Of a stretch of DNA of 64,000 nt, positions 1 through 64,000 are shown piece by piece. This DNA comes from an uncultured Porticoccus sp. (GTDB lineage Bacteria > Pseudomonadota > Gammaproteobacteria > Pseudomonadales > Porticoccaceae), in contig NZ_CAJXST010000004.1 in NCBI RefSeq assembly GCF_913061305.1, positions 124,001 through 188,000 on the forward strand. The letters run 5' to 3'. The translations under genes were made by a program, and so were the position numbers. The notes beneath the pieces were generated by a model, which had not been told where the DNA came from, did not search any database, and worked only from the letters and a program-made list of their open reading frames with translations. The first letter of the stretch is position 1. Each line of letters opens with the position of its first letter.

Positions 1-2
1 GC

Positions 3-251
3 GCCGTGGGTTACCGACAGATGTGGCAATACCTGTCGGGAGAGATCGATTATCCAACCATGGTAAAAATGGCCCAGGCGGCCACTCGTCAATTAGCCAA
101 ACGACAACTGACCTGGTTGCGCAGCTGGCCGGCATTGGAGCAGGTTTTTATTGATTCAGAAGCTGGGCAACCAGAAAAGATGCCGTATTTGCTTTCGGAG
201 TGCTTGAAAATCCTTGAAACGAGACCCATATACAAAAAGCAAGGCCGATAG
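3..251 (+). CDS. miaA: tRNA dimethylallyltransferase MiaA, C-terminal part
   Basis: Only the last 83 codons or so are in the window; the reading frame is open from base 3 and the true start lies upstream. MiaA transfers a dimethylallyl group to A37 of tRNAs that read UNN codons. The visible part carries the family's C-terminal signature: GYRQMWQYL, then the [14 protein letters not shown] block, which is characteristic of MiaA. It sits 105 bp upstream of hfq, the usual gammaproteobacterial order miaA-hfq-hflX. The protein ends normally at a TAG after a basic tail. Confidence 0.93.
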
Positions 252-285
252 TATGATGAATCTGCTTTAGTATGGACGCTGGTTT

Positions 286-331
286 CGCCGAGTGTATTTT
301 GTTTTAAGTCTTTGTTTTTCGGCGTTTTTTT
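286..331 (+). terminator. Possible terminator between miaA and hfq
   Basis: CGCCGA (286-291) can pair with TCGGCG (319-324), followed directly by seven T residues (325-331). The stem is only six pairs and the loop is long (27 nt), so this is a weak candidate. It may equally be part of the hfq leader. Confidence 0.35.
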
Positions 332-355
332 ATTCCTTTGTTGAGGAGAATAACA

Positions 356-604
356 ATGTCAAAAGGGCATAATCTACAAGACCCTTTTTTGAATGTATTG
401 CGCAAAGAGCGTATTCCTGTCTCTATCTTTTTGGTCAATGGCATCAAACTGCAGGGTCAGGTTGAATCATTTGATCAATTTGTCGTGTTGTTGAAAAATA
501 CAGTCAGCCAAATGGTCTACAAACACGCGATTTCCACGATTGTTCCCTCACGGCCGGTGCGCCTGCCGATGGCCGCAGATGACTCGATGGATACCCCTGA
601 GTGA
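356..604 (+). CDS. hfq: RNA chaperone Hfq
   Basis: 82-residue Sm-like hexameric RNA-binding protein that pairs small RNAs with mRNAs. The N-terminal [18 protein letters not shown] contains the conserved Gln (Q8) of the proximal RNA-binding face. The Sm1 region with [10 protein letters not shown] and the Sm2 motif [12 protein letters not shown] follow. An in-frame upstream codon exists at 338, but ATG 356 is chosen because GAGGAGAA (343-350) is correctly spaced and family members start with MSKGH. The acidic C-terminal tail is short. hflX follows after 12 bp, so the two are probably co-transcribed. Confidence 0.97.
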
Positions 605-616
605 GTGGAGTGCTGA

Positions 617-1939
617 TTGTTTTTTGATCGCCCTGAATCCGGTGAAACCGCTATTCTGGTGCATTTGATTCTTGGCACTGAAAATGAGCCTGAAGATCCC
701 AGAGAGTTCGAAGAACTGGTGCTCTCCGCTGGTGGTGATCCAGTTGCCCTAGTGGCGGGGCAGCGCAATGCCCCCCATCCCAAGTACTTTGTGGGCACGG
801 GGAAGCTGGATGAGTTGGCGGCGCTTGTCAATGAAACCTGCGCGGAGTTGGTTATTTTTAACCACAATCTTTCCCCCAGCCAGGAGCGCAATCTCGAGGC
901 TGCACTGAAATGCAGAGTACTTGATCGCACCGGTCTGATTCTCGACATTTTTGCCCAGCGGGCGCGCACCCACGAAGGTAAGTTGCAGGTAGAGCTTGCG
1001 CAGTTGCAGCATATGTCTACCCGGCTGGTTCGCGGTTGGACTCACCTGGAGCGACAGAAAGGTGGTATTGGACTGAGGGGGCCGGGTGAAACCCAGCTGG
1101 AAACAGACCGTCGTTTGTTGCGCAATAGAATTACCTCCATTCTCGGTCGTCTGGACAAGGTTCGTCGACAGCGAGATCAGGGTCGCCGTTCGCGGTTGAG
1201 AGCAGAGATGCCGACCATATCGCTGGTGGGCTATACCAATGCGGGAAAGTCCACACTATTCAATCGGCTGGCGAATGCGGAAGTCTATGCTGCCAATCAG
1301 CTTTTTGCCACGCTTGATCCCACCATGCGCCGTCTTGATATCAATGGCTTTGGTCCGGTTGTGCTTGCGGACACAGTGGGTTTTATCAGTCATCTACCCC
1401 ACAAACTGGTCGAAGCTTTTCGGGCGACCCTGGAAGAAGCAGCGAGTGCATCTTTGCTGTTGCACGTGGTCGATGCGTACAGCGATGAACGGTCGACCAA
1501 CATCGCGCGAGTGAATGAAGTGCTGGACGAGATAGACGCTCTGGAACTGCCGACTTTAATGGTCTACAACAAAATTGATTTGTTGGAAAACTCCGCGCCG
1601 CGCCTGGAGCTTGATGAGACGGGCAAGCCGGTAGCCGTCTGGCTTTCGGCTCAAACCGGTCGGGGTTTTGATCTTTTGTCTCAAGCGATAGCAGCATTGC
1701 TGAGCAACGATATTGTCCACGAAACCTACCGGTTGACGCCCACTATGGGCCGTTTGCGTGCCATGTTGTACGAGCGCAAAGCGGTACTTGCAGAGTCCCA
1801 GTCGGAAAATGGCAGCATGCTGGTGGAAATCTGCATGCCAAGGCCCGATTTTTACCGCCTGCTACAGTCTGAGCAGCTGACGCCCGACGATTTGCAATGG
1901 CAGCCCTGTCAAAGTCCTTCCCCCGCCAGACCCCACTGA
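617..1939 (+). CDS. hflX: Ribosome-associated GTPase HflX
   Basis: 440-residue GTPase that binds the 50S subunit and helps rescue or split stalled ribosomes. An N-terminal HflX domain (about 1-170) with the glycine-rich GGIGLRGPGETQLE stretch precedes the G domain. G-domain motifs are GYTNAGKST (G1, about residue 204), DTVGF (G3) and NKIDLL (G4). The start is TTG 617, with GGAG at 607-610 six bases upstream. It lies between hfq and hflKC as in other gammaproteobacteria. Length is typical. Confidence 0.96.
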   Translation: MFFDRPESGETAILVHLILGTENEPEDPREFEELVLSAGGDPVALVAGQRNAPHPKYFVGTGKLDELAALVNETCAELVIFNHNLSPSQERNLEAALKCRVLDRTGLILDIFAQRARTHEGKLQVELAQLQHMSTRLVRGWTHLERQKGGIGLRGPGETQLETDRRLLRNRITSILGRLDKVRRQRDQGRRSRLRAEMPTISLVGYTNAGKSTLFNRLANAEVYAANQLFATLDPTMRRLDINGFGPVVLADTVGFISHLPHKLVEAFRATLEEAASASLLLHVVDAYSDERSTNIARVNEVLDEIDALELPTLMVYNKIDLLENSAPRLELDETGKPVAVWLSAQTGRGFDLLSQAIAALLSNDIVHETYRLTPTMGRLRAMLYERKAVLAESQSENGSMLVEICMPRPDFYRLLQSEQLTPDDLQWQPCQSPSPARPH

Positions 1940-1960
1940 CCGTATGTGATTTGTCGTGCC

Positions 1961-1979
1961 GGGCATTTTGTGCCCTTTT
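1961..1979 (+). terminator. Weak terminator-like hairpin after hflX
   Basis: GGGCA (1961-1965) and TGCCC (1971-1975) form a five-pair stem around TTTTG, followed by TTTTG. The stem is short, so read-through into hflK is likely. Confidence 0.3.
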
Positions 1980-2093
1980 GCATCACAGCTAACGACTTGT
2001 TTTCGCCATATTGCTTGCCTTAAGCATGGTATTTAAATGGTGGCTTGATACAATCGTCGGTCGCGAATAACCCTTGAGTCTACGGAGAAACAT

Positions 2094-3224
2094 ATGGCCT
2101 GGAATGAGCCTGGCGGTGGTAAAGATCCCTGGGGCACCAATAACTCAGGCGACGGCCCACCCGATCTCGATGAGGCGCTCAATAAGCTGCGTGCCCGCTT
2201 CAGCAAGTTGTTCGGTGGCTCGGGCGATGGCGGCAATAACGGTTCCAGTGGTGGCCTGGTCGCAGTTGTCCTCGCCGTCCTGGTGATTGGCTGGGGACTG
2301 TTTGGTTTCTATCAGGTGGATGAGAAAGAAAAGGCCGTCGTGCTGCGACTGGGCAAATACCTGGACACAGTCGGATCCGGGCTGCACTGGAATCCGCCTC
2401 TGATTGACCGCGTCACTAAAGTGCGGGTCACGGAAGAGCGGCAGTACACGTCGGTAGGGCAAATGCTCACGCTGGATGAAAATATCGTCGAGCTGCCATT
2501 GGTTGTCCAGTATAACGTCAACGATGTCAAAGCCTTTGTGCTCAACGTCAAGGATCCCGAAGTCAGTTTGCGCCATGCATCGGACAGTGCTTTGCGCCAT
2601 GTGGTTGGTAGCACCCGGCTGAATGATGTGGTCTCCAGTGGTCGTGAGAAAGTCGGTGATGATGTCAAAATCAGGTTGCAGCAGTACCTCGACAGTTATG
2701 ATGCTGGCATTTTGGTGCGGAAAATCAATATTCAGGAGGCCAAGCCGCCTGCTGAAGTAAAGGCTGCCTACGATGATGTGATCAAGGCCCGTGAGGATCA
2801 GGAGCGGCTGGTTAATGAAGCGCAATCCTATGCCAACGGTATTATCCCTGAAGCCAGGGGCAAGGCGCAGCGAATGATCGAAGAGGCGTTGGCCTATCGT
2901 GAGCAAGTGGTGGCAGAGTCACAGGGTGAAACGCGGCGTTTTGAGGCCCTGTTGAAAGAATATCAAAAAGCGCCGGAAGTGACCCGGCAGCGGCTCTACC
3001 TGGATTCGGTTCAACAGGTCATGACGCGCAGTTCCAAAGTTCTGGTCGACGTGGAAGGCGGCAATAATATGCTGTATCTGCCGCTCGATAAAATTGTGGA
3101 GAAAGGGGCTGCCGCCAGTCAGCCAGCCACCTTGAGGAGCAGTGATTTGAACAGCATTGCCGATGAAGTCATGAATCGTATCAGGCAGGAAAACTCCTCT
3201 GCTCCCCGAAGGGAGGTGCGCTAA
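2094..3224 (+). CDS. hflK: HflK, subunit of the HflKC membrane complex
   Basis: 376-residue SPFH/prohibitin-family inner-membrane protein. With HflC it forms a large assembly that encloses and modulates the FtsH protease. The N-terminus is a Gly/Asn-rich cytoplasmic tail (MAWNEPGGGKDPWG), followed by one membrane segment (about residues 60-80) and the SPFH domain starting near EKEKAVVLRLGKY. A charged coiled-coil region (EARGKAQRMIEEALAYREQ) is near the end. A GGAG lies about 12 bases before ATG 2094. The stop overlaps the hflC start (TAATG), indicating translational coupling. Confidence 0.96.
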   Translation: MAWNEPGGGKDPWGTNNSGDGPPDLDEALNKLRARFSKLFGGSGDGGNNGSSGGLVAVVLAVLVIGWGLFGFYQVDEKEKAVVLRLGKYLDTVGSGLHWNPPLIDRVTKVRVTEERQYTSVGQMLTLDENIVELPLVVQYNVNDVKAFVLNVKDPEVSLRHASDSALRHVVGSTRLNDVVSSGREKVGDDVKIRLQQYLDSYDAGILVRKINIQEAKPPAEVKAAYDDVIKAREDQERLVNEAQSYANGIIPEARGKAQRMIEEALAYREQVVAESQGETRRFEALLKEYQKAPEVTRQRLYLDSVQQVMTRSSKVLVDVEGGNNMLYLPLDKIVEKGAAASQPATLRSSDLNSIADEVMNRIRQENSSAPRREVR

Positions 3225-4096
3225 TGACTAATCGTTCAACAGGTTTGCTGGTGCTTCTGGCAGCCGTGCTGCTATTGATGAGCAGTTCTCTTTATGTGGT
3301 TTCCGAGACTGAAAGGGCGGTTAAATTGAGATTTGGCCGCTTGATTGATGTCGATATCAAACCGGGCCTCCATGTGAAAATTCCCTTTGCCGAGAAAATC
3401 CGCAAGTTTGACGCGCGGGTGTTGACTCTCGATGCCGAGCCATCCAGCTTTTTTACCTCTGAGAGGAAACGCCTGATTGTGGATGCTTACACAAAATGGC
3501 GGATTGTTGATGTGGATACTTACTATAAATCCACCGGTGGCGATGAAGCCGTGGCGCATAACCGGCTGTCCAGCCGGGTAAACGACGGACTGCGCAACCA
3601 GTTTGGTGAGCGGACACTCCACGAGGTGGTGTCTGGAGAGCGCGATACTTTGATGGAAAATATCAAAATTGGCCTGAATACCACCGTGCGCCTGTCATTG
3701 GGTGTAGAAATAATTGATGTCAGAGTCAAGCGGGTTGATTTGCCTTCTGAAGTGAGAGGACAGGTGTTCAGTCGTATGAAGGCCGAGCGGGAAAAAGAGG
3801 CCCGCGAGCTTCGTTCGAGGGGTATTGAAGCGGCGGAAAAAATCCGCGCCGATGCTGACCGGCAGCGCACTATTCTGATGGCCAACGCCTACCGCGAAGC
3901 CGAGGAGTCGAGAGGTGAGGGTGATGCCGAGGCCACTGCGACTTATGCCTCGGCGTTTAGCAAGGACCCCGAGTTCTATGCGTTTCAGCGCAGTTTAAAG
4001 GCCTATACGGAGTCTTTTAACAGCAAGGGCGATGTGTTGTTGGTTGATCCGGATAGCGATTTCTTCCGCTACCTGAACAGTCAGCAGGGGAAATAA
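3224..4096 (+). CDS. hflC: HflC, subunit of the HflKC membrane complex
   Basis: 290-residue partner of HflK. A single N-terminal membrane anchor (about residues 7-27) precedes the SPFH domain (SETERAVKLRFGRL onward). A charged helical region (KAEREKEARELRSRG) contains the usual HflC signature of alanine/glutamate-rich heptads. The start codon shares a base with the hflK stop, and a GGGAGG sits just before it. A good intrinsic terminator lies about 100 bp downstream, so hflK-hflC probably ends here as a unit. Confidence 0.96.
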   Translation: MTNRSTGLLVLLAAVLLLMSSSLYVVSETERAVKLRFGRLIDVDIKPGLHVKIPFAEKIRKFDARVLTLDAEPSSFFTSERKRLIVDAYTKWRIVDVDTYYKSTGGDEAVAHNRLSSRVNDGLRNQFGERTLHEVVSGERDTLMENIKIGLNTTVRLSLGVEIIDVRVKRVDLPSEVRGQVFSRMKAEREKEARELRSRGIEAAEKIRADADRQRTILMANAYREAEESRGEGDAEATATYASAFSKDPEFYAFQRSLKAYTESFNSKGDVLLVDPDSDFFRYLNSQQGK

Positions 4097-4197
4097 TCTG
4101 CACTGGGGGTCGCTTGATGACCCCCAATGCAGTGTTGTTCGTTGTCAGATGGGTAAAAAGTGCAGCAGTGCGCCAGATGGAGTGATAAAATGCCACG

Positions 4198-4219
4198 ACC
4201 GGGATCGCCCGGTTTTTTT
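4198..4219 (+). terminator. Intrinsic terminator after hflC
   Basis: ACCGGG (4198-4203), loop ATCG, CCCGGT (4208-4213), then a run of T to 4219. Compact GC-rich stem with T-tract, 100 bp after the hflC stop and just before the next small gene. A second hairpin without a T-run (GGGGGTC/GACCCCC) lies at about 4105-4125. Confidence 0.75.
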
Positions 4220-4239
4220 GTGACTGGCAGGGCGATGGT

Positions 4240-4428
4240 ATGTGGATAGATTTAGCCAAGGCGTTTTGTCTGATGTTGGTGCTGGAGGGTGTCATGCCTT
4301 TTCTGACACCGGGGCGATGGCGCAATATGGCGGCACTGCTGGCACAGGTTGATGACCGCAGCATGAGAATGATGGGCTTGTTCAGTATGTTGATTGGAGC
4401 CGGAACTTTGTATTTTATTAACGGGTAG
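4240..4428 (+). CDS. DUF2065 family small membrane protein (YjeT-like)
   Basis: 62 residues with two hydrophobic segments separated by a short polar loop. The pattern LVLEGVMPFLTPGRWR near the middle and a C-terminal MGLFSMLIGAGTLYF match the DUF2065/YjeT family. This family is commonly found between hflC and hisZ or purA, as here. Function is unknown. It starts 20 bp after the hflC terminator, with an AGGG ribosome site, and stops two bases before hisZ. Confidence 0.85.
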   Translation: MWIDLAKAFCLMLVLEGVMPFLTPGRWRNMAALLAQVDDRSMRMMGLFSMLIGAGTLYFING

Positions 4429-4430
4429 TC

Positions 4431-5612
4431 ATGATGACTGTTGCTGATCGCTGGTTGTTGCCTGATGGCATTGAAGAGATACTTCCCAATCAGGCGCTAC
4501 AGATTGAGCGGTTGCGCCGTCAGGTGCTGGATTTGTATCACTGCTGGGGTTACGACCTGGTCATCCCGCCGTTGGTGGAGTTCACGGAATCGTTGCTCAG
4601 TGGAACCGGTTCTGACCTCGATCTGATGACGTTTAAGGTGACGGATCAGATCAGTGGTCGAATGATGGGTATTCGTGCCGATATGACACCCCAAACCAGT
4701 CGTATGGATGCTCACAGCCTTCGGCGCAATGGCCCCAGTCGCCTTTGTTATGCCGGAACAGTTCTCTATACCCGACCGAAACAGGCTCTTGAGAGTCGTT
4801 CTCCCATCCAGATTGGTGTGGAGCTTTATGGTGAGCCAGGCCTTGAGGCAGATATCGAGGTGATCAGTTTGATGGTGGAGACTTTGCGTCTCGCCGGGCT
4901 CGGCACGCCACAGCTCGATCTCGGTCATGTGGGCATCTATGCCAGCCTGCTTGAAGCGGCTGAACTGTCAGCTGATCGCGAAGCCGAGTTATTTGATCTG
5001 CTTCAGCGCAAAGCGGTTCCCGAGCTCGATGTCTGGCTCGGGAAGTACCTGGAAAATACGAATATTGCGTTGATGATTCGTGCGCTGGTCGGGCTTGCCG
5101 GCGATGCCTCCGTATTGGATCGCGCCCGTGAGTTATTTGCTGAGGCCCCGGCCGAAGTGGAGTTGGCACTGGATGAACTGCAGGCGGTTGTCAGCGCGCT
5201 CGGTGAAAGCTTCCCCGATCTGGAGCTCTATCTCGATTTGAGTGAGTTGCGCGGCTACCACTATCACACGGGTATCGTGTTTGCCGCCTATGATCAGGGG
5301 CTTGGTCAGGCCATTGGCAATGGCGGGCGCTACGACCATGTCGGCAAAGGCTTCGGTCGTTCCCGGCCGGCCACCGGCTTTAATATGAGTTTACAGTCGT
5401 TGGCCAGGGTCGCGTTGTCCGAGGCTGTGGCTGGTGGTATTTTTGCCCCTGTTAGTGACGAACCCGGTTGGCGAAAAGCCGTAGCAGCGTTACGCTCCAA
5501 TGGTGAGCGGGTGGTCTGTGGCTTTCCGGGCCAGGAGCCGGATTATCAGGAATTACATTGTGATCGCCAGCTGGTTCGGTTGGATGGCATCTATAAAATA
5601 ACTGCAGTTTGA
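4431..5612 (+). CDS. hisZ: HisZ, ATP phosphoribosyltransferase regulatory subunit
   Basis: 393-residue paralogue of histidyl-tRNA synthetase. It lacks charging activity and forms the regulatory part of the HisGS-HisZ enzyme, the first step of histidine synthesis. The class II core is recognisable: LLPDGIEEILPNQA at the N-terminus, the motif around TFKVTDQISGRMMGIRADMTPQ, and a GGRYDHVGKGFGRSRPATGF block near residue 300. The start could be ATG 4431 or ATG 4434. Presence of hisZ implies that the genome encodes the short form of HisG elsewhere. Confidence 0.94.
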   Translation: MMTVADRWLLPDGIEEILPNQALQIERLRRQVLDLYHCWGYDLVIPPLVEFTESLLSGTGSDLDLMTFKVTDQISGRMMGIRADMTPQTSRMDAHSLRRNGPSRLCYAGTVLYTRPKQALESRSPIQIGVELYGEPGLEADIEVISLMVETLRLAGLGTPQLDLGHVGIYASLLEAAELSADREAELFDLLQRKAVPELDVWLGKYLENTNIALMIRALVGLAGDASVLDRARELFAEAPAEVELALDELQAVVSALGESFPDLELYLDLSELRGYHYHTGIVFAAYDQGLGQAIGNGGRYDHVGKGFGRSRPATGFNMSLQSLARVALSEAVAGGIFAPVSDEPGWRKAVAALRSNGERVVCGFPGQEPDYQELHCDRQLVRLDGIYKITAV

Positions 5613-6935
<1,323 letters not shown>

Positions 6936-7064
6936 TTGCTGGGTATTCCTCAATTTTTCACTGGGTGGTGAAGCGGCGAGCAGCATTTTTGTGTCGACAA
7001 AAGGTTTCCGGTTACCCGATTCTCTATTAAGCTAAAAACAGTAGTGGATAAAAGGCTTCTGTTT

Positions 7065-7475
7065 ATGCTGAGCTCGGTTGAACTCAAAGATTACATGCTT
7101 CGCAATCCGGTTAAAGTCAATCAGCGGGATGATTTGTTCGTCGCCATTGATTTGATTGTCAGCAATAAAATTTCCGGGTTGTGTGTGGTGGATGACGACA
7201 ATAACCTGGTGGGTGTGCTGTCCGAAACGGACTGTTTAAAGGCCAGCTTGAGTGCCAGATACAATCAGGAAGGCAGTGTTGGTCCAGTGCGTGATGTGAT
7301 GACGCGCGATGTATTTACAGTCACGTCACAGGCCGACATTGTCGACGTGGCCCAACAGATGATGAAGCGGGGTTTTCGTCGTTGCCCGGTTGTCGACAAG
7401 GGTAAGTTGGTCGGCCAGATTACCTGCAGGCAGTTGCTCAACGGCGTTGGCAAATTCCCCGACAATCACACTTGA
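7065..7475 (+). CDS. Two-CBS-domain protein
   Basis: 136 residues consisting almost only of a CBS pair (residues 10-65 and 75-130), which usually senses adenine nucleotides. Motifs include ISGLCVVDDDNNLVGVLSETD and a second RRCPVVDKGKLVGQIT. A longer reading starts at GTG 7044, but ATG 7065 has AAAAGG (7050-7055) at proper spacing and is preferred. The partner or effector is not evident. It is followed by an unrelated exported protein. Confidence 0.85.
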   Translation: MLSSVELKDYMLRNPVKVNQRDDLFVAIDLIVSNKISGLCVVDDDNNLVGVLSETDCLKASLSARYNQEGSVGPVRDVMTRDVFTVTSQADIVDVAQQMMKRGFRRCPVVDKGKLVGQITCRQLLNGVGKFPDNHT

Positions 7476-7542
7476 CTACGGTTGTCCAAGCCTTGCCTGG
7501 TTGCCAAGTCATCAAGTATGACGTTCACCCCCGAGGAAAAAC

Positions 7543-7920
7543 ATGTTTCGGTTAAAGCCCGTTCTTTTGATTCTGTTTTCATTTTTCGCAAGTGGCGCTG
7601 TTGCGGCGGGAGAGGATCGCCCCGAACACTTCAAGGGCTTGCCTGCTGATACACTGGTGCAGGCGGTGGCCAATTTTTCCGAGTACAACAGCAAGCTGGA
7701 AGGCCTTATTCAGCAGGAGCATCTGTCGCCACAGGATATGCATGAGGTGCATATGCTCACCTACACGCTGGAAAATGCGTTGGCCAAAATCCATGCCGAG
7801 CTCGCTGCCTTAGCCGAACCCCTGGAAGCGGTGCACCTCGCTTCAGAGCGTGCTGAACCCGAAACCGTTAAAACTCAAGGTCAGAGTTATCTGGATAGTG
7901 CACGCCAGATCGTCAAGTGA
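7543..7920 (+). CDS. Small exported protein, DUF6746-like
   Basis: 125 residues with a clear Sec signal peptide (MFRLKPVLLILFSFFASGAVAA, cleavage after about residue 22). The mature part is a helical, acidic domain with VQAVANFSEYNSKLEGL and LTYTLENALAKIHAELAAL, which I recall from the DUF6746 family of periplasmic proteins. No catalytic residues are apparent. GAGG precedes ATG by about eight bases. Function unknown. Confidence 0.75.
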   Translation: MFRLKPVLLILFSFFASGAVAAGEDRPEHFKGLPADTLVQAVANFSEYNSKLEGLIQQEHLSPQDMHEVHMLTYTLENALAKIHAELAALAEPLEAVHLASERAEPETVKTQGQSYLDSARQIVK

Positions 7921-7962
7921 CTCGCATCCTCTCATTTCGCTATTTGGATTACAGGGAGCGCC

Positions 7963-8280
7963 ATGTATAAGCTGGTTTTCTATGTACCCGCCGAGCATCT
8001 GGAGCCAGTGAAGCAGGCTGTTTTTGCCACTGGAGCGGGAAAAATTGGCGAGTATGACAGTTGCTGCTGGCAGGTGTTGGGTGTCGGCCAGTTCCGTCCA
8101 CTTGCCGGCAGCACTCCCTATCTGGGCAGGGTGGGCAGCCTAGCTGAGGTGGAAGAGTATCGCGTTGAATTGGTTTGTGATGATGCCAAAATAAAGCACG
8201 CGATCTGTGCGCTGATCAGTGCCCACCCCTACGAAGAGCCGGCCTACGACGTATGGCGGTTGGCGGAGTTCGACCTCTAG
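7963..8280 (+). CDS. Nif3-like (YqfO-type) small domain protein
   Basis: 105 residues resembling the CutA-like insert/C-terminal domain of the YqfO/Nif3 family, here as a stand-alone protein. Motifs are MYKLVFYVPAEHLEPVKQA at the start and AHPYEEPAYDVWRL at the end. It has AGGGAG before the ATG. Its TAG stop and that of the opposite-strand Nudix gene share the tetranucleotide CTAG (8277-8280), so the convergent genes overlap by four bases. Role unknown. Confidence 0.82.
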   Translation: MYKLVFYVPAEHLEPVKQAVFATGAGKIGEYDSCCWQVLGVGQFRPLAGSTPYLGRVGSLAEVEEYRVELVCDDAKIKHAICALISAHPYEEPAYDVWRLAEFDL

Positions 8281-8837
8281 TCTGCAGCGTTGTTGAGGGA
8301 GCGAAGCCTCGATGTGATGACGCCGGTGTGTATGGTCGGCAGGCCCTGTTTTAAATCTGAAAAATGATGCTTCAACGCAGTGGTAATCACAGGGAAAGCC
8401 AGTTCCTCCCAGGGAATATCTGCCTCGCTGAACAACCTGACGTCCAGCGACTCGTCCCCGGCGCCGTAACTCCCGTTGTGCAGCACGCCCCGATAAAGGA
8501 TATAGACCTGGTTGATATGGGGGATATCGTAGATACCACTCAGTATTGGCTCGTTCAGTTTTGCCAGCGCTTCTTCCCAGCATTCCCGCAGTGCACCCTG
8601 AAGTACCGTTTCCCCATTTTCAAGAAATCCGGCTGGCAGGGTCCACAAGCCGTAGCGGGGCTCAATGGCTCGTCTGCACAGCAACACCCTGTCACCAACA
8701 ACCGGAATGCAGCCCGATATCACTCGGGGATTCTGATAGTGAATGGTGTCGCAATGTCCACAGACATGGCGCTTTCGGTTATCTCCGGTGGGAACCTTGA
8801 GGTTGACCGGTTTGCCACACTGACCGCAAAAATTCAT
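8277..8837 (-). CDS. Nudix hydrolase with zinc ribbon
   Basis: 186 residues. An N-terminal zinc ribbon (CGQCGKP ... CGHC, residues 4-30) is followed by a Nudix domain. The Nudix box GFLENGETVLQGALRECWEE fits G-x5-E-x7-RE-x2-EE, with the metal-binding glutamates present. The layout resembles a NudC-type or ADP-ribose pyrophosphatase-like NUDIX protein, but the substrate cannot be read from sequence. The frame is open to 8891, but ATG 8837 (MNFCGQCG) is preferred because the zinc ribbon begins there. Divergent from a second Nudix gene 73 bp away. Confidence 0.85.
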   Translation of the reverse strand: MNFCGQCGKPVNLKVPTGDNRKRHVCGHCDTIHYQNPRVISGCIPVVGDRVLLCRRAIEPRYGLWTLPAGFLENGETVLQGALRECWEEALAKLNEPILSGIYDIPHINQVYILYRGVLHNGSYGAGDESLDVRLFSEADIPWEELAFPVITTALKHHFSDLKQGLPTIHTGVITSRLRSLNNAAD

Positions 8838-8909
8838 AGACACTTTTACTTTGCATTGGAAAATAACTGTTTCGGTAACAGGTACCGACAATAGTAGGAT
8901 AACAGGGTT

Positions 8910-9524
8910 ATGTTAAAACGAATTACCGAACGTTTACATGCTATGCCGGTTGACCGAATCAGACCCTTCGGAGTAGAAGGGCTTGAAGCGGCGATTCTGA
9001 TTGCCCTGACCCGCGAGCCGGAAAATCCAAAAATTATTTTTACCAAACGGGCAGAACACCTGAACTCCCACCGGGGAGAAGTGGCGTTTCCCGGTGGCAA
9101 GTGGGAGCCGGGGGATGAGGATCTGCTGGTTACCGCTTTGCGGGAGACGCGGGAGGAAATTGATTTGCCCCCGGACCAAATACAGGTGATCGCCGGGTTG
9201 CCGGTCAATCGAACACGCCAGTTGATGCGGGTAAAGCCCTATGTGGGCCTTATCGAAGCCGGCCTGCCGCTAATCGCCAATCCCGAGGAGCTGGATGCGG
9301 TTTTTGAAGTGCCGGTGTCTTACTTTCTCGATCCAGCAAACCTGACAGTCGATTATTTTGTCGGTCCGGACTATGCGCTCAACATGCCCTGTTTTATCTA
9401 TGATGATTACCGTATCTGGGGCTTTTCGCTGATGGTCCTGACAGATTTTCTCAATGTTACTGTCGATGCCGGGATTCGTCTGGTGTATCCGGACTGTGCT
9501 GATCTGAGACCGGCACCCCGATAG
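8910..9524 (+). CDS. nudL: CoA pyrophosphatase-type Nudix hydrolase
   Basis: 204 residues. The Nudix box is GGKWEPGDEDLLVTALRETREEI, preceded by LNSHRGEVAFPGG. The latter is the NuCoA signature of CoA diphosphatases (NudL/YeaB), which split coenzyme A into 4'-phosphopantetheine and 3',5'-ADP. The C-terminus carries the family's IWGFSLMVLTDFLN. Divergently transcribed from the neighbouring zinc-ribbon Nudix gene, so the two may share a promoter region (8838-8909). Confidence 0.88.
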   Translation: MLKRITERLHAMPVDRIRPFGVEGLEAAILIALTREPENPKIIFTKRAEHLNSHRGEVAFPGGKWEPGDEDLLVTALRETREEIDLPPDQIQVIAGLPVNRTRQLMRVKPYVGLIEAGLPLIANPEELDAVFEVPVSYFLDPANLTVDYFVGPDYALNMPCFIYDDYRIWGFSLMVLTDFLNVTVDAGIRLVYPDCADLRPAPR

Positions 9525-9592
9525 CTTGCAATTTCACGCCTGTCGGCTCGATAATTGCCGGACTAGAGAGGCAAACATTTTAGGCACGCCCA

Positions 9593-9775
9593 ATGATAGC
9601 GACGATTTCTTCCCCCTGTGTTTCTATCTGCAGCCTGGATCACGAAGACGTGTGTATCGGCTGTCACCGCACAGCCAGTGAGATTCGTGACTGGTTGTTG
9701 ATGGACGATGATGAGCGACTGGAGGTAATTACAAAAGCTGCTGAGCGGGGTTGTAAAAATAATCCGTTTGCTTAA
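9593..9775 (+). CDS. DUF1289 small Cys-rich protein
   Basis: 60 residues with the DUF1289 pattern SPCVSICSLDHEDVCIGCHR then ERGCKNNPF. Four conserved cysteines are positioned as if to bind a metal or Fe-S cluster. Function unknown; the family is widespread in proteobacteria. Convergent with the CorC-type gene. Confidence 0.85.
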   Translation: MIATISSPCVSICSLDHEDVCIGCHRTASEIRDWLLMDDDERLEVITKAAERGCKNNPFA

Positions 9776-9799
9776 TCGGGAATATTTCGTCGATTGAGT

Positions 9800-11104
9800 C
9801 TAATCTTCGTCATCGTCGTCTGACTCGCCGTTCCCCGGAAGAAACGTCATGCGCTGTTTAACCCGCACCTTTACCACCATTTTTTCGCTCAGTTCCAGCG
9901 TTTCAAATCGATAGCGACCAATGGTAAAACTCACGTTGCCGTCGGGGATGCTTTCCAGGTGTTCCAGAATCAGCCCGTTAATGGTCTTTGGGCCATCCGT
10001 CGGCAGATCCCATGAATTTGCTTTGTTGATATCCCGTATGGTGGCTGACCCGTCAATGTCAAACATGCTCTTGTCCAGGGCGACGATATCTTCCTGTTCG
10101 TCCTCTGCCCTGTTTGTGGTGAAATCGCCGACAATCTCCTCCAGTATATCCTCCATGGTGACCAGTCCTTCAATTTCGCCGTATTCATCCACCACCAAAC
10201 CGATTCGGCGTTTGGCCTGTTGAAAGTTCACCAATTGTTTGTTGAGTGGTGTGTTTTCAGGGACAAAGTAGGGTTCCCGGGTAAATCGTTTGATGGCCTC
10301 TTTGGTCAGGCTATCGCTGCCTGAACGCAGCAGCCTGGCGATGGTTTTCACATGAATAATGCCCAGCACATTATTCATGTTGCCCACATAGACAGGCAGG
10401 CGGGTGTAGCCGGAATTAATGATTGTGGTTAATAGTTGATCAACCTCCAGCTCAAGATCCAGGCCTATAATTTCATTGCGTGGCACCATAATGTCATTCA
10501 CGGAGACCGTTTCCAGATCCAGAATGTTGATCAGCATATCCTGATGGTCGGGGATGTTTTCACTGGAGATGTCCACGACGGTGCGAATTTCCTCTTTGCT
10601 GAGGCTCACATCAAGAGACTTGGTGGTATTCACGCCCAGCAATCTGAGTAGGCCGTTGGAGAGGTGGTTCACCAGCCAGACCAGCGGGTAAAAGACAAAT
10701 AACAGCGGCCTGAGGATGTGGCTGGCGGTAAAGGCGATTCCTTCCGGGTGCAGTGCCGCCATTGTTTTTGGCGTGACTTCGGAAAAAATCAATATTGCCA
10801 GTGTGAGTAATAGCGTGGCGATGGCGATACCGGCATCGCCATAGAGGCGCAGAGCAATAACCGTGGCGATCGCTGACGCGAGGATATTCACCATGTTGTT
10901 GCCGATCAGGATAATACCGATCAGGCGATCCGGGCGTTTCAGCAGCTTATAGGCCTTGCGGGCACCGAGATGTCGTTTCCTCAGATGTTTCAACCTGTAG
11001 CGGTTCAGCGACATCATGGCCGTTTCAGAGCCGGAGAAGAAAGCGGATAAGAGAAGAAGACCAGCTAGTACGCTAAATAGTAGCCAGAGGGGGGTATCGT
11101 CCAA
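9800..11104 (-). CDS. HlyC/CorC-family membrane protein (DUF21-CBS)
   Basis: 434 residues. A DUF21 transmembrane domain (about 1-190, four hydrophobic segments, with FFSGSETAMMSLNRYRL) precedes a CBS pair (about 205-330, including VPRNEIIGLDLE and IGLVVDEYGEIEGLVTMEDI) and a C-terminal CorC_HlyC domain. The family (YfjD, MgtE-independent CorC/CNNM) is linked to Mg or Co transport. The frame is open to 11185, but the start is placed at TTG 11104 because family members begin LDD..LW.LF and GAGG lies upstream. This start is inferred. The tail is acidic (SDDDDED). Confidence 0.85.
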   Translation of the reverse strand: MDDTPLWLLFSVLAGLLLLSAFFSGSETAMMSLNRYRLKHLRKRHLGARKAYKLLKRPDRLIGIILIGNNMVNILASAIATVIALRLYGDAGIAIATLLLTLAILIFSEVTPKTMAALHPEGIAFTASHILRPLLFVFYPLVWLVNHLSNGLLRLLGVNTTKSLDVSLSKEEIRTVVDISSENIPDHQDMLINILDLETVSVNDIMVPRNEIIGLDLELEVDQLLTTIINSGYTRLPVYVGNMNNVLGIIHVKTIARLLRSGSDSLTKEAIKRFTREPYFVPENTPLNKQLVNFQQAKRRIGLVVDEYGEIEGLVTMEDILEEIVGDFTTNRAEDEQEDIVALDKSMFDIDGSATIRDINKANSWDLPTDGPKTINGLILEHLESIPDGNVSFTIGRYRFETLELSEKMVVKVRVKQRMTFLPGNGESDDDDED

Positions 11105-11256
11105 CGGGGGAAAAACCTCGTATTCACCTGAGGCTGGGTATGTTGAAGAAGTTTGCTGCGCTTGGCAACCACATCTTGGCGCCACTTTCCGTGAGTGGCC
11201 GAGCCTGGCTGATGGTCTGATTCAGGCAGGCCATCAGCTCAGAGAGGGTCTGCCTT

Positions 11257-12045
11257 TCAGCGCAGAATTACCTCAAGGACAAACTTGCTGCCCCAATAGC
11301 CCAGCACCATGGCGCTGAAGCCCACCAGGGTCCAGCGGATGGCTGTATTGCCGCGCCACCCCTTGATGTGTCGTCCCCACAGTAGAATGCCATAAAACAG
11401 CCAGGCGAAAAGCGAGAAAACCGTTTTGTGAATCAAGTGCTGGGCAAAGAAATCCTCAAAAAACAGAAACCCGGTAACCAGTGACAGGGTCAATAAACCA
11501 AAGCCGGCCCACAGCACCTCAAACAGCAATGCTTCCATGGTTTGCAAAGGAGGGACTATCTGTAGCCAGCTACCGAGGTGTCTGTGGCGCAGCCGCCAGT
11601 TTTGCAAGGCGATAAAGATCGCCTGAAACGCAGCGATGGTCAGCAGGCTGTAGGCCACAATGGAAAAGAAAATATGTGCCCCGATGGGTACAGACACGGT
11701 CTCCCTCAGGGCGCCGCTGCTACCGATCAGGAGGGTCAATGCCAGGATCAATGCTGCCAGGGGGAAGAGCATCAGAAAAAGACTGTGAACCGGTTTCCGA
11801 AGACTGCTGAGCAGAACAATCAGGTTGATGGTGAAAACAATGGCGCTACTCATGGGGAGCAGCCCGAAATCTAGACCGGCATCACTAAAGATCCAGTGCG
11901 CACTGGTGTATCCGTGAAGGGCAACCGCAGGAATGGCAATCAGCTGCAGAGAAGATAGCCGCAAATTGGGATGCCTGCGAAGCTGAAGCGCCTGGAACAG
12001 GGTCGCGCAGATATACAGGGCGATGGCGGCAGAAGCTGTGAGCAT
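11257..12045 (-). CDS. CcsA/YpjD-type inner-membrane protein
   Basis: 262 residues with about eight hydrophobic segments, matching the cytochrome c assembly (CcsA-like) protein that lies divergent to ffh in many gammaproteobacteria. The conserved HIFFSIVAYSLLTIAAFQAIF and HKTVFSLFAWLFYGILLWGR segments contain the histidines of the family. The frame is open to 12084, but start M at 12045 (MLTASAAIALY) puts a membrane segment at the N-terminus and is preferred. The precise role in haem or cytochrome assembly is not demonstrated. Confidence 0.82.
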   Translation of the reverse strand: MLTASAAIALYICATLFQALQLRRHPNLRLSSLQLIAIPAVALHGYTSAHWIFSDAGLDFGLLPMSSAIVFTINLIVLLSSLRKPVHSLFLMLFPLAALILALTLLIGSSGALRETVSVPIGAHIFFSIVAYSLLTIAAFQAIFIALQNWRLRHRHLGSWLQIVPPLQTMEALLFEVLWAGFGLLTLSLVTGFLFFEDFFAQHLIHKTVFSLFAWLFYGILLWGRHIKGWRGNTAIRWTLVGFSAMVLGYWGSKFVLEVILR

Positions 12046-12178
12046 AATGAGATGACTATTTAAACAGGTGGCAAAGTGTGTCACAGATAGCGGATAGCGA
12101 AAAGAGGCCGTCCCAAAACTCGGGTGCTTTCAGTTATACTGCTACGCCTGTAAATAAGGTGAAGACGAAATAAATCCC

Positions 12179-13582
12179 ATGGCAATGTTTGAAAATCTCA
12201 GTGATCGTTTATCGGTTTCCCTGAAAAAAATCTCGGGGAAGGCCAGCCTGACCGAAGACAACATTCAGGAAACCCTGCGTGAAGTGCGCATGGCACTGCT
12301 GGAAGCGGATGTGGCGCTACCGGTTGTCAAAACCTTTGTGGAAGGTGTCAAGGAGAGGGCGCTGGGTCAGCAGGTTGGCAGCAGCCTCAATCCCGGTCAG
12401 CAGTTCCTGAAAATCGTTCAGTCCGAGCTTGAGCATGTGATGGGTGACAGTAACGAGTCACTCAATCTGGCTGCACAGCCGCCGGCTGTGGTGTTGATGG
12501 CGGGTCTACAGGGTGCCGGTAAAACCACCTCCGTGGCCAAGCTGGCCCGCTATCTCAAGGAGCGGGAAAAGAAAAAAGTCATGGTGGTGAGTGCCGATAT
12601 CTACCGGCCGGCCGCCATTAAGCAGCTGGAAACCCTCGCGTCGGAAGTGGGGGTTGAGTTTTTTGCCAGCCATGCCGATCAGAAACCCGTCGATATTGCA
12701 CGCAATGCGGTTCAGGCGGCGAAAGTAAAATTTATCGATGTATTGCTGGTGGACACGGCCGGCCGCCTGCATATTGATGATGCGCTGATGACTGAAATCC
12801 GGCAGCTACACAAAGCGCTGTCGCCGATAGAAACCCTGTTTGTCATTGATGCAATGATTGGTCAGGATGCCGTCACCACCGCCAAGGCATTTAATGAAGC
12901 ACTGCCCCTGACGGGGGTCATTTTGACCAAAGTGGACGGCGATGCCCGGGGTGGGGCGGCACTCTCTGTTCGCCAGGTAACCGGCAAGCCGATCAAGTTC
13001 CTCGGCGTTGGTGAAAAAACCGATGCCCTGGAGCCGTTCCACCCCGACCGGATTGCTTCGCGGATTCTCGGTATGGGCGACATGATGTCGCTGATCGAAG
13101 ACGTCGAACAGAAAGTTGATCGCAAAAAAGCGGAACAGCTGGCTAAAAAAGTCGCCAAGGGCAAACGATTTGATTTGAACGACTTGCGCGATCAACTCCA
13201 GCAAATGAAGAATCTGGGTGGTTTTGCCGGCCTGATGGATAAACTGCCCGGCATGGGCAACATGAGCCAGATGGTTGAGCAAGCCAATATGGGGAAGCAG
13301 TTTTCACGTATGGAGGCCATCATCAACTCCATGACGCCTGCGGAAAGGCGAAACCCCGACTTGCTGAATGGCTCGCGCAAGCGGCGTATAACGGGGGGAT
13401 CCGGTACCAACCTTCAGGATCTGAATCGCCTGCTCAAACAGCACAAGCAGATGGGCAAGATGATGAAAAAAATGAAAGGCAAAGGCATGCAGCAGATGAT
13501 GCGTGGAATGGCGGGCAACATGCCATCTGGAGGTGGCATGGGGGGTGGTATGCCGCCGGGCGGTGGAAAATTTCCCTTTTAG
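12179..13582 (+). CDS. ffh: Signal recognition particle protein Ffh
   Basis: 467 residues. GTPase that binds 4.5S RNA and signal sequences and targets inner-membrane proteins. The N domain (1-90) is followed by the G domain with GLQGAGKTTSVAKLA (P loop), DTAGR and TKVDGDARGGAAL. A methionine-rich M domain contains GGSGT and KMMKKMKGKGMQQMM. ATG 12179 and ATG 12185 are both possible; homologues favour MFENLSDRL (12185). No strong ribosome site is visible for either. The tail is Gly/Met-rich. Usually followed by rpsP as here. Confidence 0.97.
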   Translation: MAMFENLSDRLSVSLKKISGKASLTEDNIQETLREVRMALLEADVALPVVKTFVEGVKERALGQQVGSSLNPGQQFLKIVQSELEHVMGDSNESLNLAAQPPAVVLMAGLQGAGKTTSVAKLARYLKEREKKKVMVVSADIYRPAAIKQLETLASEVGVEFFASHADQKPVDIARNAVQAAKVKFIDVLLVDTAGRLHIDDALMTEIRQLHKALSPIETLFVIDAMIGQDAVTTAKAFNEALPLTGVILTKVDGDARGGAALSVRQVTGKPIKFLGVGEKTDALEPFHPDRIASRILGMGDMMSLIEDVEQKVDRKKAEQLAKKVAKGKRFDLNDLRDQLQQMKNLGGFAGLMDKLPGMGNMSQMVEQANMGKQFSRMEAIINSMTPAERRNPDLLNGSRKRRITGGSGTNLQDLNRLLKQHKQMGKMMKKMKGKGMQQMMRGMAGNMPSGGGMGGGMPPGGGKFPF

Positions 13583-13657
13583 CCGGGACCGCTCAAGGCT
13601 GTCGCCCCCGCTGAATCCCGTCTCCGGATAAAGCTGTTTTCAGCTATACTTTCCAGC

Positions 13658-13686
13658 TATACACGGTGGCGTGTTTTCGCTATAAT
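13658..13686 (+). promoter_or_regulatory. Candidate sigma-70 promoter of rpsP operon
   Basis: TATACA (13658-13663), 17-bp spacer, TATAAT (13681-13686), which matches the -35 hexamer in four positions and -10 in all six. It lies 109 bp upstream of rpsP in the ffh-rpsP gap. The 212-bp gap also has a duplicated CAGCTATAC and a small AGACC/GGTCT hairpin. Confidence 0.6.
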
Positions 13687-13794
13687 CCCGCGCCTTTCAC
13701 AGGTGCCTGTTCTAGAGACCGGGCGTGGTCTTGTTCCTGAGTAATAGGGGATCGACCGGCTGTAATTTGAAACTAAATACAGAAGAGAGTTTTC

Positions 13795-14043
13795 ATGGTA
13801 ACAATTCGTCTGGCTCGCGGAGGCTCAAAAAAGCGTCCGTTCTATCATATTCATGTCACTGACAGCCGCAGGGCCCGTGATAGCCGTTATATCGAACGCA
13901 TCGGCTTTTTTAACCCGGTTGCCCGTGGTCTCGAAGAGCGTCTCCGGGTGGATGTGGATCGGGTGCAACACTGGGTAGGCGAGGGCGCCATGTTGTCCGA
14001 TCGCGTTTCCCAGTTGGTGAAAGAAGCAGCCAAGCAAGCCTGA
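13795..14043 (+). CDS. rpsP: 30S ribosomal protein S16
   Basis: 82 residues beginning [19 protein letters not shown], the S16 signature, with [10 protein letters not shown] in the middle. First gene of the conserved rpsP-rimM-trmD-rplS operon, all on one strand with short gaps. A promoter-like TATAAT is upstream. Confidence 0.98.
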
Positions 14044-14056
14044 TAAGACTACGGCC

Positions 14057-14596
14057 ATGAACGCCAAGCAAAGCGTGGGCCCGATTGATCCAGTGGTTGT
14101 CGGGCGCGTAACGGCTGTGCATGGTGTGAAGGGATGGGTGAAAATTCACTCCTTCACCGAGCCGGGCGGTAACATTTTTGATTACCAGCCCTGGTGGCTG
14201 AAGATTGCTGGTAATTGGCAGAAACTGAAGGTCACTGAACAGCGTTCCACTGCCAAGGGGCTGATGGTTCACCTGGCAGAGATTGACGACAGAGATCAGG
14301 CCAGGGTTTATTGCCAGCGGGACATCTACGTTGCAAAAGCGCAACTGCCGATTCTCGCTGATGGTCAGTATTATTGGCACCAGCTTGAGGGGATGCTCGT
14401 TGTGACCTCTCAGGGCGTCAGACTTGGTATCGTCGACTCCCTGATGGAAACCGGTGCCAATGATGTGCTGGTTGTGAAGGGCGATGACCAGAGCCTGGAT
14501 CAGGAAGAGCGGCTGATTCCCTATATAGATCAATTTGTATTAAACGTTGATCTCGGCGCCGGCAAGATCGAGGTGGACTGGGATCCGGCTTTTTAA
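14057..14596 (+). CDS. rimM: 16S rRNA processing protein RimM
   Basis: 179 residues. It binds S19 in the 30S head and assists assembly. The N-terminal RimM domain (VVGRVTAVHGVKGWVKIHSFTE) and C-terminal PRC-barrel-like part (YYWHQLEGMLVV ... IPYIDQFV) are both present. It starts 13 bp after rpsP. Confidence 0.96.
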   Translation: MNAKQSVGPIDPVVVGRVTAVHGVKGWVKIHSFTEPGGNIFDYQPWWLKIAGNWQKLKVTEQRSTAKGLMVHLAEIDDRDQARVYCQRDIYVAKAQLPILADGQYYWHQLEGMLVVTSQGVRLGIVDSLMETGANDVLVVKGDDQSLDQEERLIPYIDQFVLNVDLGAGKIEVDWDPAF

Positions 14597-14631
14597 TAAT
14601 CGGGAGGCTATAGCCCAAAGGTTAACCGGCC

Positions 14632-15381
14632 ATGAAAGTAGCTCTGGTTACACTGTTCCCCGAGATGTTTACTGCCCTCACCGACCACGGTATCAGTAGT
14701 CGGGCAATCAGACAGGGCTTGCTGGAAGTGGCATTTTTCAACCCGAGAGCCCACACCAGCGACCGGCACCAGACAGTAGATAGCCGCCCTTACGGTGGTG
14801 GTCCTGGAATGGTGATGATGATCGAGCCTTTGCGCAAAGCCATCGACGTCGCACGGACATGGATAGAGGGCCCGGCCACAGTGGTGTACCTCTCTCCCCA
14901 GGGTCGTGTACTGGATCAGGCCGGCGTTAATGCGTTGGCAGCACAGGGTGATCTGATACTGGTTGCCGGACGCTACGAAGGCGTTGATGAGCGACTGATA
15001 CAACTGGAAGTGGATCAGGAGTGGTCCATCGGGGACTACGTCCTCAGTGGCGGTGAACTGCCCGCCATGGTGATGCTCGATGCATTGATTCGACAACTGC
15101 CCGGCGCATTGGGACATGAGGACTCGGCAGACCAGGATTCCTTTGCCGATGGTCTGCTGGATTGTCCCCATTACACGCGCCCGGAGCAGTATCAGGATTT
15201 TAAAGTGCCCGAGGTGTTACTGTCGGGCAACCATGAAAAAATAAGGCAGTGGCGGTTAAAGCAGTCGTTGTACAGAACCTGGCAGCGACGCCCGGAACTG
15301 CTGGAAAAGCTGGTGCTCAGTGACGAGCAACAACAGTTAATGGACAGGATTGTCAAAGAGTCGGCAGATGAAAGTGACTGA
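14632..15381 (+). CDS. trmD: tRNA (guanine-N1)-methyltransferase TrmD
   Basis: 249 residues of the SPOUT class; makes m1G37 in tRNAs. The start [13 protein letters not shown], the [10 protein letters not shown] loop, and the knot region [13 protein letters not shown] with [16 protein letters not shown] that binds AdoMet are all intact. Third gene of the operon; rplS follows after about 75 bp. Confidence 0.97.
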
Positions 15382-15415
15382 GTCGTTTTCCTCTCTGTGC
15401 GACGCTACTCAAAAA

Positions 15416-15429
15416 GGTGGCATGCCACC
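15416..15429. other. Perfect palindrome in the rplS leader
   Basis: GGTGGCATGCCACC is a perfect 14-base palindrome in the short trmD-rplS gap, 14 bases ahead of the rplS ribosome site. It could fold as a small leader hairpin. No T-run follows, so it is not a terminator. Any role in L19 expression is a guess. Confidence 0.4.
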
Positions 15430-15455
15430 AACCAACAAAAGCTGAGGAGCAAACC

Positions 15456-15812
15456 GTGAGTAACAAAAATTCGATTATTACTGCGATTGAAACAGAACAA
15501 ATGAGCAAACAACTGCCGCCGTTTGCCCCGGGCGATACAGTCGTGGTTCAGGTCAAGGTTAAAGAGGGCACCCGCGAGCGTCTGCAGGCGTTTGAAGGTG
15601 TGGTTATTGGCAAGCGCAATCGCGGATTGAATTCTGCGTTCACTGTTCGGAAAATTTCCAATGGTGTTGGCGTTGAGCGGACTTTCCAGACTTTCAGCCC
15701 GCTGGTTGAGAGTGTGCAGGTCAAGCGCCGTGGCGATGTGCGCCAAGCCAAACTCTACTACTTGCGCGAACTGTCGGGCAAGGCTGCACGTATCAAGGAA
15801 AAGCTCAGCTGA
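15456..15812 (+). CDS. rplS: 50S ribosomal protein L19
   Basis: 118 residues. The core [31 protein letters not shown] and [27 protein letters not shown] is standard L19, located at the 30S-50S interface. The frame is open from 15417, but GTG 15456 with GAGGAG directly upstream gives the expected length. The operon ends here, with a strong terminator 20 bp after the stop. Confidence 0.97.
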
Positions 15813-15831
15813 GTTTGTTCCCCAACAGAAC

Positions 15832-15860
15832 AAAGGCACCACAGGTTGGTGCCTTTTTTT
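15832..15860 (+). terminator. Intrinsic terminator of the rpsP-rplS operon
   Basis: GGCACCA (15835-15841) pairs with TGGTGCC (15847-15853) around a short loop, with flanking A/T pairs and seven T residues (15854-15860). It directly follows rplS. Confidence 0.9.
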
Positions 15861-15937
15861 ATGGCTGAAAGCGGTTTTCAGGGTTGCCTGCAATTTTTGA
15901 TGATTGTCCCGTGCTCACGGCCCGGTTAGAGTAACCC

Positions 15938-16840
15938 ATGGCCCTGACATCCACTGACCAACACCTGATAGACAATTATCTCGATGCTCTCTGGATGGAA
16001 AAGGGCCTGAGCCGCAATACTCTGGACGCCTATCGACGCGATCTCGAGGCGCTGGCCATTTGGGCAGCGCTGGAGAGTGTGTCCCTGATTGGGCTGGGGG
16101 CTGCCGATGTACAGCGCTATCTGGCCCGCCGTTTTGAACAGGGCGTGTCGACACGTTCGGCCGCCAGACAGTTATCCTGTATGCGGGGGCTCTACCGCTA
16201 TTTACTTCGGGAAAACCGGGTTGCCGAAGACCCCATTGCTATGGTGGAAAACCCCAAGTTGGGTCGTCCGCTTCCAAAAAGCCTTACGGAAATGGATGTG
16301 GAGGCGCTGTTGAACCAGCCGGATACCGATTCGTTGCTGGGTCTGCGTGATCGCACCATGCTGGAAGTGCTCTACGCCACGGGTCTGAGGGTCTCGGAGC
16401 TGGTGGGGTTAACCCTTTATCAGGCCAATCTTCGCCAGGGGGTGGTGAGAGTGACGGGTAAGGGTGGCAAGGAGCGGATGGTGCCCATGGGTGAGGAGGC
16501 GATGAGTTGGCTGGAGCGTTTCATGCGGGAAGCCCGGCCCCTGATGTTGGGAGCGGTACAAAGTGATGTGCTGTTCCCGAGTCGCCGTGCCCGGCAGATG
16601 ACCCGGCAAACCTTCTGGTATCGAATCAAACGCTACGCCAGCCAGGCCGGCATTGAAAAACCCCTATCGCCACACACACTCCGCCACGCCTTTGCCACCC
16701 ACCTGCTGAATCACGGAGCCGATCTCAGGGTGGTACAATTGCTGCTCGGGCACAGTGATCTTTCCACCACGCAGATCTACACCCACATAGCCAGTACCCG
16801 CATCAAGGCGCTACATGCAGAACACCACCCGAGAGGGTGA
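15938..16840 (+). CDS. xerD: Tyrosine recombinase XerD
   Basis: 300 residues. With XerC it resolves chromosome dimers at dif. The N-terminal SAM-like DNA-binding domain (1-110; LSRNTLDAYRRDL) is followed by the catalytic domain, with Arg in LYATGLRVSELVGL, HTLRHAFATHLL (H-x2-R), LGHSDLSTTQIYTH (H and catalytic Tyr). It lies upstream of dsbC-hom-thrC as in Pseudomonas relatives, so it is housekeeping rather than a mobile-element integrase. Confidence 0.95.
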   Translation: MALTSTDQHLIDNYLDALWMEKGLSRNTLDAYRRDLEALAIWAALESVSLIGLGAADVQRYLARRFEQGVSTRSAARQLSCMRGLYRYLLRENRVAEDPIAMVENPKLGRPLPKSLTEMDVEALLNQPDTDSLLGLRDRTMLEVLYATGLRVSELVGLTLYQANLRQGVVRVTGKGGKERMVPMGEEAMSWLERFMREARPLMLGAVQSDVLFPSRRARQMTRQTFWYRIKRYASQAGIEKPLSPHTLRHAFATHLLNHGADLRVVQLLLGHSDLSTTQIYTHIASTRIKALHAEHHPRG

Positions 16841-16906
16841 GTGAACCCTTGTGGTCATTAAGACTCAATACCTGATTAGCCATACTGAACCTGACAAGAG
16901 AAACCC

Positions 16907-17665
16907 GTGATGATCAAAAAAATGCTGGGCACAATCATTGTCCTGATATTATTACCCGCCGCTTTTGCTGCCGAAGTGTCAGAAGAGACACGCAAGACCA
17001 TCATAGACAAGCTGCAGCAGGCGCGCCCTGACCTTAAATACGGTGCAGTGGAAACCTCCCCCATCGACGGACTCTACCGCGTACGAATCAACGGTACCCA
17101 ATTCTTTTATGCCAATAAAACCGGTGATTACATTATCACGGGTGATATGTATCAGGCCCGTCCGGGAATGTTTACGCCGGTCAAGGATCTGGCTGCGGCC
17201 AAATTGCGCAAGGACATGCTGAGCGCGGTGGCAACAAAAGACATGATTGTTTTTCCCGCCGCAGATGTGCGCCGCTACACTCTTCATGTGTTCACGGATG
17301 TGGATTGTGGTTATTGCCGAAAACTTCACCTTGAAACCGTTCCTGAACTGAATGTGGCCGGCGTGGAGGTTCGCTATCTGGCCTTTCCCAGGGCCGGACT
17401 GGATTCCGCCTCCTATCGCAAGATAGCTTCAGCATGGTGTGCCAAAGACAAGCTGGCTGCACTCACTGCACTGAAAAACCGCCAGCCGATAAAAGAAAAC
17501 GTCTGCAAGGATAACCCCGTAGCCAGCCACTTCCTGCTCGGTCAGAAAATAGGCATCACTGGTACCCCGGCCCTGATCCTGGAAGACGGTGCTTTGTTGC
17601 CCGGCTACAGCCCGGCGGCTGAATTGCTGACGATCATGGGGCTTGATGACAATAGTGATGGTTAG
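16907..17665 (+). CDS. dsbC: Thiol:disulfide interchange protein DsbC
   Basis: 252 residues. Periplasmic disulfide isomerase. A Sec signal peptide (about residues 1-22, ending FAAEVSE) precedes an N-terminal dimerisation domain and a thioredoxin fold with active site CGYC (DVDCGYCRKLH) and cis-Pro loop GITGTPALIL. The start is GTG 16907 or the adjacent ATG 16910. It sits between xerD and hom, a conserved arrangement. Confidence 0.95.
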   Translation: MMIKKMLGTIIVLILLPAAFAAEVSEETRKTIIDKLQQARPDLKYGAVETSPIDGLYRVRINGTQFFYANKTGDYIITGDMYQARPGMFTPVKDLAAAKLRKDMLSAVATKDMIVFPAADVRRYTLHVFTDVDCGYCRKLHLETVPELNVAGVEVRYLAFPRAGLDSASYRKIASAWCAKDKLAALTALKNRQPIKENVCKDNPVASHFLLGQKIGITGTPALILEDGALLPGYSPAAELLTIMGLDDNSDG

Positions 17666-17891
17666 AACGGTAACCGCCGTGGCCAAATTGTGGCTGGCAG
17701 ATTGACAGTCCCTGTGCTGCCAATTAAGGTTGCGAACCTTCATCAGTCTGCTGGCTTGAATGCTGCACTTGCGCAGTGAGCGGGGTGACTGTTTTAGTAA
17801 TAAGGCGGCATAAACGTGCCTGTCACCGGTTACAAAACAGTATTACCCCAGCTGGCACTGGATTAAACCGGTTAACACCGAGGCAAATCGA

Positions 17892-19196
17892 TTGAACTCA
17901 GTAAAAGTTGGCCTGTGTGGCCTCGGAACAGTAGGTAGCGGCACATTTAATGTGTTGCAGCGCAATGGTGACGTGATCAATGCCAGGGCGGGGTGCCGTA
18001 TTGAGATTATCCAGGTGGCGAGCAGACGGCCGAATCCCGCCTGCCAGCTCGGCGATACCCCGGTTACCGAAGATGTTTTTGCGGTTGCCCGCAATCCCGA
18101 TGTCGATATTCTGGTGGAGCTGATTGGTGGCATCACGGTCGCGCGTGAGCTAATTCTTGATGCCATTGAACGTGGCAAGCACGTGGTTACGGCGAACAAG
18201 GCACTGATTGCCGAGCATGGCAACGAAATTTTTAATGCCGCGAGGGTTAAAGGTGTCACCGTTGCCTTCGAAGCCTCTGTCGCAGGCGGTATTCCTATTA
18301 TCAAGGCGATCAGGGAAGGGCTTTCGGCCAACCGCATTGAATGGTTGGCTGGGATAGTCAACGGCACCGGCAATTTTATATTGACAGAAATGCGGGACAA
18401 AGGCCGCGCCTTTGAGGATGTGTTGGTGGAGGCCCAGCAGCGTGGTTACGCCGAGGCTGACCCGACTTTTGATGTGGAGGGGATCGATGCGGCCCATAAG
18501 CTGGTTATTCTGGCCTCCCTCGCCTTTGGTATCCCGTTGCAATTCGAAAAAGTTTTTACCGAGGGTATCAGCAACCTGGACACCCAGGATGTGGCCTACG
18601 CCCGGCAACTCGGCTATCAGATCAAGCATCTGGGCATCGCCCGTCGCAACAACGGCGGCATTGAACTGCGCGTTCACCCCACCCTGATTCCTCGCAAACG
18701 ACTGCTCGCCAACGTCGATGGTGTCATGAATGCCGTGGTGGTCAAGGGTGATGCCGTGGGCCCTACACTGTATTACGGTCCCGGCGCCGGGGCAGAGCCT
18801 ACGGCCTCTGCGGTGATTGCGGATATTGTCGACCTGGCCCGCACCCTGACGGCTGATCCGGAGCACCGGGTACCCCACCTGGGTTTTCAGCCAGATCAGT
18901 TGAGCGATATTCAGGTACTGTCCATCGATCAGGTTGAAACCGCCTACTATCTGCGTATTACGGCACGCGATGTGCCAGGGGTGTTGTCAAAAATTACCCA
19001 GATTCTCAGCGATGCCAAAATCAGTATTGAGGCCGTTATCCAGAAAGAGGCAGATGATGGCGAGGACTATGTGCCGCTGATTATTCTCACCGATCGCGCC
19101 GTGGTGAAAAAGCTCGACGAAGCGGTAGACAAGATTCAACAGCTGCCCACGACCGAGGGTGATATTGTCAGGATTCGTGTGGAATCACTGGGCTAG
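17892..19196 (+). CDS. hom: Homoserine dehydrogenase
   Basis: 434 residues. Reduces aspartate semialdehyde to homoserine. A Rossmann domain (VGLCGLGTVGSGTFNVL, residues 4-20), catalytic domain with GIVNGTGNFILTEM and ADPTFDVEGIDAAHK, and a C-terminal ACT domain (YYLRITARDVPGVLSKI) that mediates threonine feedback. The start is TTG 17892 (MNSVKVGL). thrC follows after 35 bp; the pair completes threonine synthesis with a kinase encoded elsewhere. Confidence 0.97.
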   Translation: MNSVKVGLCGLGTVGSGTFNVLQRNGDVINARAGCRIEIIQVASRRPNPACQLGDTPVTEDVFAVARNPDVDILVELIGGITVARELILDAIERGKHVVTANKALIAEHGNEIFNAARVKGVTVAFEASVAGGIPIIKAIREGLSANRIEWLAGIVNGTGNFILTEMRDKGRAFEDVLVEAQQRGYAEADPTFDVEGIDAAHKLVILASLAFGIPLQFEKVFTEGISNLDTQDVAYARQLGYQIKHLGIARRNNGGIELRVHPTLIPRKRLLANVDGVMNAVVVKGDAVGPTLYYGPGAGAEPTASAVIADIVDLARTLTADPEHRVPHLGFQPDQLSDIQVLSIDQVETAYYLRITARDVPGVLSKITQILSDAKISIEAVIQKEADDGEDYVPLIILTDRAVVKKLDEAVDKIQQLPTTEGDIVRIRVESLG

Positions 19197-19231
19197 CGTT
19201 TTCCGTTTCAAGAACAGAACAGGTATCAAGC

Positions 19232-20632
19232 GTGAACTATATCAGCACCCGCGGGCAGGCCCCGGTATTGAGTTTTGAAGATGCAGTACTGGCCGGTTTG
19301 GCCACCGATGGCGGTCTTTACGTGCCGGAAACCCTGCCGCAGTTTTCCCGGGAAGAAATTGCCAGCTGGTCTGGCCTGTCCTATCAGGAGCTGGCCTTCA
19401 AGGTGATGTCACCGTTCATGGCGGGTGAGGTTCCGGATGACACGCTGCGGGAACTGATCGACAAGGCCTATAGCACCTTTCGCCATGATGCCATCGCGCC
19501 TCTCATACAAAGCGGTCACAACGAATTTATTCTCGAATTGTTCCAGGGCCCGACGCTGGCCTTCAAGGACTTTGCCCTGCAGTTCCTCGGCCACCTGCTG
19601 GACTATGTGCTGAAGAAGCGCAACCAGCGTGTCGCCATCATGGGCGCGACCTCCGGTGACACCGGCTCGGCTGCGATTGAAGGCTGTCGCCACAGTGACA
19701 ACGTGGATATCTTTATTCTTCACCCCTATCAACGGGTATCCGAAGTGCAGCGCCGCCAGATGACCACGGTGTTGGAAGATAATGTCTTTAACATCGCCCT
19801 GGAGGGCAACTTCGACGATTGCCAGAACATGGTCAAAGCCAGCTTCGGCGACCAGTCATTCCTGCCGGAAGGGCGCCAGCTGGTGGCGGTCAACTCGATC
19901 AACTGGGCGCGCATCATGGCCCAGATCGTCTACTATTTTTATGCAGGCCTGGCGCTGGGTGCTCCCCATCGCCCGGTGGCGTTCTCCGTGCCCACTGGCA
20001 ACTTTGGCGACATTTTTGCCGGTTATCTGGCCAGCCGCATGGGTCTGCCGATTGACCAGTTGGTGATTGGTACCAATGCCAATGACATTCTGCATCGCTG
20101 TATCAGTGCCAATGACCACAGCCTGCATCAGTTGGTACACAGTCTGTCGCCATCCATGGATATTATGGTATCCAGTAATTTCGAGCGGATGCTGTTCGAC
20201 CTTTATGACCGGGATGGGGCCGCCCTTGCTGCGCTGATGGCCGACTTCAAAAAAACCGGCAACCTGCATCTCAGCGAGACCGCACTGGCCAGTGCGCGGA
20301 AGCTGTTTACCAGCTACCGACTGGATGACGAGGCCATGATGGCGGTCATTCATGATATGTGGCAGAAAAACGGCTATCTGCTCGACCCTCACAGCGCCAT
20401 TGGGGTCGCTGCGGCGCGTCATACACGCCGCCGTCAGGATATCCCCATGGTCTGTCTGGCCACGGCCCATCCGGCGAAATTTCCCGAGGCGGTACGCAAG
20501 GCCGGCTACCAGCAGGACCCACCCCTGCCGCATCACATGGCCGATCTGTTTGAGCGCGAGGAGCGGTATTCCGTACAACCCAACGAGATCGCCTCAGTGC
20601 AGCAATACATGGCTGAACATATTCGCCGTTAA
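19232..20632 (+). CDS. thrC: Threonine synthase
   Basis: 466 residues, PLP-dependent, converting O-phosphohomoserine to threonine. N-terminal MNYISTRGQAPVLSFEDAVLAGLATDGGLYVPE is the long-form (class 2) start. The PLP lysine is in GPTLAFKDFALQF, and the phosphate-binding loop is in MGATSGDTGSAAIEG. It starts at GTG 19232. The stop is 23 bp from that of the convergent ppk gene. Confidence 0.97.
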   Translation: MNYISTRGQAPVLSFEDAVLAGLATDGGLYVPETLPQFSREEIASWSGLSYQELAFKVMSPFMAGEVPDDTLRELIDKAYSTFRHDAIAPLIQSGHNEFILELFQGPTLAFKDFALQFLGHLLDYVLKKRNQRVAIMGATSGDTGSAAIEGCRHSDNVDIFILHPYQRVSEVQRRQMTTVLEDNVFNIALEGNFDDCQNMVKASFGDQSFLPEGRQLVAVNSINWARIMAQIVYYFYAGLALGAPHRPVAFSVPTGNFGDIFAGYLASRMGLPIDQLVIGTNANDILHRCISANDHSLHQLVHSLSPSMDIMVSSNFERMLFDLYDRDGAALAALMADFKKTGNLHLSETALASARKLFTSYRLDDEAMMAVIHDMWQKNGYLLDPHSAIGVAAARHTRRRQDIPMVCLATAHPAKFPEAVRKAGYQQDPPLPHHMADLFEREERYSVQPNEIASVQQYMAEHIRR

Positions 20633-20655
20633 AGGGCTGGAGGGGGCAGAGACGA

Positions 20656-22701
20656 CTATTTCAGTTTTTTAAGATAGTCGTAAATGGCCATTTGTGAGCG
20701 CACTTTTTTCTTGTTGCCCCGTTTCACGTAGCTGTTGCTCTGCTGCTCATCAATGACGCGGGCTTTGCTGCGGTCGCTGAACTGGATTTCCAGAATATCA
20801 ATCACCCGTTTTTTCAGTGTGGCATCCAGAATGGGTACGCCCACTTCAAGCCGGTAATCGAGATTGCGGGTCATCCAGTCCGCCGATGACAGATAGACCT
20901 CGGGGTCGCCGCCATTGTGGAAGACCAGGCAGCGGGGATGTTCCAGAAACCGGTCCACGATACTGATGATCGAAATATTGTCTGACAACCCCTTGATGCC
21001 GGGTTTAAGCGCGCACATTCCCCGGACAATCATGCGGATTTTGACGCCGGCCTGACTTGCCGCATAGAGTTGCCTTATGATGCTGTCGTCCACCAGGTTG
21101 TTGAGCTTCAGGCTGATAAGGGCTTTCCGCCCAGATTTTGCAGCATGAATCTCACGGTTAATAAGCGCGCGGATTTTGCGTCGATTGTTGAAGGGCGAGA
21201 CCTGCAGGTATTTGAAGTCGTAGTGCTTGAAGCTGTATTCAATAAAGTTGAAGACATTGCGCACTTCTTCGCAAATATTCTGGTGGCAGGTAAAAAGGGA
21301 AAAATCCGTGTAAATTTCAGCGGTCTTCTCGTTGAAGTTGCCCGTGCCAATATGGGCGTAGAACTGCTCTCCATCCTGGGTTGCTCTGGCAATCAGACAC
21401 AACTTTGAATGTACCTTGAGGCCGGGTACGCCCAGCATGACCGTGATGCCAGCTTCGGCGAGCTTTTCCGAGAGTTCCAGGTTCTGTTTTTCATCAAAGC
21501 GGGCTTTCAGTTCCACATTCACTGTGACCTGCTTGCCATTGCGCGCCGCGTCCATCAGGCATTCCACGACCCTGGAGTCTTTCGCCACCCGGTAGATATT
21601 AATTTTTATGGAGATAACGTTGGGGTCAAATGCCGCCTGGCGTAAAAACTCCACAAAATAATTGAATTTTTGATAGGGGTAGTAGAGCAGGATGTCGCCC
21701 TGGTCGATCGCATCAAAGGTGTTTTTGGCGCGGTCAAATTGACTGACAGACAGGGCGGCAATTGGCTGGCTGGCGAGGTATTTTTCGCCGGGATTGGCAA
21801 AGCCGATAAAGTCGCGAAAGTTACGGTAGCGGCCCCCCGGAATAATGCTGTCGCCTTTGGCAAAGCCAAACTTGCTTTTCAGCATGTCGATCATCTCGGT
21901 GGGCATTTCCCGGTCGAAGGTCAGCCTGACGGGGTTGGCCTGAAGGCGCTGCTTCAGGCCGATCGACATTTTTTCCACCAGGCTTCGGTCAATTTCATCG
22001 TCGAGTGTGTACTCGGCGTCCCGGGAAAATTTCATCGACCAGGCATTGAGGCTGTGATAGCGGAAAAAATCCACCAGCACCATATCCAGGCAGTACCGAA
22101 TGGCCTCATCGATAATCATGAAATGTCGACGGCGATTTCTTTGGTCATTTGGCAGTCTCAAAAAACGACTGCTGGTGTCCGGCACTTCCAGTAGGGCATA
22201 ACCGACCCCATCTTTCTTGCCAATTTCCACTACCAGGTAGTTGGCGCCATCCCGCAGCACTTTCGACAGATCGATTTCGGGGGTGACCAGAATAGGCACA
22301 ATGCGGGGTAGCACCTGTGCACGAAAATGTTCGCGAACCCATTCACCCTGGCTGGCTGAGAGGTCCTCGGACATTAAAAAATAGATGCGTCGTTTCTGTA
22401 ACTCCGCCAGTACGGATCGAAATGCCCGGTCAAACCGCACCGACAGCCTGGCAATACCCTTGTTGATATCGCGCAGCAGCTGTTTGCTGTCCTTAGCCGA
22501 ACCGGCGATCTGTTCAATCAGTACCTTGCGCCTGACATCAGCCACTCGAACCTTGAAAAATTCATCCTGATTGTCAGAAAAAATACCGAGAAAATGCACC
22601 CGGTCAATAACAGGATTTTCTGCATCTTCAGCTTCCTGAATAACACGCTCATTGAAGGCAAGCCAGCTCAGTTCTTTTGGGTAAATTGGGTATTTTTTCA
22701 T
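20656..22701 (-). CDS. ppk: Polyphosphate kinase 1
   Basis: 681 residues. Polymerises the gamma-phosphate of ATP into polyphosphate. N-terminal PKELSWLAFNERVIQEAED, a central domain, and the phospholipase-D-like catalytic halves with GLKVHSKLCLI (phosphorylated His) and RGMCALKPGIKGLSDN followed by LSSADWMTRN. The C-terminus is basic. Convergent with thrC; an imperfect CGACTAT/ATAGTCG inverted repeat lies at the 3' end (20653-20680) and may act as a shared transcription end. Confidence 0.96.
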   Translation of the reverse strand: MKKYPIYPKELSWLAFNERVIQEAEDAENPVIDRVHFLGIFSDNQDEFFKVRVADVRRKVLIEQIAGSAKDSKQLLRDINKGIARLSVRFDRAFRSVLAELQKRRIYFLMSEDLSASQGEWVREHFRAQVLPRIVPILVTPEIDLSKVLRDGANYLVVEIGKKDGVGYALLEVPDTSSRFLRLPNDQRNRRRHFMIIDEAIRYCLDMVLVDFFRYHSLNAWSMKFSRDAEYTLDDEIDRSLVEKMSIGLKQRLQANPVRLTFDREMPTEMIDMLKSKFGFAKGDSIIPGGRYRNFRDFIGFANPGEKYLASQPIAALSVSQFDRAKNTFDAIDQGDILLYYPYQKFNYFVEFLRQAAFDPNVISIKINIYRVAKDSRVVECLMDAARNGKQVTVNVELKARFDEKQNLELSEKLAEAGITVMLGVPGLKVHSKLCLIARATQDGEQFYAHIGTGNFNEKTAEIYTDFSLFTCHQNICEEVRNVFNFIEYSFKHYDFKYLQVSPFNNRRKIRALINREIHAAKSGRKALISLKLNNLVDDSIIRQLYAASQAGVKIRMIVRGMCALKPGIKGLSDNISIISIVDRFLEHPRCLVFHNGGDPEVYLSSADWMTRNLDYRLEVGVPILDATLKKRVIDILEIQFSDRSKARVIDEQQSNSYVKRGNKKKVRSQMAIYDYLKKLK

Positions 22702-22996
22702 GCGCGACCTGATGCAACCTGTAATGATTTATAACGTTTTGCCAAACCAGCATAGCGTGTTCTGTCGGTCTTTGTATGACATTAAAGTGACAGGCGAATG
22801 ACAGTGTGCTGTGGAATTTCACTGACTGCCTCATGCTCTGTGTGAGCCAGAAAGTCATCCTACCTCCCGCTTAAGGCCCAGCTGTCACACCATGCATGCC
22901 TGTTCAATGGGCCATTCTCACATGGACAAGGCCGTTGTTTTCACCATAATACTCAGCGCTCCAATGGGTGTGTATTTGTTGATGAAAGGCTGGCTT

Positions 22997-23908
22997 ATGA
23001 AACGATTTTTAACAGTGTGTTTGGTACTATTCATATTTTCTACATTGGCGTTTTATTTACATAAACCGGTTCTGAATGCCTGGCACGCGGGGGTGCTTTC
23101 CTGGCACGCTTCTCGTTTAAGTAACACAGCGTTGCCTGAGGGTGCAATGGATCTGTCGCGCTACCGGGTAACCATTGACGGCAAGGCAATTCCGGCGCTT
23201 GAGGACGATCTCTCAGCACTGACTTATAACCTTGAGAAAAATACCCTCTGGGCACTGTTGAACAGTGATCCGGTGGTGGTGGAGCTTTCCCTCGAAGGTG
23301 AATTGTTGCGCTCAATCCGTATCGAGGGAGTCAGGGATATGGAAGGTCTTACACACGTCAATGGTGATCGCTATGTGATTGCCGAAGAGCGAACCCACCG
23401 CTTGCTGGTCGTCGACATTCCTGATGGCGTGGATAGAGTCCATACCGAGGGGGTGCCAACCCTGGTGGTCGGGATCGGTAGTGATACCAACAAGGGTTTT
23501 GAAGGTCTCTCATGGGATGATGACGGGCAACGCTTGCTGGTGGTCAAGGAGCGCAATCCGATGCGGGTGATTGAAATCACCGGGTTTGTCAGTTTCGTTG
23601 TGGGTGAACCAATAAATGTCGGTATCCGCGAGATCAAATCACCGGACTCACCGGAGCTTTTTATGCGGGATCTGTCATCGGTCACCCATGTCAGGGGTGT
23701 GGGGCATAAGTTATTTCTCAGCGATGAATCCCATATGTTGGTGGAATACAATGATGAAAGACAATCCATCAGTTTGCTGGATTTGCGAGCGGGCAAAAGT
23801 GGTCTGGAGGGCACCGTCCCCCAGGCGGAGGGTGTAGCTGTAGACACTGAACTGAATATCTACATCGTCAGTGAGCCAAATCTGTTCTACCGATTTTCCC
23901 CACAGTAG
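22997..23908 (+). CDS. SdiA-regulated (YjiK-type) exported protein
   Basis: About 303 residues with an N-terminal signal anchor (MKRFLTVCLVLFIFSTLAF). The rest is a beta-propeller-like domain typical of the SdiA-regulated family: LSALTYNLEKNTLWALLN, MEGLTHVNGDRYVIAEER, GFEGLSWDDDGQRLLVVKE, QAEGVAVDTELNIYIVSEP. The frame is open from 22892 but ATG 22997 is favoured by the signal sequence and AAAGG upstream. Function unknown; perhaps an extracellular binding protein. Confidence 0.75.
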   Translation: MKRFLTVCLVLFIFSTLAFYLHKPVLNAWHAGVLSWHASRLSNTALPEGAMDLSRYRVTIDGKAIPALEDDLSALTYNLEKNTLWALLNSDPVVVELSLEGELLRSIRIEGVRDMEGLTHVNGDRYVIAEERTHRLLVVDIPDGVDRVHTEGVPTLVVGIGSDTNKGFEGLSWDDDGQRLLVVKERNPMRVIEITGFVSFVVGEPINVGIREIKSPDSPELFMRDLSSVTHVRGVGHKLFLSDESHMLVEYNDERQSISLLDLRAGKSGLEGTVPQAEGVAVDTELNIYIVSEPNLFYRFSPQ

Positions 23909-24299
23909 CTACCTCTTGGGGCGAATCTGCAGTTAATCATAGCGATTGAGCCGGTGATTATGTCGGTGCAGTAGTCCCTGCTCGCCAGCAGTCCTTCCAG
24001 GGTCACATAATCTGCGAGGGAGTGCGGATCTATGCTGCCCCTCAGCAGTGAATCTGATACTCTTGCGTACCAGAATAATAGATAACAATGCATGGCAGGC
24101 CATAAGGGTTTTGCCGTTTCCGGCAAATCAAAACATCGCTTCATCTGCTGTCAGGAGGGCCAGTTGCCATTCAATCCACCAGTCTCAATTGATCTGAGTC
24201 TCCCCGGTGATGCAATGACGAGTGGGGCATGTATCAATTCCCGTCCATCCAGCGTGCCAGGGTTAGCTGTTTTTATCCCGGAAGGTTCGCGGTGACATC
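23909..24299. other. 391-bp gap with no supported gene
   Basis: Short frames on both strands (about 67 aa forward from 24092 and 85 aa reverse at 23887-24144) have no recognisable motif or clear ribosome site. No strong terminator or promoter is seen. It separates two same-strand genes, so the downstream kinase fusion probably has its own promoter here. Confidence 0.4.
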
Positions 24300-26519
24300 A
24301 TGAACATCAAATTCATACTGGACGCTGTACCCTATACCCTGTCGGGAAGAATGCGGGTATCGGAAGGGCACCTGCCCATTGCCGGACATACTGTCCCGAC
24401 AGATTTTGTCGGTGTCGGTGTCACCACCGCCGATAACCCGCTGGTAGATGACTATGTGCTGGAGCGCCTTGCCGAACTGGGCATCAGGCAGGTACGCGTC
24501 GATTTCACCTATGGGGATATGGCGGGGCCGGTCGCCCGGCTGCTGGACCGCCTGCTGGTCACCGACATCCAGGTTCTGTTGCATCTGGTACAACCGTTTG
24601 ATGAAGTGAAGCGAATTGCCAGTCCCGAAGGGCAGGCGGCCTGGCGTGAATTTGTCAGCACCACCGCCGCCCGTTACGGCGAAAAACTGTGGGCGATAGA
24701 GGTTGGCTCAACCATCAATCGCCGTCGTTGGTCCGGCTATGACACCGAGAGCTTTTTTGCCAGTTGGTGCATTGCCTATGACGAAATAAAATCCCGCAAT
24801 ATCAGACTGGCCGGCCCAAACATCAGCGATTTTGAACCGCTCTGGAATATCGCCGTACTGACCCGTTTAAAGCAGGATGACAAACTGCCCGATATCCACA
24901 CCAATAACCTTTTCAGTGAGCGGGTAGTGGAGCCGGAGCGGTTTGATCACCGGTTGATGGGTAGCTGGATCGGGCAGCTTGTGAAAGTAAATCTGGTCAA
25001 AAAGTGCCGGATTCTCAAGAAAATCACCAGTGACTTTGGTATCGATGAGCTGGTGTCTCCCTCGGCTTTCTGGACATTGCCCCGTATCAAACGCGTGTTG
25101 GTCAACAGCGAACAGAAGATGGCGGATTACCTGACCAGATATATGGTGCTGTGCGCGGCTTCCGGGTCGATGCGTCAGATCTATTGGGGGCCGATGTTGT
25201 GCAATCGCGAGGGCCTGATTGACGATGATACCGGTACCTACCCGTTGCTGGAGAGGGTGACGCACTATCATCGTGTGCTGGGAGATGAAGCCAGCTACCG
25301 TATTCGCCCGGCCTTCCGGGCCATGAAAACCTTTATCGCCGAAATCTCCGGTAGTCGCTATGAAGGTGCGCTGGCTACCACCGGTGGGTTGCAGATACAT
25401 GCATTCCGCAACGACCGTCACCTGATTCATGTGGCTTGGGCCGAAAATGGCAAAGCACTGCCGCTGCGTGCCTGTTATCACGAAGCCGATATCGCTGCCA
25501 GCGAGTTACTCGATCGCGACGGGGATCATCTGACCGGCAAGTTGCAACTGATTTCAGAGGCACCCCTGTTTCTGACCTGGTCCGCCACCGCAGATGTGCA
25601 GCTGACCGAGCCCGATCTCACGCAGCTAGAGCACATTTACCGGCACATTCCCGACCAGGAATACTACTTGTACGACGATGACCAGTGGCACGGCATGCTG
25701 GTGGCCAAGAGCCCCGCTGAAGCGGAACTGCGTTTCAACGCCCTGCATCCCGATTACCTGCCCGGCCCCACCAAAGAAAACCTTTTGCGTCGCGCCCGCA
25801 ATGCTGTCTGGACAGTCGACGGTTCGCTGGCAACGGCGGTTGTGGCAAAAAAACCGTTGAAGATTCATCCCCACAAGCGCTTTCTCGAAAGACACCGGCC
25901 TTCAAAAGCCCGCCGCAGCTGGATTGCCGCCGCAGAGTTATTGCGCAGGGGTATCCCCACAGCGATGCCGCTGGCCTATTTCGAAAAAGTCGGTGATCGG
26001 AGTCTGCTGGAAAATTACTTTATCTGTGACCGGGTCGATGCAGATTTTACGGCCAGGGAAATACTGTCAGCATTTCGTGATGGTGCCAGCCACTTTCAGG
26101 ATATTCCCGCTGAACAGGCCTACCGGGAGCTGGGGCGTTTCCTGTTTGAGATGCACTGCCGTGGAGTCTATTTCCGGGATCTTTCCGGTGGCAATATCCT
26201 TATTAAAAAATTACCCACGGGCGAACTTCAGTTCACTCTGATCGACATTAACCGGGCGCGTTTCTTCAATCGCGGCGCCACCATGATGGAGCGACTTTCC
26301 GATCTATCCCGTGTCTGCAACAAACTTCATTGGGACGGTCGAGAGCAGTTGATCGGCCAGTATCTGCAACGGCCTGAGAGCGGAGGCGCTATTCCATGGC
26401 ATTACCGCATACCGTTTTATCTGTATGACTTTAAAGCTGCCTTCAAACGCCGCTACGGCCGCAAGGCCATCAAGCGATTGCTTAACAGGGCTGCCCGCTC
26501 AAACGGAAGCGCTAAGTAA
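24300..26519 (+). CDS. TIM-barrel glycosidase-like/LPS-kinase fusion protein
   Basis: 739 residues without signal peptide. Residues about 30-330 read as a glycoside-hydrolase-like TIM barrel: FVGVGVTTADN, LGIRQVRVDFTYGD, KLWAIEVGSTINRRRW, IRLAGPNISDFEPLW, QIYWGPMLCN. Residues about 500-725 are a protein-kinase-fold domain of the lipopolysaccharide kinase (Kdo/WaaP) family: FRDLSGGNILIKK contains the catalytic Asp and metal-binding Asn, and TLIDINRARFF is the DFG-equivalent. The conserved His of the HxD motif is replaced by Phe. It may phosphorylate a cell-surface saccharide while the barrel binds or cuts glycan, but this is inference. It stands alone, convergent with fadI. Confidence 0.75.
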   Translation: MNIKFILDAVPYTLSGRMRVSEGHLPIAGHTVPTDFVGVGVTTADNPLVDDYVLERLAELGIRQVRVDFTYGDMAGPVARLLDRLLVTDIQVLLHLVQPFDEVKRIASPEGQAAWREFVSTTAARYGEKLWAIEVGSTINRRRWSGYDTESFFASWCIAYDEIKSRNIRLAGPNISDFEPLWNIAVLTRLKQDDKLPDIHTNNLFSERVVEPERFDHRLMGSWIGQLVKVNLVKKCRILKKITSDFGIDELVSPSAFWTLPRIKRVLVNSEQKMADYLTRYMVLCAASGSMRQIYWGPMLCNREGLIDDDTGTYPLLERVTHYHRVLGDEASYRIRPAFRAMKTFIAEISGSRYEGALATTGGLQIHAFRNDRHLIHVAWAENGKALPLRACYHEADIAASELLDRDGDHLTGKLQLISEAPLFLTWSATADVQLTEPDLTQLEHIYRHIPDQEYYLYDDDQWHGMLVAKSPAEAELRFNALHPDYLPGPTKENLLRRARNAVWTVDGSLATAVVAKKPLKIHPHKRFLERHRPSKARRSWIAAAELLRRGIPTAMPLAYFEKVGDRSLLENYFICDRVDADFTAREILSAFRDGASHFQDIPAEQAYRELGRFLFEMHCRGVYFRDLSGGNILIKKLPTGELQFTLIDINRARFFNRGATMMERLSDLSRVCNKLHWDGREQLIGQYLQRPESGGAIPWHYRIPFYLYDFKAAFKRRYGRKAIKRLLNRAARSNGSAK

Positions 26520-26592
26520 CCGAGCAAAAGTGGTCAAAGTAACCGGCGCGCGTGAGAGGCCATCGGCAAAACAATAGCGGCTCCCGCTGCAG

Positions 26593-27876
26593 TTATCTCT
26601 CCAGAATAGCCGCCACTCCCATACCGCCAGCGGTGCAGATCGAAATCAGGCCGCGACCCTGTCCCGCCAACTGCAGTTGCCTTGCCAGCGTGCCGGCTAT
26701 CCGTGCGCCGGTGGCGGCAAAGGGATGACCGACGGCCAGACTGCTACCGGTCATATTGAGCCTGTCGCGATCAATGCTGCCGAGCGCCTTGTCCAGCCCC
26801 AACCTGTCTCTGCAGTATTCCTCCGACTCCCAGGCTTTAAGGGTGCAGAGTACCTGTGCTGCAAAGGCCTCGTGAATTTCATAATGGCTAAAATCCTGCA
26901 GGCTGAGTTCGGCACGGCACAGCATATTGGCTACGGCCACGGTAGGTGCCATCAGCAGGCCCTCACCACCCACATGGTCGACAGCGGCCGTTTCCATGTG
27001 GGTGAGACGTGCTAGCACGGGTAGATTATTGGCGGCGGCCCATTCCTCGCTGGCCAGCAGCAGGGTGGCGGCCCCATCGGTCAGCGGTGTGCTGTTACCG
27101 GCCGTCAGGGTGCCTTTCGCGCTGCGATCGAAAGACGGCTTTAGCTTTTCCAACTGTGCCAGTGTCAGGTCGTGGCGCAGATTGTTATCCCGCAACATGC
27201 CCGCACAGGGACTCAGCAGGTCATCAAAAAAACAGTTGCTGTAGGCGGACTCGGCGCGGTGGTGGCTGGCCAGCGCCAGCTCATCCTGTGCTTCGCGGCT
27301 GATCTGCCACTGCTTTGCCATTAGCTCGCAGTGCTCGCCCATGCTCAGTTCCGTGCGAGATTCAGTGATGGCGGGGGCCACAGGGGCGAGTTCCGAAGGG
27401 CGAAAGCCTTTCAGGGCAGCCAGTTTCTGGCGGGTGGTTTTTGCCTTGGATAACGCCACCAACCGTTGGGAAAACCGCCTGGAAAACAGCACAGGCACAT
27501 CGCTGGCACTGTCGGTACCGGCGGCAATGCCGCACTCAATTTGCCCGCAGGCGATTTTCGAGGCGATGCCAAAGGCCGCTTGCAGGCTGGTGCCGCAGGC
27601 CTGCTGGAGTGTGATGCCGGGGGTCAACGGCGACAGACTGGTGCTCAACAGCGCTTCGCGGGCAAGATTGAAATCCTTCGGAAAGGTCATCACAGCGCCC
27701 GCCACCAGCTCATCCATCTGTTGCCCATGGAGATTGTAACGATCAACCAGCCCTTGCAGGGCGCTGACCAGCATGTCGAGGTTGGTCAGATCGGCATAGC
27801 CGGTACCGGCCCGGCAAAAAGGAATACGGTTCGCTCCGACAATAGCTACCGGGCGAATGGTCTTGGATTGACTCAT
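26593..27876 (-). CDS. fadI: Acetyl-CoA acyltransferase (FadI-type thiolase)
   Basis: 427 residues. Catalyses the thiolytic step of beta-oxidation. The nucleophilic Cys is in QQACGTSLQAAFG (about residue 94), HEAFAAQ supplies the active-site His, and the second Cys is in ICTAGGMG near the C-terminus. Glycine-rich GHPFAATGARI is present. Its start overlaps the stop of the upstream multifunctional gene by four bases, so the two are translationally coupled. Confidence 0.9.
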   Translation of the reverse strand: MSQSKTIRPVAIVGANRIPFCRAGTGYADLTNLDMLVSALQGLVDRYNLHGQQMDELVAGAVMTFPKDFNLAREALLSTSLSPLTPGITLQQACGTSLQAAFGIASKIACGQIECGIAAGTDSASDVPVLFSRRFSQRLVALSKAKTTRQKLAALKGFRPSELAPVAPAITESRTELSMGEHCELMAKQWQISREAQDELALASHHRAESAYSNCFFDDLLSPCAGMLRDNNLRHDLTLAQLEKLKPSFDRSAKGTLTAGNSTPLTDGAATLLLASEEWAAANNLPVLARLTHMETAAVDHVGGEGLLMAPTVAVANMLCRAELSLQDFSHYEIHEAFAAQVLCTLKAWESEEYCRDRLGLDKALGSIDRDRLNMTGSSLAVGHPFAATGARIAGTLARQLQLAGQGRGLISICTAGGMGVAAILER

Positions 27877-29846
27877 GGTTTCACCTCCAACTGCTGGTGT
27901 TCCAGGTAATGCATTGGGCCGCCGAGAAAGGGGGCAAAGCCGGTGCCGAAAATGACCCCGGCGTCCAGCAGGTCGACACTGTCGACAATGCCATCATCCA
28001 GGCAGCGTTGACACTCGGCCAGCAGTGGTTTAATCAGGCGGTCACCGAGAATATCCATGGCCACCATATCACTGGCCTTGCCTATGTCAGGCTTGCCTTT
28101 CTTCCAGCGATAAAAGCCCTCGCCGGACTTCTTGCCGAGCTTGCCCGCGTCAATCAACGCCGCCAGTTTCGCAATGGCCTCCTGCCGGTCCGGTGCGAGT
28201 TTTTTGACCACGCTGAGCGCGACATCGAGCCCGACAGTATCCACCAGTTCAACCGGTCCCATAGGCATACCGAAGTGTTTGGCTGCCTCATCCACGGTGG
28301 CCATGCTGTGTCCTTCCTCCAGCAGATTGATAGCCTCCAGCATGTAGGGGGCCAGCACGCGATTGACTAGGAAGCCGGGAGCGCTGTTGACCGGCAGGGG
28401 AAATTTACCGATGCGGTTGCTGAACAGGCAGCCTTTTTGAATATCCGTGGGATTGGACTGTTCACCCCGCACCACTTCCACCAACGGCATCTTGGCTACC
28501 GGATTAAAGAAGTGCAGCCCGATCAGGCGTTGTGGCTGCTGCAAGCCCAGTGCAATCTCATGCAGTGGAATGGCAGAGGTGTTGGTTGCCAGTACGGTGT
28601 CAGGCCGGGCTTTTTCCTCCAGATCCTTAAAGAGTTGCTGCTTGGCCTCCAGATTTTCAAAAATCGCCTCGATTATCACATCGGCGCGGGCAATGCCGTC
28701 CCCGTCCACATCGGCGATCAGACGACTATTCGCCGCCGAGACCTGTGCAGTGCTGCGCAATTTTCGCTTGAACAGCTTTTCGGCCCGTTTCAGGGCGGGT
28801 TCGATGTATTTGGCCTCCCGATCCTGCAGGGTGACTTCCATTCCTCGCAGAGCGCACCAGGCGGCAATATCGCCGCCCATGACGCCCGCGCCGACCACAT
28901 GCACACGGCGGGGCTGCCAGTTGGCGGTGGTCTCATCCGACTTGCCCAGGGTCTTTAACTGTTCCTGTAGACGGAAAACCCGCCGCAGGTGTCGGGAGGT
29001 GTCACCCATCAGTAATTCGCTGACCCTGTCTGCTTCGCCTTTCAGCAAAGCCTCAAAGTCACTGCCCACCTGACGCCAGAGATCAATAAGGGTATAGGGT
29101 GCCGGGTAGTGTTCCGGACGGGCCCGTTTGGCCACCTCGCGGGTCATGACTTTGGCCAGGATCTGGCGCATGCCCGGGCGGCTGGTCAGTTGCTCGAGCC
29201 GGCTAGCCCGGTGTCCTTTGCGCTGCTTGACGATGGCTTTGCGCGCTGCCCAGTGCAGACTGCCGTGTTCTGATACCACCTTGTCCATCAGGCCCAGGGC
29301 GCGGGCAGCACGGGCCCTGAGAGAGCGGGCGCTGAGGATCAACTCCAGTGCCTTGCGGCCACCCAGCAGGCGTATGCTGCGTGCGGTGCCACCAAAGCCG
29401 GGGAAAATCCCCAACTGGATTTCCGGGAAACCGATTCGGGTGCTATCGGCATCCAGCGCCACCCGGTAATTGCAGGCCAGTGCCAGCTCCAGGCCACCGC
29501 CGAGGCAAAAGCCATGAATGGCGGCAACCGTATAGCAGGGCAGCGCCTCCAGCCGGGCAAAGACCCGGTGGGCCATTTCAATACCGGCTTTTGCTGCATC
29601 GCGGTCAGTCTGTTGTTCAAATTCGCGAATATCCGCACCGGCGATAAAACCGCTGGCTTTCGGCGAGTAAATCACCAGCCCGGCGGGCAGGGCTGTTTCC
29701 AGCGCCGACAGGATGGTATCCAGTTCCTGCATCACGTCACTGTTCAGCGTGTTGACGCTCTCATCGCAACGGTCGATGGCCAGCCAGGCAATATTTTCGT
29801 TATCCCGCTCCAGCTGCCAGTGCTTGTACGAAGGGTTATCGGTCAT
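27873..29846 (-). CDS. fadJ: Enoyl-CoA hydratase/3-hydroxyacyl-CoA dehydrogenase (FadJ-type)
   Basis: 657 residues. The N-terminal crotonase domain (1-190) has FIAGADIREFE and AIHGFCLGGGLELALAC, with the oxyanion-hole glycines. A Rossmann 3-hydroxyacyl-CoA dehydrogenase domain begins near residue 310 (HVVGAGVMGGDIAAW) and contains GLHFFNPVAKMPLVEVV. C-terminal dehydrogenase repeats follow. It is shorter than typical FadB/FadJ (about 715-730). The order is fadJ then fadI, the reverse of E. coli fadIJ. Confidence 0.9.
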   Translation of the reverse strand: MTDNPSYKHWQLERDNENIAWLAIDRCDESVNTLNSDVMQELDTILSALETALPAGLVIYSPKASGFIAGADIREFEQQTDRDAAKAGIEMAHRVFARLEALPCYTVAAIHGFCLGGGLELALACNYRVALDADSTRIGFPEIQLGIFPGFGGTARSIRLLGGRKALELILSARSLRARAARALGLMDKVVSEHGSLHWAARKAIVKQRKGHRASRLEQLTSRPGMRQILAKVMTREVAKRARPEHYPAPYTLIDLWRQVGSDFEALLKGEADRVSELLMGDTSRHLRRVFRLQEQLKTLGKSDETTANWQPRRVHVVGAGVMGGDIAAWCALRGMEVTLQDREAKYIEPALKRAEKLFKRKLRSTAQVSAANSRLIADVDGDGIARADVIIEAIFENLEAKQQLFKDLEEKARPDTVLATNTSAIPLHEIALGLQQPQRLIGLHFFNPVAKMPLVEVVRGEQSNPTDIQKGCLFSNRIGKFPLPVNSAPGFLVNRVLAPYMLEAINLLEEGHSMATVDEAAKHFGMPMGPVELVDTVGLDVALSVVKKLAPDRQEAIAKLAALIDAGKLGKKSGEGFYRWKKGKPDIGKASDMVAMDILGDRLIKPLLAECQRCLDDGIVDSVDLLDAGVIFGTGFAPFLGGPMHYLEHQQLEVKP

Positions 29847-29999
29847 CGGTAAAACATCTCCTTTCCCGCCACTGGCCAGTGTGCTTCCTGATACCAGCCT
29901 GCCTTACAATGTCGGTCTGTTGTTATCATCAATTCATCATAGCGGATTGGCAACGGATTGAAATGCTCCCCGCATAAAATGGATCTGGAATACTTTGCC

Positions 30000-31730
30000 A
30001 TGACGAAACCCCATATCACCCGACGTATTGCTGACCTGACCCGGTGCGAATTCAGCCCGTCGGTTCCACCGTTATTGCAGCGCATTTATGCGGCCCGGGG
30101 GGCCGAAAACGACCGGGCGCTGGCGCGAACGCTCCAGGGGCTGCCGGGCCCGGATGGCCTGCTCGGGATCGACGAGGCAGTCGTGCTGCTCGAACAGGCC
30201 ATCAATGAACAGCAATCTGTGCTCATTATCGGCGACTTTGATGCCGACGGTGCCACCAGCACGGCGCTGACCCTGCTGGCGCTGAGGGCCATGGGATTTT
30301 CCCGGGTGAGCTATATCGTGCCCAACCGCTTCGAATACGGCTATGGCCTCACCCCGGAAATTGTCGAACTGGCCAAACAGCAAACACCGGATCTGATTAT
30401 TACGGTGGATAACGGTATTTCCAGTGTCAGCGGTGTCGAGGCCGCAAAAGCCGCCGGCATCAAAGTGCTGATCACCGATCACCACCTGCCCGGCGCACAA
30501 CTGCCCGAGGCGGATGCCATCGTCAATCCCAACCAGCACGGCTGCGAATTTCCCGGCAAAAACCTCGCCGGGGTGGGAGTGGTGTTCTATCTGATGAGTG
30601 CCCTCCGCAAGCGACTCCGTGAGCGCGGCTGGTTTGCAGATCAGCAACGGGTGGAACCGAATATGGCCGAATGGCTCGATTTGGTGGCGCTGGGCACCGT
30701 GGCCGATGTGGTCACTCTAGATACGATCAATCGCATTCTGGTCTACCAGGGATTACAGCGTATCCGGGCGGGCAAATCCCGGCCGGGCATCCAGGCGCTG
30801 CTCGACCTCGCGGGTCGCGATTGCAGTCGCCTGGTGGCATCTGATCTCGGCTTTGCCATCGGACCCCGGCTCAATGCAGCCGGCCGGCTGGATGACATGT
30901 CCATCGGCATCCAGTGTCTGCTTGAAACCGACCCCTATCTGGCCCGGGAATACGCCCTGCAACTGGATGAACTGAACCGCGACCGCCGGGTGATCGAAGC
31001 CGACATGCAGCGGGAGGCGCTGGTGGCGCTGGAGCAATTGCACCTGGACGAACAGCAGTTACCCTGGGGGCTGTGCCTGTTCGATGCCAACTGGCATCAG
31101 GGGGTGGTGGGTCTGCTGGCCTCGCGCATCAAGGACAGGGTGCATCGTCCGGTCATCGTCTTTGCCGATGCCGACAACGGCGAATACAAAGGGTCTGCCC
31201 GCTCCATCAAGGGCCTGCATATCCGTGATGCCCTGGACGCAGTCGCCAGCCGCCACCCGGGCCTGATCAGTAAATTCGGCGGCCACGCCATGGCGGCAGG
31301 GCTGAGTCTCCCAAAAGATCACTACCTGAAATTTGTCGATGCGTTTGATGCAGAGGTACGTCGATTGCTCACCCCGGCGGATCTGGAAGCAGAAATCCTC
31401 ACCGACGGCGTGCTCAATCCCGACCAGCTCAGTATCGATACCGCCCAGCTGCTGCGGGAGGCTGGCCCCTGGGGGCAGCACTTCCCCGAACCGCTGTTCG
31501 AGGGCGAATTTCATATCGTGCAACAGCGCATCGTCGGCGAAAAACACCTCAAACTGGTACTGGCAACCGACGCATCAAAAAGTCAGCTCATCGACGCCAT
31601 CGCGTTCAATGTGGATACCGACCGCTGGCCCAACCCGGCGGCCGATCAGGTCCAACTGATTTATAAACTGGATATCAACCTGTGGCGGGGCAGGGAGTCG
31701 ATGCAGTTGCTGGTGGAGCATCTCGATTAA
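30000..31730 (+). CDS. recJ: Single-stranded-DNA exonuclease RecJ
   Basis: 576 residues, a 5'-3' ssDNA exonuclease of the DHH family used in recombination and mismatch repair. DHH motifs are IIGDFDADGATST, TVDNGISS, ITDHHLPGA, and DHHA1/other signatures GPRLNAAGRLDDM and KFGGHAMAAGLSL. The frame is open from TTG 29958; ATG 30000 (MTKPHITRR) gives the length of E. coli RecJ. The last 50 bases are repeated, diverged, at 46331-46380. In related bacteria recJ is followed by prfB and lysS; here 22.5 kb intervene. Confidence 0.96.
   Translation: MTKPHITRRIADLTRCEFSPSVPPLLQRIYAARGAENDRALARTLQGLPGPDGLLGIDEAVVLLEQAINEQQSVLIIGDFDADGATSTALTLLALRAMGFSRVSYIVPNRFEYGYGLTPEIVELAKQQTPDLIITVDNGISSVSGVEAAKAAGIKVLITDHHLPGAQLPEADAIVNPNQHGCEFPGKNLAGVGVVFYLMSALRKRLRERGWFADQQRVEPNMAEWLDLVALGTVADVVTLDTINRILVYQGLQRIRAGKSRPGIQALLDLAGRDCSRLVASDLGFAIGPRLNAAGRLDDMSIGIQCLLETDPYLAREYALQLDELNRDRRVIEADMQREALVALEQLHLDEQQLPWGLCLFDANWHQGVVGLLASRIKDRVHRPVIVFADADNGEYKGSARSIKGLHIRDALDAVASRHPGLISKFGGHAMAAGLSLPKDHYLKFVDAFDAEVRRLLTPADLEAEILTDGVLNPDQLSIDTAQLLREAGPWGQHFPEPLFEGEFHIVQQRIVGEKHLKLVLATDASKSQLIDAIAFNVDTDRWPNPAADQVQLIYKLDINLWRGRESMQLLVEHLD
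31681..31730 (+). repeat. recJ 3'-end, left copy of direct repeat
   Basis: The last 50 bases of recJ, from within the Leu codon through the TAA. Position-for-position 44 of 50 bases match 46331-46380 beyond the CRISPR array. Upstream of the repeat similarity ends abruptly; downstream the two sequences are unrelated. Likely the left boundary of the CRISPR-Cas island. Confidence 0.8.
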
Positions 31731-31802
31731 AGCCGGCAGGTTGCACTTTTTTCGCAAAGACCATTAAATCCAGAGAAGGGTCAATTTCAGGGATGAGTAC
31801 AC

Positions 31803-32783
31803 GTGGACAAATTCGACCGCATTCAGCACCTCCACCGAATTTTTAAAAACCGCCGCTTGCCGGTGCCCGTTCGGGTGTTGGCGGAAGAACTAGAGTGCTC
31901 CGAGCGCAACGTCAAACGCCTGCTGGAGACCATGCAGCTGGTGGATGCCCCACTGGTATATGACGAGTCGGGCCGCGGCTGGCGCTATGAAAAAAATGAG
32001 GGCGACCTCTTTGAACTGCCCGGCCTGTGGCTGACCGGTGATGAGCTGCAATCACTGAGCCTGCTGCTCAGCTTGCTGGAGCAACTGGGCAACGGCATCC
32101 TCAACGACGAAATCGTCGTGATCGAAAAAGAGGTTACCAAACTGCTCAATGCTCGGGGTATCGACCCCAGCGCCTTCGCCGATCGCGTTCGCGTCCTGCC
32201 CATCGCCCACCGCCAACTGCCGGGAACCCTTTTCAACAAAGTCAGCGAAGCGCTGCTCAGAAGCAAGCGTATCCGCATTGGTTACCTCAGCTATCGGGGC
32301 GAAAAAACCAGCCGCGACATCAGCCCACAAACCTTGGTCCATTACCGGGAGAACTGGTACATCGACGCCTGGTGCCACCTCAGGAATGAATTGCGCACCT
32401 TTTCCATTGCCCGCGTCAGCAGCGCCGAAATCCTCAAGACCAACAGCAAGGTCATTGCCAAAGAGACCCTGCGCGAACACTTCGCCAGCAGCTTTGGCAT
32501 CTTTTCGGGCAAACCAAAACACACCGCAAGGCTACGTTTTTCAAGGGAAATCGCCCGCGAAATCGCCTTGCAGGAATGGCACCCGCAACAGCAGGGCGAG
32601 TGGGATGGCAGGGAATACCTGCTCACCATTCCTTATTCAGACGACCGCGAACTGATCCAGGATTTACTCCGCCATACGCCCCATGTGTATGTGGAGGCCC
32701 CGGTAAAGCTGCGTAAAAAGCTGCAAAACAAACTGCAACAGGGATTAGAAAGGCAGCTCGGCAAAGGGCTGGGGTGGCTGTAG
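31803..32783 (+). CDS. WYL-domain transcriptional regulator (YafY-type)
   Basis: 326 residues. An N-terminal winged helix-turn-helix (residues 5-65; VRVLAEELECSERNVKRLLETM) precedes a WYL domain (about 150-220, including IRIGYLSYRGEK, the WYIDAWCHLRNELRTF core and FSIARVSSAEIL) and a C-terminal WCX-type domain. WYL proteins bind nucleic acid or nucleotide ligands and many (BrxR, CapW) repress defence operons. It starts at GTG 31803, 73 bp after recJ, as the first gene in the island. A role in controlling the cas operon is inferred from position; base composition is host-like. Confidence 0.85.
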   Translation: MDKFDRIQHLHRIFKNRRLPVPVRVLAEELECSERNVKRLLETMQLVDAPLVYDESGRGWRYEKNEGDLFELPGLWLTGDELQSLSLLLSLLEQLGNGILNDEIVVIEKEVTKLLNARGIDPSAFADRVRVLPIAHRQLPGTLFNKVSEALLRSKRIRIGYLSYRGEKTSRDISPQTLVHYRENWYIDAWCHLRNELRTFSIARVSSAEILKTNSKVIAKETLREHFASSFGIFSGKPKHTARLRFSREIAREIALQEWHPQQQGEWDGREYLLTIPYSDDRELIQDLLRHTPHVYVEAPVKLRKKLQNKLQQGLERQLGKGLGWL

Positions 32784-32874
32784 CAATACTGGATAAATGT
32801 CCAAGACATGTTTTGTCACCACAAGGCGATATAGTCGCAAGCAGTAGCAAGTAAACGTCAGGGAGGCATTCGGC

Positions 32875-33129
32875 ATGACCATCGACAGCGAAGCGGCGAA
32901 CAACCTCAGACCGGTTACAAGTGCGGCATGTCTGTTCTCCGTGCCGGGAACGCTGTATCTCGCCATGGCGGATAAAAGCCTGATGGTGCTTTTGGCCCTA
33001 CCGATATTCTTTGCCGCCGCTTTTGTGTATTGCCTGGTGTTTTTCTTGCTGGCTTTGAGCGCGCGGGAGGTTATCTCGTCAATAGGGATATTAATAGAGT
33101 CCCTAATGGAAAGGGCGGAGAAGGGATGA
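32875..33129 (+). CDS. Small two-helix membrane protein, unknown
   Basis: 84 residues with GGGAGG nine bases before ATG 32875, a good ribosome site. Hydrophobic segments at about 20-45 (SLMVLLALPIFFAAAFVYCL) run nearly continuously into a second (VFFLLALSAREVI), then a short charged tail (ESLMERAEKG). No family recognised. It lies between the WYL regulator and cas1, same strand. Possibly an accessory membrane protein or toxin-like peptide of the island, but nothing in the sequence shows this. Confidence 0.55.
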   Translation: MTIDSEAANNLRPVTSAACLFSVPGTLYLAMADKSLMVLLALPIFFAAAFVYCLVFFLLALSAREVISSIGILIESLMERAEKG

Positions 33130-33176
33130 AAAGCGGTGATCTTGTTTTTCAAAAAAACCTTTGGTCGAAGTCATAT

Positions 33177-33394
33177 TCACAAATTGAGCGCAATAGCCGG
33201 TGCCATCTGCGCCATGTCGCTGTAGAAGCTCCAGCCGAGTGCGTAAGGCGCTAGTGATGTACCAAGAAATAGAACGCGAGCAACAGCTGGTGCTGTATAT
33301 ATCACCAGGACGAGTTTTGTCTGTGCCTTTTTGTATATTTCGTTTTCACTCGGATTAAGAATTTAAAAAATTGAGTAAATAGGTTTTTGAACAT
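33177..33394 (-). pseudogene. Frameshifted small membrane-protein ORF antisense to cas1 leader
   Basis: Reverse-strand frame of 61 codons open from 33362 to a TGA at 33177-33179, with coding-like codons and protein-like content such as LFLGTSLAPYALGWSFYSD and a hydrophobic stretch ahead of it. No start codon fits at the N-terminus of this frame (TAA at 33363-33365). An ATG at 33394 in the adjacent frame (MFKNLFTQFFKF) would join it if one base were lost or the ribosome slipped near 33358, giving a product of about 72 residues. No clear ribosome site. Read as a decayed gene, or possibly chance. Confidence 0.35.
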
Positions 33395-33426
33395 GGTAGT
33401 TATATTAAAAAAGTTGGGTAAAGGAT

Positions 33427-34386
33427 ATGGAACAACTGACTGATCTAAAGGCTATTCTGCATTCCAAGCGTGCGAATATTTATTACCTTGAAAAATGCCG
33501 GGTGATGCAGAAGGACGGTCGCGTGCTCTACCTGACGGAAGCTAAAAATGAAAATCAGTATTGGAATATTCCCATTGCCAATACCACATGCCTGTTACTG
33601 GGAACCGGGACTTCGGTTACACAGGCAGCAATGCGAATGCTGGCCTCGGCAGGTGTGCTTGTCGGATTTTGTGGCGGCGGCGGGACGCCCTTGTTGATGG
33701 CCAATGAAATTGAATGGCTCAATCCACAAAGTGAATATCGGCCGACTGAATATATACAAGGGTGGATGCAGTTCTGGTTTGATGATGACCGACGACTTCA
33801 AGCTGCAAAACAATTTCAGCAAGAAAGGATAAAGTATCTGCAAAAAGTATGGGGCAAGGACCGAGACCTACAGACAGAAGGATTCAATATAGCTGACCCA
33901 ATTTTACAAAAGTCTCTCGACAACAATCTGCAAAAAGTGTCAGTGGCCGGGAAAGTTGGCGCGTTGCTACAAGGTGAAGCAGAACTTACCAAACAGCTCT
34001 ACAAGTTTGCTGCTCATGCCAGCAGCTACGGTAACTTTACCCGTGAGCGTGAAGCCATAGATACCGCCAATACCTTTCTCAATCATGGTAATTATCTGGC
34101 CTACGGATTAGCAGCAACAACGCTCTGGGTTCTGGGCATTCCTCACGGCTTTGCTGTGATGCACGGTAAGACTCGTCGTGGGGCGTTGGTGTTTGACGTT
34201 GCTGATTTGGTGAAAGACGCATTGATCCTGCCATGGGCGTTCATCTGTGCAAAAGAAAAAAGTACAGAACAAGAATTTCGCCAGCAATGTTTACAGGCAT
34301 TTACTAACCATAACGCATTGGAATTTATGTTTGATCAGGTCAAAGATATCGCCCTTAAGACCGATTGGGAGACAGTAATAGCATGA
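33427..34386 (+). CDS. cas1: CRISPR-associated endonuclease Cas1 (type I-F)
   Basis: 319 residues. Integrase of new spacers. The sequence is type I-F specific: ILHSKRANIYYLEKCRVM at the start, NIPIANTTCLLLGTGTSVTQ, FCGGGGTPLLMANEIEWL and HGNYLAYGLAATTLWVLGIPHG. Catalytic residues are visible as Glu184 (LQGEAELTK), His246 (VMHGKTRRG) and Asp257/260 (LVFDVADLVKD). The start is ATG 33427 with AAGGA very close by. Its TGA overlaps cas2-3 (ATGA). No convincing sigma-70 promoter was found in the 297 bp upstream. Confidence 0.97.
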   Translation: MEQLTDLKAILHSKRANIYYLEKCRVMQKDGRVLYLTEAKNENQYWNIPIANTTCLLLGTGTSVTQAAMRMLASAGVLVGFCGGGGTPLLMANEIEWLNPQSEYRPTEYIQGWMQFWFDDDRRLQAAKQFQQERIKYLQKVWGKDRDLQTEGFNIADPILQKSLDNNLQKVSVAGKVGALLQGEAELTKQLYKFAAHASSYGNFTREREAIDTANTFLNHGNYLAYGLAATTLWVLGIPHGFAVMHGKTRRGALVFDVADLVKDALILPWAFICAKEKSTEQEFRQQCLQAFTNHNALEFMFDQVKDIALKTDWETVIA

Positions 34387-37300
34387 TGGTCACGTTTGTC
34401 TCTCAATGCGAGAAAAAAGCCCTCGCCCGTTCCCGGCGGGTGCTGGATGCTTTTGCCGACCGCATAGGTGATAACACCTGGCAGACGGTGATTACACAGG
34501 AAGGTTTACTGGCCGTAAAAAAGCTGCTGCGGAAGACTGCCAGTAAAAATACAGCTGTGAGTTGCCATTGGATACGGAGCCGGTCGCGGACGGAGTTAGT
34601 TTGGGTGGTGGGGAATAAAAATAAATTTAATAACCAAGGTGCTGTACCGGTCAATAGTACATCCACCAATCGGTTTTATCGTGACGATTTGCAGGATTGG
34701 CAGTTTCTCCCAACTATCAGATCGCTGACGTGTTTAGCCGCATTACTGCACGACTGGGGCAAAGCCAGCGCCCGCTTCCAGCAAAAACTTGCCAAAAACT
34801 ATAAAGGCCACGGGGCAGACAGATTACGTCACGAGTGGGTTTCGTGCTTATTGCTCAAAGCGCTGATTTCCAACACGGGCAACCCGAATGTGGACGAGGG
34901 TTGGTTAACAACGTTAAAAGATGGAAAGATTGATGAAGATGCCCTCAGGACATCCCTATGCAAAAGTAGTGAAAAGCCATTAGCCGATTTGCCGAGTGTC
35001 GCAAAATTAGTGGCCTGGTTGATTGTTACCCACCATCGGCTTCCCTTACCAGACGATACAAAATCGGGTAGTTCGTGTACCAGCCTTGAAGGCATGCTTG
35101 GCATGATCGACAAAAGCTGGGGGTATGAAAATAAGGTAGACGATCTTGCATCCTGTTTGGAATTCCCCGAGGGGCTGTTAACCAACTCCAGCAAATGGCT
35201 GTCGCAAATCAAACGTTGGTCAGCCAAGTTACTGGATTCACAAGACGTTATTGCTCAGGCCATCGACAACGGCAGCTACCGCGTATTGCTGCACCATGCC
35301 CGCTTGTCTTTGATGCTGGGCGATCACTACTTTTCATCCCTTGATATTGACCAGACCCGCAATTGGCCCAATGCCACTGGCTTGCTTGCCAACACCCAAA
35401 AAAACAAATCACCCAAGCAGGCTCTGGATCAGCACTTGGTCGGTGTTTACGAAAGTGCCAAAAATATCGTCGGCAAATTGCCCGTTATCGAGAACGGCCT
35501 GGAACCTAGCTTTAATACTGTGGAATTAAAGCGTAAAAGCCCAACTTCCTACGCTTGGCAAGATACAGCCACCAAAAAAGTACGTGACTGGCGTAAAGCA
35601 TGCAACGATACGCGCAAAGGCTTTTTCGCGGTCAATATGGCCAGCACTGGCTGCGGTAAAACCTTTGCCAATGCGAAAGCCATGATGGCCCTCTCTGAAG
35701 ACGGCGATAGCCTGCGTTATATCCTAGCTTTGGGGCTGCGCACCCTTACATTGCAGACCGGCGACGAATACCGCGAGCGAATCTTCAAAAAAAGTGATGG
35801 CTGCGACCTGGCGGTATTGATTGGTTCTAAAGCGATTGCGGATTTGCACTATCAAAACAAACAGGAACAAACGCAAGAGCAAGTGAACCATGGCTCGGAA
35901 TCTGTCGAAACATTGTTGGCCGATTCCGACGAAGTTGTCTACCAAGGTGAGCTGCCCGAAGAAGGTTTAACCACGGTTTTACAGAGTTATAAAGACAGGC
36001 AGTTACTCTACGCCCCGGTTTTGGCCTGCACTATTGACCATATCATTGCCGCAACAGAAACCACTCGCGGTGGGCGTTACATTCTGCCTGCGTTGCGTTT
36101 GCTGTCGTCGGATTTGGTCATTGATGAGGTGGATGACTTCACCGGCGGTGACCTAATTGCCATTGGCCGCCTGATTCATCTGGCAGGCATGCTGGGGCGT
36201 AAAGTGATGATTTCCTCGGCGACCATTCCACCGGCAATGGCGGAAGGCTATTTCAATGCCTACCAGCAAGGCTGGTTACTCTATTGTAAAACCCGTAACG
36301 CCGGCCCTCTGGTGGGTTGCGCCTGGATCGACGAGTTTTCTACGCAGGTCGAAGATATCGGTAATCAAGACCAGGCAGCTCAGGACTATCGGAAAATTCA
36401 TGACCGATATATTGAGAAGCGAGTAGAGCAGTTAGGCAAGCAAGCGGCGAAGCGCAAAGCCATTGTGATTGATTGCTCGCCAGCTATGTGGGGTAATGAT
36501 GAGCACGATCAGTCAGGCATCGCCAATAAAAAAGGAGTCTGGTTCAACCGAATAGCCGCCACCACTCTTGATAGGCACGAGCAACACCATACGATAGATA
36601 GTCAAACCGACTTAAAGGTTTCTTTTGGGGTGGTACGGATTGCCAATATCCAACCCTGTGTGCAGCTTACCCGCTTTTTGTTGGGTTATGACTGGCCTGA
36701 AAATACCGAGGTGCGAGTGATGGCTTACCACAGCAGACAAGTACTGCTGCTGCGCCACGAACAGGAAAAGCATCTTGATGGCGTGTTAAAACGTAAAGAA
36801 AAACAGGGCGAGCAACCACAAGCCTTTAATAACGAGCTGATTCGCAATCACCTAGATAGCATTGCCAATCAGCAACCCAAAGTGAAAAACCTGTTGTTTA
36901 TCCTGGTCGCCACCCCTGTTGAAGAAGTGGGTCGGGATCATGACTTCGATTGGGCCGTTATCGAACCCTCATCGTACCGCTCCATTATTCAATTGGCAGG
37001 ACGGGTCAAACGGCACCGTGACGGTGAGGTAGAACATCCTAATATCGGTATTCTGCAATACAACTGGCGAACCCTGAAAGATGGTGACAAACCAAGAGAA
37101 CCGCGGTTTTGCAGACCGGGGTATGAAGTGGCTGGTAAGTTACCGAAAGTAAAAGCAGATGGGACAAAAAACTATGGCGCTATGCAAAGCCACGATCTTT
37201 TTAAGGTGGTGGATGAGACGCTGATACATACCCGACTGGATGCCACGCCAAGGATTCAGGAAAGGCAAAAAAGCAGTCAAACACAGATGGCCTTGCTGGA

Positions 37301-37772
37301 GCATGCAGCCATAGATAGCCAACTGACCTATTACGAGGGCAAAGGCCCGGAAACCCTGCAAGGCTATATTCAGTGGTACTGGTATCTCACTGCTTTACCG
37401 CAAATCCTCAACCGCTTTCGCCAAAGTACAAAAAGCGTTCAGCTTTACCGTGTGACTAATGGTAGCGGTGACGCTTGGTTTACCGAGCGCGATGTCAAAG
37501 GGGAATTTAGTTACCTCAACACCGGTGAGTTTGCTCGCCATGACATTGTCTATCAAATCGCCACCACAGAGTTTACAAAGGTTCAGTCAGCACGGCTTTG
37601 GCTACAGCGCGATTATCTGCAGTTGCTACAGGCACAAAGTGAGTTACGCGAAATATCATTGAATAAGGCTGCAATCCTCTACGGAGAAATCAGCCTGGAT
37701 GTTTATCCAAATGCCATCAACAAAGCGTATGAATACAACGATCAGTTAGGTCTGTATGAAAAGGAAGAATGA
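34383..37772 (+). CDS. cas3: Cas2-Cas3 fusion, nuclease-helicase (type I-F)
   Basis: 1,129 residues. The fusion that defines type I-F: an N-terminal Cas2-like domain (about 1-95; MMVTFVSQCEKKALARSRRVLDAF), an HD nuclease domain with LAALLHDWGKASARF (His-Asp near residue 122) and THHRLPLP, then a superfamily-2 helicase. Helicase motifs are ASTGCGKTFA (Walker A, about 421), DEVDDF (about 580) and SSATIPP (motif III), with QLAGRVKRHRDGE near motif VI. It degrades DNA recruited by Cascade and partners with Cas1. The start is ATG 34383, overlapping the cas1 stop by four bases; the frame also has an upstream in-frame codon at 34365. Confidence 0.97.
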   Translation: MMVTFVSQCEKKALARSRRVLDAFADRIGDNTWQTVITQEGLLAVKKLLRKTASKNTAVSCHWIRSRSRTELVWVVGNKNKFNNQGAVPVNSTSTNRFYRDDLQDWQFLPTIRSLTCLAALLHDWGKASARFQQKLAKNYKGHGADRLRHEWVSCLLLKALISNTGNPNVDEGWLTTLKDGKIDEDALRTSLCKSSEKPLADLPSVAKLVAWLIVTHHRLPLPDDTKSGSSCTSLEGMLGMIDKSWGYENKVDDLASCLEFPEGLLTNSSKWLSQIKRWSAKLLDSQDVIAQAIDNGSYRVLLHHARLSLMLGDHYFSSLDIDQTRNWPNATGLLANTQKNKSPKQALDQHLVGVYESAKNIVGKLPVIENGLEPSFNTVELKRKSPTSYAWQDTATKKVRDWRKACNDTRKGFFAVNMASTGCGKTFANAKAMMALSEDGDSLRYILALGLRTLTLQTGDEYRERIFKKSDGCDLAVLIGSKAIADLHYQNKQEQTQEQVNHGSESVETLLADSDEVVYQGELPEEGLTTVLQSYKDRQLLYAPVLACTIDHIIAATETTRGGRYILPALRLLSSDLVIDEVDDFTGGDLIAIGRLIHLAGMLGRKVMISSATIPPAMAEGYFNAYQQGWLLYCKTRNAGPLVGCAWIDEFSTQVEDIGNQDQAAQDYRKIHDRYIEKRVEQLGKQAAKRKAIVIDCSPAMWGNDEHDQSGIANKKGVWFNRIAATTLDRHEQHHTIDSQTDLKVSFGVVRIANIQPCVQLTRFLLGYDWPENTEVRVMAYHSRQVLLLRHEQEKHLDGVLKRKEKQGEQPQAFNNELIRNHLDSIANQQPKVKNLLFILVATPVEEVGRDHDFDWAVIEPSSYRSIIQLAGRVKRHRDGEVEHPNIGILQYNWRTLKDGDKPREPRFCRPGYEVAGKLPKVKADGTKNYGAMQSHDLFKVVDETLIHTRLDATPRIQERQKSSQTQMALLEHAAIDSQLTYYEGKGPETLQGYIQWYWYLTALPQILNRFRQSTKSVQLYRVTNGSGDAWFTERDVKGEFSYLNTGEFARHDIVYQIATTEFTKVQSARLWLQRDYLQLLQAQSELREISLNKAAILYGEISLDVYPNAINKAYEYNDQLGLYEKEE

Positions 37773-37773
37773 T

Positions 37774-39339
37774 ATGGCAGAGGAAAAGAATGAGATCATC
37801 AAATTCTTAGATAAGATGAAACGATCTATAAAAAAGAGCACAGACGATAAAAGGCTTGAGGACGAGCACTGCAGGAGTGATTGTTACGAGTTTATTTTTG
37901 GAAATTCATCAAAGGCTGTTGAATACAAAGATATTATTTTGTTTTTGCTTGGTGGAACGAAAAATATCCGGTTCCCAAGAAATGAACGTGATTATTATTT
38001 GTTGCTGCTTCTCGGTATCGAAATAAAGCCAAAGCTCACATTTAAGGATGCTTGTGATATATCCCACCCAATTGTTTTTGATGTTTTAAATGGATTGGAT
38101 ATAGATTCAATCCAATCTCTAGAAATCATTAAAATGGTAAAGCTTCATAATCGTGATTGTCTTAGTTATTTCCAGCTTTTCGAAAGTGCTATTGATTTAA
38201 ACGAATTTTCTATGACTGGCATAGTTGAGTTGGCAGAAAAAATAGTCGGAGATAGTAAATATGGGACGGTAATTACCCATTCATCTAAAATGACCAATCC
38301 AGCGTGTAAATATCCTAGGATATATTTTGACAGTGGTGAAAGATTAACGGACGGTTTAATTCGATCTGGTAACGTTATTACTGATTTCGATTTGCACATC
38401 GATGCATCCAAGCTGAAAGTCTTTAAATTCCTTGCACTCCCTGTCGAGAAAGACACTCTATTTGATCGTCTAAAGAGAGGTGATTTCGAGCCTTTGCAGG
38501 CAATATTTGGTGTTGATGATCAAACGGCAGAGGCCTGGTACGATCAGCTAAAACCTTGCATAACATCTCAAGACCATCGCACGCATGACCTTATTAAGCA
38601 GGTTTTGTTTCCTGTTGAAAATAGTTACCACCAGCTATCTTTGTTACAACCATCTGGTCTGGTTTTTAAGCTAAAAGAGCGAGTTGATCAAATAAATTCA
38701 CGTTCAGTGGATGCTTATTTGGGAAGAAAGTCCCAAAAAGATGATAAGTACTATGCTAATGGATTTAAAACAGTTCCAAACATTACTGTTACCAGGCACG
38801 GAGGCGAACACCCTAAAAATATAAGCGGTTTAAATAATAAGTATCAAAGCTGCTATTTGCTTGACTCACGTCCACCGTTTATAGAAAAAAGGGATGTGAA
38901 ACTCCCCACCAAAGATTTTTTTATCCAAAGCCTGCGTTTCTACGATTGTAGAGACATTCTGGAGCGGCTCGATAAGGTCTTCAAAATCGAGCGTGACGGC
39001 CAAATTCCACTGGATAATATTCGTAAGGGCAGAGATCGCTGCCTTGGCGACATCTTGGATGTGATCCTGCAGAAAATGATGGCGTTGAGAGACGTCTCAA
39101 CTCAACAGTATTGGCCGGAAACCAGCAAGTTACCGGCTTGGCAAACGTTCTGGCTATGTGACCAATATAAAGATCAGCGACTCCAGGAGGATGACTGGCT
39201 GTACAGCCTCTGTGACCAGATTGCCCGATGGGTAGCCAACGCTTACAAAGACACTATCAAACACCCTGTCATGCTAGGCGAGGCCGAGCGCCAGTACATT
39301 AAAGAATTTATAGAAGACAACAAGGAGGTGTTGAGATGA
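37774..39339 (+). CDS. csy1: Cas8f (Csy1), enlarged N-terminus
   Basis: 521 residues, against about 434 in the P. aeruginosa protein as I recall it. Large subunit of the I-F Csy complex that reads the PAM. Conserved blocks are SGERLTDGLIRSGNV, KLKVFKFLALPVE (about residue 212; about 116 in P. aeruginosa), PVENSYHQLSLLQPS, GGEHPKNISGLNN and a C-terminal helical region. About 95 extra residues lie in the N-terminal part. The first two thirds are strikingly AT-rich (20 of 60 GC at 37921-37980, 17 of 60 at 38101-38160), the end is not (29 of 60 at 39061-39120). The start is one base after the cas2-3 stop; AAGGAAGA precedes it. Confidence 0.93.
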   Translation: MAEEKNEIIKFLDKMKRSIKKSTDDKRLEDEHCRSDCYEFIFGNSSKAVEYKDIILFLLGGTKNIRFPRNERDYYLLLLLGIEIKPKLTFKDACDISHPIVFDVLNGLDIDSIQSLEIIKMVKLHNRDCLSYFQLFESAIDLNEFSMTGIVELAEKIVGDSKYGTVITHSSKMTNPACKYPRIYFDSGERLTDGLIRSGNVITDFDLHIDASKLKVFKFLALPVEKDTLFDRLKRGDFEPLQAIFGVDDQTAEAWYDQLKPCITSQDHRTHDLIKQVLFPVENSYHQLSLLQPSGLVFKLKERVDQINSRSVDAYLGRKSQKDDKYYANGFKTVPNITVTRHGGEHPKNISGLNNKYQSCYLLDSRPPFIEKRDVKLPTKDFFIQSLRFYDCRDILERLDKVFKIERDGQIPLDNIRKGRDRCLGDILDVILQKMMALRDVSTQQYWPETSKLPAWQTFWLCDQYKDQRLQEDDWLYSLCDQIARWVANAYKDTIKHPVMLGEAERQYIKEFIEDNKEVLR

Positions 39340-40277
39340 CCGAAAACCTGATTCTTCTGCCTCATATAAAGGTGCAAAACGCCAACGCCTTATCCAGCCC
39401 TTTCACCATTGGTTTTCCGGCTATGACGGCCTGGCTGGGGGCTGTGCATGCATTGCAGCGTAAATTGAATATGCAGGATTCCCCCGTTGATTTTTCTGCC
39501 GTTGGTGTCGTGGTGCATCACTTCGATTTGCAAACCTATAAAGGCCCAGGTGATTTTGTGCATTCCATTATTGGCACGGGCAACCCACTGGAACCCAAGT
39601 CCGAAAAAGATAAGCCAAAAGGTAATGCTGTTCGCTCTTCCTTTATCGAAGAGGCTCGCTGTCATTTGGAGGCGAGTTTGGTTATCGAATACAGCGGCAT
39701 TGAGGCCCAGGATGAATCGCAAATGTTGGAGCGATTACATCAATTAATGCTCGGCAATATGAAGCTGGCAGGTGGCGATATTTTGGGCTGTGGTGTACCT
39801 GAAATCGTACGTGATTTTCGGGTAACTAAACGCAAGTTAATGCCTGGCTATGCCTTGGTCGAGCGCCGCGATTTAATGCAGGAGGCCATGGTGAAGGGGC
39901 AAGACGCCATGGACGCAATGCTTGATTATCTAGCCATACATCACACCTCCAGTAAAGGCGAGAAGGACGGAGAGGAGCGTGTCCACTGGCAAAGTCAACG
40001 CAAAGCCACCGGGCCAGATGGTCAGAGAGGCTGGATTGTACCTATTGCCACCGGCTTTCATGGTGTTGGTGATCTGGACAGTGCACTTAACCAACGCGAC
40101 CCGGATACGCCACATCGCTTTGCCGAAAGTGTAGTGACCCTGGGTGAATTCAAAATGCCTTACCGCTTGGATTCACCCGAAGACTTACTCTGGCGCTACC
40201 AGGTAGAGCCAGAAAACAACCTTTATCTCTGCGTTCAACAAGCATTTGAACCTGAAACCACCCACAGCGATTACTAA
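39336..40277 (+). CDS. csy2: Cas5f (Csy2)
   Basis: 313 residues. Csy complex subunit that caps the crRNA 5' handle together with Cas8f. The start NLILLPHIKVQNANALSSPFTIGFPAMTAWLGAVHALQR is the Csy2 signature, and GGDILG and GWIVPIATGFHGVGDL follow. It overlaps csy1 by four bases (ATGA) and csy3 starts 20 bp downstream with AAGGAG. Confidence 0.95.
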   Translation: MTENLILLPHIKVQNANALSSPFTIGFPAMTAWLGAVHALQRKLNMQDSPVDFSAVGVVVHHFDLQTYKGPGDFVHSIIGTGNPLEPKSEKDKPKGNAVRSSFIEEARCHLEASLVIEYSGIEAQDESQMLERLHQLMLGNMKLAGGDILGCGVPEIVRDFRVTKRKLMPGYALVERRDLMQEAMVKGQDAMDAMLDYLAIHHTSSKGEKDGEERVHWQSQRKATGPDGQRGWIVPIATGFHGVGDLDSALNQRDPDTPHRFAESVVTLGEFKMPYRLDSPEDLLWRYQVEPENNLYLCVQQAFEPETTHSDY

Positions 40278-40297
40278 TTTATTCAAGGAGAAGCACC

Positions 40298-41332
40298 ATG
40301 GCTAAGAAAGAAAATACCGCATCTGTATTGGCGTTTGAGAAAAAATTGGTTCCCTCTGATGGCTATATCTACGGCTGCCAATGGGAGAACAAAGACGATG
40401 CAACTCCGCTCTCATTAAATGAGAAATCAGTGCGGGGGACGATTTCAAACCGTTTTGGGAAAAAAGATAAGGTTTTGGCTGACGATCCAATGGCTCTTGG
40501 TAAAAAGGTTGAGAGTCCTAACCTACAAACTGTCGATGCCTGCTCATTAGGGCCCCAGCAGGACACCCTGAAACTGCATTTCACGCTCAAGGTGCTGGGC
40601 GGATTGAAGCAGCCTTCAGCCTGTAATAACGCCGCGTTTAAACAAGGTTATCAGCAAGCTGTAAGCAATTACCTTGACACTGAGGGCATGAGAGAGCTTG
40701 CCAAGCGTTATGCGCTGAATATCGCTAATGCTCGGTTTTTATGGCGTAACCGCTTTGGTGCAGAAACTATTATGGTGCAAGTTAAAGCCTTGAATAAAGG
40801 CGCTGAACAAAGCTGGGAATTTGATGCACTGGAGTTGAACCCCCGGGATATGGAGACCACAACGGCCGATATCGATAGTCTTGCAGGACGTATTGCTGCT
40901 GCATTAACCAGTGACCACGACTTTTTGATGCTTGATATCAGCTGTTATGCCAAAGTGGGTAAAGCTCAGGATGTTTACCCCAGCGAAGAGCTGGTGCTGG
41001 ATAAGGGCAAAGGCAATAAAAGTAAAATCCTATATGCGGTTGATGGGATTGCAGCTATGCATTCCCAAAAAATCGGTAATGCCCTCAGAACAGTTGATAC
41101 TTGGTACCCTGAACACGGCGACTCGGTAGCATCTGCTGGACCCATTGCGATTGAACCCTATGGTGCAGTCACCAATTTGGGGAAAGCCTTTAGAACACCT
41201 GCCGACAAACAAGACTTCTATACCTTTTTTGATAACTGGGCACGTGGTGGCGAGTTATCACGAGTTGAGGATGAACATTACGTGATGGCTGTGTTGGTGC
41301 GTGGTGGTGTATTTGGCGAAAGTGATAAATAA
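40298..41332 (+). CDS. csy3: Cas7f (Csy3)
   Basis: 344 residues. Backbone subunit; six copies coat the crRNA. Signature motifs are ASVLAFEKKLVPSDGYIYGCQWEN at the start, ANARFLWRNRFGAE, and a C-terminal ITN-like AVTNLGKAFRTP with GGELSRVEDEHYVMAVLVRGGVFGE. A good AAGGAG ribosome site fits with its high required dosage. Confidence 0.96.
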   Translation: MAKKENTASVLAFEKKLVPSDGYIYGCQWENKDDATPLSLNEKSVRGTISNRFGKKDKVLADDPMALGKKVESPNLQTVDACSLGPQQDTLKLHFTLKVLGGLKQPSACNNAAFKQGYQQAVSNYLDTEGMRELAKRYALNIANARFLWRNRFGAETIMVQVKALNKGAEQSWEFDALELNPRDMETTTADIDSLAGRIAAALTSDHDFLMLDISCYAKVGKAQDVYPSEELVLDKGKGNKSKILYAVDGIAAMHSQKIGNALRTVDTWYPEHGDSVASAGPIAIEPYGAVTNLGKAFRTPADKQDFYTFFDNWARGGELSRVEDEHYVMAVLVRGGVFGESDK

Positions 41333-41343
41333 CAGGTGATGAC

Positions 41344-41895
41344 ATGAACTATTACCTCGATATTCACATTTTGCCGGACCCAGAGTTTAAAGAAACGGTA
41401 TTAATGAATGCTCTACACACCAAACTCCACAAAGCACTGTGCGACTTGGAGTCCACCACTATCGGAGTCAGCTTCCCCAATAATGAGCGTACGCTCGGTG
41501 ACCGTTTGCGATTGCATGGCTCAGCCGAGGTGTTAGACAAGCTTCAGTGCCAAAGCTGGATCGGCGGCATGAGTGGCTACTGCCTGCAAAGCGATATTCA
41601 GCCCGTGCCGTCAGATTCAAAGTTCCGTAACATCTCGCGCCAACAACCGACGATGAGTCCGGCAAAGCTTAAACGGCTATTTAAGCGTGGTTCTATAACA
41701 GACGATGAGGTTAAGCAGTACAAAGTTAAAATGTTTGCCAAAGGATTGGATAACCCATATTTGGAAATAGTGAGCGGTTCAAACGGTCAAAGACATAGGC
41801 GCTATATTAAATTTGGTCCCCTGTTGGATAACCCTATTAAAGGTGCTTTTGACCAGTTCGGTCTTTCCAAAATCGCTACCATTCCCTGGTTTTAA
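41344..41895 (+). CDS. csy4: Cas6f (Csy4), crRNA endoribonuclease
   Basis: 183 residues. It cuts the repeat RNA 3' of its hairpin and stays bound. N-terminal MNYYLDIHILPDPEF, catalytic His29 in ALHTKLHKAL, the arginine-rich groove helix (SPAKLKRLFKRG), and the terminal GLSKIATIPWF all match the family; His29 aligns with the catalytic His of P. aeruginosa Csy4. Last cas gene; no terminator follows, so transcription may continue into the toxin-antitoxin pair. Confidence 0.96.
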   Translation: MNYYLDIHILPDPEFKETVLMNALHTKLHKALCDLESTTIGVSFPNNERTLGDRLRLHGSAEVLDKLQCQSWIGGMSGYCLQSDIQPVPSDSKFRNISRQQPTMSPAKLKRLFKRGSITDDEVKQYKVKMFAKGLDNPYLEIVSGSNGQRHRRYIKFGPLLDNPIKGAFDQFGLSKIATIPWF

Positions 41896-41964
41896 ATCCG
41901 TCGATTTTGCCGGGTTGGACCAGTAAATAAGGATGAGTACCTGGCGATTGGCCAGAAACACGGG

Positions 41965-41993
41965 TTGGATAATCATATGATCGGCACTATAAT
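41965..41993 (+). promoter_or_regulatory. Sigma-70 promoter of the toxin-antitoxin pair
   Basis: TTGGAT (41965-41970), a 17-bp spacer, TATAAT (41988-41993). Near-consensus and 32 bp ahead of the antitoxin start, so the pair need not depend on cas transcription. Confidence 0.7.
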
Positions 41994-42014
41994 TCTGGCT
42001 AGTCTGTCTAGAAT
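41992..42014. promoter_or_regulatory. Inverted repeat, likely antitoxin operator
   Basis: ATTCT ... CTAG, 5 bases, CTAG, AAT: imperfect palindrome overlapping the -10 region. Antitoxins of the Phd/YefM family bind such sites to repress their own promoter. AGGAGAG (42015-42021) follows as the ribosome site. Confidence 0.55.
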
Positions 42015-42025
42015 AGGAGAGAAAG

Positions 42026-42274
42026 ATGACCGCATGGCAATTACAGGATGCTAAAAACCGCTTCAGTGCTCTGGTAAAAGCGGCAGAGAGCGAAGGGCCG
42101 CAGGTAGTTACCGTTCATGGTAAGGACAAGGCGGTATTACTTTCGGTCGAGGCTTACCAGCAATTGATACAGCGCAAAGGTAGTTTGCTGGACTTTTTTC
42201 AGAGTTCTCCGTGGGCCAAAACCGATATTGAAATTTCCCGCTCTCGGGATACAGGACGGGAAATCGAGCTGTGA
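42026..42274 (+). CDS. Phd/YefM-type antitoxin
   Basis: 82 residues. The start MTAWQLQDAKNRFSALVKAA is the Phd/YefM DNA-binding fold, with GKDKAVLLSVEAYQQL typical of the family and a flexible charged tail that would wrap the toxin. Its TGA overlaps the toxin's GTG (GTGA), so the pair is coupled. Own promoter and operator upstream. Confidence 0.9.
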   Translation: MTAWQLQDAKNRFSALVKAAESEGPQVVTVHGKDKAVLLSVEAYQQLIQRKGSLLDFFQSSPWAKTDIEISRSRDTGREIEL

Positions 42275-42696
42275 ACTATCTACTCGATACCTGCCTTCTG
42301 TCTGAGTTGCGCAAACCGGAACCGGATACAGGTGTGGTGGCATGGATTGCCGACATTGATGAGGCTAGGTTGTTTATCAGCGTTCTGAGCTTGGGCGAAA
42401 TCCAGAAAGGCGTCGCAAAACTGGAAAATGGTCGACGTAGGAACGCCTTGCAACACTGGCTCGAACAGGACTTGCTGTGCCGGTTTGCACAGAGGGTTTT
42501 ACCCTTTGATCTCGATATGGCGCTGGAATGGGGGTTGGCCAGCGCGGAGAGCGAAAGCCGGGGCAGACCGGCTCCGGTTATCGATGCGTTGCTAGCAGTA
42601 ACGGCGATAGCTCACAATCTCACCTTGGTGACACGCAATGACAAGGATTTTTCGGATTTTCCCGTAAAGGTGTTGAACCCGTGGGGCCAAAATTAA
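42271..42696 (+). CDS. PIN-domain toxin (VapC/FitB type)
   Basis: 141 residues, a ribonuclease toxin. Acidic metal-binding residues are in place: Asp6 (LLDT), Glu43 (LGEIQKG), Asp105 (VIDALLA) and Asp124 in TRNDKDF. It is paired with a Phd/YefM antitoxin, a common hybrid. It starts at GTG 42271 and lies between csy4 and the array leader, so the array can be inherited with it. RNA target unknown. Confidence 0.9.
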   Translation: MNYLLDTCLLSELRKPEPDTGVVAWIADIDEARLFISVLSLGEIQKGVAKLENGRRRNALQHWLEQDLLCRFAQRVLPFDLDMALEWGLASAESESRGRPAPVIDALLAVTAIAHNLTLVTRNDKDFSDFPVKVLNPWGQN

Positions 42697-42986
42697 ATTG
42701 GATCTGGCAGGGCATCCGGGAAATCAGGATGTAATCCTGCACATATTGTGGCACTGAATATTTCCAGCAATGACCTCTCACAAAACTTCAACTTTTCCAC
42801 TCCAAAGGGGTGGCTCTATATCAGGTAGTTTACGTTACCCACCTTGCCCTCCAGACCCAATGTTTTTCGTTCTTTAAAAATCAATATAAAAATTAAATAG
42901 TTACAAGACCACTAAAAATCATTGGGTAACACGATGGTTTTAAGCTAACTAATTGTTGTAGCTATTTTTTTGTGCTTTATACTTCA
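42697..42986 (+). promoter_or_regulatory. CRISPR leader region
   Basis: 290 bp from the toxin stop to the first repeat. The part nearest the array (42860-42986) is strongly AT-rich (for instance TCTTTAAAAATCAATA), as in active leaders where IHF bends DNA for Cas1-2/3 integration. Earlier there are two hairpins without T-runs: CAGGAT/ATCCTG (42725-42739) and CCACTCC/GGGGTGG (42797-42813). No exact IHF site was found. The degenerate repeat at the far end supports this side as the leader. Confidence 0.75.
42956..42983 (+). promoter_or_regulatory. Candidate pre-crRNA promoter
   Basis: TTGTAG (42956-42961), a 16-bp spacer, TATACT (42978-42983). The -10 sits only three bases before the first repeat, so transcription would begin inside it. 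Possible but not certain; a promoter further upstream is also feasible. Confidence 0.35.
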
Positions 42987-45900
42987 GTTCACTGCCGCAC
43001 AGGCAGCTTAGAAAAAGCGCAGAGAGTATGCCCAAGGCATCATTGAGTTCACTGCCGCACAGGCAGCTTAGAAACGCGTGTTCGGGGTAAGACTGGGCCT
43101 GACTGCGTTCACTGCCGCACAGGCAGCTTAGAAATGTCTCTGCCGGGTGTCCTAAAAGGGGCCAGCGTTCACTGCCGCACAGGCAGCTTAGAAATTCGAT
43201 CAGTCCGTATATCTCAAGGTCAAAACGTTCACTGCCGCACAGGCAGCTTAGAAAGATCCAATACCTGGCGATACGTCAGCCTGTGCGTTCACTGCCGCAC
43301 AGGCAGCTTAGAAATGTGTTCACGGAGCGGCCAGAAAATACCAAGTGTTCACTGCCGCACAGGCAGCTTAGAAAATAAAGTTCAAGGCTGATGGCAGCAT
43401 CGACCAGTTCACTGCCGCACAGGCAGCTTAGAAATGCAGCCGCTCAGTATAGGCAGCCTTTGATATGTTCACTGCCGCACAGGCAGCTTAGAAAAAAACG
43501 CAGTTGGATTGTATGAGTCAGCTGATGTTCACTGCCGCACAGGCAGCTTAGAAATATGGGTCGCGGAGCCAGTGGTCTGTAGTCATGTTCACTGCCGCAC
43601 AGGCAGCTTAGAAAATCACACTGAAGCGGCGGCGGCCCTGGGATACGTTCACTGCCGCACAGGCAGCTTAGAAACGGCTGCGGATTTGGCTGACGGAAAA
43701 ATACGGGTTCACTGCCGCACAGGCAGCTTAGAAATGCACAGATAGGGCCCCGCTATCCGCATCAGAGTTCACTGCCGCACAGGCAGCTTAGAAATGAATA
43801 AATACGGCGGTGGGCCATGGTTTGATGTTCACTGCCGCACAGGCAGCTTAGAAAACCAAAACTGACGGTGGTGGCGCTGCCGGTGGGTTCACTGCCGCAC
43901 AGGCAGCTTAGAAACCCATGGTGCGCGGCTGGTGCGGGTGGAAACGTTCACTGCCGCACAGGCAGCTTAGAAATGTTTATGCTGCAAGCAAAGTGAGGGT
44001 TAAAAGTTCACTGCCGCACAGGCAGCTTAGAAAATTCTGTTTGATTACCCTGGACATTACTTTAAGTTCACTGCCGCACAGGCAGCTTAGAAATGCCTGA
44101 ATGGGCACTACCTAAACCAAGGGATGTTCACTGCCGCACAGGCAGCTTAGAAATCAGGTCAGCGCCCCTCAGGTTAGCGCCCCTCGTTCACTGCCGCACA
44201 GGCAGCTTAGAAAAGCGTCTACGACAACTTTGCCTTCCACATGGAGTTCACTGCCGCACAGGCAGCTTAGAAAAGATTAAGAAGTCTGTCCGCCTCATTC
44301 TTTGCGTTCACTGCCGCACAGGCAGCTTAGAAAACTTAGCGAAGTCGATAGAGTCAAGGCAGCTAGTTCACTGCCGCACAGGCAGCTTAGAAATTCGCAA
44401 GGGACTTGAGAGGCTGGTAGTTAACGTTCACTGCCGCACAGGCAGCTTAGAAAATCGAGAACAACCGCGTTCTATCCAGCCCGCCGTTCACTGCCGCACA
44501 GGCAGCTTAGAAAATCCAAGTTGTAGCTCGTCGTAGCCCTTGGAAGTTCACTGCCGCACAGGCAGCTTAGAAAACGACATTGAACAAACCAGCCGCAAAT
44601 GATTTGTTCACTGCCGCACAGGCAGCTTAGAAATGCTCAAGCCCGGCCAGCGCCTCGGTGCTGATGTTCACTGCCGCACAGGCAGCTTAGAAATGCCCAG
44701 CGGCGGCGCGGTGACCAATATCACCGTTCACTGCCGCACAGGCAGCTTAGAAAAACACTGATGGTGCTCCGGCGTTTGCTGCTGCGTTCACTGCCGCACA
44801 GGCAGCTTAGAAATGAAAAGGGAGTAGCCGCGATACTGGGCAGCGGTTCACTGCCGCACAGGCAGCTTAGAAAAAACAGGAAGCCCAGCACCAGGAAGTT
44901 GATAAGTTCACTGCCGCACAGGCAGCTTAGAAAACCATCTCCTTGACCGCCTCAATAAAAGCGGTGTTCACTGCCGCACAGGCAGCTTAGAAAAACAGAA
45001 TGTAAAAATGCTGATCTTTCATGCTGTTCACTGCCGCACAGGCAGCTTAGAAAAGTGACATCAACGCGGGAAACCTTCCATAAAGGTTCACTGCCGCACA
45101 GGCAGCTTAGAAAGCTGGCGCATCTGGCTCCTGCGCTCTGCCTCCGTTCACTGCCGCACAGGCAGCTTAGAAAACGATGGCAATCAACGTGATGAGGCCG
45201 GTAACGTTCACTGCCGCACAGGCAGCTTAGAAAACGCTGACCTTTACCTGTGAATAATCAATTGCGTTCACTGCCGCACAGGCAGCTTAGAAAATTTTTT
45301 GCCCTTCTCAGTTGATAAAGTACGGGTTCACTGCCGCACAGGCAGCTTAGAAATGAACTTCCTATATCCGTGCATTCAAGGCCCGGTTCACTGCCGCACA
45401 GGCAGCTTAGAAAACCAGCGCCGCCGCCGGTAGTTTTGCCACCATGTTCACTGCCGCACAGGCAGCTTAGAAAAAGCAACCTGCTAGATCAGCTTATCGG
45501 CTGGCGTTCACTGCCGCACAGGCAGCTTAGAAATCCAATCCGTATAACAATTCATGGCAGCGGATGTTCACTGCCGCACAGGCAGCTTAGAAAAAGGACA
45601 CAAGAGCGGCATCCGTTGCCGTAGTGTTCACTGCCGCACAGGCAGCTTAGAAAATGCCCCTCCCTAGGGCGATTTTGAGGTATTCGTTCACTGCCGCACA
45701 GGCAGCTTAGAAAAGCAGGCGAATCTCTTTGCCCACGAACTGAACGTTCACTGCCGCACAGGCAGCTTAGAAATATAACAGCCAGCGCCTGGCTTTTAAA
45801 CTCATGTTCACTGCCGCACAGGCAGCTTAGAAAGCACAGTTCGTCACGCTGGCGAGTACGGCAATGTTCACTGCCGCACAGGCAGCTTAGAAACGCTGCG

Positions 45901-46313
45901 CACCTGTTCACCGGTAACGGTATTGGTTCACTGCCGCACAGGCAGCTTAGAAATGGTACATCGGTTAATCTTGCGTCTGTGGTCAGTTCACTGCCGCACA
46001 GGCAGCTTAGAAAATGAAAACAGGGCAAGAGAACGATTACAGTGTGTTCACTGCCGCACAGGCAGCTTAGAAATCTGAGCTGTCTATTACCATAACGAAT
46101 GCTGAGTTCACTGCCGCACAGGCAGCTTAGAAAAGACCACAGCAGCACGGCCAAAACCTTTGTGGGTTCACTGCCGCACAGGCAGCTTAGAAACAAAAAG
46201 GACGAGCCAGAGCCGCCCGCCTCAGGTTCACTGCCGCACAGGCAGCTTAGAAATTTCTCAAGTCCCTCGACCCACGCAGACCTCAGTTCACTGCCGCACA
46301 GGCAGCGTAGAAA
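42987..46313 (+). CRISPR. Type I-F CRISPR array, 56 repeats, 55 spacers
   Basis: 28-bp repeats starting GTTCACTGCC, with stem CTGCC/GGCAG around loop GCACA and ending CTTAGAAA, which is the type I-F repeat with an 8-nt handle. 55 copies are identical; the last (46286-46313) has one T to G change in the sequence after GGCAGC. The unit is 60 bp. All spacers are 32 bp except one of 31 bp (43915-43945), which shifts the phase by one base. No spacer duplicated by eye. Orientation: leader on the left, degenerate terminal repeat on the right, transcription on the plus strand. Confidence 0.98.
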
Positions 46314-46330
46314 AGTCTGCAAATGCACTT

Positions 46331-46380
46331 TGTGGCGGGGCAAGGAGTCGATGCCGTTGCTGGTAGAGCACCTCGGCTAA
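46331..46380 (+). repeat. recJ 3'-end, right copy of direct repeat
   Basis: Fifty bases 17 bp after the last CRISPR repeat match the end of recJ at 44 of 50 positions. The reading frame and stop are conserved: codons read LWRGKESM then PLLVEHLG and TAA, against LWRGRESM and QLLVEHLD in recJ. Several of the differences are synonymous. The copy has no start and is not expected to be expressed as RecJ; it marks the right boundary of the island. Confidence 0.8.
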
Positions 46381-46540
46381 CGTGGTATACCAGATAGCGT
46401 TGAGAAGTTGATAGGTCCCATAATGGTGTTGTAGTCGTCGGAGGGTAGTACTATTGTCGTCAGCAAGAAGGTGTGTCAGGTAGAATTCCCCGCCTTCTGT
46501 TTGATAGCTCTGTAATGTTTATCTCCTCAAAGGATCGCAA

Positions 46541-47029
46541 ATGAAGTGTTCTGCAGGGTCTGCCTCCAACCCGGCCAGAGTGTTGCTGCTACCCGTTGCG
46601 CTATTGCTGGCCGGTTTGTTGTTGCTCTCATCACCCGCGAAATCCCAGCCAGAGCGGACGCTGTTCGACCGGCTCGGTGGCGTGTATCCGATTGCTCTGA
46701 CGGTGAATGATCTGGTGGATCGCCTGTACCTGAACAAGACGCTGAACGCGAACCCCAGGATAAAAAAAGTTCATGAAAGTATCGGCTCAAGAGAAAGTGC
46801 CAAAGTGGCGTTGACGGCCTGGGCGGTACAGTATACCGGCGGTCCGGTGCTGTTCCCTGTTCAGATCGGTGAAGTGGATGACGCACTGAAAATCACCGAT
46901 GGGGAGTTTGATGTAATTCTCGACGAATGCGTGGTGTCGTTCAATAACGCGAAATTCCCGCAGCGTGAAGTGGGCGAGTTATTGAAATTGGTTGAAGGCT
47001 TCCGCTCTCAGGTGGTGATTCAAGGCTGA
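46541..47029 (+). CDS. Exported truncated-globin-like protein
   Basis: 162 residues with AAAGGA before ATG 46541. An N-terminal signal peptide or anchor (about residues 12-32, VLLLPVALLLAGLLLL) precedes a truncated-haemoglobin fold: TLFDRLGGVYPIALTVNDLVDRL, AVQYTGGPVLF, ALKITDGEFDVIL and REVGELLKLVEGF. In group 1 globins the proximal His comes just before G-I-T; here the aligned position is Asp (EVDDALKIT). Haem binding through that His is thus unlikely. It is the first gene outside the island on the right. Confidence 0.75.
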   Translation: MKCSAGSASNPARVLLLPVALLLAGLLLLSSPAKSQPERTLFDRLGGVYPIALTVNDLVDRLYLNKTLNANPRIKKVHESIGSRESAKVALTAWAVQYTGGPVLFPVQIGEVDDALKITDGEFDVILDECVVSFNNAKFPQREVGELLKLVEGFRSQVVIQG

Positions 47030-47122
47030 ATAGCCCCGTAAGTGATTGACCTCAGTCCCGCTGCCAATTAATGGAGGCGGGGCGTTTTCGGTCGCGTCTG
47101 TAAGTGCTGCCCCTGAGCGTGC

Positions 47123-47500
47123 TCAGGCCGCCAGGGGTTGATGGCTACCGGGTGTGGAAAACAGCTCGATCACGTACAGCGCCGTGGTTTTATCCAGTGA
47201 TGTGGCAACGGTTTCTACCATGCCGGTGGGCAATATGCACACCACGTCGTAGCTGTGTTCGCCCATTCGCAGGCAGTAGTAGGCGCTATTATTGCTGCTC
47301 TTGTAGTTCATCAGGCACAGAATTTCATCCAGATAAACGTTGTAGGTGTGATCATCGTGGTCCTTGATATAGGCATGATCCTGGTCGCAGTAGCACACCT
47401 GGCCCAGAAATGTGGCTGGGTGCGCGGACTTGGGATGTTTGGGGTCGGTGACCTCAACGGTCATGCCCCTGGTTAACAGGTGATTAAAATGCTTTGTCAT
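47123..47500 (-). CDS. Hypothetical protein, unknown
   Basis: 125 residues. The start at ATG 47500 is favoured over ATG 47506 because GCGAGGA sits six bases before it. Sequence has a central C/H/D-rich segment (VCYCDQDHAYIKDHDDHTYNVY) and ends in a low-complexity tail. No family recognised; no signal peptide or membrane segment. Faces the globin-like gene convergently. Confidence 0.6.
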   Translation of the reverse strand: MTKHFNHLLTRGMTVEVTDPKHPKSAHPATFLGQVCYCDQDHAYIKDHDDHTYNVYLDEILCLMNYKSSNNSAYYCLRMGEHSYDVVCILPTGMVETVATSLDKTTALYVIELFSTPGSHQPLAA

Positions 47501-47506
47501 GGTCAT

Positions 47507-47801
47507 TCCTCGCAGTGAAGTTGTGAATGCCTGAACTCGCTATATCGACTGACTGGTCCTCCGCAGAGCGCCGGGCGCCCGGTTATTAAAAAAGTCGTTA
47601 AAGCAGGTTTCTGCCGAAGGCTTTTGCCTTGGCATTGAGTCGATCATGGTGAGAATTTTTAGAAAGGGCTATCTAAAAGCCATGCTTGAAAGCATGACTT
47701 TTGGTCATGGTTGTTATAATAATTTCAGATGATTGCATCGGCAAAAATGCTTTTGCCGGTAATAAAAAATCAATTTTAGTTTTGTGAATCGTTTCGGGAA
47801 A
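47507..47801. other. 295-bp AT-rich gap with one hairpin
   Basis: Contains an inverted repeat CGGCAAAA/TTTTGCCG (47739-47758, loop ATGC), and a smaller CATGCTT/AAGCATG pair (47681-47696). Neither has a T-tract on either strand. A TATAAT occurs at 47715-47720 without a fitting -35. No gene seen. Confidence 0.35.
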
Positions 47802-49700
47802 TTAACCCTTCATTTCTTCCAGCTCCACCCAGCGCTCTGCGGCCGTATCCAGCGCCTGTTGTTTTTCTGCCAGTTGGTCCAGCACCAGCTGGGTTTCGGT
47901 GAAAGGGCGGTTGAAAAAGTCCGGGTCAGCTGTCTGCTCTTCCAGCAGCGCAATATCCTGCTCCAGCTGGTCGATCAGGCCCGGCAGGCTGTCCAGCTCC
48001 CGCTGGAACTTGTAGCTCAGTTTGACAGCGGGTTTTTTCGCCGCAGCGGTTGAGGTGGTCTCGTGATCCACAAGGTGGCCGGAGGGATGATCCAGCGTAT
48101 CGGCAATCTTTAGGTGTTTGCCCCGTTTGACCCAATCGCTGTAACCGCCGATATACTCTTCAATTTTGCCGTCTTCCTCGAACACCAGCACGCTGGTGAC
48201 CACGTTATCGAGGAACTCTCGGTCGTGGCTGACGATGATCAGGGTGCCCTGGTATTCCACCAGTTGCTCCTCGAGAACTTCGAGCATTTCCACATCGAGA
48301 TCGTTGGTGGGTTCGTCGAGCACCAGCAGGTTGGTGGGGCGGGTAAATAGCTTGGCCAGCAGCACCCGGTTGCACTCGCCGCCGGACAGGGCGCTGACCG
48401 GGGTCATGGCGCGTTTGGGCGAGAACAAAAAGTTGCGCAGGTAGCCGATAATATGGCGTTCCTTGCCATTGATGCGAATGTACTCTTTGCCATCGCCAAC
48501 GTTCTCGGCAATGGTTTTGCTGGTATCCAGTTCCCGCCGGATCTGGTCGAAATAGCCGATTTCAATATTGGTGCCCAGTTTGACCGAGCCTTCATCGGGT
48601 TCTATTTGGCCGAGCAGGAGTTTCAGCAGGGTGGACTTGCCGACACCGTTGTTGCCGATCAAACCGATGCGGTCACCGCGCATGATCTTGATCTTGAAGT
48701 TGTTGATCAGTTGTTCATTGCCATAGCCGTGGCACACGCTGCGCGCTTCGATCACTTTGCGCCCGGAGTTCTCGGCGGTTTCAACAGTGATTTTGGCCTT
48801 GCCCTGCACATTGACGCGTTGGGCCCGGTTCTGGCGCATGGCCTGCAGGGAGCGCACACGGCCTTCGTTGCGCGTGCGCCGGGCTTTGACGCCCTGGCGG
48901 ATCCAGGTTTCCTCTTCCGCCAGTTTCTTGTCAAACAGGGCATTGCGACTTTCTTCTTCCTCGAGGGCCTGCTCCTTGAGGGTCAGGTAATTCTGGTAGT
49001 TGCCGGGCCAGCTGACCAGGTGTCCCCGGTCGATCTCGATGATTCGTGTGGCCAGCCGCTGTAAAAAATTGCGGTCGTGGGTAATGAAGATGACAGAGCC
49101 CTGAAAGCTGCGAACACGGTGTTCCAGCCATTCAATCGTGCTGATGTCCAGGTGGTTGGTAGGCTCATCGAGCAACAGCAGATCAGGATTGGACACCAGC
49201 GCTTTGCCCAGTGCGACCCGCCTGCGCCAGCCGCCGGATAATTCCGCCAGGGTTTTGTGGGCGGGCAATTCCAGTTGACTGATGATGGTCTCCACCTGTT
49301 TGTCCACCTGCCAGCCACCGCCGGCATCAATCTCGGCCTGCAAGTCTTCCATCGCCTGCATTCCCTGTTTGTCCGGACTCTGTTGGGATTGGTGACAAAA
49401 CTGGTCGATCAGCGATTGTTGGTCGGCCAGGCCCTCCCGCACGACATCCGCGACATTGCGTTCCAGGTCCCCCGGCAGGGCCTGCTCCAGCTGGCTGATG
49501 CGCAGGTGGCGGCGGAAGTGGATTTCGCCGTGGTCGGGTTTGATCTGTCCGGTGAGGATTTTCAGCAGAGTGGATTTCCCCGCACCATTGCGACCGATCA
49601 GACAAATCCGTTCACCGGATTCCACCGTAAGCTGGGCATTGATCAGCAGTGGCACATCGCCAAATTCAATGGAAATATCGTCGATCCGGATCAGAGTCAT
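47802..49700 (-). CDS. uup: ABC-F ATPase Uup
   Basis: 632 residues. Two tandem ABC domains with no membrane part: Walker A GRNGAGKSTLLKIL and GNNGVGKSTLLKLL, signatures LSGGWRRRVALGKAL and LSGGECNRVLLAKLF, and Walker B LLLDEPTNHLD and LVLDEPTNDLD. A C-terminal coiled-coil DNA/ribosome-binding tail is typical of Uup, which acts on ribosomes and influences transposon excision and replication fork intermediates. Alone in its transcription unit. Confidence 0.94.
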   Translation of the reverse strand: MTLIRIDDISIEFGDVPLLINAQLTVESGERICLIGRNGAGKSTLLKILTGQIKPDHGEIHFRRHLRISQLEQALPGDLERNVADVVREGLADQQSLIDQFCHQSQQSPDKQGMQAMEDLQAEIDAGGGWQVDKQVETIISQLELPAHKTLAELSGGWRRRVALGKALVSNPDLLLLDEPTNHLDISTIEWLEHRVRSFQGSVIFITHDRNFLQRLATRIIEIDRGHLVSWPGNYQNYLTLKEQALEEEESRNALFDKKLAEEETWIRQGVKARRTRNEGRVRSLQAMRQNRAQRVNVQGKAKITVETAENSGRKVIEARSVCHGYGNEQLINNFKIKIMRGDRIGLIGNNGVGKSTLLKLLLGQIEPDEGSVKLGTNIEIGYFDQIRRELDTSKTIAENVGDGKEYIRINGKERHIIGYLRNFLFSPKRAMTPVSALSGGECNRVLLAKLFTRPTNLLVLDEPTNDLDVEMLEVLEEQLVEYQGTLIIVSHDREFLDNVVTSVLVFEEDGKIEEYIGGYSDWVKRGKHLKIADTLDHPSGHLVDHETTSTAAAKKPAVKLSYKFQRELDSLPGLIDQLEQDIALLEEQTADPDFFNRPFTETQLVLDQLAEKQQALDTAAERWVELEEMKG

Positions 49701-49770
49701 GAAACAGCTTGCCTGTGGTTTGGGGTGGGGGATTCTAACAGAGTTCAGGTGATGGGCTATGGGCGCGAGC

Positions 49771-50385
49771 TCAATGGTCGCAGGGCGTCTCGCCGTTGAG
49801 CAGTGGCAGCAATAACTGCATGGCGCGTTGGGTGATCAGCGGTTGTGCCGTTTCAGTCGGATGGATGCCGTCCGCCTGAATCAGGGCCTGATCTGTGGCG
49901 ATATCTTCGAACATGAAAGCAATCAGTGGCACGTTCTCCTGGGCGGCGAGTTTAGGAAAAACATTGGCGAACTGATCGCTGTAACGCTTGCCATAATTGG
50001 GAGGGATTTGCATGCCGAACAGAATGGGCTGGCTATCATTGGCGCGACTGAGGTCGATCATGGCCCGCAGGTTCTGTTCCATGCGGGGAATCGGGTAACC
50101 CCGCAGTCCATCGTTACCGCCCAGTTCGATCAGCACAAAATCCGGCTGGTGTTCGTCAATCAGGGCGTCCAGTCGGGACAGACCGCCACCGGTGGTGTCG
50201 CCGCTGATACTGGCATTGATGACCCGGTGCTCATCGCCCAGTTGATGTTGCATCAAGTCCACCCAGCCCTTGCCGGCATCAATACCATAACCGGCACTGA
50301 TGCTGTCACCCAGAACCAACAGGGTGGCGCTGTGGGCGGGGAGCAGAACAAGTGATAATAGCAGGGCAATACAACAGCGGATCAT
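49771..50385 (-). CDS. tesA: Multifunctional acyl-CoA thioesterase/lysophospholipase TesA
   Basis: 204 residues. Exported SGNH hydrolase: a signal peptide (MIRCCIALLLSLVLLPAHSA, cleaved about residue 20), nucleophile Ser in VLGDSISAGYG, block III GGNDGLRG, and Asp-His in QADGIHPTETAQ. Divergent from ybbA-ybbP with a 69-bp gap, the arrangement seen in many proteobacteria. Confidence 0.94.
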   Translation of the reverse strand: MIRCCIALLLSLVLLPAHSATLLVLGDSISAGYGIDAGKGWVDLMQHQLGDEHRVINASISGDTTGGGLSRLDALIDEHQPDFVLIELGGNDGLRGYPIPRMEQNLRAMIDLSRANDSQPILFGMQIPPNYGKRYSDQFANVFPKLAAQENVPLIAFMFEDIATDQALIQADGIHPTETAQPLITQRAMQLLLPLLNGETPCDH

Positions 50386-50454
50386 GGCAACAAATTTGAG
50401 GGTGACAGATAACTGTTACAGTGTATGGCGTTTGTCGGCAAATGGAAGTAATCA

Positions 50455-51144
50455 ATGATTGAAGCGAACCAGCTTACCAAGGAAGTGACCACTTCCGAGG
50501 GTGTCCTGCGGATTCTGGACGATATCAACCTGACCGTTGCTGACGGAGAGGCACTGGCGATCGTCGGGCCTTCCGGATCGGGCAAGTCGACCCTGCTGGG
50601 AATCTTGGCGGGTCTGGATACACCCAGCGCCGGGGTAGTCAGGGTGAACGGGGAAGATATCACGGCCATGACCGAGGAGGGGCGGGCTGCAATGCGCGCC
50701 CGCTATGTGGGGTTTGTCTTTCAATCATTTCATTTGCTGCCCAGTCTGACGGCGCTGGAAAACGTTTCGCTGCCGCTGGAGTTGCGAGGTGACGCCAACG
50801 CCACTGAGACCGCCCGCGGTTACCTCGACCGCGTCGGATTAACCGCCAGGTTCAGCCATTACCCCCGCCAGTTGTCCGGTGGTGAACAGCAGCGTGTCGC
50901 GCTGGCGCGCGCCTTTGCCAGTCGACCCAAGATTCTGTTTGCCGATGAGCCCACCGGCAACCTCGATACGGTGACTGGCAAGACCATCAATGATTTGTTG
51001 TTCCAGCTGAACCGTGAAGAGGGTACAACACTGGTGCTGGTGACCCATGAGGCGACGCTGGCCAGCCGTTGTCACCGGCGTGTGACGCTGAGGGGAGGTC
51101 TGTTGGTGGGGGACGAAGCGGCGCTGCCGGGTACGCCGGGATGA
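50455..51144 (+). CDS. ybbA: ABC transporter ATPase, YbbA/LolD type
   Basis: 229 residues. Walker A GPSGSGKSTLLGIL, signature LSGGEQQRVALARAF, and Walker B FADEPTGNLD, all intact; the LolD/MacB-like short family. It overlaps the permease by four bases (ATGA), and is divergent from tesA, as in E. coli. Substrate unknown. Confidence 0.9.
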   Translation: MIEANQLTKEVTTSEGVLRILDDINLTVADGEALAIVGPSGSGKSTLLGILAGLDTPSAGVVRVNGEDITAMTEEGRAAMRARYVGFVFQSFHLLPSLTALENVSLPLELRGDANATETARGYLDRVGLTARFSHYPRQLSGGEQQRVALARAFASRPKILFADEPTGNLDTVTGKTINDLLFQLNREEGTTLVLVTHEATLASRCHRRVTLRGGLLVGDEAALPGTPG

Positions 51145-53648
51145 TGGCCTGGAAGCTGTTGTGGCGCAGTTGGCGCGGCGGTCAATTGGCGCTGATTTTC
51201 TGGTCGCTGGTCATGGCGGTGGTTGTCGTGACTGCGGTTGCCCTGCTGGCAGACAGGGTAGAAAAGGCGTTGGTTAAAGAGTCCAGCCACCTGCTGGCTG
51301 CGGATGCCCAGGTTCGCACTAGCCGTGCTATCCCGGACGACTGGTTGCAGCGCGCCGATGATGGGGGCTTGAAAACCGTACAGATGGCACTGTTTGCCTC
51401 CATGGTCTACAGCGGGGATAACAATCATCTGGCGGCGGTGAAAGCCGTGCAGTCCGGCTACCCCCTGCGCGGCCTGTTGACGCTGGCCGAGCGCCCTTTT
51501 GTAACGACCCCCGAGTTTTTTGAGTCGGTAAACCACGGCCCGCCCGCAGGTGAGGTCTGGGTGGACAGCCGGCTTCTGCCCATTCTGAAGATGGAGCTTG
51601 GTGAATCGCTGGACGTGGGGGAAGTCACCCTGCGTGTCTCCAAAGTCATTGTCGAAGAACCGGATCGCGGCGGCTCTTTCTCCCTGTTTGGTGCCCGGGT
51701 GTTGATGAACTGGCAGGATCTGGCGGCATCCGGCGTGGTCCAGCCCGGCAGCCGGATCGACTACCGGCTGTTGCTGGCGGGTGAAGACAGCGATCTGGCC
51801 AACTACCTAGCCTGGCTCGAGCCGCAACTGAACAGCCATGACCGGCTTCTGTCGCCCGATGAAGCGCAGGCGGGTATTGCCGATACACTGGTCCAGGGGC
51901 GGCGGTTCCTGATCCTGGCAGGCAGTCTGGGTGTTGTCCTGGCCGGTATTGCCCTGGCCCTGGCCAGCCGCCATTACGCTGCCGGGCAAACGGCGGCTGT
52001 CGCATTGTTGAAAAGCTGGGGTGTGTCCGCCCGGCGTGTGCGGTTACTTTACTGGCAGCAAACTTTCTGGTTGGCGCTGGTGGGCTCGCTGCTGGGGCTA
52101 GCGATAGGCTGGCTGGTGCATGAATCACTGGTCTTTTTGGTGCGTGAATTACTGCCGGTCAATCTGCCCCAGGCCGGTTGGCGACCCTGGCTGGTGGGTT
52201 TGGCCACAGGCATGCTGTGTCTGGTGGGTTTTGCCCTGCCGGCTCTTTGGCATCTGCCGTCCCTGTCGCCGCTGGCGGTGTTGCGGCGGGATGTGCCCGT
52301 CCACCCGGTAAGTGCGATGAAGCGACTGGTGATTGGTCTGCTGGTCATCGTGCTGATGCTGCTCTGGTACAGCCAGAGTGTAGCCCTAACGCTGGCGATT
52401 CTGGCGGGACTGGCAGTGACAGCACTGGCGGTGATGGGCCCTGGCTGGCTGTTGTTGAATCTGGCCCGGCGACTGGGTAACCGGGCCGGCAGCGTGTGGC
52501 GGCTGGCCCTGGCCAATCTGTGGCGTCGGCGTGGACAAACATTGGTGTTGTTGACCGGCTTTGCCGCTGCCATGGCGATTCTGATGACGCTGGTGATGGT
52601 GCGCACCACCCTGATGGAGCAGTGGCGCTGGCAATTGGCCGAAGATGCACCCAATCACTTTCTGGTCAATGTGGCTCCCCACGAACTGGATGGCGTGGAG
52701 CACCTGTTGGCAGATAACCAGCTCAGTTCGGTGGGTTGGTATGCCATGGTTCGCGGGCGGATAACGCTGATTGATGGTCAGCCGCCCTCCGACGAGCTGG
52801 TGGAGCAGAATAATGCCCTGCGCCGCGAACTGAATCTGAGCTGGACCGATCAGTTGCCCGAGGGCAACAGGGTGGAAGAAGGGCTGTGGTGGGAAGGGCT
52901 GGACAACTTCGCTGAACGGCATGGCGAGAATGTGGCGCCGGTATCGATTGAAGAGGATCTGGCCAGTGAAATCGGGGTGACGCTGGGTAGTCGTCTCACC
53001 TTCAGTGTGGGCGGACTCACCTTTGACGGGGTGATTACCAGTATCCGCAGCCTCAACTGGGACACCATGACCCCCAATTTTTACGTGCTGTTTCCCGATG
53101 GGTATCTGGAAAAGTATCCGCGAATTTTCATGACCAGCCTGTATCTGCCGCCGGAACAGAAACCGTTCGTCAATACACTGCTCAGTCAATATCCCACGGT
53201 ATTGGTGATTGAACTGGATATGGTGATTGAACGGATTCGCTCTATGGTGACTCAGGTGACCCATGGGCTGGAGTTGATGACGCTGCTGATTCTTGGCTGT
53301 GGAGTGCTGGTCATGCTGGCCGCAGTGAAGCTGTCGATGGCCGAACGGCTGCAGGAAAGCGCCATTCTGCGAACACTGGGCAGCACGGCCCAGCGCATAT
53401 TGATGGTGCAGTCGGTAGAGTTCGGTGCGCAGGGTGCGCTGGCCGGATTGCTGGCCGCCGTCGGTGCAGAGCTGGCATTGTTCCTGTTGCAGCGGCGTAT
53501 GTTCGAGGCGCCCTTCGGGCTCCATGTCGAACTGTGGCTCTGGGGTCCCCTGATAGGAGCCCTACTGATTGGTGTGCTCGGTGTGCTCTACACCCGCAGG
53601 GCGGTGAACCGGCCGCCGCTGCAGGTGTTGGGTAATCTCGATATCTGA
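51141..53648 (+). CDS. ybbP: FtsX-type ABC permease, YbbP family
   Basis: About 835 residues with two FtsX-like halves: an N-terminal transmembrane helix and large periplasmic domain, then four transmembrane segments (about 260-420 and 430-470), a second periplasmic domain and a last set of four (about 700-830). The frame is open from 51069, but ATG 51141 (MMAWKLLWRSWRGG) overlaps the ybbA stop and is standard. Partner of the upstream ATPase. Confidence 0.9.
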   Translation: MMAWKLLWRSWRGGQLALIFWSLVMAVVVVTAVALLADRVEKALVKESSHLLAADAQVRTSRAIPDDWLQRADDGGLKTVQMALFASMVYSGDNNHLAAVKAVQSGYPLRGLLTLAERPFVTTPEFFESVNHGPPAGEVWVDSRLLPILKMELGESLDVGEVTLRVSKVIVEEPDRGGSFSLFGARVLMNWQDLAASGVVQPGSRIDYRLLLAGEDSDLANYLAWLEPQLNSHDRLLSPDEAQAGIADTLVQGRRFLILAGSLGVVLAGIALALASRHYAAGQTAAVALLKSWGVSARRVRLLYWQQTFWLALVGSLLGLAIGWLVHESLVFLVRELLPVNLPQAGWRPWLVGLATGMLCLVGFALPALWHLPSLSPLAVLRRDVPVHPVSAMKRLVIGLLVIVLMLLWYSQSVALTLAILAGLAVTALAVMGPGWLLLNLARRLGNRAGSVWRLALANLWRRRGQTLVLLTGFAAAMAILMTLVMVRTTLMEQWRWQLAEDAPNHFLVNVAPHELDGVEHLLADNQLSSVGWYAMVRGRITLIDGQPPSDELVEQNNALRRELNLSWTDQLPEGNRVEEGLWWEGLDNFAERHGENVAPVSIEEDLASEIGVTLGSRLTFSVGGLTFDGVITSIRSLNWDTMTPNFYVLFPDGYLEKYPRIFMTSLYLPPEQKPFVNTLLSQYPTVLVIELDMVIERIRSMVTQVTHGLELMTLLILGCGVLVMLAAVKLSMAERLQESAILRTLGSTAQRILMVQSVEFGAQGALAGLLAAVGAELALFLLQRRMFEAPFGLHVELWLWGPLIGALLIGVLGVLYTRRAVNRPPLQVLGNLDI

Positions 53649-53653
53649 AATCG

Positions 53654-54034
53654 TTAAAACAGCATTTTGGCACCGAGGTAGCTCTCGTGCGCTGCTTCCT
53701 GCGTCGCCTGCTGTCTGTGCAGTGACGGTTCTCCACCGTACTGGATGAACAGCACAGACCGGGGTGTACGCTCGTCGCTGGGGGTAGTCCGAAGGGATGC
53801 GGCTTGCCACAGCATTGACCATTGCACGGCGAAGATGAAACCCTCTGCAATAGCGCTATTATCGGGCGCATGATGGTTGCCTTCATCACGGCTTGGCTGG
53901 ATTTTCCAGGTGTCATGATCTTCGCGCTGTAGGGGTGACAGCGCACCAATGTGCTGCCAGCCGTGAGTGTCCGACAATGCGGGCAATGCGATAAATCCGG
54001 TTAGTACAACAAGTGTCAGAGTCGGGAGTTTCAA
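53654..54034 (-). CDS. Small exported hypothetical protein
   Basis: 126 residues. The start is TTG 54034, preceded by TGGAGG with six-base spacing, giving a typical signal peptide (LPTLTLVVLTGFIALPALS). A longer reading to 54187 has no ribosome site and no signal-like start. The mature part is short, Trp- and His-containing (HGWQHIGAL ... EGFIFAVQWSMLW), no family recognised. Convergent with ybbP, its stop six bases from that gene's. Confidence 0.6.
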   Translation of the reverse strand: MKLPTLTLVVLTGFIALPALSDTHGWQHIGALSPLQREDHDTWKIQPSRDEGNHHAPDNSAIAEGFIFAVQWSMLWQAASLRTTPSDERTPRSVLFIQYGGEPSLHRQQATQEAAHESYLGAKMLF

Positions 54035-54140
54035 GGAGCGCCTCCATTTTATTTTTGCAAACAACCCCGGAGGGTTGCCTGCCGCCATCCAGTCAGTGAC
54101 AAAATCGTCATTGTCAGATATTTGTACGCAGGCAAGTAGA

Positions 54141-54170
54141 TTGTGGATCGCATCTGCGATGCAGTAAGAT
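54141..54170 (+). promoter_or_regulatory. Candidate promoter for prfB
   Basis: TTGTGG (54141-54146), 18-bp spacer, TAAGAT (54165-54170). It would give a transcript starting about 80 bases before prfB that carries the hairpin at 54199-54226. Moderate match only. Confidence 0.3.
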
Positions 54171-54198
54171 AAGGCAAACGGACGCATCTCTGGAGAAC

Positions 54199-54234
54199 AG
54201 GCCGGGAATCCGTTAGAATCCGGCCTCGTTTTTT
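54199..54234 (+). terminator. Terminator-like hairpin in the prfB leader
   Basis: AGGCCGG (54199-54205) and CCGGCCT (54220-54226) form a seven-pair GC stem with a 14-nt loop, followed by CG and six T residues (54229-54234). It lies 22 bp upstream of the prfB start. It could end ybbP read-through or attenuate prfB; the promoter geometry argues that prfB transcripts must read through it. Confidence 0.55.
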
Positions 54235-54256
54235 CTCACAGTCTTGGCCATTATTC

Positions 54257-55352
54257 ATGGAAATCAGCCCACTTCGTCACGCCCTCGAGGATCTTCAGGT
54301 ACGCACAGACGTGCTTAGGGGGTATCTTTGACTTTGCCAACAAGAAAGATCGCCTGACCGAGGTCGAGCTGGAGCTTGGCGCTGCCGATGTATGGAATGA
54401 CCCCGATCGGGCTCAGCAACTGGGGCGCGAGCGCTCGTCACTGGAAATTATTGTGACAACCATCGAAGCGCTGGACAGCGGCATTGCCGATGCCAAAGAC
54501 CTGCTCGATATGGCGGTGGAAGAGGACGATGCCGGCGCGGTAGCGGATATTGAATCCGAAGTGGAGCAGCTCACCGCACAACTGGAAAAGCTGGAATTTC
54601 GCCGGATGTTTTCGGGTGAAATGGATCCCAATAATGCCTTTCTGGATATTCAGGCCGGTTCCGGCGGAACCGAAGCCCAGGATTGGGCGGAAATGCTGTT
54701 GCGTATGTATTTGCGTTGGGGCGATGAAAAGGGCTTTAAAACCACCCTCGAAGAGTGTTCTGCTGGCGAAGTGGCCGGCATCAAGAGTGCTACGATTCTT
54801 TTTGAAGGTGAATACGCTTTCGGTTGGCTTCGCACCGAGACGGGCGTGCATCGGCTGGTGCGTAAGTCACCGTTTGATTCCGGCAATCGCCGCCATACCT
54901 CGTTCAGCTCGGTATTTGTTTCCCCCGAAATCGACGACGATGTGGAAATTGACATCAATCCTGCCGACGTCCGGACGGATACCTACCGGGCCAGCGGCGC
55001 CGGTGGTCAGCACATCAATAAGACCGATTCGGCGGTGCGCCTGACCCACGAACCGACCGGTGTGGTGGTGTCCTGTCAGAGCGAGCGATCCCAGCACCAG
55101 AACCGGGACAAGTGTTGGAAAATGTTGCGCGCCAGGTTGTATGAGCGGGAAATGCTGAAACGCAGCGAAGCGGCTCAGGCCCTGGAGGACAGCAAGTCGG
55201 ATATCGGCTGGGGCAGCCAGATTCGCTCCTATGTTCTCGATGACCAGCGTATCAAGGATTTGCGTACTAACGTCCAGACCAGTAATTGCCAGGCCGTGCT
55301 GGATGGTGATCTGGATCGCTTCATTGAAGCCTCACTCAAAGCCGGTCTGTGA
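54257..55352 (+). CDS. prfB: Peptide chain release factor 2 (programmed frameshift)
   Basis: 364 residues after a +1 frameshift. Zero-frame ATG 54257 reads 24 codons to TGA at 54329-54331; the rest continues in the +1 frame from GAC 54330 ([13 protein letters not shown]). Recognises UGA and UAA. The SPF anticodon motif is in [16 protein letters not shown] and the catalytic GGQ is in [15 protein letters not shown]. lysS follows after 45 bp. The gene is absent from a naive one-frame reading of its first 24 codons. Confidence 0.97.
54317..54331 (+). promoter_or_regulatory. prfB +1 frameshift site
   Basis: AGG GGG TAT CTT TGA followed by C: the internal Shine-Dalgarno-like AGGGGG three bases ahead of CTT-TGA-C, the canonical autoregulatory RF2 slip site. 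Low RF2 favours the shift and so more RF2 is made. Confidence 0.97.
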
Positions 55353-55397
55353 TAACCGCACCTGTCCCGGTTCGGCCCAACCCATCTGGTAGATACC

Positions 55398-56924
55398 ATG
55401 ACTGATACACCCAAAAACACCACCGACCAAGCAGAAGAAAACAGGTTGATCACCGAGCGTCGCGCCAAGCTGGCTGTTATCCGGTCCGAAGCCGAGGCCG
55501 TCGGTGGCAACCCGTTTCCCAATGATTTTCGTCCCGCGAATCAGGCGGCATCGCTACAGGCCGACTATGGTGAAGAGTCCAAGGAAGCCCTTGAGTCCCG
55601 CCATTACCAGGTCAGTGTGGCCGGGCGTGTCATCCGCAATCGCGGTGCCTTTATGGTGTTGCAGGATGCCTCGGGAACCATTCAGCTTTATGTCACCAAG
55701 GAGGCGCGCAGTTTTGCCAAGCGTCTCGATCTGGGGGATATCGTCGGGGTCGCCGGTGCACTGCACAAGTCGGGCAAGGGCGATCTTTACGTCAATATGG
55801 AGCAATTTCAGTTGCTGACGAAGGCGTTGCGGCCGCTGCCTGACAAGTATCACGGGCTTGCCGACCAGGAGCTGCGCTATCGCCAGCGCTATGTGGATCT
55901 GATCGTCAATCCGGAGATCCGCGAACTGTTCCGCATCCGTTCGAGTGTGATTGATTTTATTCGTCGCTACCTCAACAACCGGGCGTTCATGGAGGTGGAA
56001 ACCCCCATGCTGCAGGTGATTCCCGGTGGTGCTACGGCCAAACCGTTTATCACGCACCACAATGCGCTCGACATCGATATGTATCTGCGAATCGCCCCCG
56101 AGTTGTATCTCAAGCGGCTGGTGGTCGGCGGCTTTGAGCGGGTTTACGAGATCAATCGCAACTTCCGCAACGAGGGGCTCTCGACCCGTCACAACCCCGA
56201 ATTCACGATGCTGGAATTCTATCAGGCCTATGCGGATTATCAGGATCTCATGGATCTGACCGAAGACATGTTGCGCAGTCTGGCCGCCGAGGTGCTCGGT
56301 AGCACCGAAGTTGTCAGTACGGTTAAAAACGCCGAGGGCGAGGTGTTGCAGGAAACCCGTTACGACTTTGCCAGGCCTTTCCGTCGCCTGTCGGTATTCG
56401 ATGCCATTCTCCACTTCAATCCGGATGTCAGTGCAGCGGTACTCTCCGACGTGGAAGGCGCCCGGGAGCTCGCTGAACATCTCGATATTCCCCTCAAGGA
56501 CAACTGGGGGCTGGGCAAGGTGCAAATTGAGATTTTCGAGAAAACCGTCGAGCACCGCCTCGATCAGCCGACTTTTATCACCGAGTACCCCACCGAAGTG
56601 TCGCCACTGGCCCGTCGCAGTGATCGGAATCCTTTTGTCACCGAGCGTTTTGAATTCTTCGTCGGCGGTCGTGAGATTGCCAACGGTTTTTCCGAGTTGA
56701 ACGATGCAGAAGACCAGGCGGCGCGTTTTCGTGCCCAAGTGGCAGAAAAAGAGGCTGGGGATGACGAGGCAATGCATTATGATGGAGATTATATTCGTGC
56801 ACTCGAGTATGGCTTGCCACCCACGGCTGGTGAGGGGATCGGTATCGATCGTCTGGTGATGTTGCTTACGGACTCACCTTCTATCAGGGATGTGTTACTG
56901 TTCCCGCATATGCGCCCGGAGTAG
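55398..56924 (+). CDS. lysS: Lysyl-tRNA synthetase (class II)
   Basis: 508 residues. An OB-fold anticodon-binding domain (about 60-160; [19 protein letters not shown]) and a class II catalytic domain: motif 2 [20 protein letters not shown] and motif 3 [26 protein letters not shown]. Same strand as prfB, the conserved prfB-lysS pair. Followed by a weak hairpin (CCTCG/CGAGG, 56940-56971) then GTTTTCTT. Confidence 0.97.
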
Positions 56925-57108
56925 TGTCTGGACTCTTTACCTCGTGCTCGTTGTTGCAGGCAGGCTCGAGGGTTTTCTTCTGATCAGGGTGGGTTGAGCA
57001 CCACGTTTTCAAAAACGGCTAGCAATTAGTGTGTTTCGAGTGTAATTAATAATACCGTGGGACCCGTTTTTTAAGTGACGGGTATTTGTTCAAGGAGAAC
57101 AGCGGATT

Positions 57109-58302
57109 ATGTCAGGGAACTCAGACAACCAAAAAAAGCCGGGCTGGACCGACAGCATCAGTCGTGCCCCGCAGCGTGCTGCGGCCGATGCGGAAGCCCA
57201 GTGGCAGTCAGTGATCATTGGTATTCTAATGCTCACCGGGGGGCTGGTGATGACGGCCCTGTCGCTCTGGGACATCTATATAGACCTGGGCCCGGTCTGG
57301 TCAAATCTGGTCACTCTTGCAGCCGGATTGATCATCACCTTCTTCTATATCCTGCTACTTAACAGAGGCAGCACCAGTGTTCGCCTGACGGTCGTCATAC
57401 TCCGATTGACCATGGTTATCATGGTCTTTTTACATTTCTTCTGGTTGCTGGTTGAAGATGTGGAGTGGTCCGGACTGCTTTGGTGTCTGGTGATGTTACC
57501 GCTGTTTTTTCACCTGCTCGGCTACCAGCGGGGTTCGATTCTGGTGTTGTTGCTGATCAGTGGCACCACATGGCTGCTGTTCTGGCCCGCCACTTTCTAT
57601 TCGTCTCCCCACTCGGCAGCAATTCTGTTTCGGTTCTGGGCCGCCTACCTGATACTGGCCTGGATTTCCTTTTCGGTGGAGTATATCCGCCACCAGACCC
57701 GTCAACGACTGCAGGCTACCTGGCGGGAGCTTGATGTCCAGGCCTGTACGGATGAATTGACTGGCCTGGCCAATCGACGTGGCCTGAAAGAGTATCTGGG
57801 CAAGCAGGAGCAACGCAGCAGCCAGGGAGAGGGCAGTTATGCCGTGATTCTTGGCGATATGGACGATTTCAAGCAGATTAATGACCGGTATGGTCACGAT
57901 GTTGGGGATCGGGTGTTGGCGACAGTGGGCAAGCTTATCAGCAGCTTGGCCCGGGCAGATGATCTCGCTGCCCGCTGGGGTGGTGAGGAGTTTTTGTTAT
58001 TGCTGGCCGATACCGATGCCGAGGGTGCGAAAGTACTGGCTGAGAAAGTTCGCGACTGCGTGGCCACCAGTAAAATTCTGGTGGGTGGTGAGTCGATTGA
58101 TCTGACCATGAGTCTGGGGGTTGCTGCCCAGCAACAGGATGCGCCTTTATCGGCTTTGCTGAAATCTGCCGATACCGCCATGTACAAGGCCAAATGCCGG
58201 GGCAAAAACAGTGTGGTCATGGCGGACCACCTGCCATCGAACGTGGAAAGCGAAACCCGTCAGGATTCACCGGCGGCGGTCACTGATCCGGTGAATACCT
58301 GA
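57109..58302 (+). CDS. Membrane diguanylate cyclase
   Basis: 397 residues. About six transmembrane segments (residues 25-195) then a GGDEF domain (about 215-375). The active site is GGEEF (RWGGEEFLLLLAD, about residue 290), a functional variant. The inhibitory I-site RADD lies five residues before it, so product feedback by c-di-GMP is likely. The membrane part resembles 7TM-sensor types and has no recognised ligand. AAGGAG lies about 11 bases before ATG. Confidence 0.9.
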   Translation: MSGNSDNQKKPGWTDSISRAPQRAAADAEAQWQSVIIGILMLTGGLVMTALSLWDIYIDLGPVWSNLVTLAAGLIITFFYILLLNRGSTSVRLTVVILRLTMVIMVFLHFFWLLVEDVEWSGLLWCLVMLPLFFHLLGYQRGSILVLLLISGTTWLLFWPATFYSSPHSAAILFRFWAAYLILAWISFSVEYIRHQTRQRLQATWRELDVQACTDELTGLANRRGLKEYLGKQEQRSSQGEGSYAVILGDMDDFKQINDRYGHDVGDRVLATVGKLISSLARADDLAARWGGEEFLLLLADTDAEGAKVLAEKVRDCVATSKILVGGESIDLTMSLGVAAQQQDAPLSALLKSADTAMYKAKCRGKNSVVMADHLPSNVESETRQDSPAAVTDPVNT

Positions 58303-58326
58303 GGCGGCAGTTGAGGGTAGAAGGCT

Positions 58327-61116
58327 TCAGAGCGCTTTGATGGTGATGCACTGCTGAGAGAGTTTGCCCAGCGTGGCTTCCATGTCAGCCATCCTTTCCC
58401 GCTCTTTGGCAACCACCTCTGCCGGTGCTTTGCCGACGAAGTTTTCATTGCCGAGTTTGCTTTGTACTTTTTCCAGTTCCCGCTGCAGTTTATCGATTTC
58501 CTTGTTCAGTCTCGCCAGCTCTGCGTCCTTGTCGATCAGCCCTGCCATGGGTACCAGGATTTCCATATTGCCCACCAGTGCCGTGGCCGACATGGGTGCT
58601 TCTTCACCCGGCTCCAGCCAGGTGATGGCTTCGAGATTCGCCAGTTTGGCGAGAAACTGACGGTTATCGTTCAGCTTGCGCAAGTCATCGGCGGAACCGT
58701 TGTTGAAATAAATAGGCAGATGTTTTGCCGGCGTGATGTTCATTTCACCGCGGATGTTGCGGATACCGATGATTACCTTCTTCAGCCATTCGATATCTGC
58801 GATGGCGGTTTCGTCGATGCGACTGTCGTCGGACTCGGGATAGGGCTGCAGCATGATGGTGTCACCTTTGGCACCGGCCAGCACCTTGATTTGCTGCCAG
58901 ATTTCTTCGGTGATGAAGGGCATCAGCGGGTGAGCCAGTCGCAAGGTGGCCTCCAGTACTCTCACCAGGGTGCGACGGGTGCCCTTTTTCAGGGCCGGAG
59001 CGGCGTCGTCGTCCCACAATACCGGCTTGGACAGTTCCAGATACCAGTCGCAGTATTCGTTCCAGAAAAACTCGTAGATAGCCTGTGATGCCAGATCGAG
59101 CCGGTAATGGTCGATGGCCTCTGTTACGGCCTTCTCGGCCTGTTGCAGGCGACCGATGATCCAGCGATCCGCCAGGCTCAGTTGATAGTCAGTGCTGTTG
59201 TCCTGACCGCAGTCCTGATCCTCGGTATTCATCAGTACATAGCGGGTAGCATTCCACATTTTATTGCAGAAATTGCGGAAACCCTCGATCCGGCCCACAT
59301 CGAAATTGATATCCCGGCCGGTAGATGCCAGCGAGTAGTAGGTGAAGCGCAGGGCGTCGGTGCCATAGGGTGCAATGCCGTCCGGGAATTCCTTGCGGGT
59401 CTGTTTATCGATTTTTTCCCGGAGTTTGGGCACCATCATGCCGGCGGTGCGTTTCTGCACCAGCGGTTCCAGGTCGATGCCGTCGATCAGGTCGATGGGG
59501 TCGAGCACGTTGCCCTTGGACTTGGACATTTTCTGGCCCTGACTATCGCGCACCAGGCCGTGCACATAGACCGTGTGAAACGGCACTTCCTTCATGAAAT
59601 ACAGGGTCATCATGATCATTCTGGCCACCCAGAAGAAGATGATGTCGAAGCCGGTGACCAGCACACTGCTGGGGTGGAAGGTCTTCAGGAGTTCGGCGAC
59701 ATTCGGATCGTTATCGGCATTGGGCCAGCCCAGCGTGCCGAAGGTCCACAGGCCGGAGGAGAACCAAGTGTCCAGCACATCCTCGTCCTGTTTCAGGGCG
59801 GTATCGCCGAGGTTGTGGCGTTCGCGCACGTCTTCCTCGTTGCGGCCCACATAGACATTGCCTTGATCGTCGTACCAGGCGGGGATACGGTGGCCCCACC
59901 ACAGTTGTCGGGAAATGCACCAGTCCTGGATATCGCGCATCCAGGAGAAATACATGTTCTCGTACTGTTTGGGCACAAACTGGATACGACCGTCCTCTAC
60001 AGCATCGATGGCTTTCTCCGCCAGCGGTGCGGCTTTCACGTACCACTGGTCGGTGAGGTAGGGCTCGATAACGACGCCGGAGCGATCGCCCCGGGGCACT
60101 TTCAGTTTGTGGTCGTCGACCTTTTCCAGCAACCCGAGGGCATCCAGATCATCGACAATGCGCTTGCGGGCCTCAAAGCGGTCGAGGCCGCGATAGGCTT
60201 CCGGTACCTGGTCGTTGAGCTGGGCATCGTGGTTGAAGATGTTGATCATCGGCAGGTTGTGGCGCTGGCCGACTTCGTAGTCGTTGAAGTCGTGGGCCGG
60301 GGTGATTTTGACGCAGCCGGTGCCGAATTCGCGGTCGACATAGTCGTCGGCAATAATCGGGATTTCTCGATTGGTCAGGGACAGGGTGACGGTTTTACCC
60401 AGCAGATGGGCGTAGCGTTCATCGTCGGGATTCACTGCCACGGCAGTGTCACCCAGCATGGTTTCCGGGCGGGTCGTGGCGACAATCAGAAATCCACTGC
60501 CGTCGGTCAGCGGGTATTTGAAGTGCCAGAGGTGACCGTTTTCCTCTTCGGCAATCACTTCCAGGTCGGAGATGGCCGTGTGTAGTGCCGGGTCCCAGTT
60601 CACCAGCCGCTTGCCGCGGTAGATCAGGCCGTCCTCATAGAGTCGAATGAAAACTTCCTGAACGGCTTTGTAAAAGCCGTCGTCCATGGTGAAACGTTCC
60701 CGGGACCAATCCGGGGATGCGCCCAGACGGCGGAGTTGTCGGGTGATGTTGCCGCCGGACTGGGCCTTCCATTCCCAGACTTTTTCGATGAATTTTTCGC
60801 GGCCCAAATCGTGCCGGGAAACACCTTCAGCCTCCAGCAGACGCTCCACGACCATTTGCGTGGCAATGCCTGCGTGGTCCGTCCCCACTTGCCAGAGCGT
60901 GTTGTTGCCGAGCATGCGATGGTAGCGAATCAGGGCATCCATGATGGCTTCCTGAAAGCCGTGGCCCATGTGCAGGCTGCCAGTGACATTCGGAGGCGGA
61001 ATCATGATGCAGTAGGGGTCCGCCTGGGGATCGGAGCCGGGTTTGAAATAACCCTGCTGCTCCCAGGTCTGGTACCACTTGGATTCAATATCTTGGGGAC
61101 TGTAGGTCTTTTCCAT
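58327..61116 (-). CDS. valS: Valyl-tRNA synthetase
   Basis: 929 residues. HIGH-type motif [16 protein letters not shown], a CP1 editing domain ([13 protein letters not shown]), KMSKS motif [14 protein letters not shown], and a C-terminal coiled coil ([22 protein letters not shown]). The frame is open to 61146, but ATG 61116 ([15 protein letters not shown]) is the family start. Downstream gene in a holC-valS order with one small gene between. Confidence 0.97.
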
Positions 61117-61208
61117 GCGCACTCGTAGGGGTTTTTGGCAAAACATGACCGCCCATGGCGGAAATTGCGGGGCAAATAAACGTAAAGGCGGGGATTATAA
61201 AGGGCCAG

Positions 61209-61613
61209 CTAGCCTGCGTCGACGTGGTTTTCGTCACCTTCCGTGGAATCCGAACTGAGTGCCAGACGCAGTTTTTCCCGTAGCTGGCGTTCCAGGACGG
61301 GCAAGTATTCTGCGACCAGTTCTTCCAGCAAATCCTCCAGCTCGGCGCCGGCTAATGTCGGGGCCGACAGCGGGGTTTGATGGGTTTGCAGAGTAGCCGG
61401 GTGGCTGGACGCTTCAGGTGGATTTTGTTCACCTTCTAATAATGGCTCAGTGAGAATCGGGATATCCAGCTCGAACGGGTCGTCAAGGTCGCCGAAGGTC
61501 TCATCCAGCATGGGAATATTCTGCTGCACCTCAGGACTGTCGTGGAGGGTATAACGCAATTGATCGAGTTCTTCGATCAATGTCTTGCGCGGGTCTTTGG
61601 GCTCGTGATTCAT
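61209..61613 (-). CDS. Hypothetical protein between valS and holC
   Basis: 134 residues, acidic (pI low), with a Pro-rich middle (EQNPPEASSHPATLQTHQ) and a helical end (EDLLEELVAEYLPVLERQLREKL). No domain recognised. Position between holC and valS suggests a lineage-specific member of the replication/translation cluster. No signal peptide. Confidence 0.65.
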   Translation of the reverse strand: MNHEPKDPRKTLIEELDQLRYTLHDSPEVQQNIPMLDETFGDLDDPFELDIPILTEPLLEGEQNPPEASSHPATLQTHQTPLSAPTLAGAELEDLLEELVAEYLPVLERQLREKLRLALSSDSTEGDENHVDAG

Positions 61614-61665
61614 GGCGCCTACCTCTGGCCGCCAGCACGGTGATCCATATTCCTGATGGTCAACA

Positions 61666-62091
61666 CTATTTTTTGTTGCTCAGATCGTGAAAGTTTAGTG
61701 GATAGCCGCGGTGTTTATAAAAGCTGAAACGCTCCCGTTTCAGTTCTATCACTTGCTGGTCATCGTAGACGATCTCAATGGCTTTCTCAAAGCGCGAAAA
61801 CCATCCCGGCGTCTCTTTCGCCAGGTTGATCAGCAACCCGTGGTGCTCACCCGGGTCATCATCGTGATTGATGGCGATGGCTGAGACCGGCTTTGACTCA
61901 ATGGCGTGGGGCAAAAAGGCGGTCGGTCGGAAGGACCAGAGCAGGTCGTCGAGTTGCCGGGAAACATCCTCGTCACCCGTGTGCAGCAATACCGGCAGGT
62001 CCTGCTGAAAGGCTTTTTCCGTCAACTGACAGGACAGCATCAGCGACTCACTGAAGCCGCCGCTTATCTTGTAAAAATTGATATTGGTCAT
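61666..62091 (-). CDS. holC: DNA polymerase III chi subunit
   Basis: 141 residues. Binds SSB and links the clamp loader to single-stranded DNA. MTNINFYKISGGFSESLMLSCQLTEKAF and LDDLLWSFRPTAFLPHA are family motifs. Its first codons overlap the pepA stop by four bases, as expected for a coupled pepA-holC unit. Confidence 0.92.
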   Translation of the reverse strand: MTNINFYKISGGFSESLMLSCQLTEKAFQQDLPVLLHTGDEDVSRQLDDLLWSFRPTAFLPHAIESKPVSAIAINHDDDPGEHHGLLINLAKETPGWFSRFEKAIEIVYDDQQVIELKRERFSFYKHRGYPLNFHDLSNKK

Positions 62092-63575
62092 TGGCTGACC
62101 TGCCCAGCCAGAAACTCGACCAGTAGGGGAACGGGGCGACCGGTGGCCCCCTTGTTGGCGCCGCTATTCCAGGCGGTACCGGCGATATCCAGGTGCGCCC
62201 AGCGATAATTTTTGGTAAATCGTCCCAGAAAACAGGCTGCGGTGATGGTGCCCGCTTCCCGCCCGCCGATATTCGCCATATCGGCAAAATTACTTTTCAG
62301 CTGTTTGTCGTATTCATTCCACAGGGGTAGTCGCCAAACCCGGTCACCGCTGGTCTGGCCGGCGCTTTCCAGTGCCTGTGCCAGGGTATCGTCATTGCTC
62401 AGCAGGCCGCTGGCATGACTGCCCAGCGCCATGACACAGGCGCCGGTAAGTGTTGCAATATCAATCACGAAAGAGGGCTTGTAGCGCCCGGCGTAGGTGA
62501 GTGCATCACAGAGAATCAGGCGGCCCTCGGCGTCGGTATTGAGCACCTCAATGGTTTGTCCGGACATGCTGGTCACCACATCACCCGGCCTGGTGGCAGT
62601 GCCACTGGGCATATTTTCGACCGCCGGGATAATGCCTGTGACATTCAGGGGGAGCTTGTACTCGGCAATTGCCGACAGCGTGCCAATAACGCTGGCGGCA
62701 CCGCACATATCGTATTTCATTTCATCCATGCCGGCCCCGGGTTTGAGGCTGATGCCGCCGGAATCAAAGGTCACCCCCTTGCCCACCAGCACGATCGGTT
62801 TGCCGCGGCTTTTGCCTCCCTTGTATTCCAGCACAATCATTTTTGCTGGCTGTTCAGTGCCCGCGGTCACCGATAACAGTGAACCCATGCCGAGCGTTTC
62901 CATCTGTTTCTCGCTCAGGACCTTGCAGTCAAGATTGGGGTATTGGCCCGCCAGCTCCCTGGCCTGACTGGAAAGGTAGCTGGGAGTGCAGATGTTGCCG
63001 GGCAAATCGCCCAGTTCCCGGCTGCGGTTGACACCGTTGGCGATGGCGCCGCCGAGGAGCAGGGCCTGTTTCACCGGGCCTATTCCCTGTCTGGACGGGC
63101 ATATCAGGGAAACCTTGCCCAGGCTTACTGGCTTCTTTTCCCGGGCCTTGAACGGATTGAACAGATAAGCCGCTTCGCCCAGTTTGCGGGCCAGCTGCTG
63201 AGCCAGCCAGGGGCGCTCGCGCCCGGTTACTGCGATGCCTTCGAGTGATATGGAGGCAGACTTTATCGGCAATTTGGTCAATTGGCTGGCCAGAGTGGAC
63301 AGGGTGTTGAGGCAGGTTTGTTCGTTGAGTGTTTCTTTGCCAGCACTGAAGATGAGCAGGCGTTCCGCCGCCAGGCCTTTTGGCTCATTGATCAGCTGCA
63401 TGCCGCCGTCGGCATATTTGATATCGCCTTTTTTTATCAGTCGCGCTATCAACCCTTCCGTAGCCTGGTCGATTTGTTGGAGGTCAGGGGAGTCGAGTCC
63501 CTTCGGGCCATAGGCCAGCACGAGACATTCGGTTTTGCGGGTGGTGAGCTGGCCGACAAAGGTATTAAATTCCAT
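62088..63575 (-). CDS. pepA: Cytosol aminopeptidase PepA
   Basis: 495 residues. M17 leucyl aminopeptidase, which also binds DNA at Xer and carAB sites in E. coli. Active-site signature VLNTDAEGRL, plus GVTFDSGGISLKPGAGMDEM and KYDMCGAA binding two metals. The frame is open to 63680 but ATG 63575 (MEFNTFVGQL) gives the normal length. Divergent from lptF, 107 bp away. Confidence 0.96.
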   Translation of the reverse strand: MEFNTFVGQLTTRKTECLVLAYGPKGLDSPDLQQIDQATEGLIARLIKKGDIKYADGGMQLINEPKGLAAERLLIFSAGKETLNEQTCLNTLSTLASQLTKLPIKSASISLEGIAVTGRERPWLAQQLARKLGEAAYLFNPFKAREKKPVSLGKVSLICPSRQGIGPVKQALLLGGAIANGVNRSRELGDLPGNICTPSYLSSQARELAGQYPNLDCKVLSEKQMETLGMGSLLSVTAGTEQPAKMIVLEYKGGKSRGKPIVLVGKGVTFDSGGISLKPGAGMDEMKYDMCGAASVIGTLSAIAEYKLPLNVTGIIPAVENMPSGTATRPGDVVTSMSGQTIEVLNTDAEGRLILCDALTYAGRYKPSFVIDIATLTGACVMALGSHASGLLSNDDTLAQALESAGQTSGDRVWRLPLWNEYDKQLKSNFADMANIGGREAGTITAACFLGRFTKNYRWAHLDIAGTAWNSGANKGATGRPVPLLVEFLAGQVSQ

Positions 63576-63682
63576 GATATCTCCATTGAGGGGTAGGGAG
63601 TGCGAGACAATAGCAGTGTAATTCTGGATAATTGGATGAACAACTCCAATGCTAGTCCGCCGAGCATAACAGGAACCCACAC

Positions 63683-64000
63683 TTGCTGATATTTCGCTAC
63701 ATTGCCAAGGATCTACTGATCTCTACATTTGCTGTCAGCGGGATTTTGTTGATCCTGGTCGCCAGTGGCCGATTTGTGAAGTACCTGGCCAGAGCAGCAG
63801 CGGGTGAGATGGATGCCAGTGTGCTGCTGGCTATTATCGGCTACCGCCTGCCGGGTTTTCTCGAATTGATTCTGCCGCTGGCTTTCTTTCTTGGCATATT
63901 GCTCAGTTACGGTCGGCTTTACGTGCAGAGTGAAATGACCGTGATGCGAGCCTGTGGTATGAGCGTGCGCAGGCTGGTGGTTTATACCATGATTCCGGCG
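63683..64000 (+). CDS. lptF: LPS export permease LptF, N-terminal part
   Basis: First 106 codons; runs off the window end. LptF with LptG and LptB pulls lipopolysaccharide out of the inner membrane. The start is TTG 63683 (LLIFRYIAKDLL), with AGGA about nine bases before it. Two hydrophobic segments (ISTFAVSGILLILVASG; LELILPLAFFLGILLSY), then EMTVMRACGMSVRRL, are the family pattern. Confidence 0.9.
   Translation, partial: MLIFRYIAKDLLISTFAVSGILLILVASGRFVKYLARAAAGEMDASVLLAIIGYRLPGFLELILPLAFFLGILLSYGRLYVQSEMTVMRACGMSVRRLVVYTMIPA

Follow-up and report, generated by a model that had tools for sequence, protein, structure and literature searches.

A chimeric type I-F1 Cas8f with a foreign N-terminal half in an uncultured Porticoccus species

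The DNA analysed here, a stretch of 64,000 nucleotides from a contig of an uncultured Porticoccus sp. (the window), contains a complete type I-F1 CRISPR-Cas operon with a chimeric cas8f: the N-terminal half of the gene is foreign, whereas its C-terminal 144 residues are native, as are the remaining cas genes. The encoded protein is a domain-swapped type I-F1 Cas8f. Very probably, recombination exchanged its PAM-sensing module, with possible consequences for function and selection that are argued below from sequence comparisons. The genes cas1f, cas2/3, cas8f, cas5f, cas7f and cas6f follow each other in this order, all six with intact reading frames, and are accompanied by an array of uniform repeats (Table 1). 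The sequence AAGGAAG is located just 5' of the cas8f ATG, and the cas2/3 product is 87% identical in amino acid sequence to that of the related operon L082 and 76% to that of L080.

Table 1. Features of the type I-F1 locus; positions are those of the window.
Feature	Position	Strand	Basis or remark
cas1f	33427..34386	+	TIGR03637, 494 bits
cas2/3 (cas3f), native to the operon background	34365..37772	+	TIGR02562, 883 bits; start per ORF tool
cas8f (csy1), chimeric, 521 aa	37774..39339	+	PF09611, E 7e-75; below TIGR02564 cut-off
Replaced cassette, Cas8f N-module, residues 1 to ~377	37774..38904	+	blastn break vs L080, L081, L082
Span holding the ~100-residue extra hook domain (edges ambiguous)	37870..38262	+	Alignments with L079 and canonical Cas8f
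A-loop equivalent, residues 206-213, DLHIDASK (canonical D-xxGNAA)	38389..38412	+	D210 at the place of P. aeruginosa N111
K-wedge equivalent, residues 343-351, GGEHPKNIS (canonical GGTKPQNIS)	38800..38826	+	H346 for P. aeruginosa K247, N349 for N250
Native C-terminal helical bundle, residues 378-521	38905..39339	+	83% aa (90 residues) vs L082, 63% vs L080
cas5f (csy2)	39336..40277	+	TIGR02565; 78% vs L080
cas7f (csy3), thumb with K70 and S73	40298..41332	+	TIGR02566
cas6f (csy4)	41344..41895	+	TIGR02563
CRISPR array, 56 repeats of 28 nt, 55 spacers of 31-32 nt	42987..46313	+	

The borders of the exchange are visible at the DNA level. Compared with L082, the window is 84% identical over positions 35205-37765, shows no blastn similarity from there to 38904, and is 87% identical from 38905 onwards. 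The same junctions are found with L080 and L081, at DNA identities of 73/72% and 71/70%, respectively, before/after the gap; similarity to the three operons resumes at 38903-38905, which was confirmed at base level, and L082 and L080, aligned with each other as a control, match unbroken across cas8f. The left junction is situated in the last cas3 codons (37765-37773), the right one at ~38905 in codon 378 (P. aeruginosa residue ~280), and the intervening cassette of 1.13 kb encodes the hook with its extra domain, the A-loop and the K-wedge. At the protein level, 29/40 residues at positions 321-360 are identical to L079, a second carrier described below, with no other relative above 15/40; at positions 401-440, 37/40 are identical to L082 and 15/36 to L079. 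Given the native C-terminal bundle, a transfer of cas8f as a whole was rejected, and the exchange is younger than the split between the window and L082. An earlier note, made on this DNA from the letters alone, had described an enlarged, AT-rich N-terminal region with an extra part that may alter PAM reading, bind another factor or resist anti-CRISPR proteins, and had placed it at 37774-38890, nearly the exact extent of the cassette. This interpretation is partly supported: the N-terminus is enlarged, foreign in base composition and unlike known Csy1, and it is situated where the PAM is read and PAM-mimicking anti-CRISPRs act. It does not represent a native Cas8f carrying an extra domain: residues 1 to ~377 are replaced as a whole, including the PAM-contacting loops outside the extra part. 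In L081, cas8f (5803-7163) is split into two frames in that MAG, reflecting either a frameshift or an assembly error.

A profile search of genome contigs revealed L079, from the Desulfobacterales MAG JAGXFP010000025, as the sole insert-bearing relative. Its operon is accompanied by an array of 54 repeats, and its Cas8f (529 aa) is 41% identical to that of the window over residues 12-521; within the N-module, identity amounts to 50% over residues 144-365 and ~31% over 1-143. Both proteins have the insert motif KLTFK.ACD..HPI...KLHN and the wedge loop GGEHPKNIS, and they are identical over 21 residues around the wedge (TVTRHGGEHPKNISGLNNKYQ). The L079 Cas8f is itself a chimera, its N-module residing in an operon background different from that of the window: DNA identity between L079 and L096 is 74% up to position 5906 and 74% again after a gap at 5907-7058, which extends from the cas2/3 end to codon ~377 and matches the junctions in the window, whereas the control pair, L096 and L089, is continuous across cas8f. 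Unlike the window, L079 has the background and the helical bundle of the L096/L089 lineage and retains Asn at the N111 position. The cassettes of the two carriers have no detectable DNA match. At 50% protein identity and without such a match, the two N-modules were apparently imported separately, out of a diverged and unsampled family, rather than passed between the window and L079, and the donor lineage is thus likely to be unsampled as well. No further carrier was found in viral contigs, plasmids, phages or ~1300 genomes, the latter searched with protein and PF09611 queries among others; the look for the extra domain in other Cas8f that the earlier note had suggested thus yielded a single case, and no broad I-F branch of equally long homologues with normal composition emerged, L079 alone having the insert.

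The PAM duplex is gripped by a hook, an alanine-rich loop and a lysine wedge (PMC6546366). The PAM is read by N111 and N250, a site that also serves AcrIF7 for docking (PMC7797054), with further contacts to K28 and K31 (PMC10155984); the helical bundle rotates to recruit Cas2/3 and provides the docking site of AcrIF4 (PMC7797054). In comparison with Cas8f/Csy1 of P. aeruginosa PA14 (PDB 5uz9, 6b44, 6ne0, 7jzx), the window has the same operon order, the PF09611 match, the helical bundle, N250 and many core residues of the N-module, but differs in length (521 vs 434 aa), in the ~100-aa hook domain and in the replacement of N111 by Asp and of K247 by His. Both the Asn of the A-loop and the Lys of the wedge of the canonical I-F1 PAM reader are thus absent, and the Asn250 equivalent is present; L079 has Asn, His and Asn at the three positions. 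Overall, the N-module of the window is ~30% identical to I-F1 relatives and keeps 45/70 highly conserved canonical positions. The N111D substitution could weaken PAM binding and hence possibly reduce activity.

Retention of N250 and of the 45 conserved positions would fit a neutral replacement, in which the new module works like the old one with the same PAM and brings no adaptive consequence; the fact that exchange took place twice, separately and between the same borders, and the changes of N111 and K247, both situated in PAM-duplex loops, speak against neutrality without being proof of selection, and this explanation is considered rather unlikely, albeit one to be taken seriously. It is improbable that the exchange damaged the system through poor target binding caused by N111D and K247H: dsDNA binding is lost in the P. 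aeruginosa mutants K247E and N250D (PMC9001735), but the substitutions in the window are different ones, so that no outcome follows from those mutants, and the six intact reading frames, the 56-repeat array with its uniform repeats and the occurrence of the same His in L079 alongside a 54-repeat array argue for a working system.

The Cas7f thumb is also unusual in both carriers. K70 and S73 are common to the window and L079, whereas the canonical E70 and K73 are found in 77 and 80, respectively, of 86 others; of 1811 pairs with a similar distance, 12 have two such rare residues this close together in common. Where Ser or Asn occupies position 73, the N-module residuals tend to be lower (Mann-Whitney p 4.5e-4, uncorrected for kinship). 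It is possible that E70K/K73S co-adapted with the diverged N-module of Cas8f, for which these figures are suggestive only. The PAM read by canonical I-F1 Cas8f is GG/CC. In a search for protospacers, the 55 spacers of the window yielded no significant match in phages, plasmids or fetched loci (one match, E 0.7, is at chance level), and ten of them, searched as exact pairs in IMG/VR, gave no match; the array could be older than the exchange.

The two parts of the protein have conflicting histories. In the N-module tree, the window and L079 are joined (100/100), and grouping of the window with L080 is rejected (AU p 3.4e-7); in the C-module tree, the window groups with L080 (100/99) and L079 with L096 (96/87), and grouping of the window with L079 is rejected (AU p 5e-48). 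In a comparison of 83 operons, no N-modules deviate as strongly as those of the window and L079, whose C-modules are ordinary: N-module identity is 30% instead of the expected 76% both for the window and L080 and for L079 and L096 (-8.1 SD in each case). The two N-modules have 20 rare residues in common, cas5 and the C-module none. Vertical descent, with a native N-module that diverged fast and gained an insert without any exchange, draws on the fact that Cas8f belongs to the more variable subunits and that faster N-module change is seen in L111, L144 and L077 too, but it is hardly credible in view of the conflict between the half-gene trees (p 3e-7 and 5e-48), the rare residues and the insert common to L079, and the abrupt change of DNA identity at 38905.

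As the earlier note had stated, the protein is long: the Csy1 chains of P. aeruginosa comprise 434 aa, the Cas8f of close relatives 401-450 aa and most homologues 400-450 aa. The KVFKFLAL block, which had been placed near residue 212 instead of about 116, occupies residues 215-222 and aligns with P. aeruginosa residues 116-123; the resulting offset of ~99 and the extra stretch of ~100 aa agree with the ~95 additional N-terminal residues claimed. In alignments with canonical Cas8f, these residues follow the first helix and precede the S/THP motif, within the hook region of the N-terminus. Where the insert begins and ends is ambiguous: it covers residues ~33-143 with the canonical WLxxAA helix aligned C-terminal to it and ~62-163 with the helix aligned N-terminal to it, the latter being suggested by the L079 alignment; the core common to L079 covers residues ~59-136 (LGG..FP.N.. 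KLTFK.ACD..HPI .. KLHN .. LF). Assignment to a known domain was rejected: the insert has no match in Pfam, PHROGs, PADLOC, PDB, phages or plasmids, and only L079 has it. In a structure model of the whole protein, the C-terminal helical bundle is predicted with a pLDDT of ~95 and has Csy1 chains as its best Foldseek matches, the N-module is modelled poorly (pLDDT 30-70), and prediction of the insert from two sequences reached a pLDDT of 47.

The ~100 additional residues in the hook region might suggest the gain of a domain inside an otherwise native Cas8f, a scenario with very little probability because the N-module outside the insert (residues 144-368) is just 30% identical to L080 while cas3, cas5 and cas7 are 76-82% identical. 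Base composition points to the same extent of replacement. GC and GC3 are 0.369 and 0.334 in the cassette and 0.481 and 0.59 in the remainder of cas8f, which substantiates the within-gene change reported earlier; no 1131-nt segment of cas3 or cas5-cas6 falls below a GC of 0.46, and recJ is at 0.60. The likeliest GC3 change point in cas8f is codon 383 (reached by 0/300 shuffles), five codons downstream of codon 378, where homology resumes. As the low GC spans the cassette up to near the junction, the AT-rich part corresponds to the whole replaced N-module and not to the insert alone.

Cas8f passes the curated cut-off of PF09611 (252.8 bits vs 22.7) but fails the Csy1 equivalog model NCBIfam TIGR02564 (114.5 bits vs a cut-off of 169.4). 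A Cas8-HNH of type I-F4 or a Cas8-Cas5 of the transposon type I-F3 was rejected, as the 521 residues include no HNH or Cas5 part, and these assignments are also ruled out by the separate cas5f and the full cas2/3. Although the genome is in 16 contigs, an assembly chimera is highly improbable: the junction is in frame in an intact reading frame, there is no second cas8f (the gene is the sole PF09611 match in the genome), and L079, an independent MAG, carries this module family between matching junctions.

A Phd/YefM-type antitoxin and PIN-domain toxin pair (42026-42696) is located between cas6f and the array, and a gene for a WYL-domain regulator (31803-32783) lies upstream of cas1f, as a WYL gene does in L040, an operon on a Methylobacter plasmid. 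The cas6f product is 68% identical to that of L072 and 62% to that of L080, but only 24-31% to those of operons with cas1 and cas7 at nearly the same distance, so that cas6f seems to have been exchanged, too. A family search found a Cas8f match in none of 16 other genomes of the genus, and the GC of the cas genes is 0.46-0.50 (cas8f 0.40) vs 0.57-0.60 in the two genes upstream; with no Cas8f match in these genomes and GC below that of the upstream genes, the whole CRISPR-Cas system (33427-46313) looks acquired.

Most likely, homologous recombination acted at two places, the conserved cas2/3 end and the vicinity of the border in Cas8f between PAM-sensing half and helical bundle, and thereby replaced the whole N-terminal module (hook, A-loop and K-wedge) in place by a strongly diverged one with a ~100-residue hook domain. 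The helical bundle recruiting Cas2/3, the Cas5/Cas7/Cas6 backbone and the array were kept native, so that the complex would presumably still assemble and cut through its native parts, and a module of the same family entered an unrelated operon background (L079) at matching junctions. The new module would alter the surface gripping the PAM duplex, and the likely benefit would consist in escape from anti-CRISPRs docking on this surface, in altered PAM reading, or in both.

In type I restriction enzymes, target-recognition domains of HsdS are swapped and the remaining enzyme stays as it was. The exchange in Cas8f resembles these swaps in that the DNA-reading part is exchanged; this is a working analogy between proteins that are not homologous. 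Recombination is known to shuffle adaptation and effector modules between CRISPR-cas loci (PMC12669027), but that shuffling concerns whole genes or modules, whereas the exchange in the window occurred inside one gene at a domain border. No matching description of a domain-swapped Cas8f was found in the open-access literature.

Other unusual Cas8f proteins were encountered among the operons. The long Cas8f of L034-L036 (~500-517 aa, class-level relatives) have extra residues in the same hook region as the window, where they display long, probably coiled helices; they differ in sequence, lack the GGxxPxNIS wedge and are unrelated to the insert of the window by the alignments made here. Between L111 and L095, identities are 83% for cas3, 94% for cas7, 83% for the C-module and 59% for the N-module, with a DNA gap at 5156-5576, and L144 has a DNA gap at 5982-6356 relative to L038. 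Both stretches, over the SHP motif and the A-loop and smaller than the cassettes of the window and L079, are replaced or strongly diverged between well-conserved flanks, the A-loop GNAA being changed to GDAG or GNGT.

Exchanges may affect the N-terminal half of Cas8f repeatedly. A broader proposal, advanced tentatively, is that this half is an exchangeable cassette, swapped among I-F operons by recombination with the cas2/3 end and the start of the helical bundle as fixed borders, that changes PAM preference or evades PAM-mimicking anti-CRISPRs, the hook domain and the Cas7f thumb change then representing a distinct mode of PAM reading from an unsampled I-F lineage. Exchange within a gene can escape whole-gene trees or family models, and the Cas8f described here falls below the NCBI Csy1 equivalog cut-off. 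Codon 378 (P. aeruginosa residue ~280) offers a natural swap border for chimeric type I-F effectors. As the exchanged surface is where PAM-mimicking anti-CRISPRs act, the chimeric operon would represent a natural experiment on escape or on re-tuning of PAM reading without rebuilding the complex.

Follow-up and report, generated by a model that had tools for sequence, protein, structure and literature searches.

A truncated-haemoglobin-like protein with a probable export segment and without the proximal histidine in a Porticoccus-like genus

The globin gene and its surroundings

The stretch of DNA analysed here, called the window, is 64,000 nucleotides long and comes from an uncultured Porticoccus sp. 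It contains a gene for a small protein that resembles the truncated haemoglobins (trHbs). The features of this gene are as follows:

46541..47029, + strand: open reading frame of 162 amino acids, trHb-like and without the proximal histidine (ATG at 46541, TGA at 47027-47029)
46541..46645, + strand: residues 1-35, probable Sec signal peptide or signal anchor (from hydropathy, with cleavage placed by rule)
46655..47014, + strand: residues 39-158, 2/2 (truncated) globin domain (sub-threshold Pfam match, AlphaFold2 model, trHbs of the PDB with Z up to 17.7)
46772..46774, + strand: CAT codon of His78, the sole histidine of the protein, in an extra helix before helix E
46844..46894, + strand: residues 102-118, eroded EF-loop/F-helix (proximal) segment with Y105F, G107V, M109I, H113D and one residue missing
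46877..46879, + strand: GAT codon of Asp113, at the proximal F8 position

The N terminus of the protein is markedly hydrophobic. Residues 14-30 reach a Kyte-Doolittle mean of 2.78 over 17 residues, against 1.11 or less beyond residue 40. The pattern SPAKS-Q that follows this stretch fits a Sec signal peptide under the usual -3/-1 rule, and cleavage near residue 35 is plausible. The segment is probably a Sec signal peptide, or else an uncleaved signal anchor, and the protein would accordingly be an exported one. Its long hydrophobic stretch would also suit a globin that stays uncleaved in the membrane and serves the envelope as a domain for protein interaction or sensing. This is, however, quite improbable, given the plausible cleavage site, the free variation among the genomes of the sequence before residue 14, and the absence of both an output domain and a recognised signalling neighbour. 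Of the proposals made in an earlier note on this DNA, a signal- or anchor-like N terminus is supported by hydropathy and residue pattern, whereas a sensor role finds no support, as the protein is a single domain of 162 residues and no signalling gene was recognised among the neighbours examined.

The globin gene is a solitary one, flanked on one side by a CRISPR array and on the other by a converging gene for a 127-residue protein of no Pfam family. Further downstream are an ABC-F ATPase, presumably Uup-like, a GDSL esterase, which we take to be TesA-like, and an ABC ATPase with an FtsX-type permease. The order from the globin through the 127-residue protein, the ABC-F protein and the esterase to the ABC ATPase is common to all four genomes in which the globin was found, and the similarity of the other three to the window at the DNA level extends into the permease gene. 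Among the neighbours examined, nothing indicates haem, a signalling output, a partner or a ligand. They do not suggest themselves as functional partners either, and another genome (G007) has the same cluster with no globin match in the 10 kb examined. A scan for promoters and terminators gave results close to chance. The gene for the 127-residue protein (47123-47506, minus strand; L109) occurs in 6 of the 17 genomes of the genus and forms a tandem pair in one of them (G003).

Upstream, about 14.8 kb of DNA separate the globin gene from a gene at 29979-31724, which we assume to be recJ-like. Between the two lie a type I-F cas set (33427-41892; Cas1, Cas2-3 and Csy1-4), a PIN-domain gene (42271-42696) and the CRISPR array of 56 repeats (42987-46313). 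The recJ-like gene of G009 is immediately followed by the globin gene, while in G012 the interval is taken up by other cargo and another copy of the recJ-like 3' end. The region between the recJ-like and globin genes (29979-46540 of the window) looks like an insertion hot spot. The globin gene itself is not cargo of the CRISPR island; this was ruled out because G009 and G012 have the gene and the same downstream genes, with the island absent from the 18 kb examined in each.

Relationship to the truncated haemoglobins

The similarity of the protein to the trHbs is distant by family profile. The Pfam family Bac_globin (PF01152) spans the entire domain (residues 40-156) with 15.1 bits, below the gathering cut-off of 21, where relatives such as L020, L021 and L005 score 39.7, 28.6 and 44.3; NCBIfam gave no match to the protein at E values up to 1. 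A phmmer search of the PDB returned five chains, with E values from 5e-4 to 3e-3, and all of them are, by their descriptions, variants of the group 1 trHb of Shewanella benthica. Through tblastn against plasmid records, 12 matches were obtained, four of which were examined further. The best, from Halomarina, is 40.5% identical over residues 40-159 (E 1e-23), and the relation to the trHbs is thus secured.

The predicted structure points the same way. An AlphaFold2 model built from seven aligned sequences has a mean pLDDT of 85.7 and a pTM of 0.80, which amounts to a confident prediction of the 2/2 globin fold. With Foldseek and VIA-align, the trHb of S. benthica was the closest among the matches listed (Z 17.7, rmsd 2.0 over 115 residues), and Mycobacterium tuberculosis trHbN gave Z 17.1 and an rmsd of 1.7 over 118 residues. 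The window protein would share this fold with S. benthica trHbN (PDB 8ugz) and M. tuberculosis trHbN (PDB 1s56), as it shares the LxxRLGG and GGP motifs. It differs from these group 1 proteins in its probable export segment, in its Pfam score below the cut-off and in the lack of the proximal histidine (reported as His69 in the S. benthica protein; PMC11904497) along with the surrounding YxGxxMxxxH.

The earlier reading of the protein as a group 1 trHb therefore holds as to descent, on which phmmer, tblastn, both trees described below and the structure matches agree. The three motifs on which it leaned are all present in the translation, LFDRLGG at residues 41-47, YTGGP at 98-102 and ITDGEFD at 118-124. 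A non-globin family with a better fit, which would have spoken against it, was found neither by Pfam and NCBIfam nor by Foldseek and VIA-align.

Further relatives came from profile searches of genomes at the level of the class (369), the order (390) and the phylum (398), and of 85 genomes from the order to which G410 belongs. Copies of the altered globin are present in 4 of the 17 genomes of the genus, the window included (94-100% identity); the three further copies, all in Porticoccus-like genomes, are 94-95% identical to the window protein, and the reading frame is intact in all four. Outside this clade, the closest proteins are the Halomarina and Roseovarius trHbs and relatives in genomes of the same class (L020, L021, L025, L115 and L116), with 40% identity for L020 and 35% for L021 in alignment A2. 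These relatives have the same extra helix with His78, the same Trp94 and the same GGP, but they have kept the F8 histidine and the proximal motif. A hydrophobic N-terminal segment is absent from L020 and L021 but present in rhizobial relatives such as L023, so that export may date from the stem of the clade or from before it.

Loss of the proximal histidine and its motif

The alignment comprises 84 rows, namely the four clade members, 79 rows with histidine at F8 and one fragment, L027, which is unaligned and whose translation shows HAHL. At F8, aspartate is found in 4/4 clade rows and histidine in 79/79 aligned rows outside the clade. Two of the latter, L014 and L078, contain in-frame stops and were excluded from the 77 relatives used for column conservation and from the tree. 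Three loci read apart from the 84 rows (L115, L116 and L117, the last with a stop inside) have histidine at F8 as well. Seven duplicate loci were dropped (L010, L013, L018, L019, L024, L052 and L053), and six profile-search matches without a locus, L112 and three matches to trHbs of a second type were left out.

The absence of the proximal histidine does not depend on this alignment, as His78 is the only histidine in the whole protein and the F-helix region is devoid of any. An alignment artefact at F8 is ruled out on this ground, and a sequencing error by the agreement of four genomes on aspartate.

The change goes well beyond a single residue. When a column is called conserved if one residue occupies it in at least 85% of the 77 relatives (a threshold chosen by us), 13 columns qualify: L41, R44, L45, G46, G47, G100, G101, P102, Y105, G107, M109, H113 and L134. 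Of these, the first eight are unchanged in the clade, which carries Y105F, G107V, M109I, H113D and L134F at the rest and has an EF loop one residue shorter. Thus, none of the four columns in the EF-loop/F-helix motif is kept, against eight of the nine elsewhere (Fisher p = 0.007, over 13 columns that are mutually non-independent). On the E-helix side, the clade retains Lys88, Trp94 and GGP.

The structure model lends weak support to a dismantled proximal site. Its F block (model residues 71-80) has the lowest pLDDT of the model, 58, against 72 in the histidine-bearing L097 modelled with the same seven loci. This contrast is weak because the EF loop is reported to be flexible in trHbNs generally (PMC11904497), because the adjoining block 61-70 differs in the opposite direction (83 for the window protein against 77 for the L097 control), and because only seven sequences were aligned. 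One of the five control models was poor (62.7).

In the tree, the four proteins form a clade supported at 100/100, the stem of which measures 1.63 changes per site. This clade is nested within the histidine-bearing trHbs, together with L020, L021 and L025 (7 rows, 100/97). When the EF/F columns were removed and two more relatives added, the nesting was kept (9 rows, 97/89; stem 1.48), and both trees are flagged for long branches that may attract. As the clade lies among histidine-bearing trHbs in both, the loss of the proximal histidine is, on these trees, derived.

The altered globin is held by purifying selection in the four genomes. For the mature part, dN/dS is 0.037-0.061 in the six pairs within the clade, so the gene is no pseudogene. 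The first 37 codons are looser; their dN is 0 for one pair and ranges from 0.09 to 0.14 for the other five, and it exceeds that of the rest in 5/6 pairs. The substitution of the expected histidine by aspartate, first noted from the window alone, is thus confirmed (GAT at codon 113, the sole histidine at 78). Two of the checks proposed at the time, a family alignment and a search for a clade with the same loss, had a clear outcome: the loss is shared by 4/4 clade members, and what has gone is the whole proximal motif, in a protein under purifying selection.

These values also bear on a second explanation, by which a globin gene without function is decaying and heading to loss. The sub-threshold Pfam score, the long stem, the restriction of the gene to 4 of the 17 genomes that represent the genus and a broken related gene in G217 would all suit such a process. 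Against it stand the low dN/dS, the intact frame in all four copies and the retention of the gene in the clade genome G000, which is 99.6% complete and yielded no second trHb with PF01152, the protein itself, profile A2 or the L017 protein as query. The three sibling genomes (G005, G009 and G012) have two other trHbs each. Decay is, therefore, hardly credible. As for the related gene in G217, the second half of the locus L096 (G217:C80) holds a broken trHb of the Halomarina/Roseovarius type with a changed frame and an in-frame stop, in which the proximal histidine can still be read.

Possible roles of the altered globin

The proximal histidine anchors the haem in trHbs. It is constant throughout the aligned relatives and is gone here from a protein under strong selection elsewhere in its length. 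The explanation that we favour, with moderate confidence, is that a trHb has shed the wall which anchors haem and is now a haem-free binding or scaffold protein in the envelope. It would have started as a haem-binding group 1 trHb of the Halomarina/Roseovarius-like subfamily, in the ancestor of part of one Porticoccus-like genus. The proximal histidine would then have been lost together with the proximal-wall motif Y-x-G-x-x-M-x-x-x-H, after which the sequence stopped changing. The 2/2 globin sandwich may have been retained as a scaffold around a cavity that is free of haem and mainly hydrophobic, a claim drawn from the side chains in the alignment and not from model coordinates. Asp113 would place an acidic residue at the end of the cavity where the iron was formerly anchored. 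Since the N terminus resembles a signal or anchor, the site of action would be the cell envelope, presumably either within the periplasm or at the membrane. By analogy with other non-haem globins, its most likely activity there is the binding of a non-haem ligand or a partner protein.

A different possibility is that haem is still bound and that its ligation has moved to His78, or else to Asp113 or a tyrosine. The product would then be a haem protein that is exported and whose ligation is inverted or weak, with a role in, for example, haem transfer or scavenging. We hold this to be rather unlikely. In its favour, His78 is the only histidine of the protein and is identical in 4/4 clade members, in 8/8 of the nearest relatives with an F8 histidine and in three further relatives, and Lys88, Trp94 and GGP on the E-helix side are kept. 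Haem sites of globins can also be rebuilt, as in HGbRL, in which the distal and proximal sides are reported to come from different subunits, with Lys(E10) as a ligand; by its abstract, however, HGbRL offers no example of ligation without a proximal histidine (PMC4476040). The conservation of His78 needs no role as a ligand, because the relatives have both His78 and the F8 histidine. At the same position, 13/13 exported canonical rows have arginine or methionine, and L099, from a viral contig, has serine. The loss of the proximal wall motif as well would be unexpected if haem were retained. A specific form, in which His78 of the pre-E helix holds the haem from the distal side only, the proximal side is dismantled and the protein is possibly a periplasmic haem donor or scavenger, appears doubtful.

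Globins that do without haem are known from several bacteria. The globin domains of Bacillus RsbR are reported to lack the haem residues, and crystals of the one from B. anthracis contained a fatty acid (PMC4976288). According to PMC11617747, the N-domain of mycobacterial MabR is a non-haem globin with a 2/2 fold. Photoglobins and bilin-binding globins are further bacterial examples (PMC10151467). In so far as these sources describe them, such proteins have in common with the window protein a globin fold (predicted here) without the haem-ligating residues, which would act in the manner of a ligand-binding or sensor fold, while in the latter His78 remains a possible ligand. They are domains of larger regulators or pigment proteins, whereas the window protein is stand-alone and probably exported; it consists of one domain, with no fusion to STAS, GGDEF-like/HTH or B12 domains. 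None of these non-haem families was present among the Pfam matches or the 50 matches listed per structure search, an absence that proves nothing.

Two other traits of the protein have precedents as well. A Guillardia globin without the F8 histidine is in print (PMC4101818), and the pentahaem cytochromes of cable bacteria, discussed as periplasmic, carry trHb domains (PMC11976967), so that exported trHb domains are, by that account, already known. Among the matches listed in a search of titles and abstract openings of the open-access literature, there was no exported, trHb-derived globin without the proximal histidine. As the lack of haem, the export of a trHb domain and a missing F8 histidine are each already known from globins, it is their combination that looks new. 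Its scope is narrow, namely four genomes of one genus. The clade and its relatives, at about 40% identity with and without the haem anchor, offer a clean natural comparison for the way in which a haem protein may turn into a different kind of protein. Annotations of 'truncated haemoglobin' need a check of F8.

Two scans of viral contigs using broader trHb profiles confirmed no relative. Rhizobium-type trHbs (L091, L099 and L100) do lie on IMG/VR contigs of 20-249 kb, the viral nature of which is putative, and the IMG/VR contig of L097 and a bacterial contig (G624:C99) are both 18,116 bases long. By alignment only, L097, L099 and L100 all have histidine at F8.

Canonical trHbs with a signal-peptide-like N terminus, such as L005, L007, L022 and L054, occur in Porticoccus-like and other proteobacteria. 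They resemble the window protein in joining such an N terminus to a trHb domain, but their proximal histidine and motif are present and they branch elsewhere in the tree. Within the genus, trHbs that look exported and have kept the histidine occur in four other genomes (L005, L006, L008 and L009). Two of these trHbs, in G008 and G016, each form a tandem with a short trHb (L008/L016 and L009/L014), the two matches of a pair being about 80-90 bases apart.
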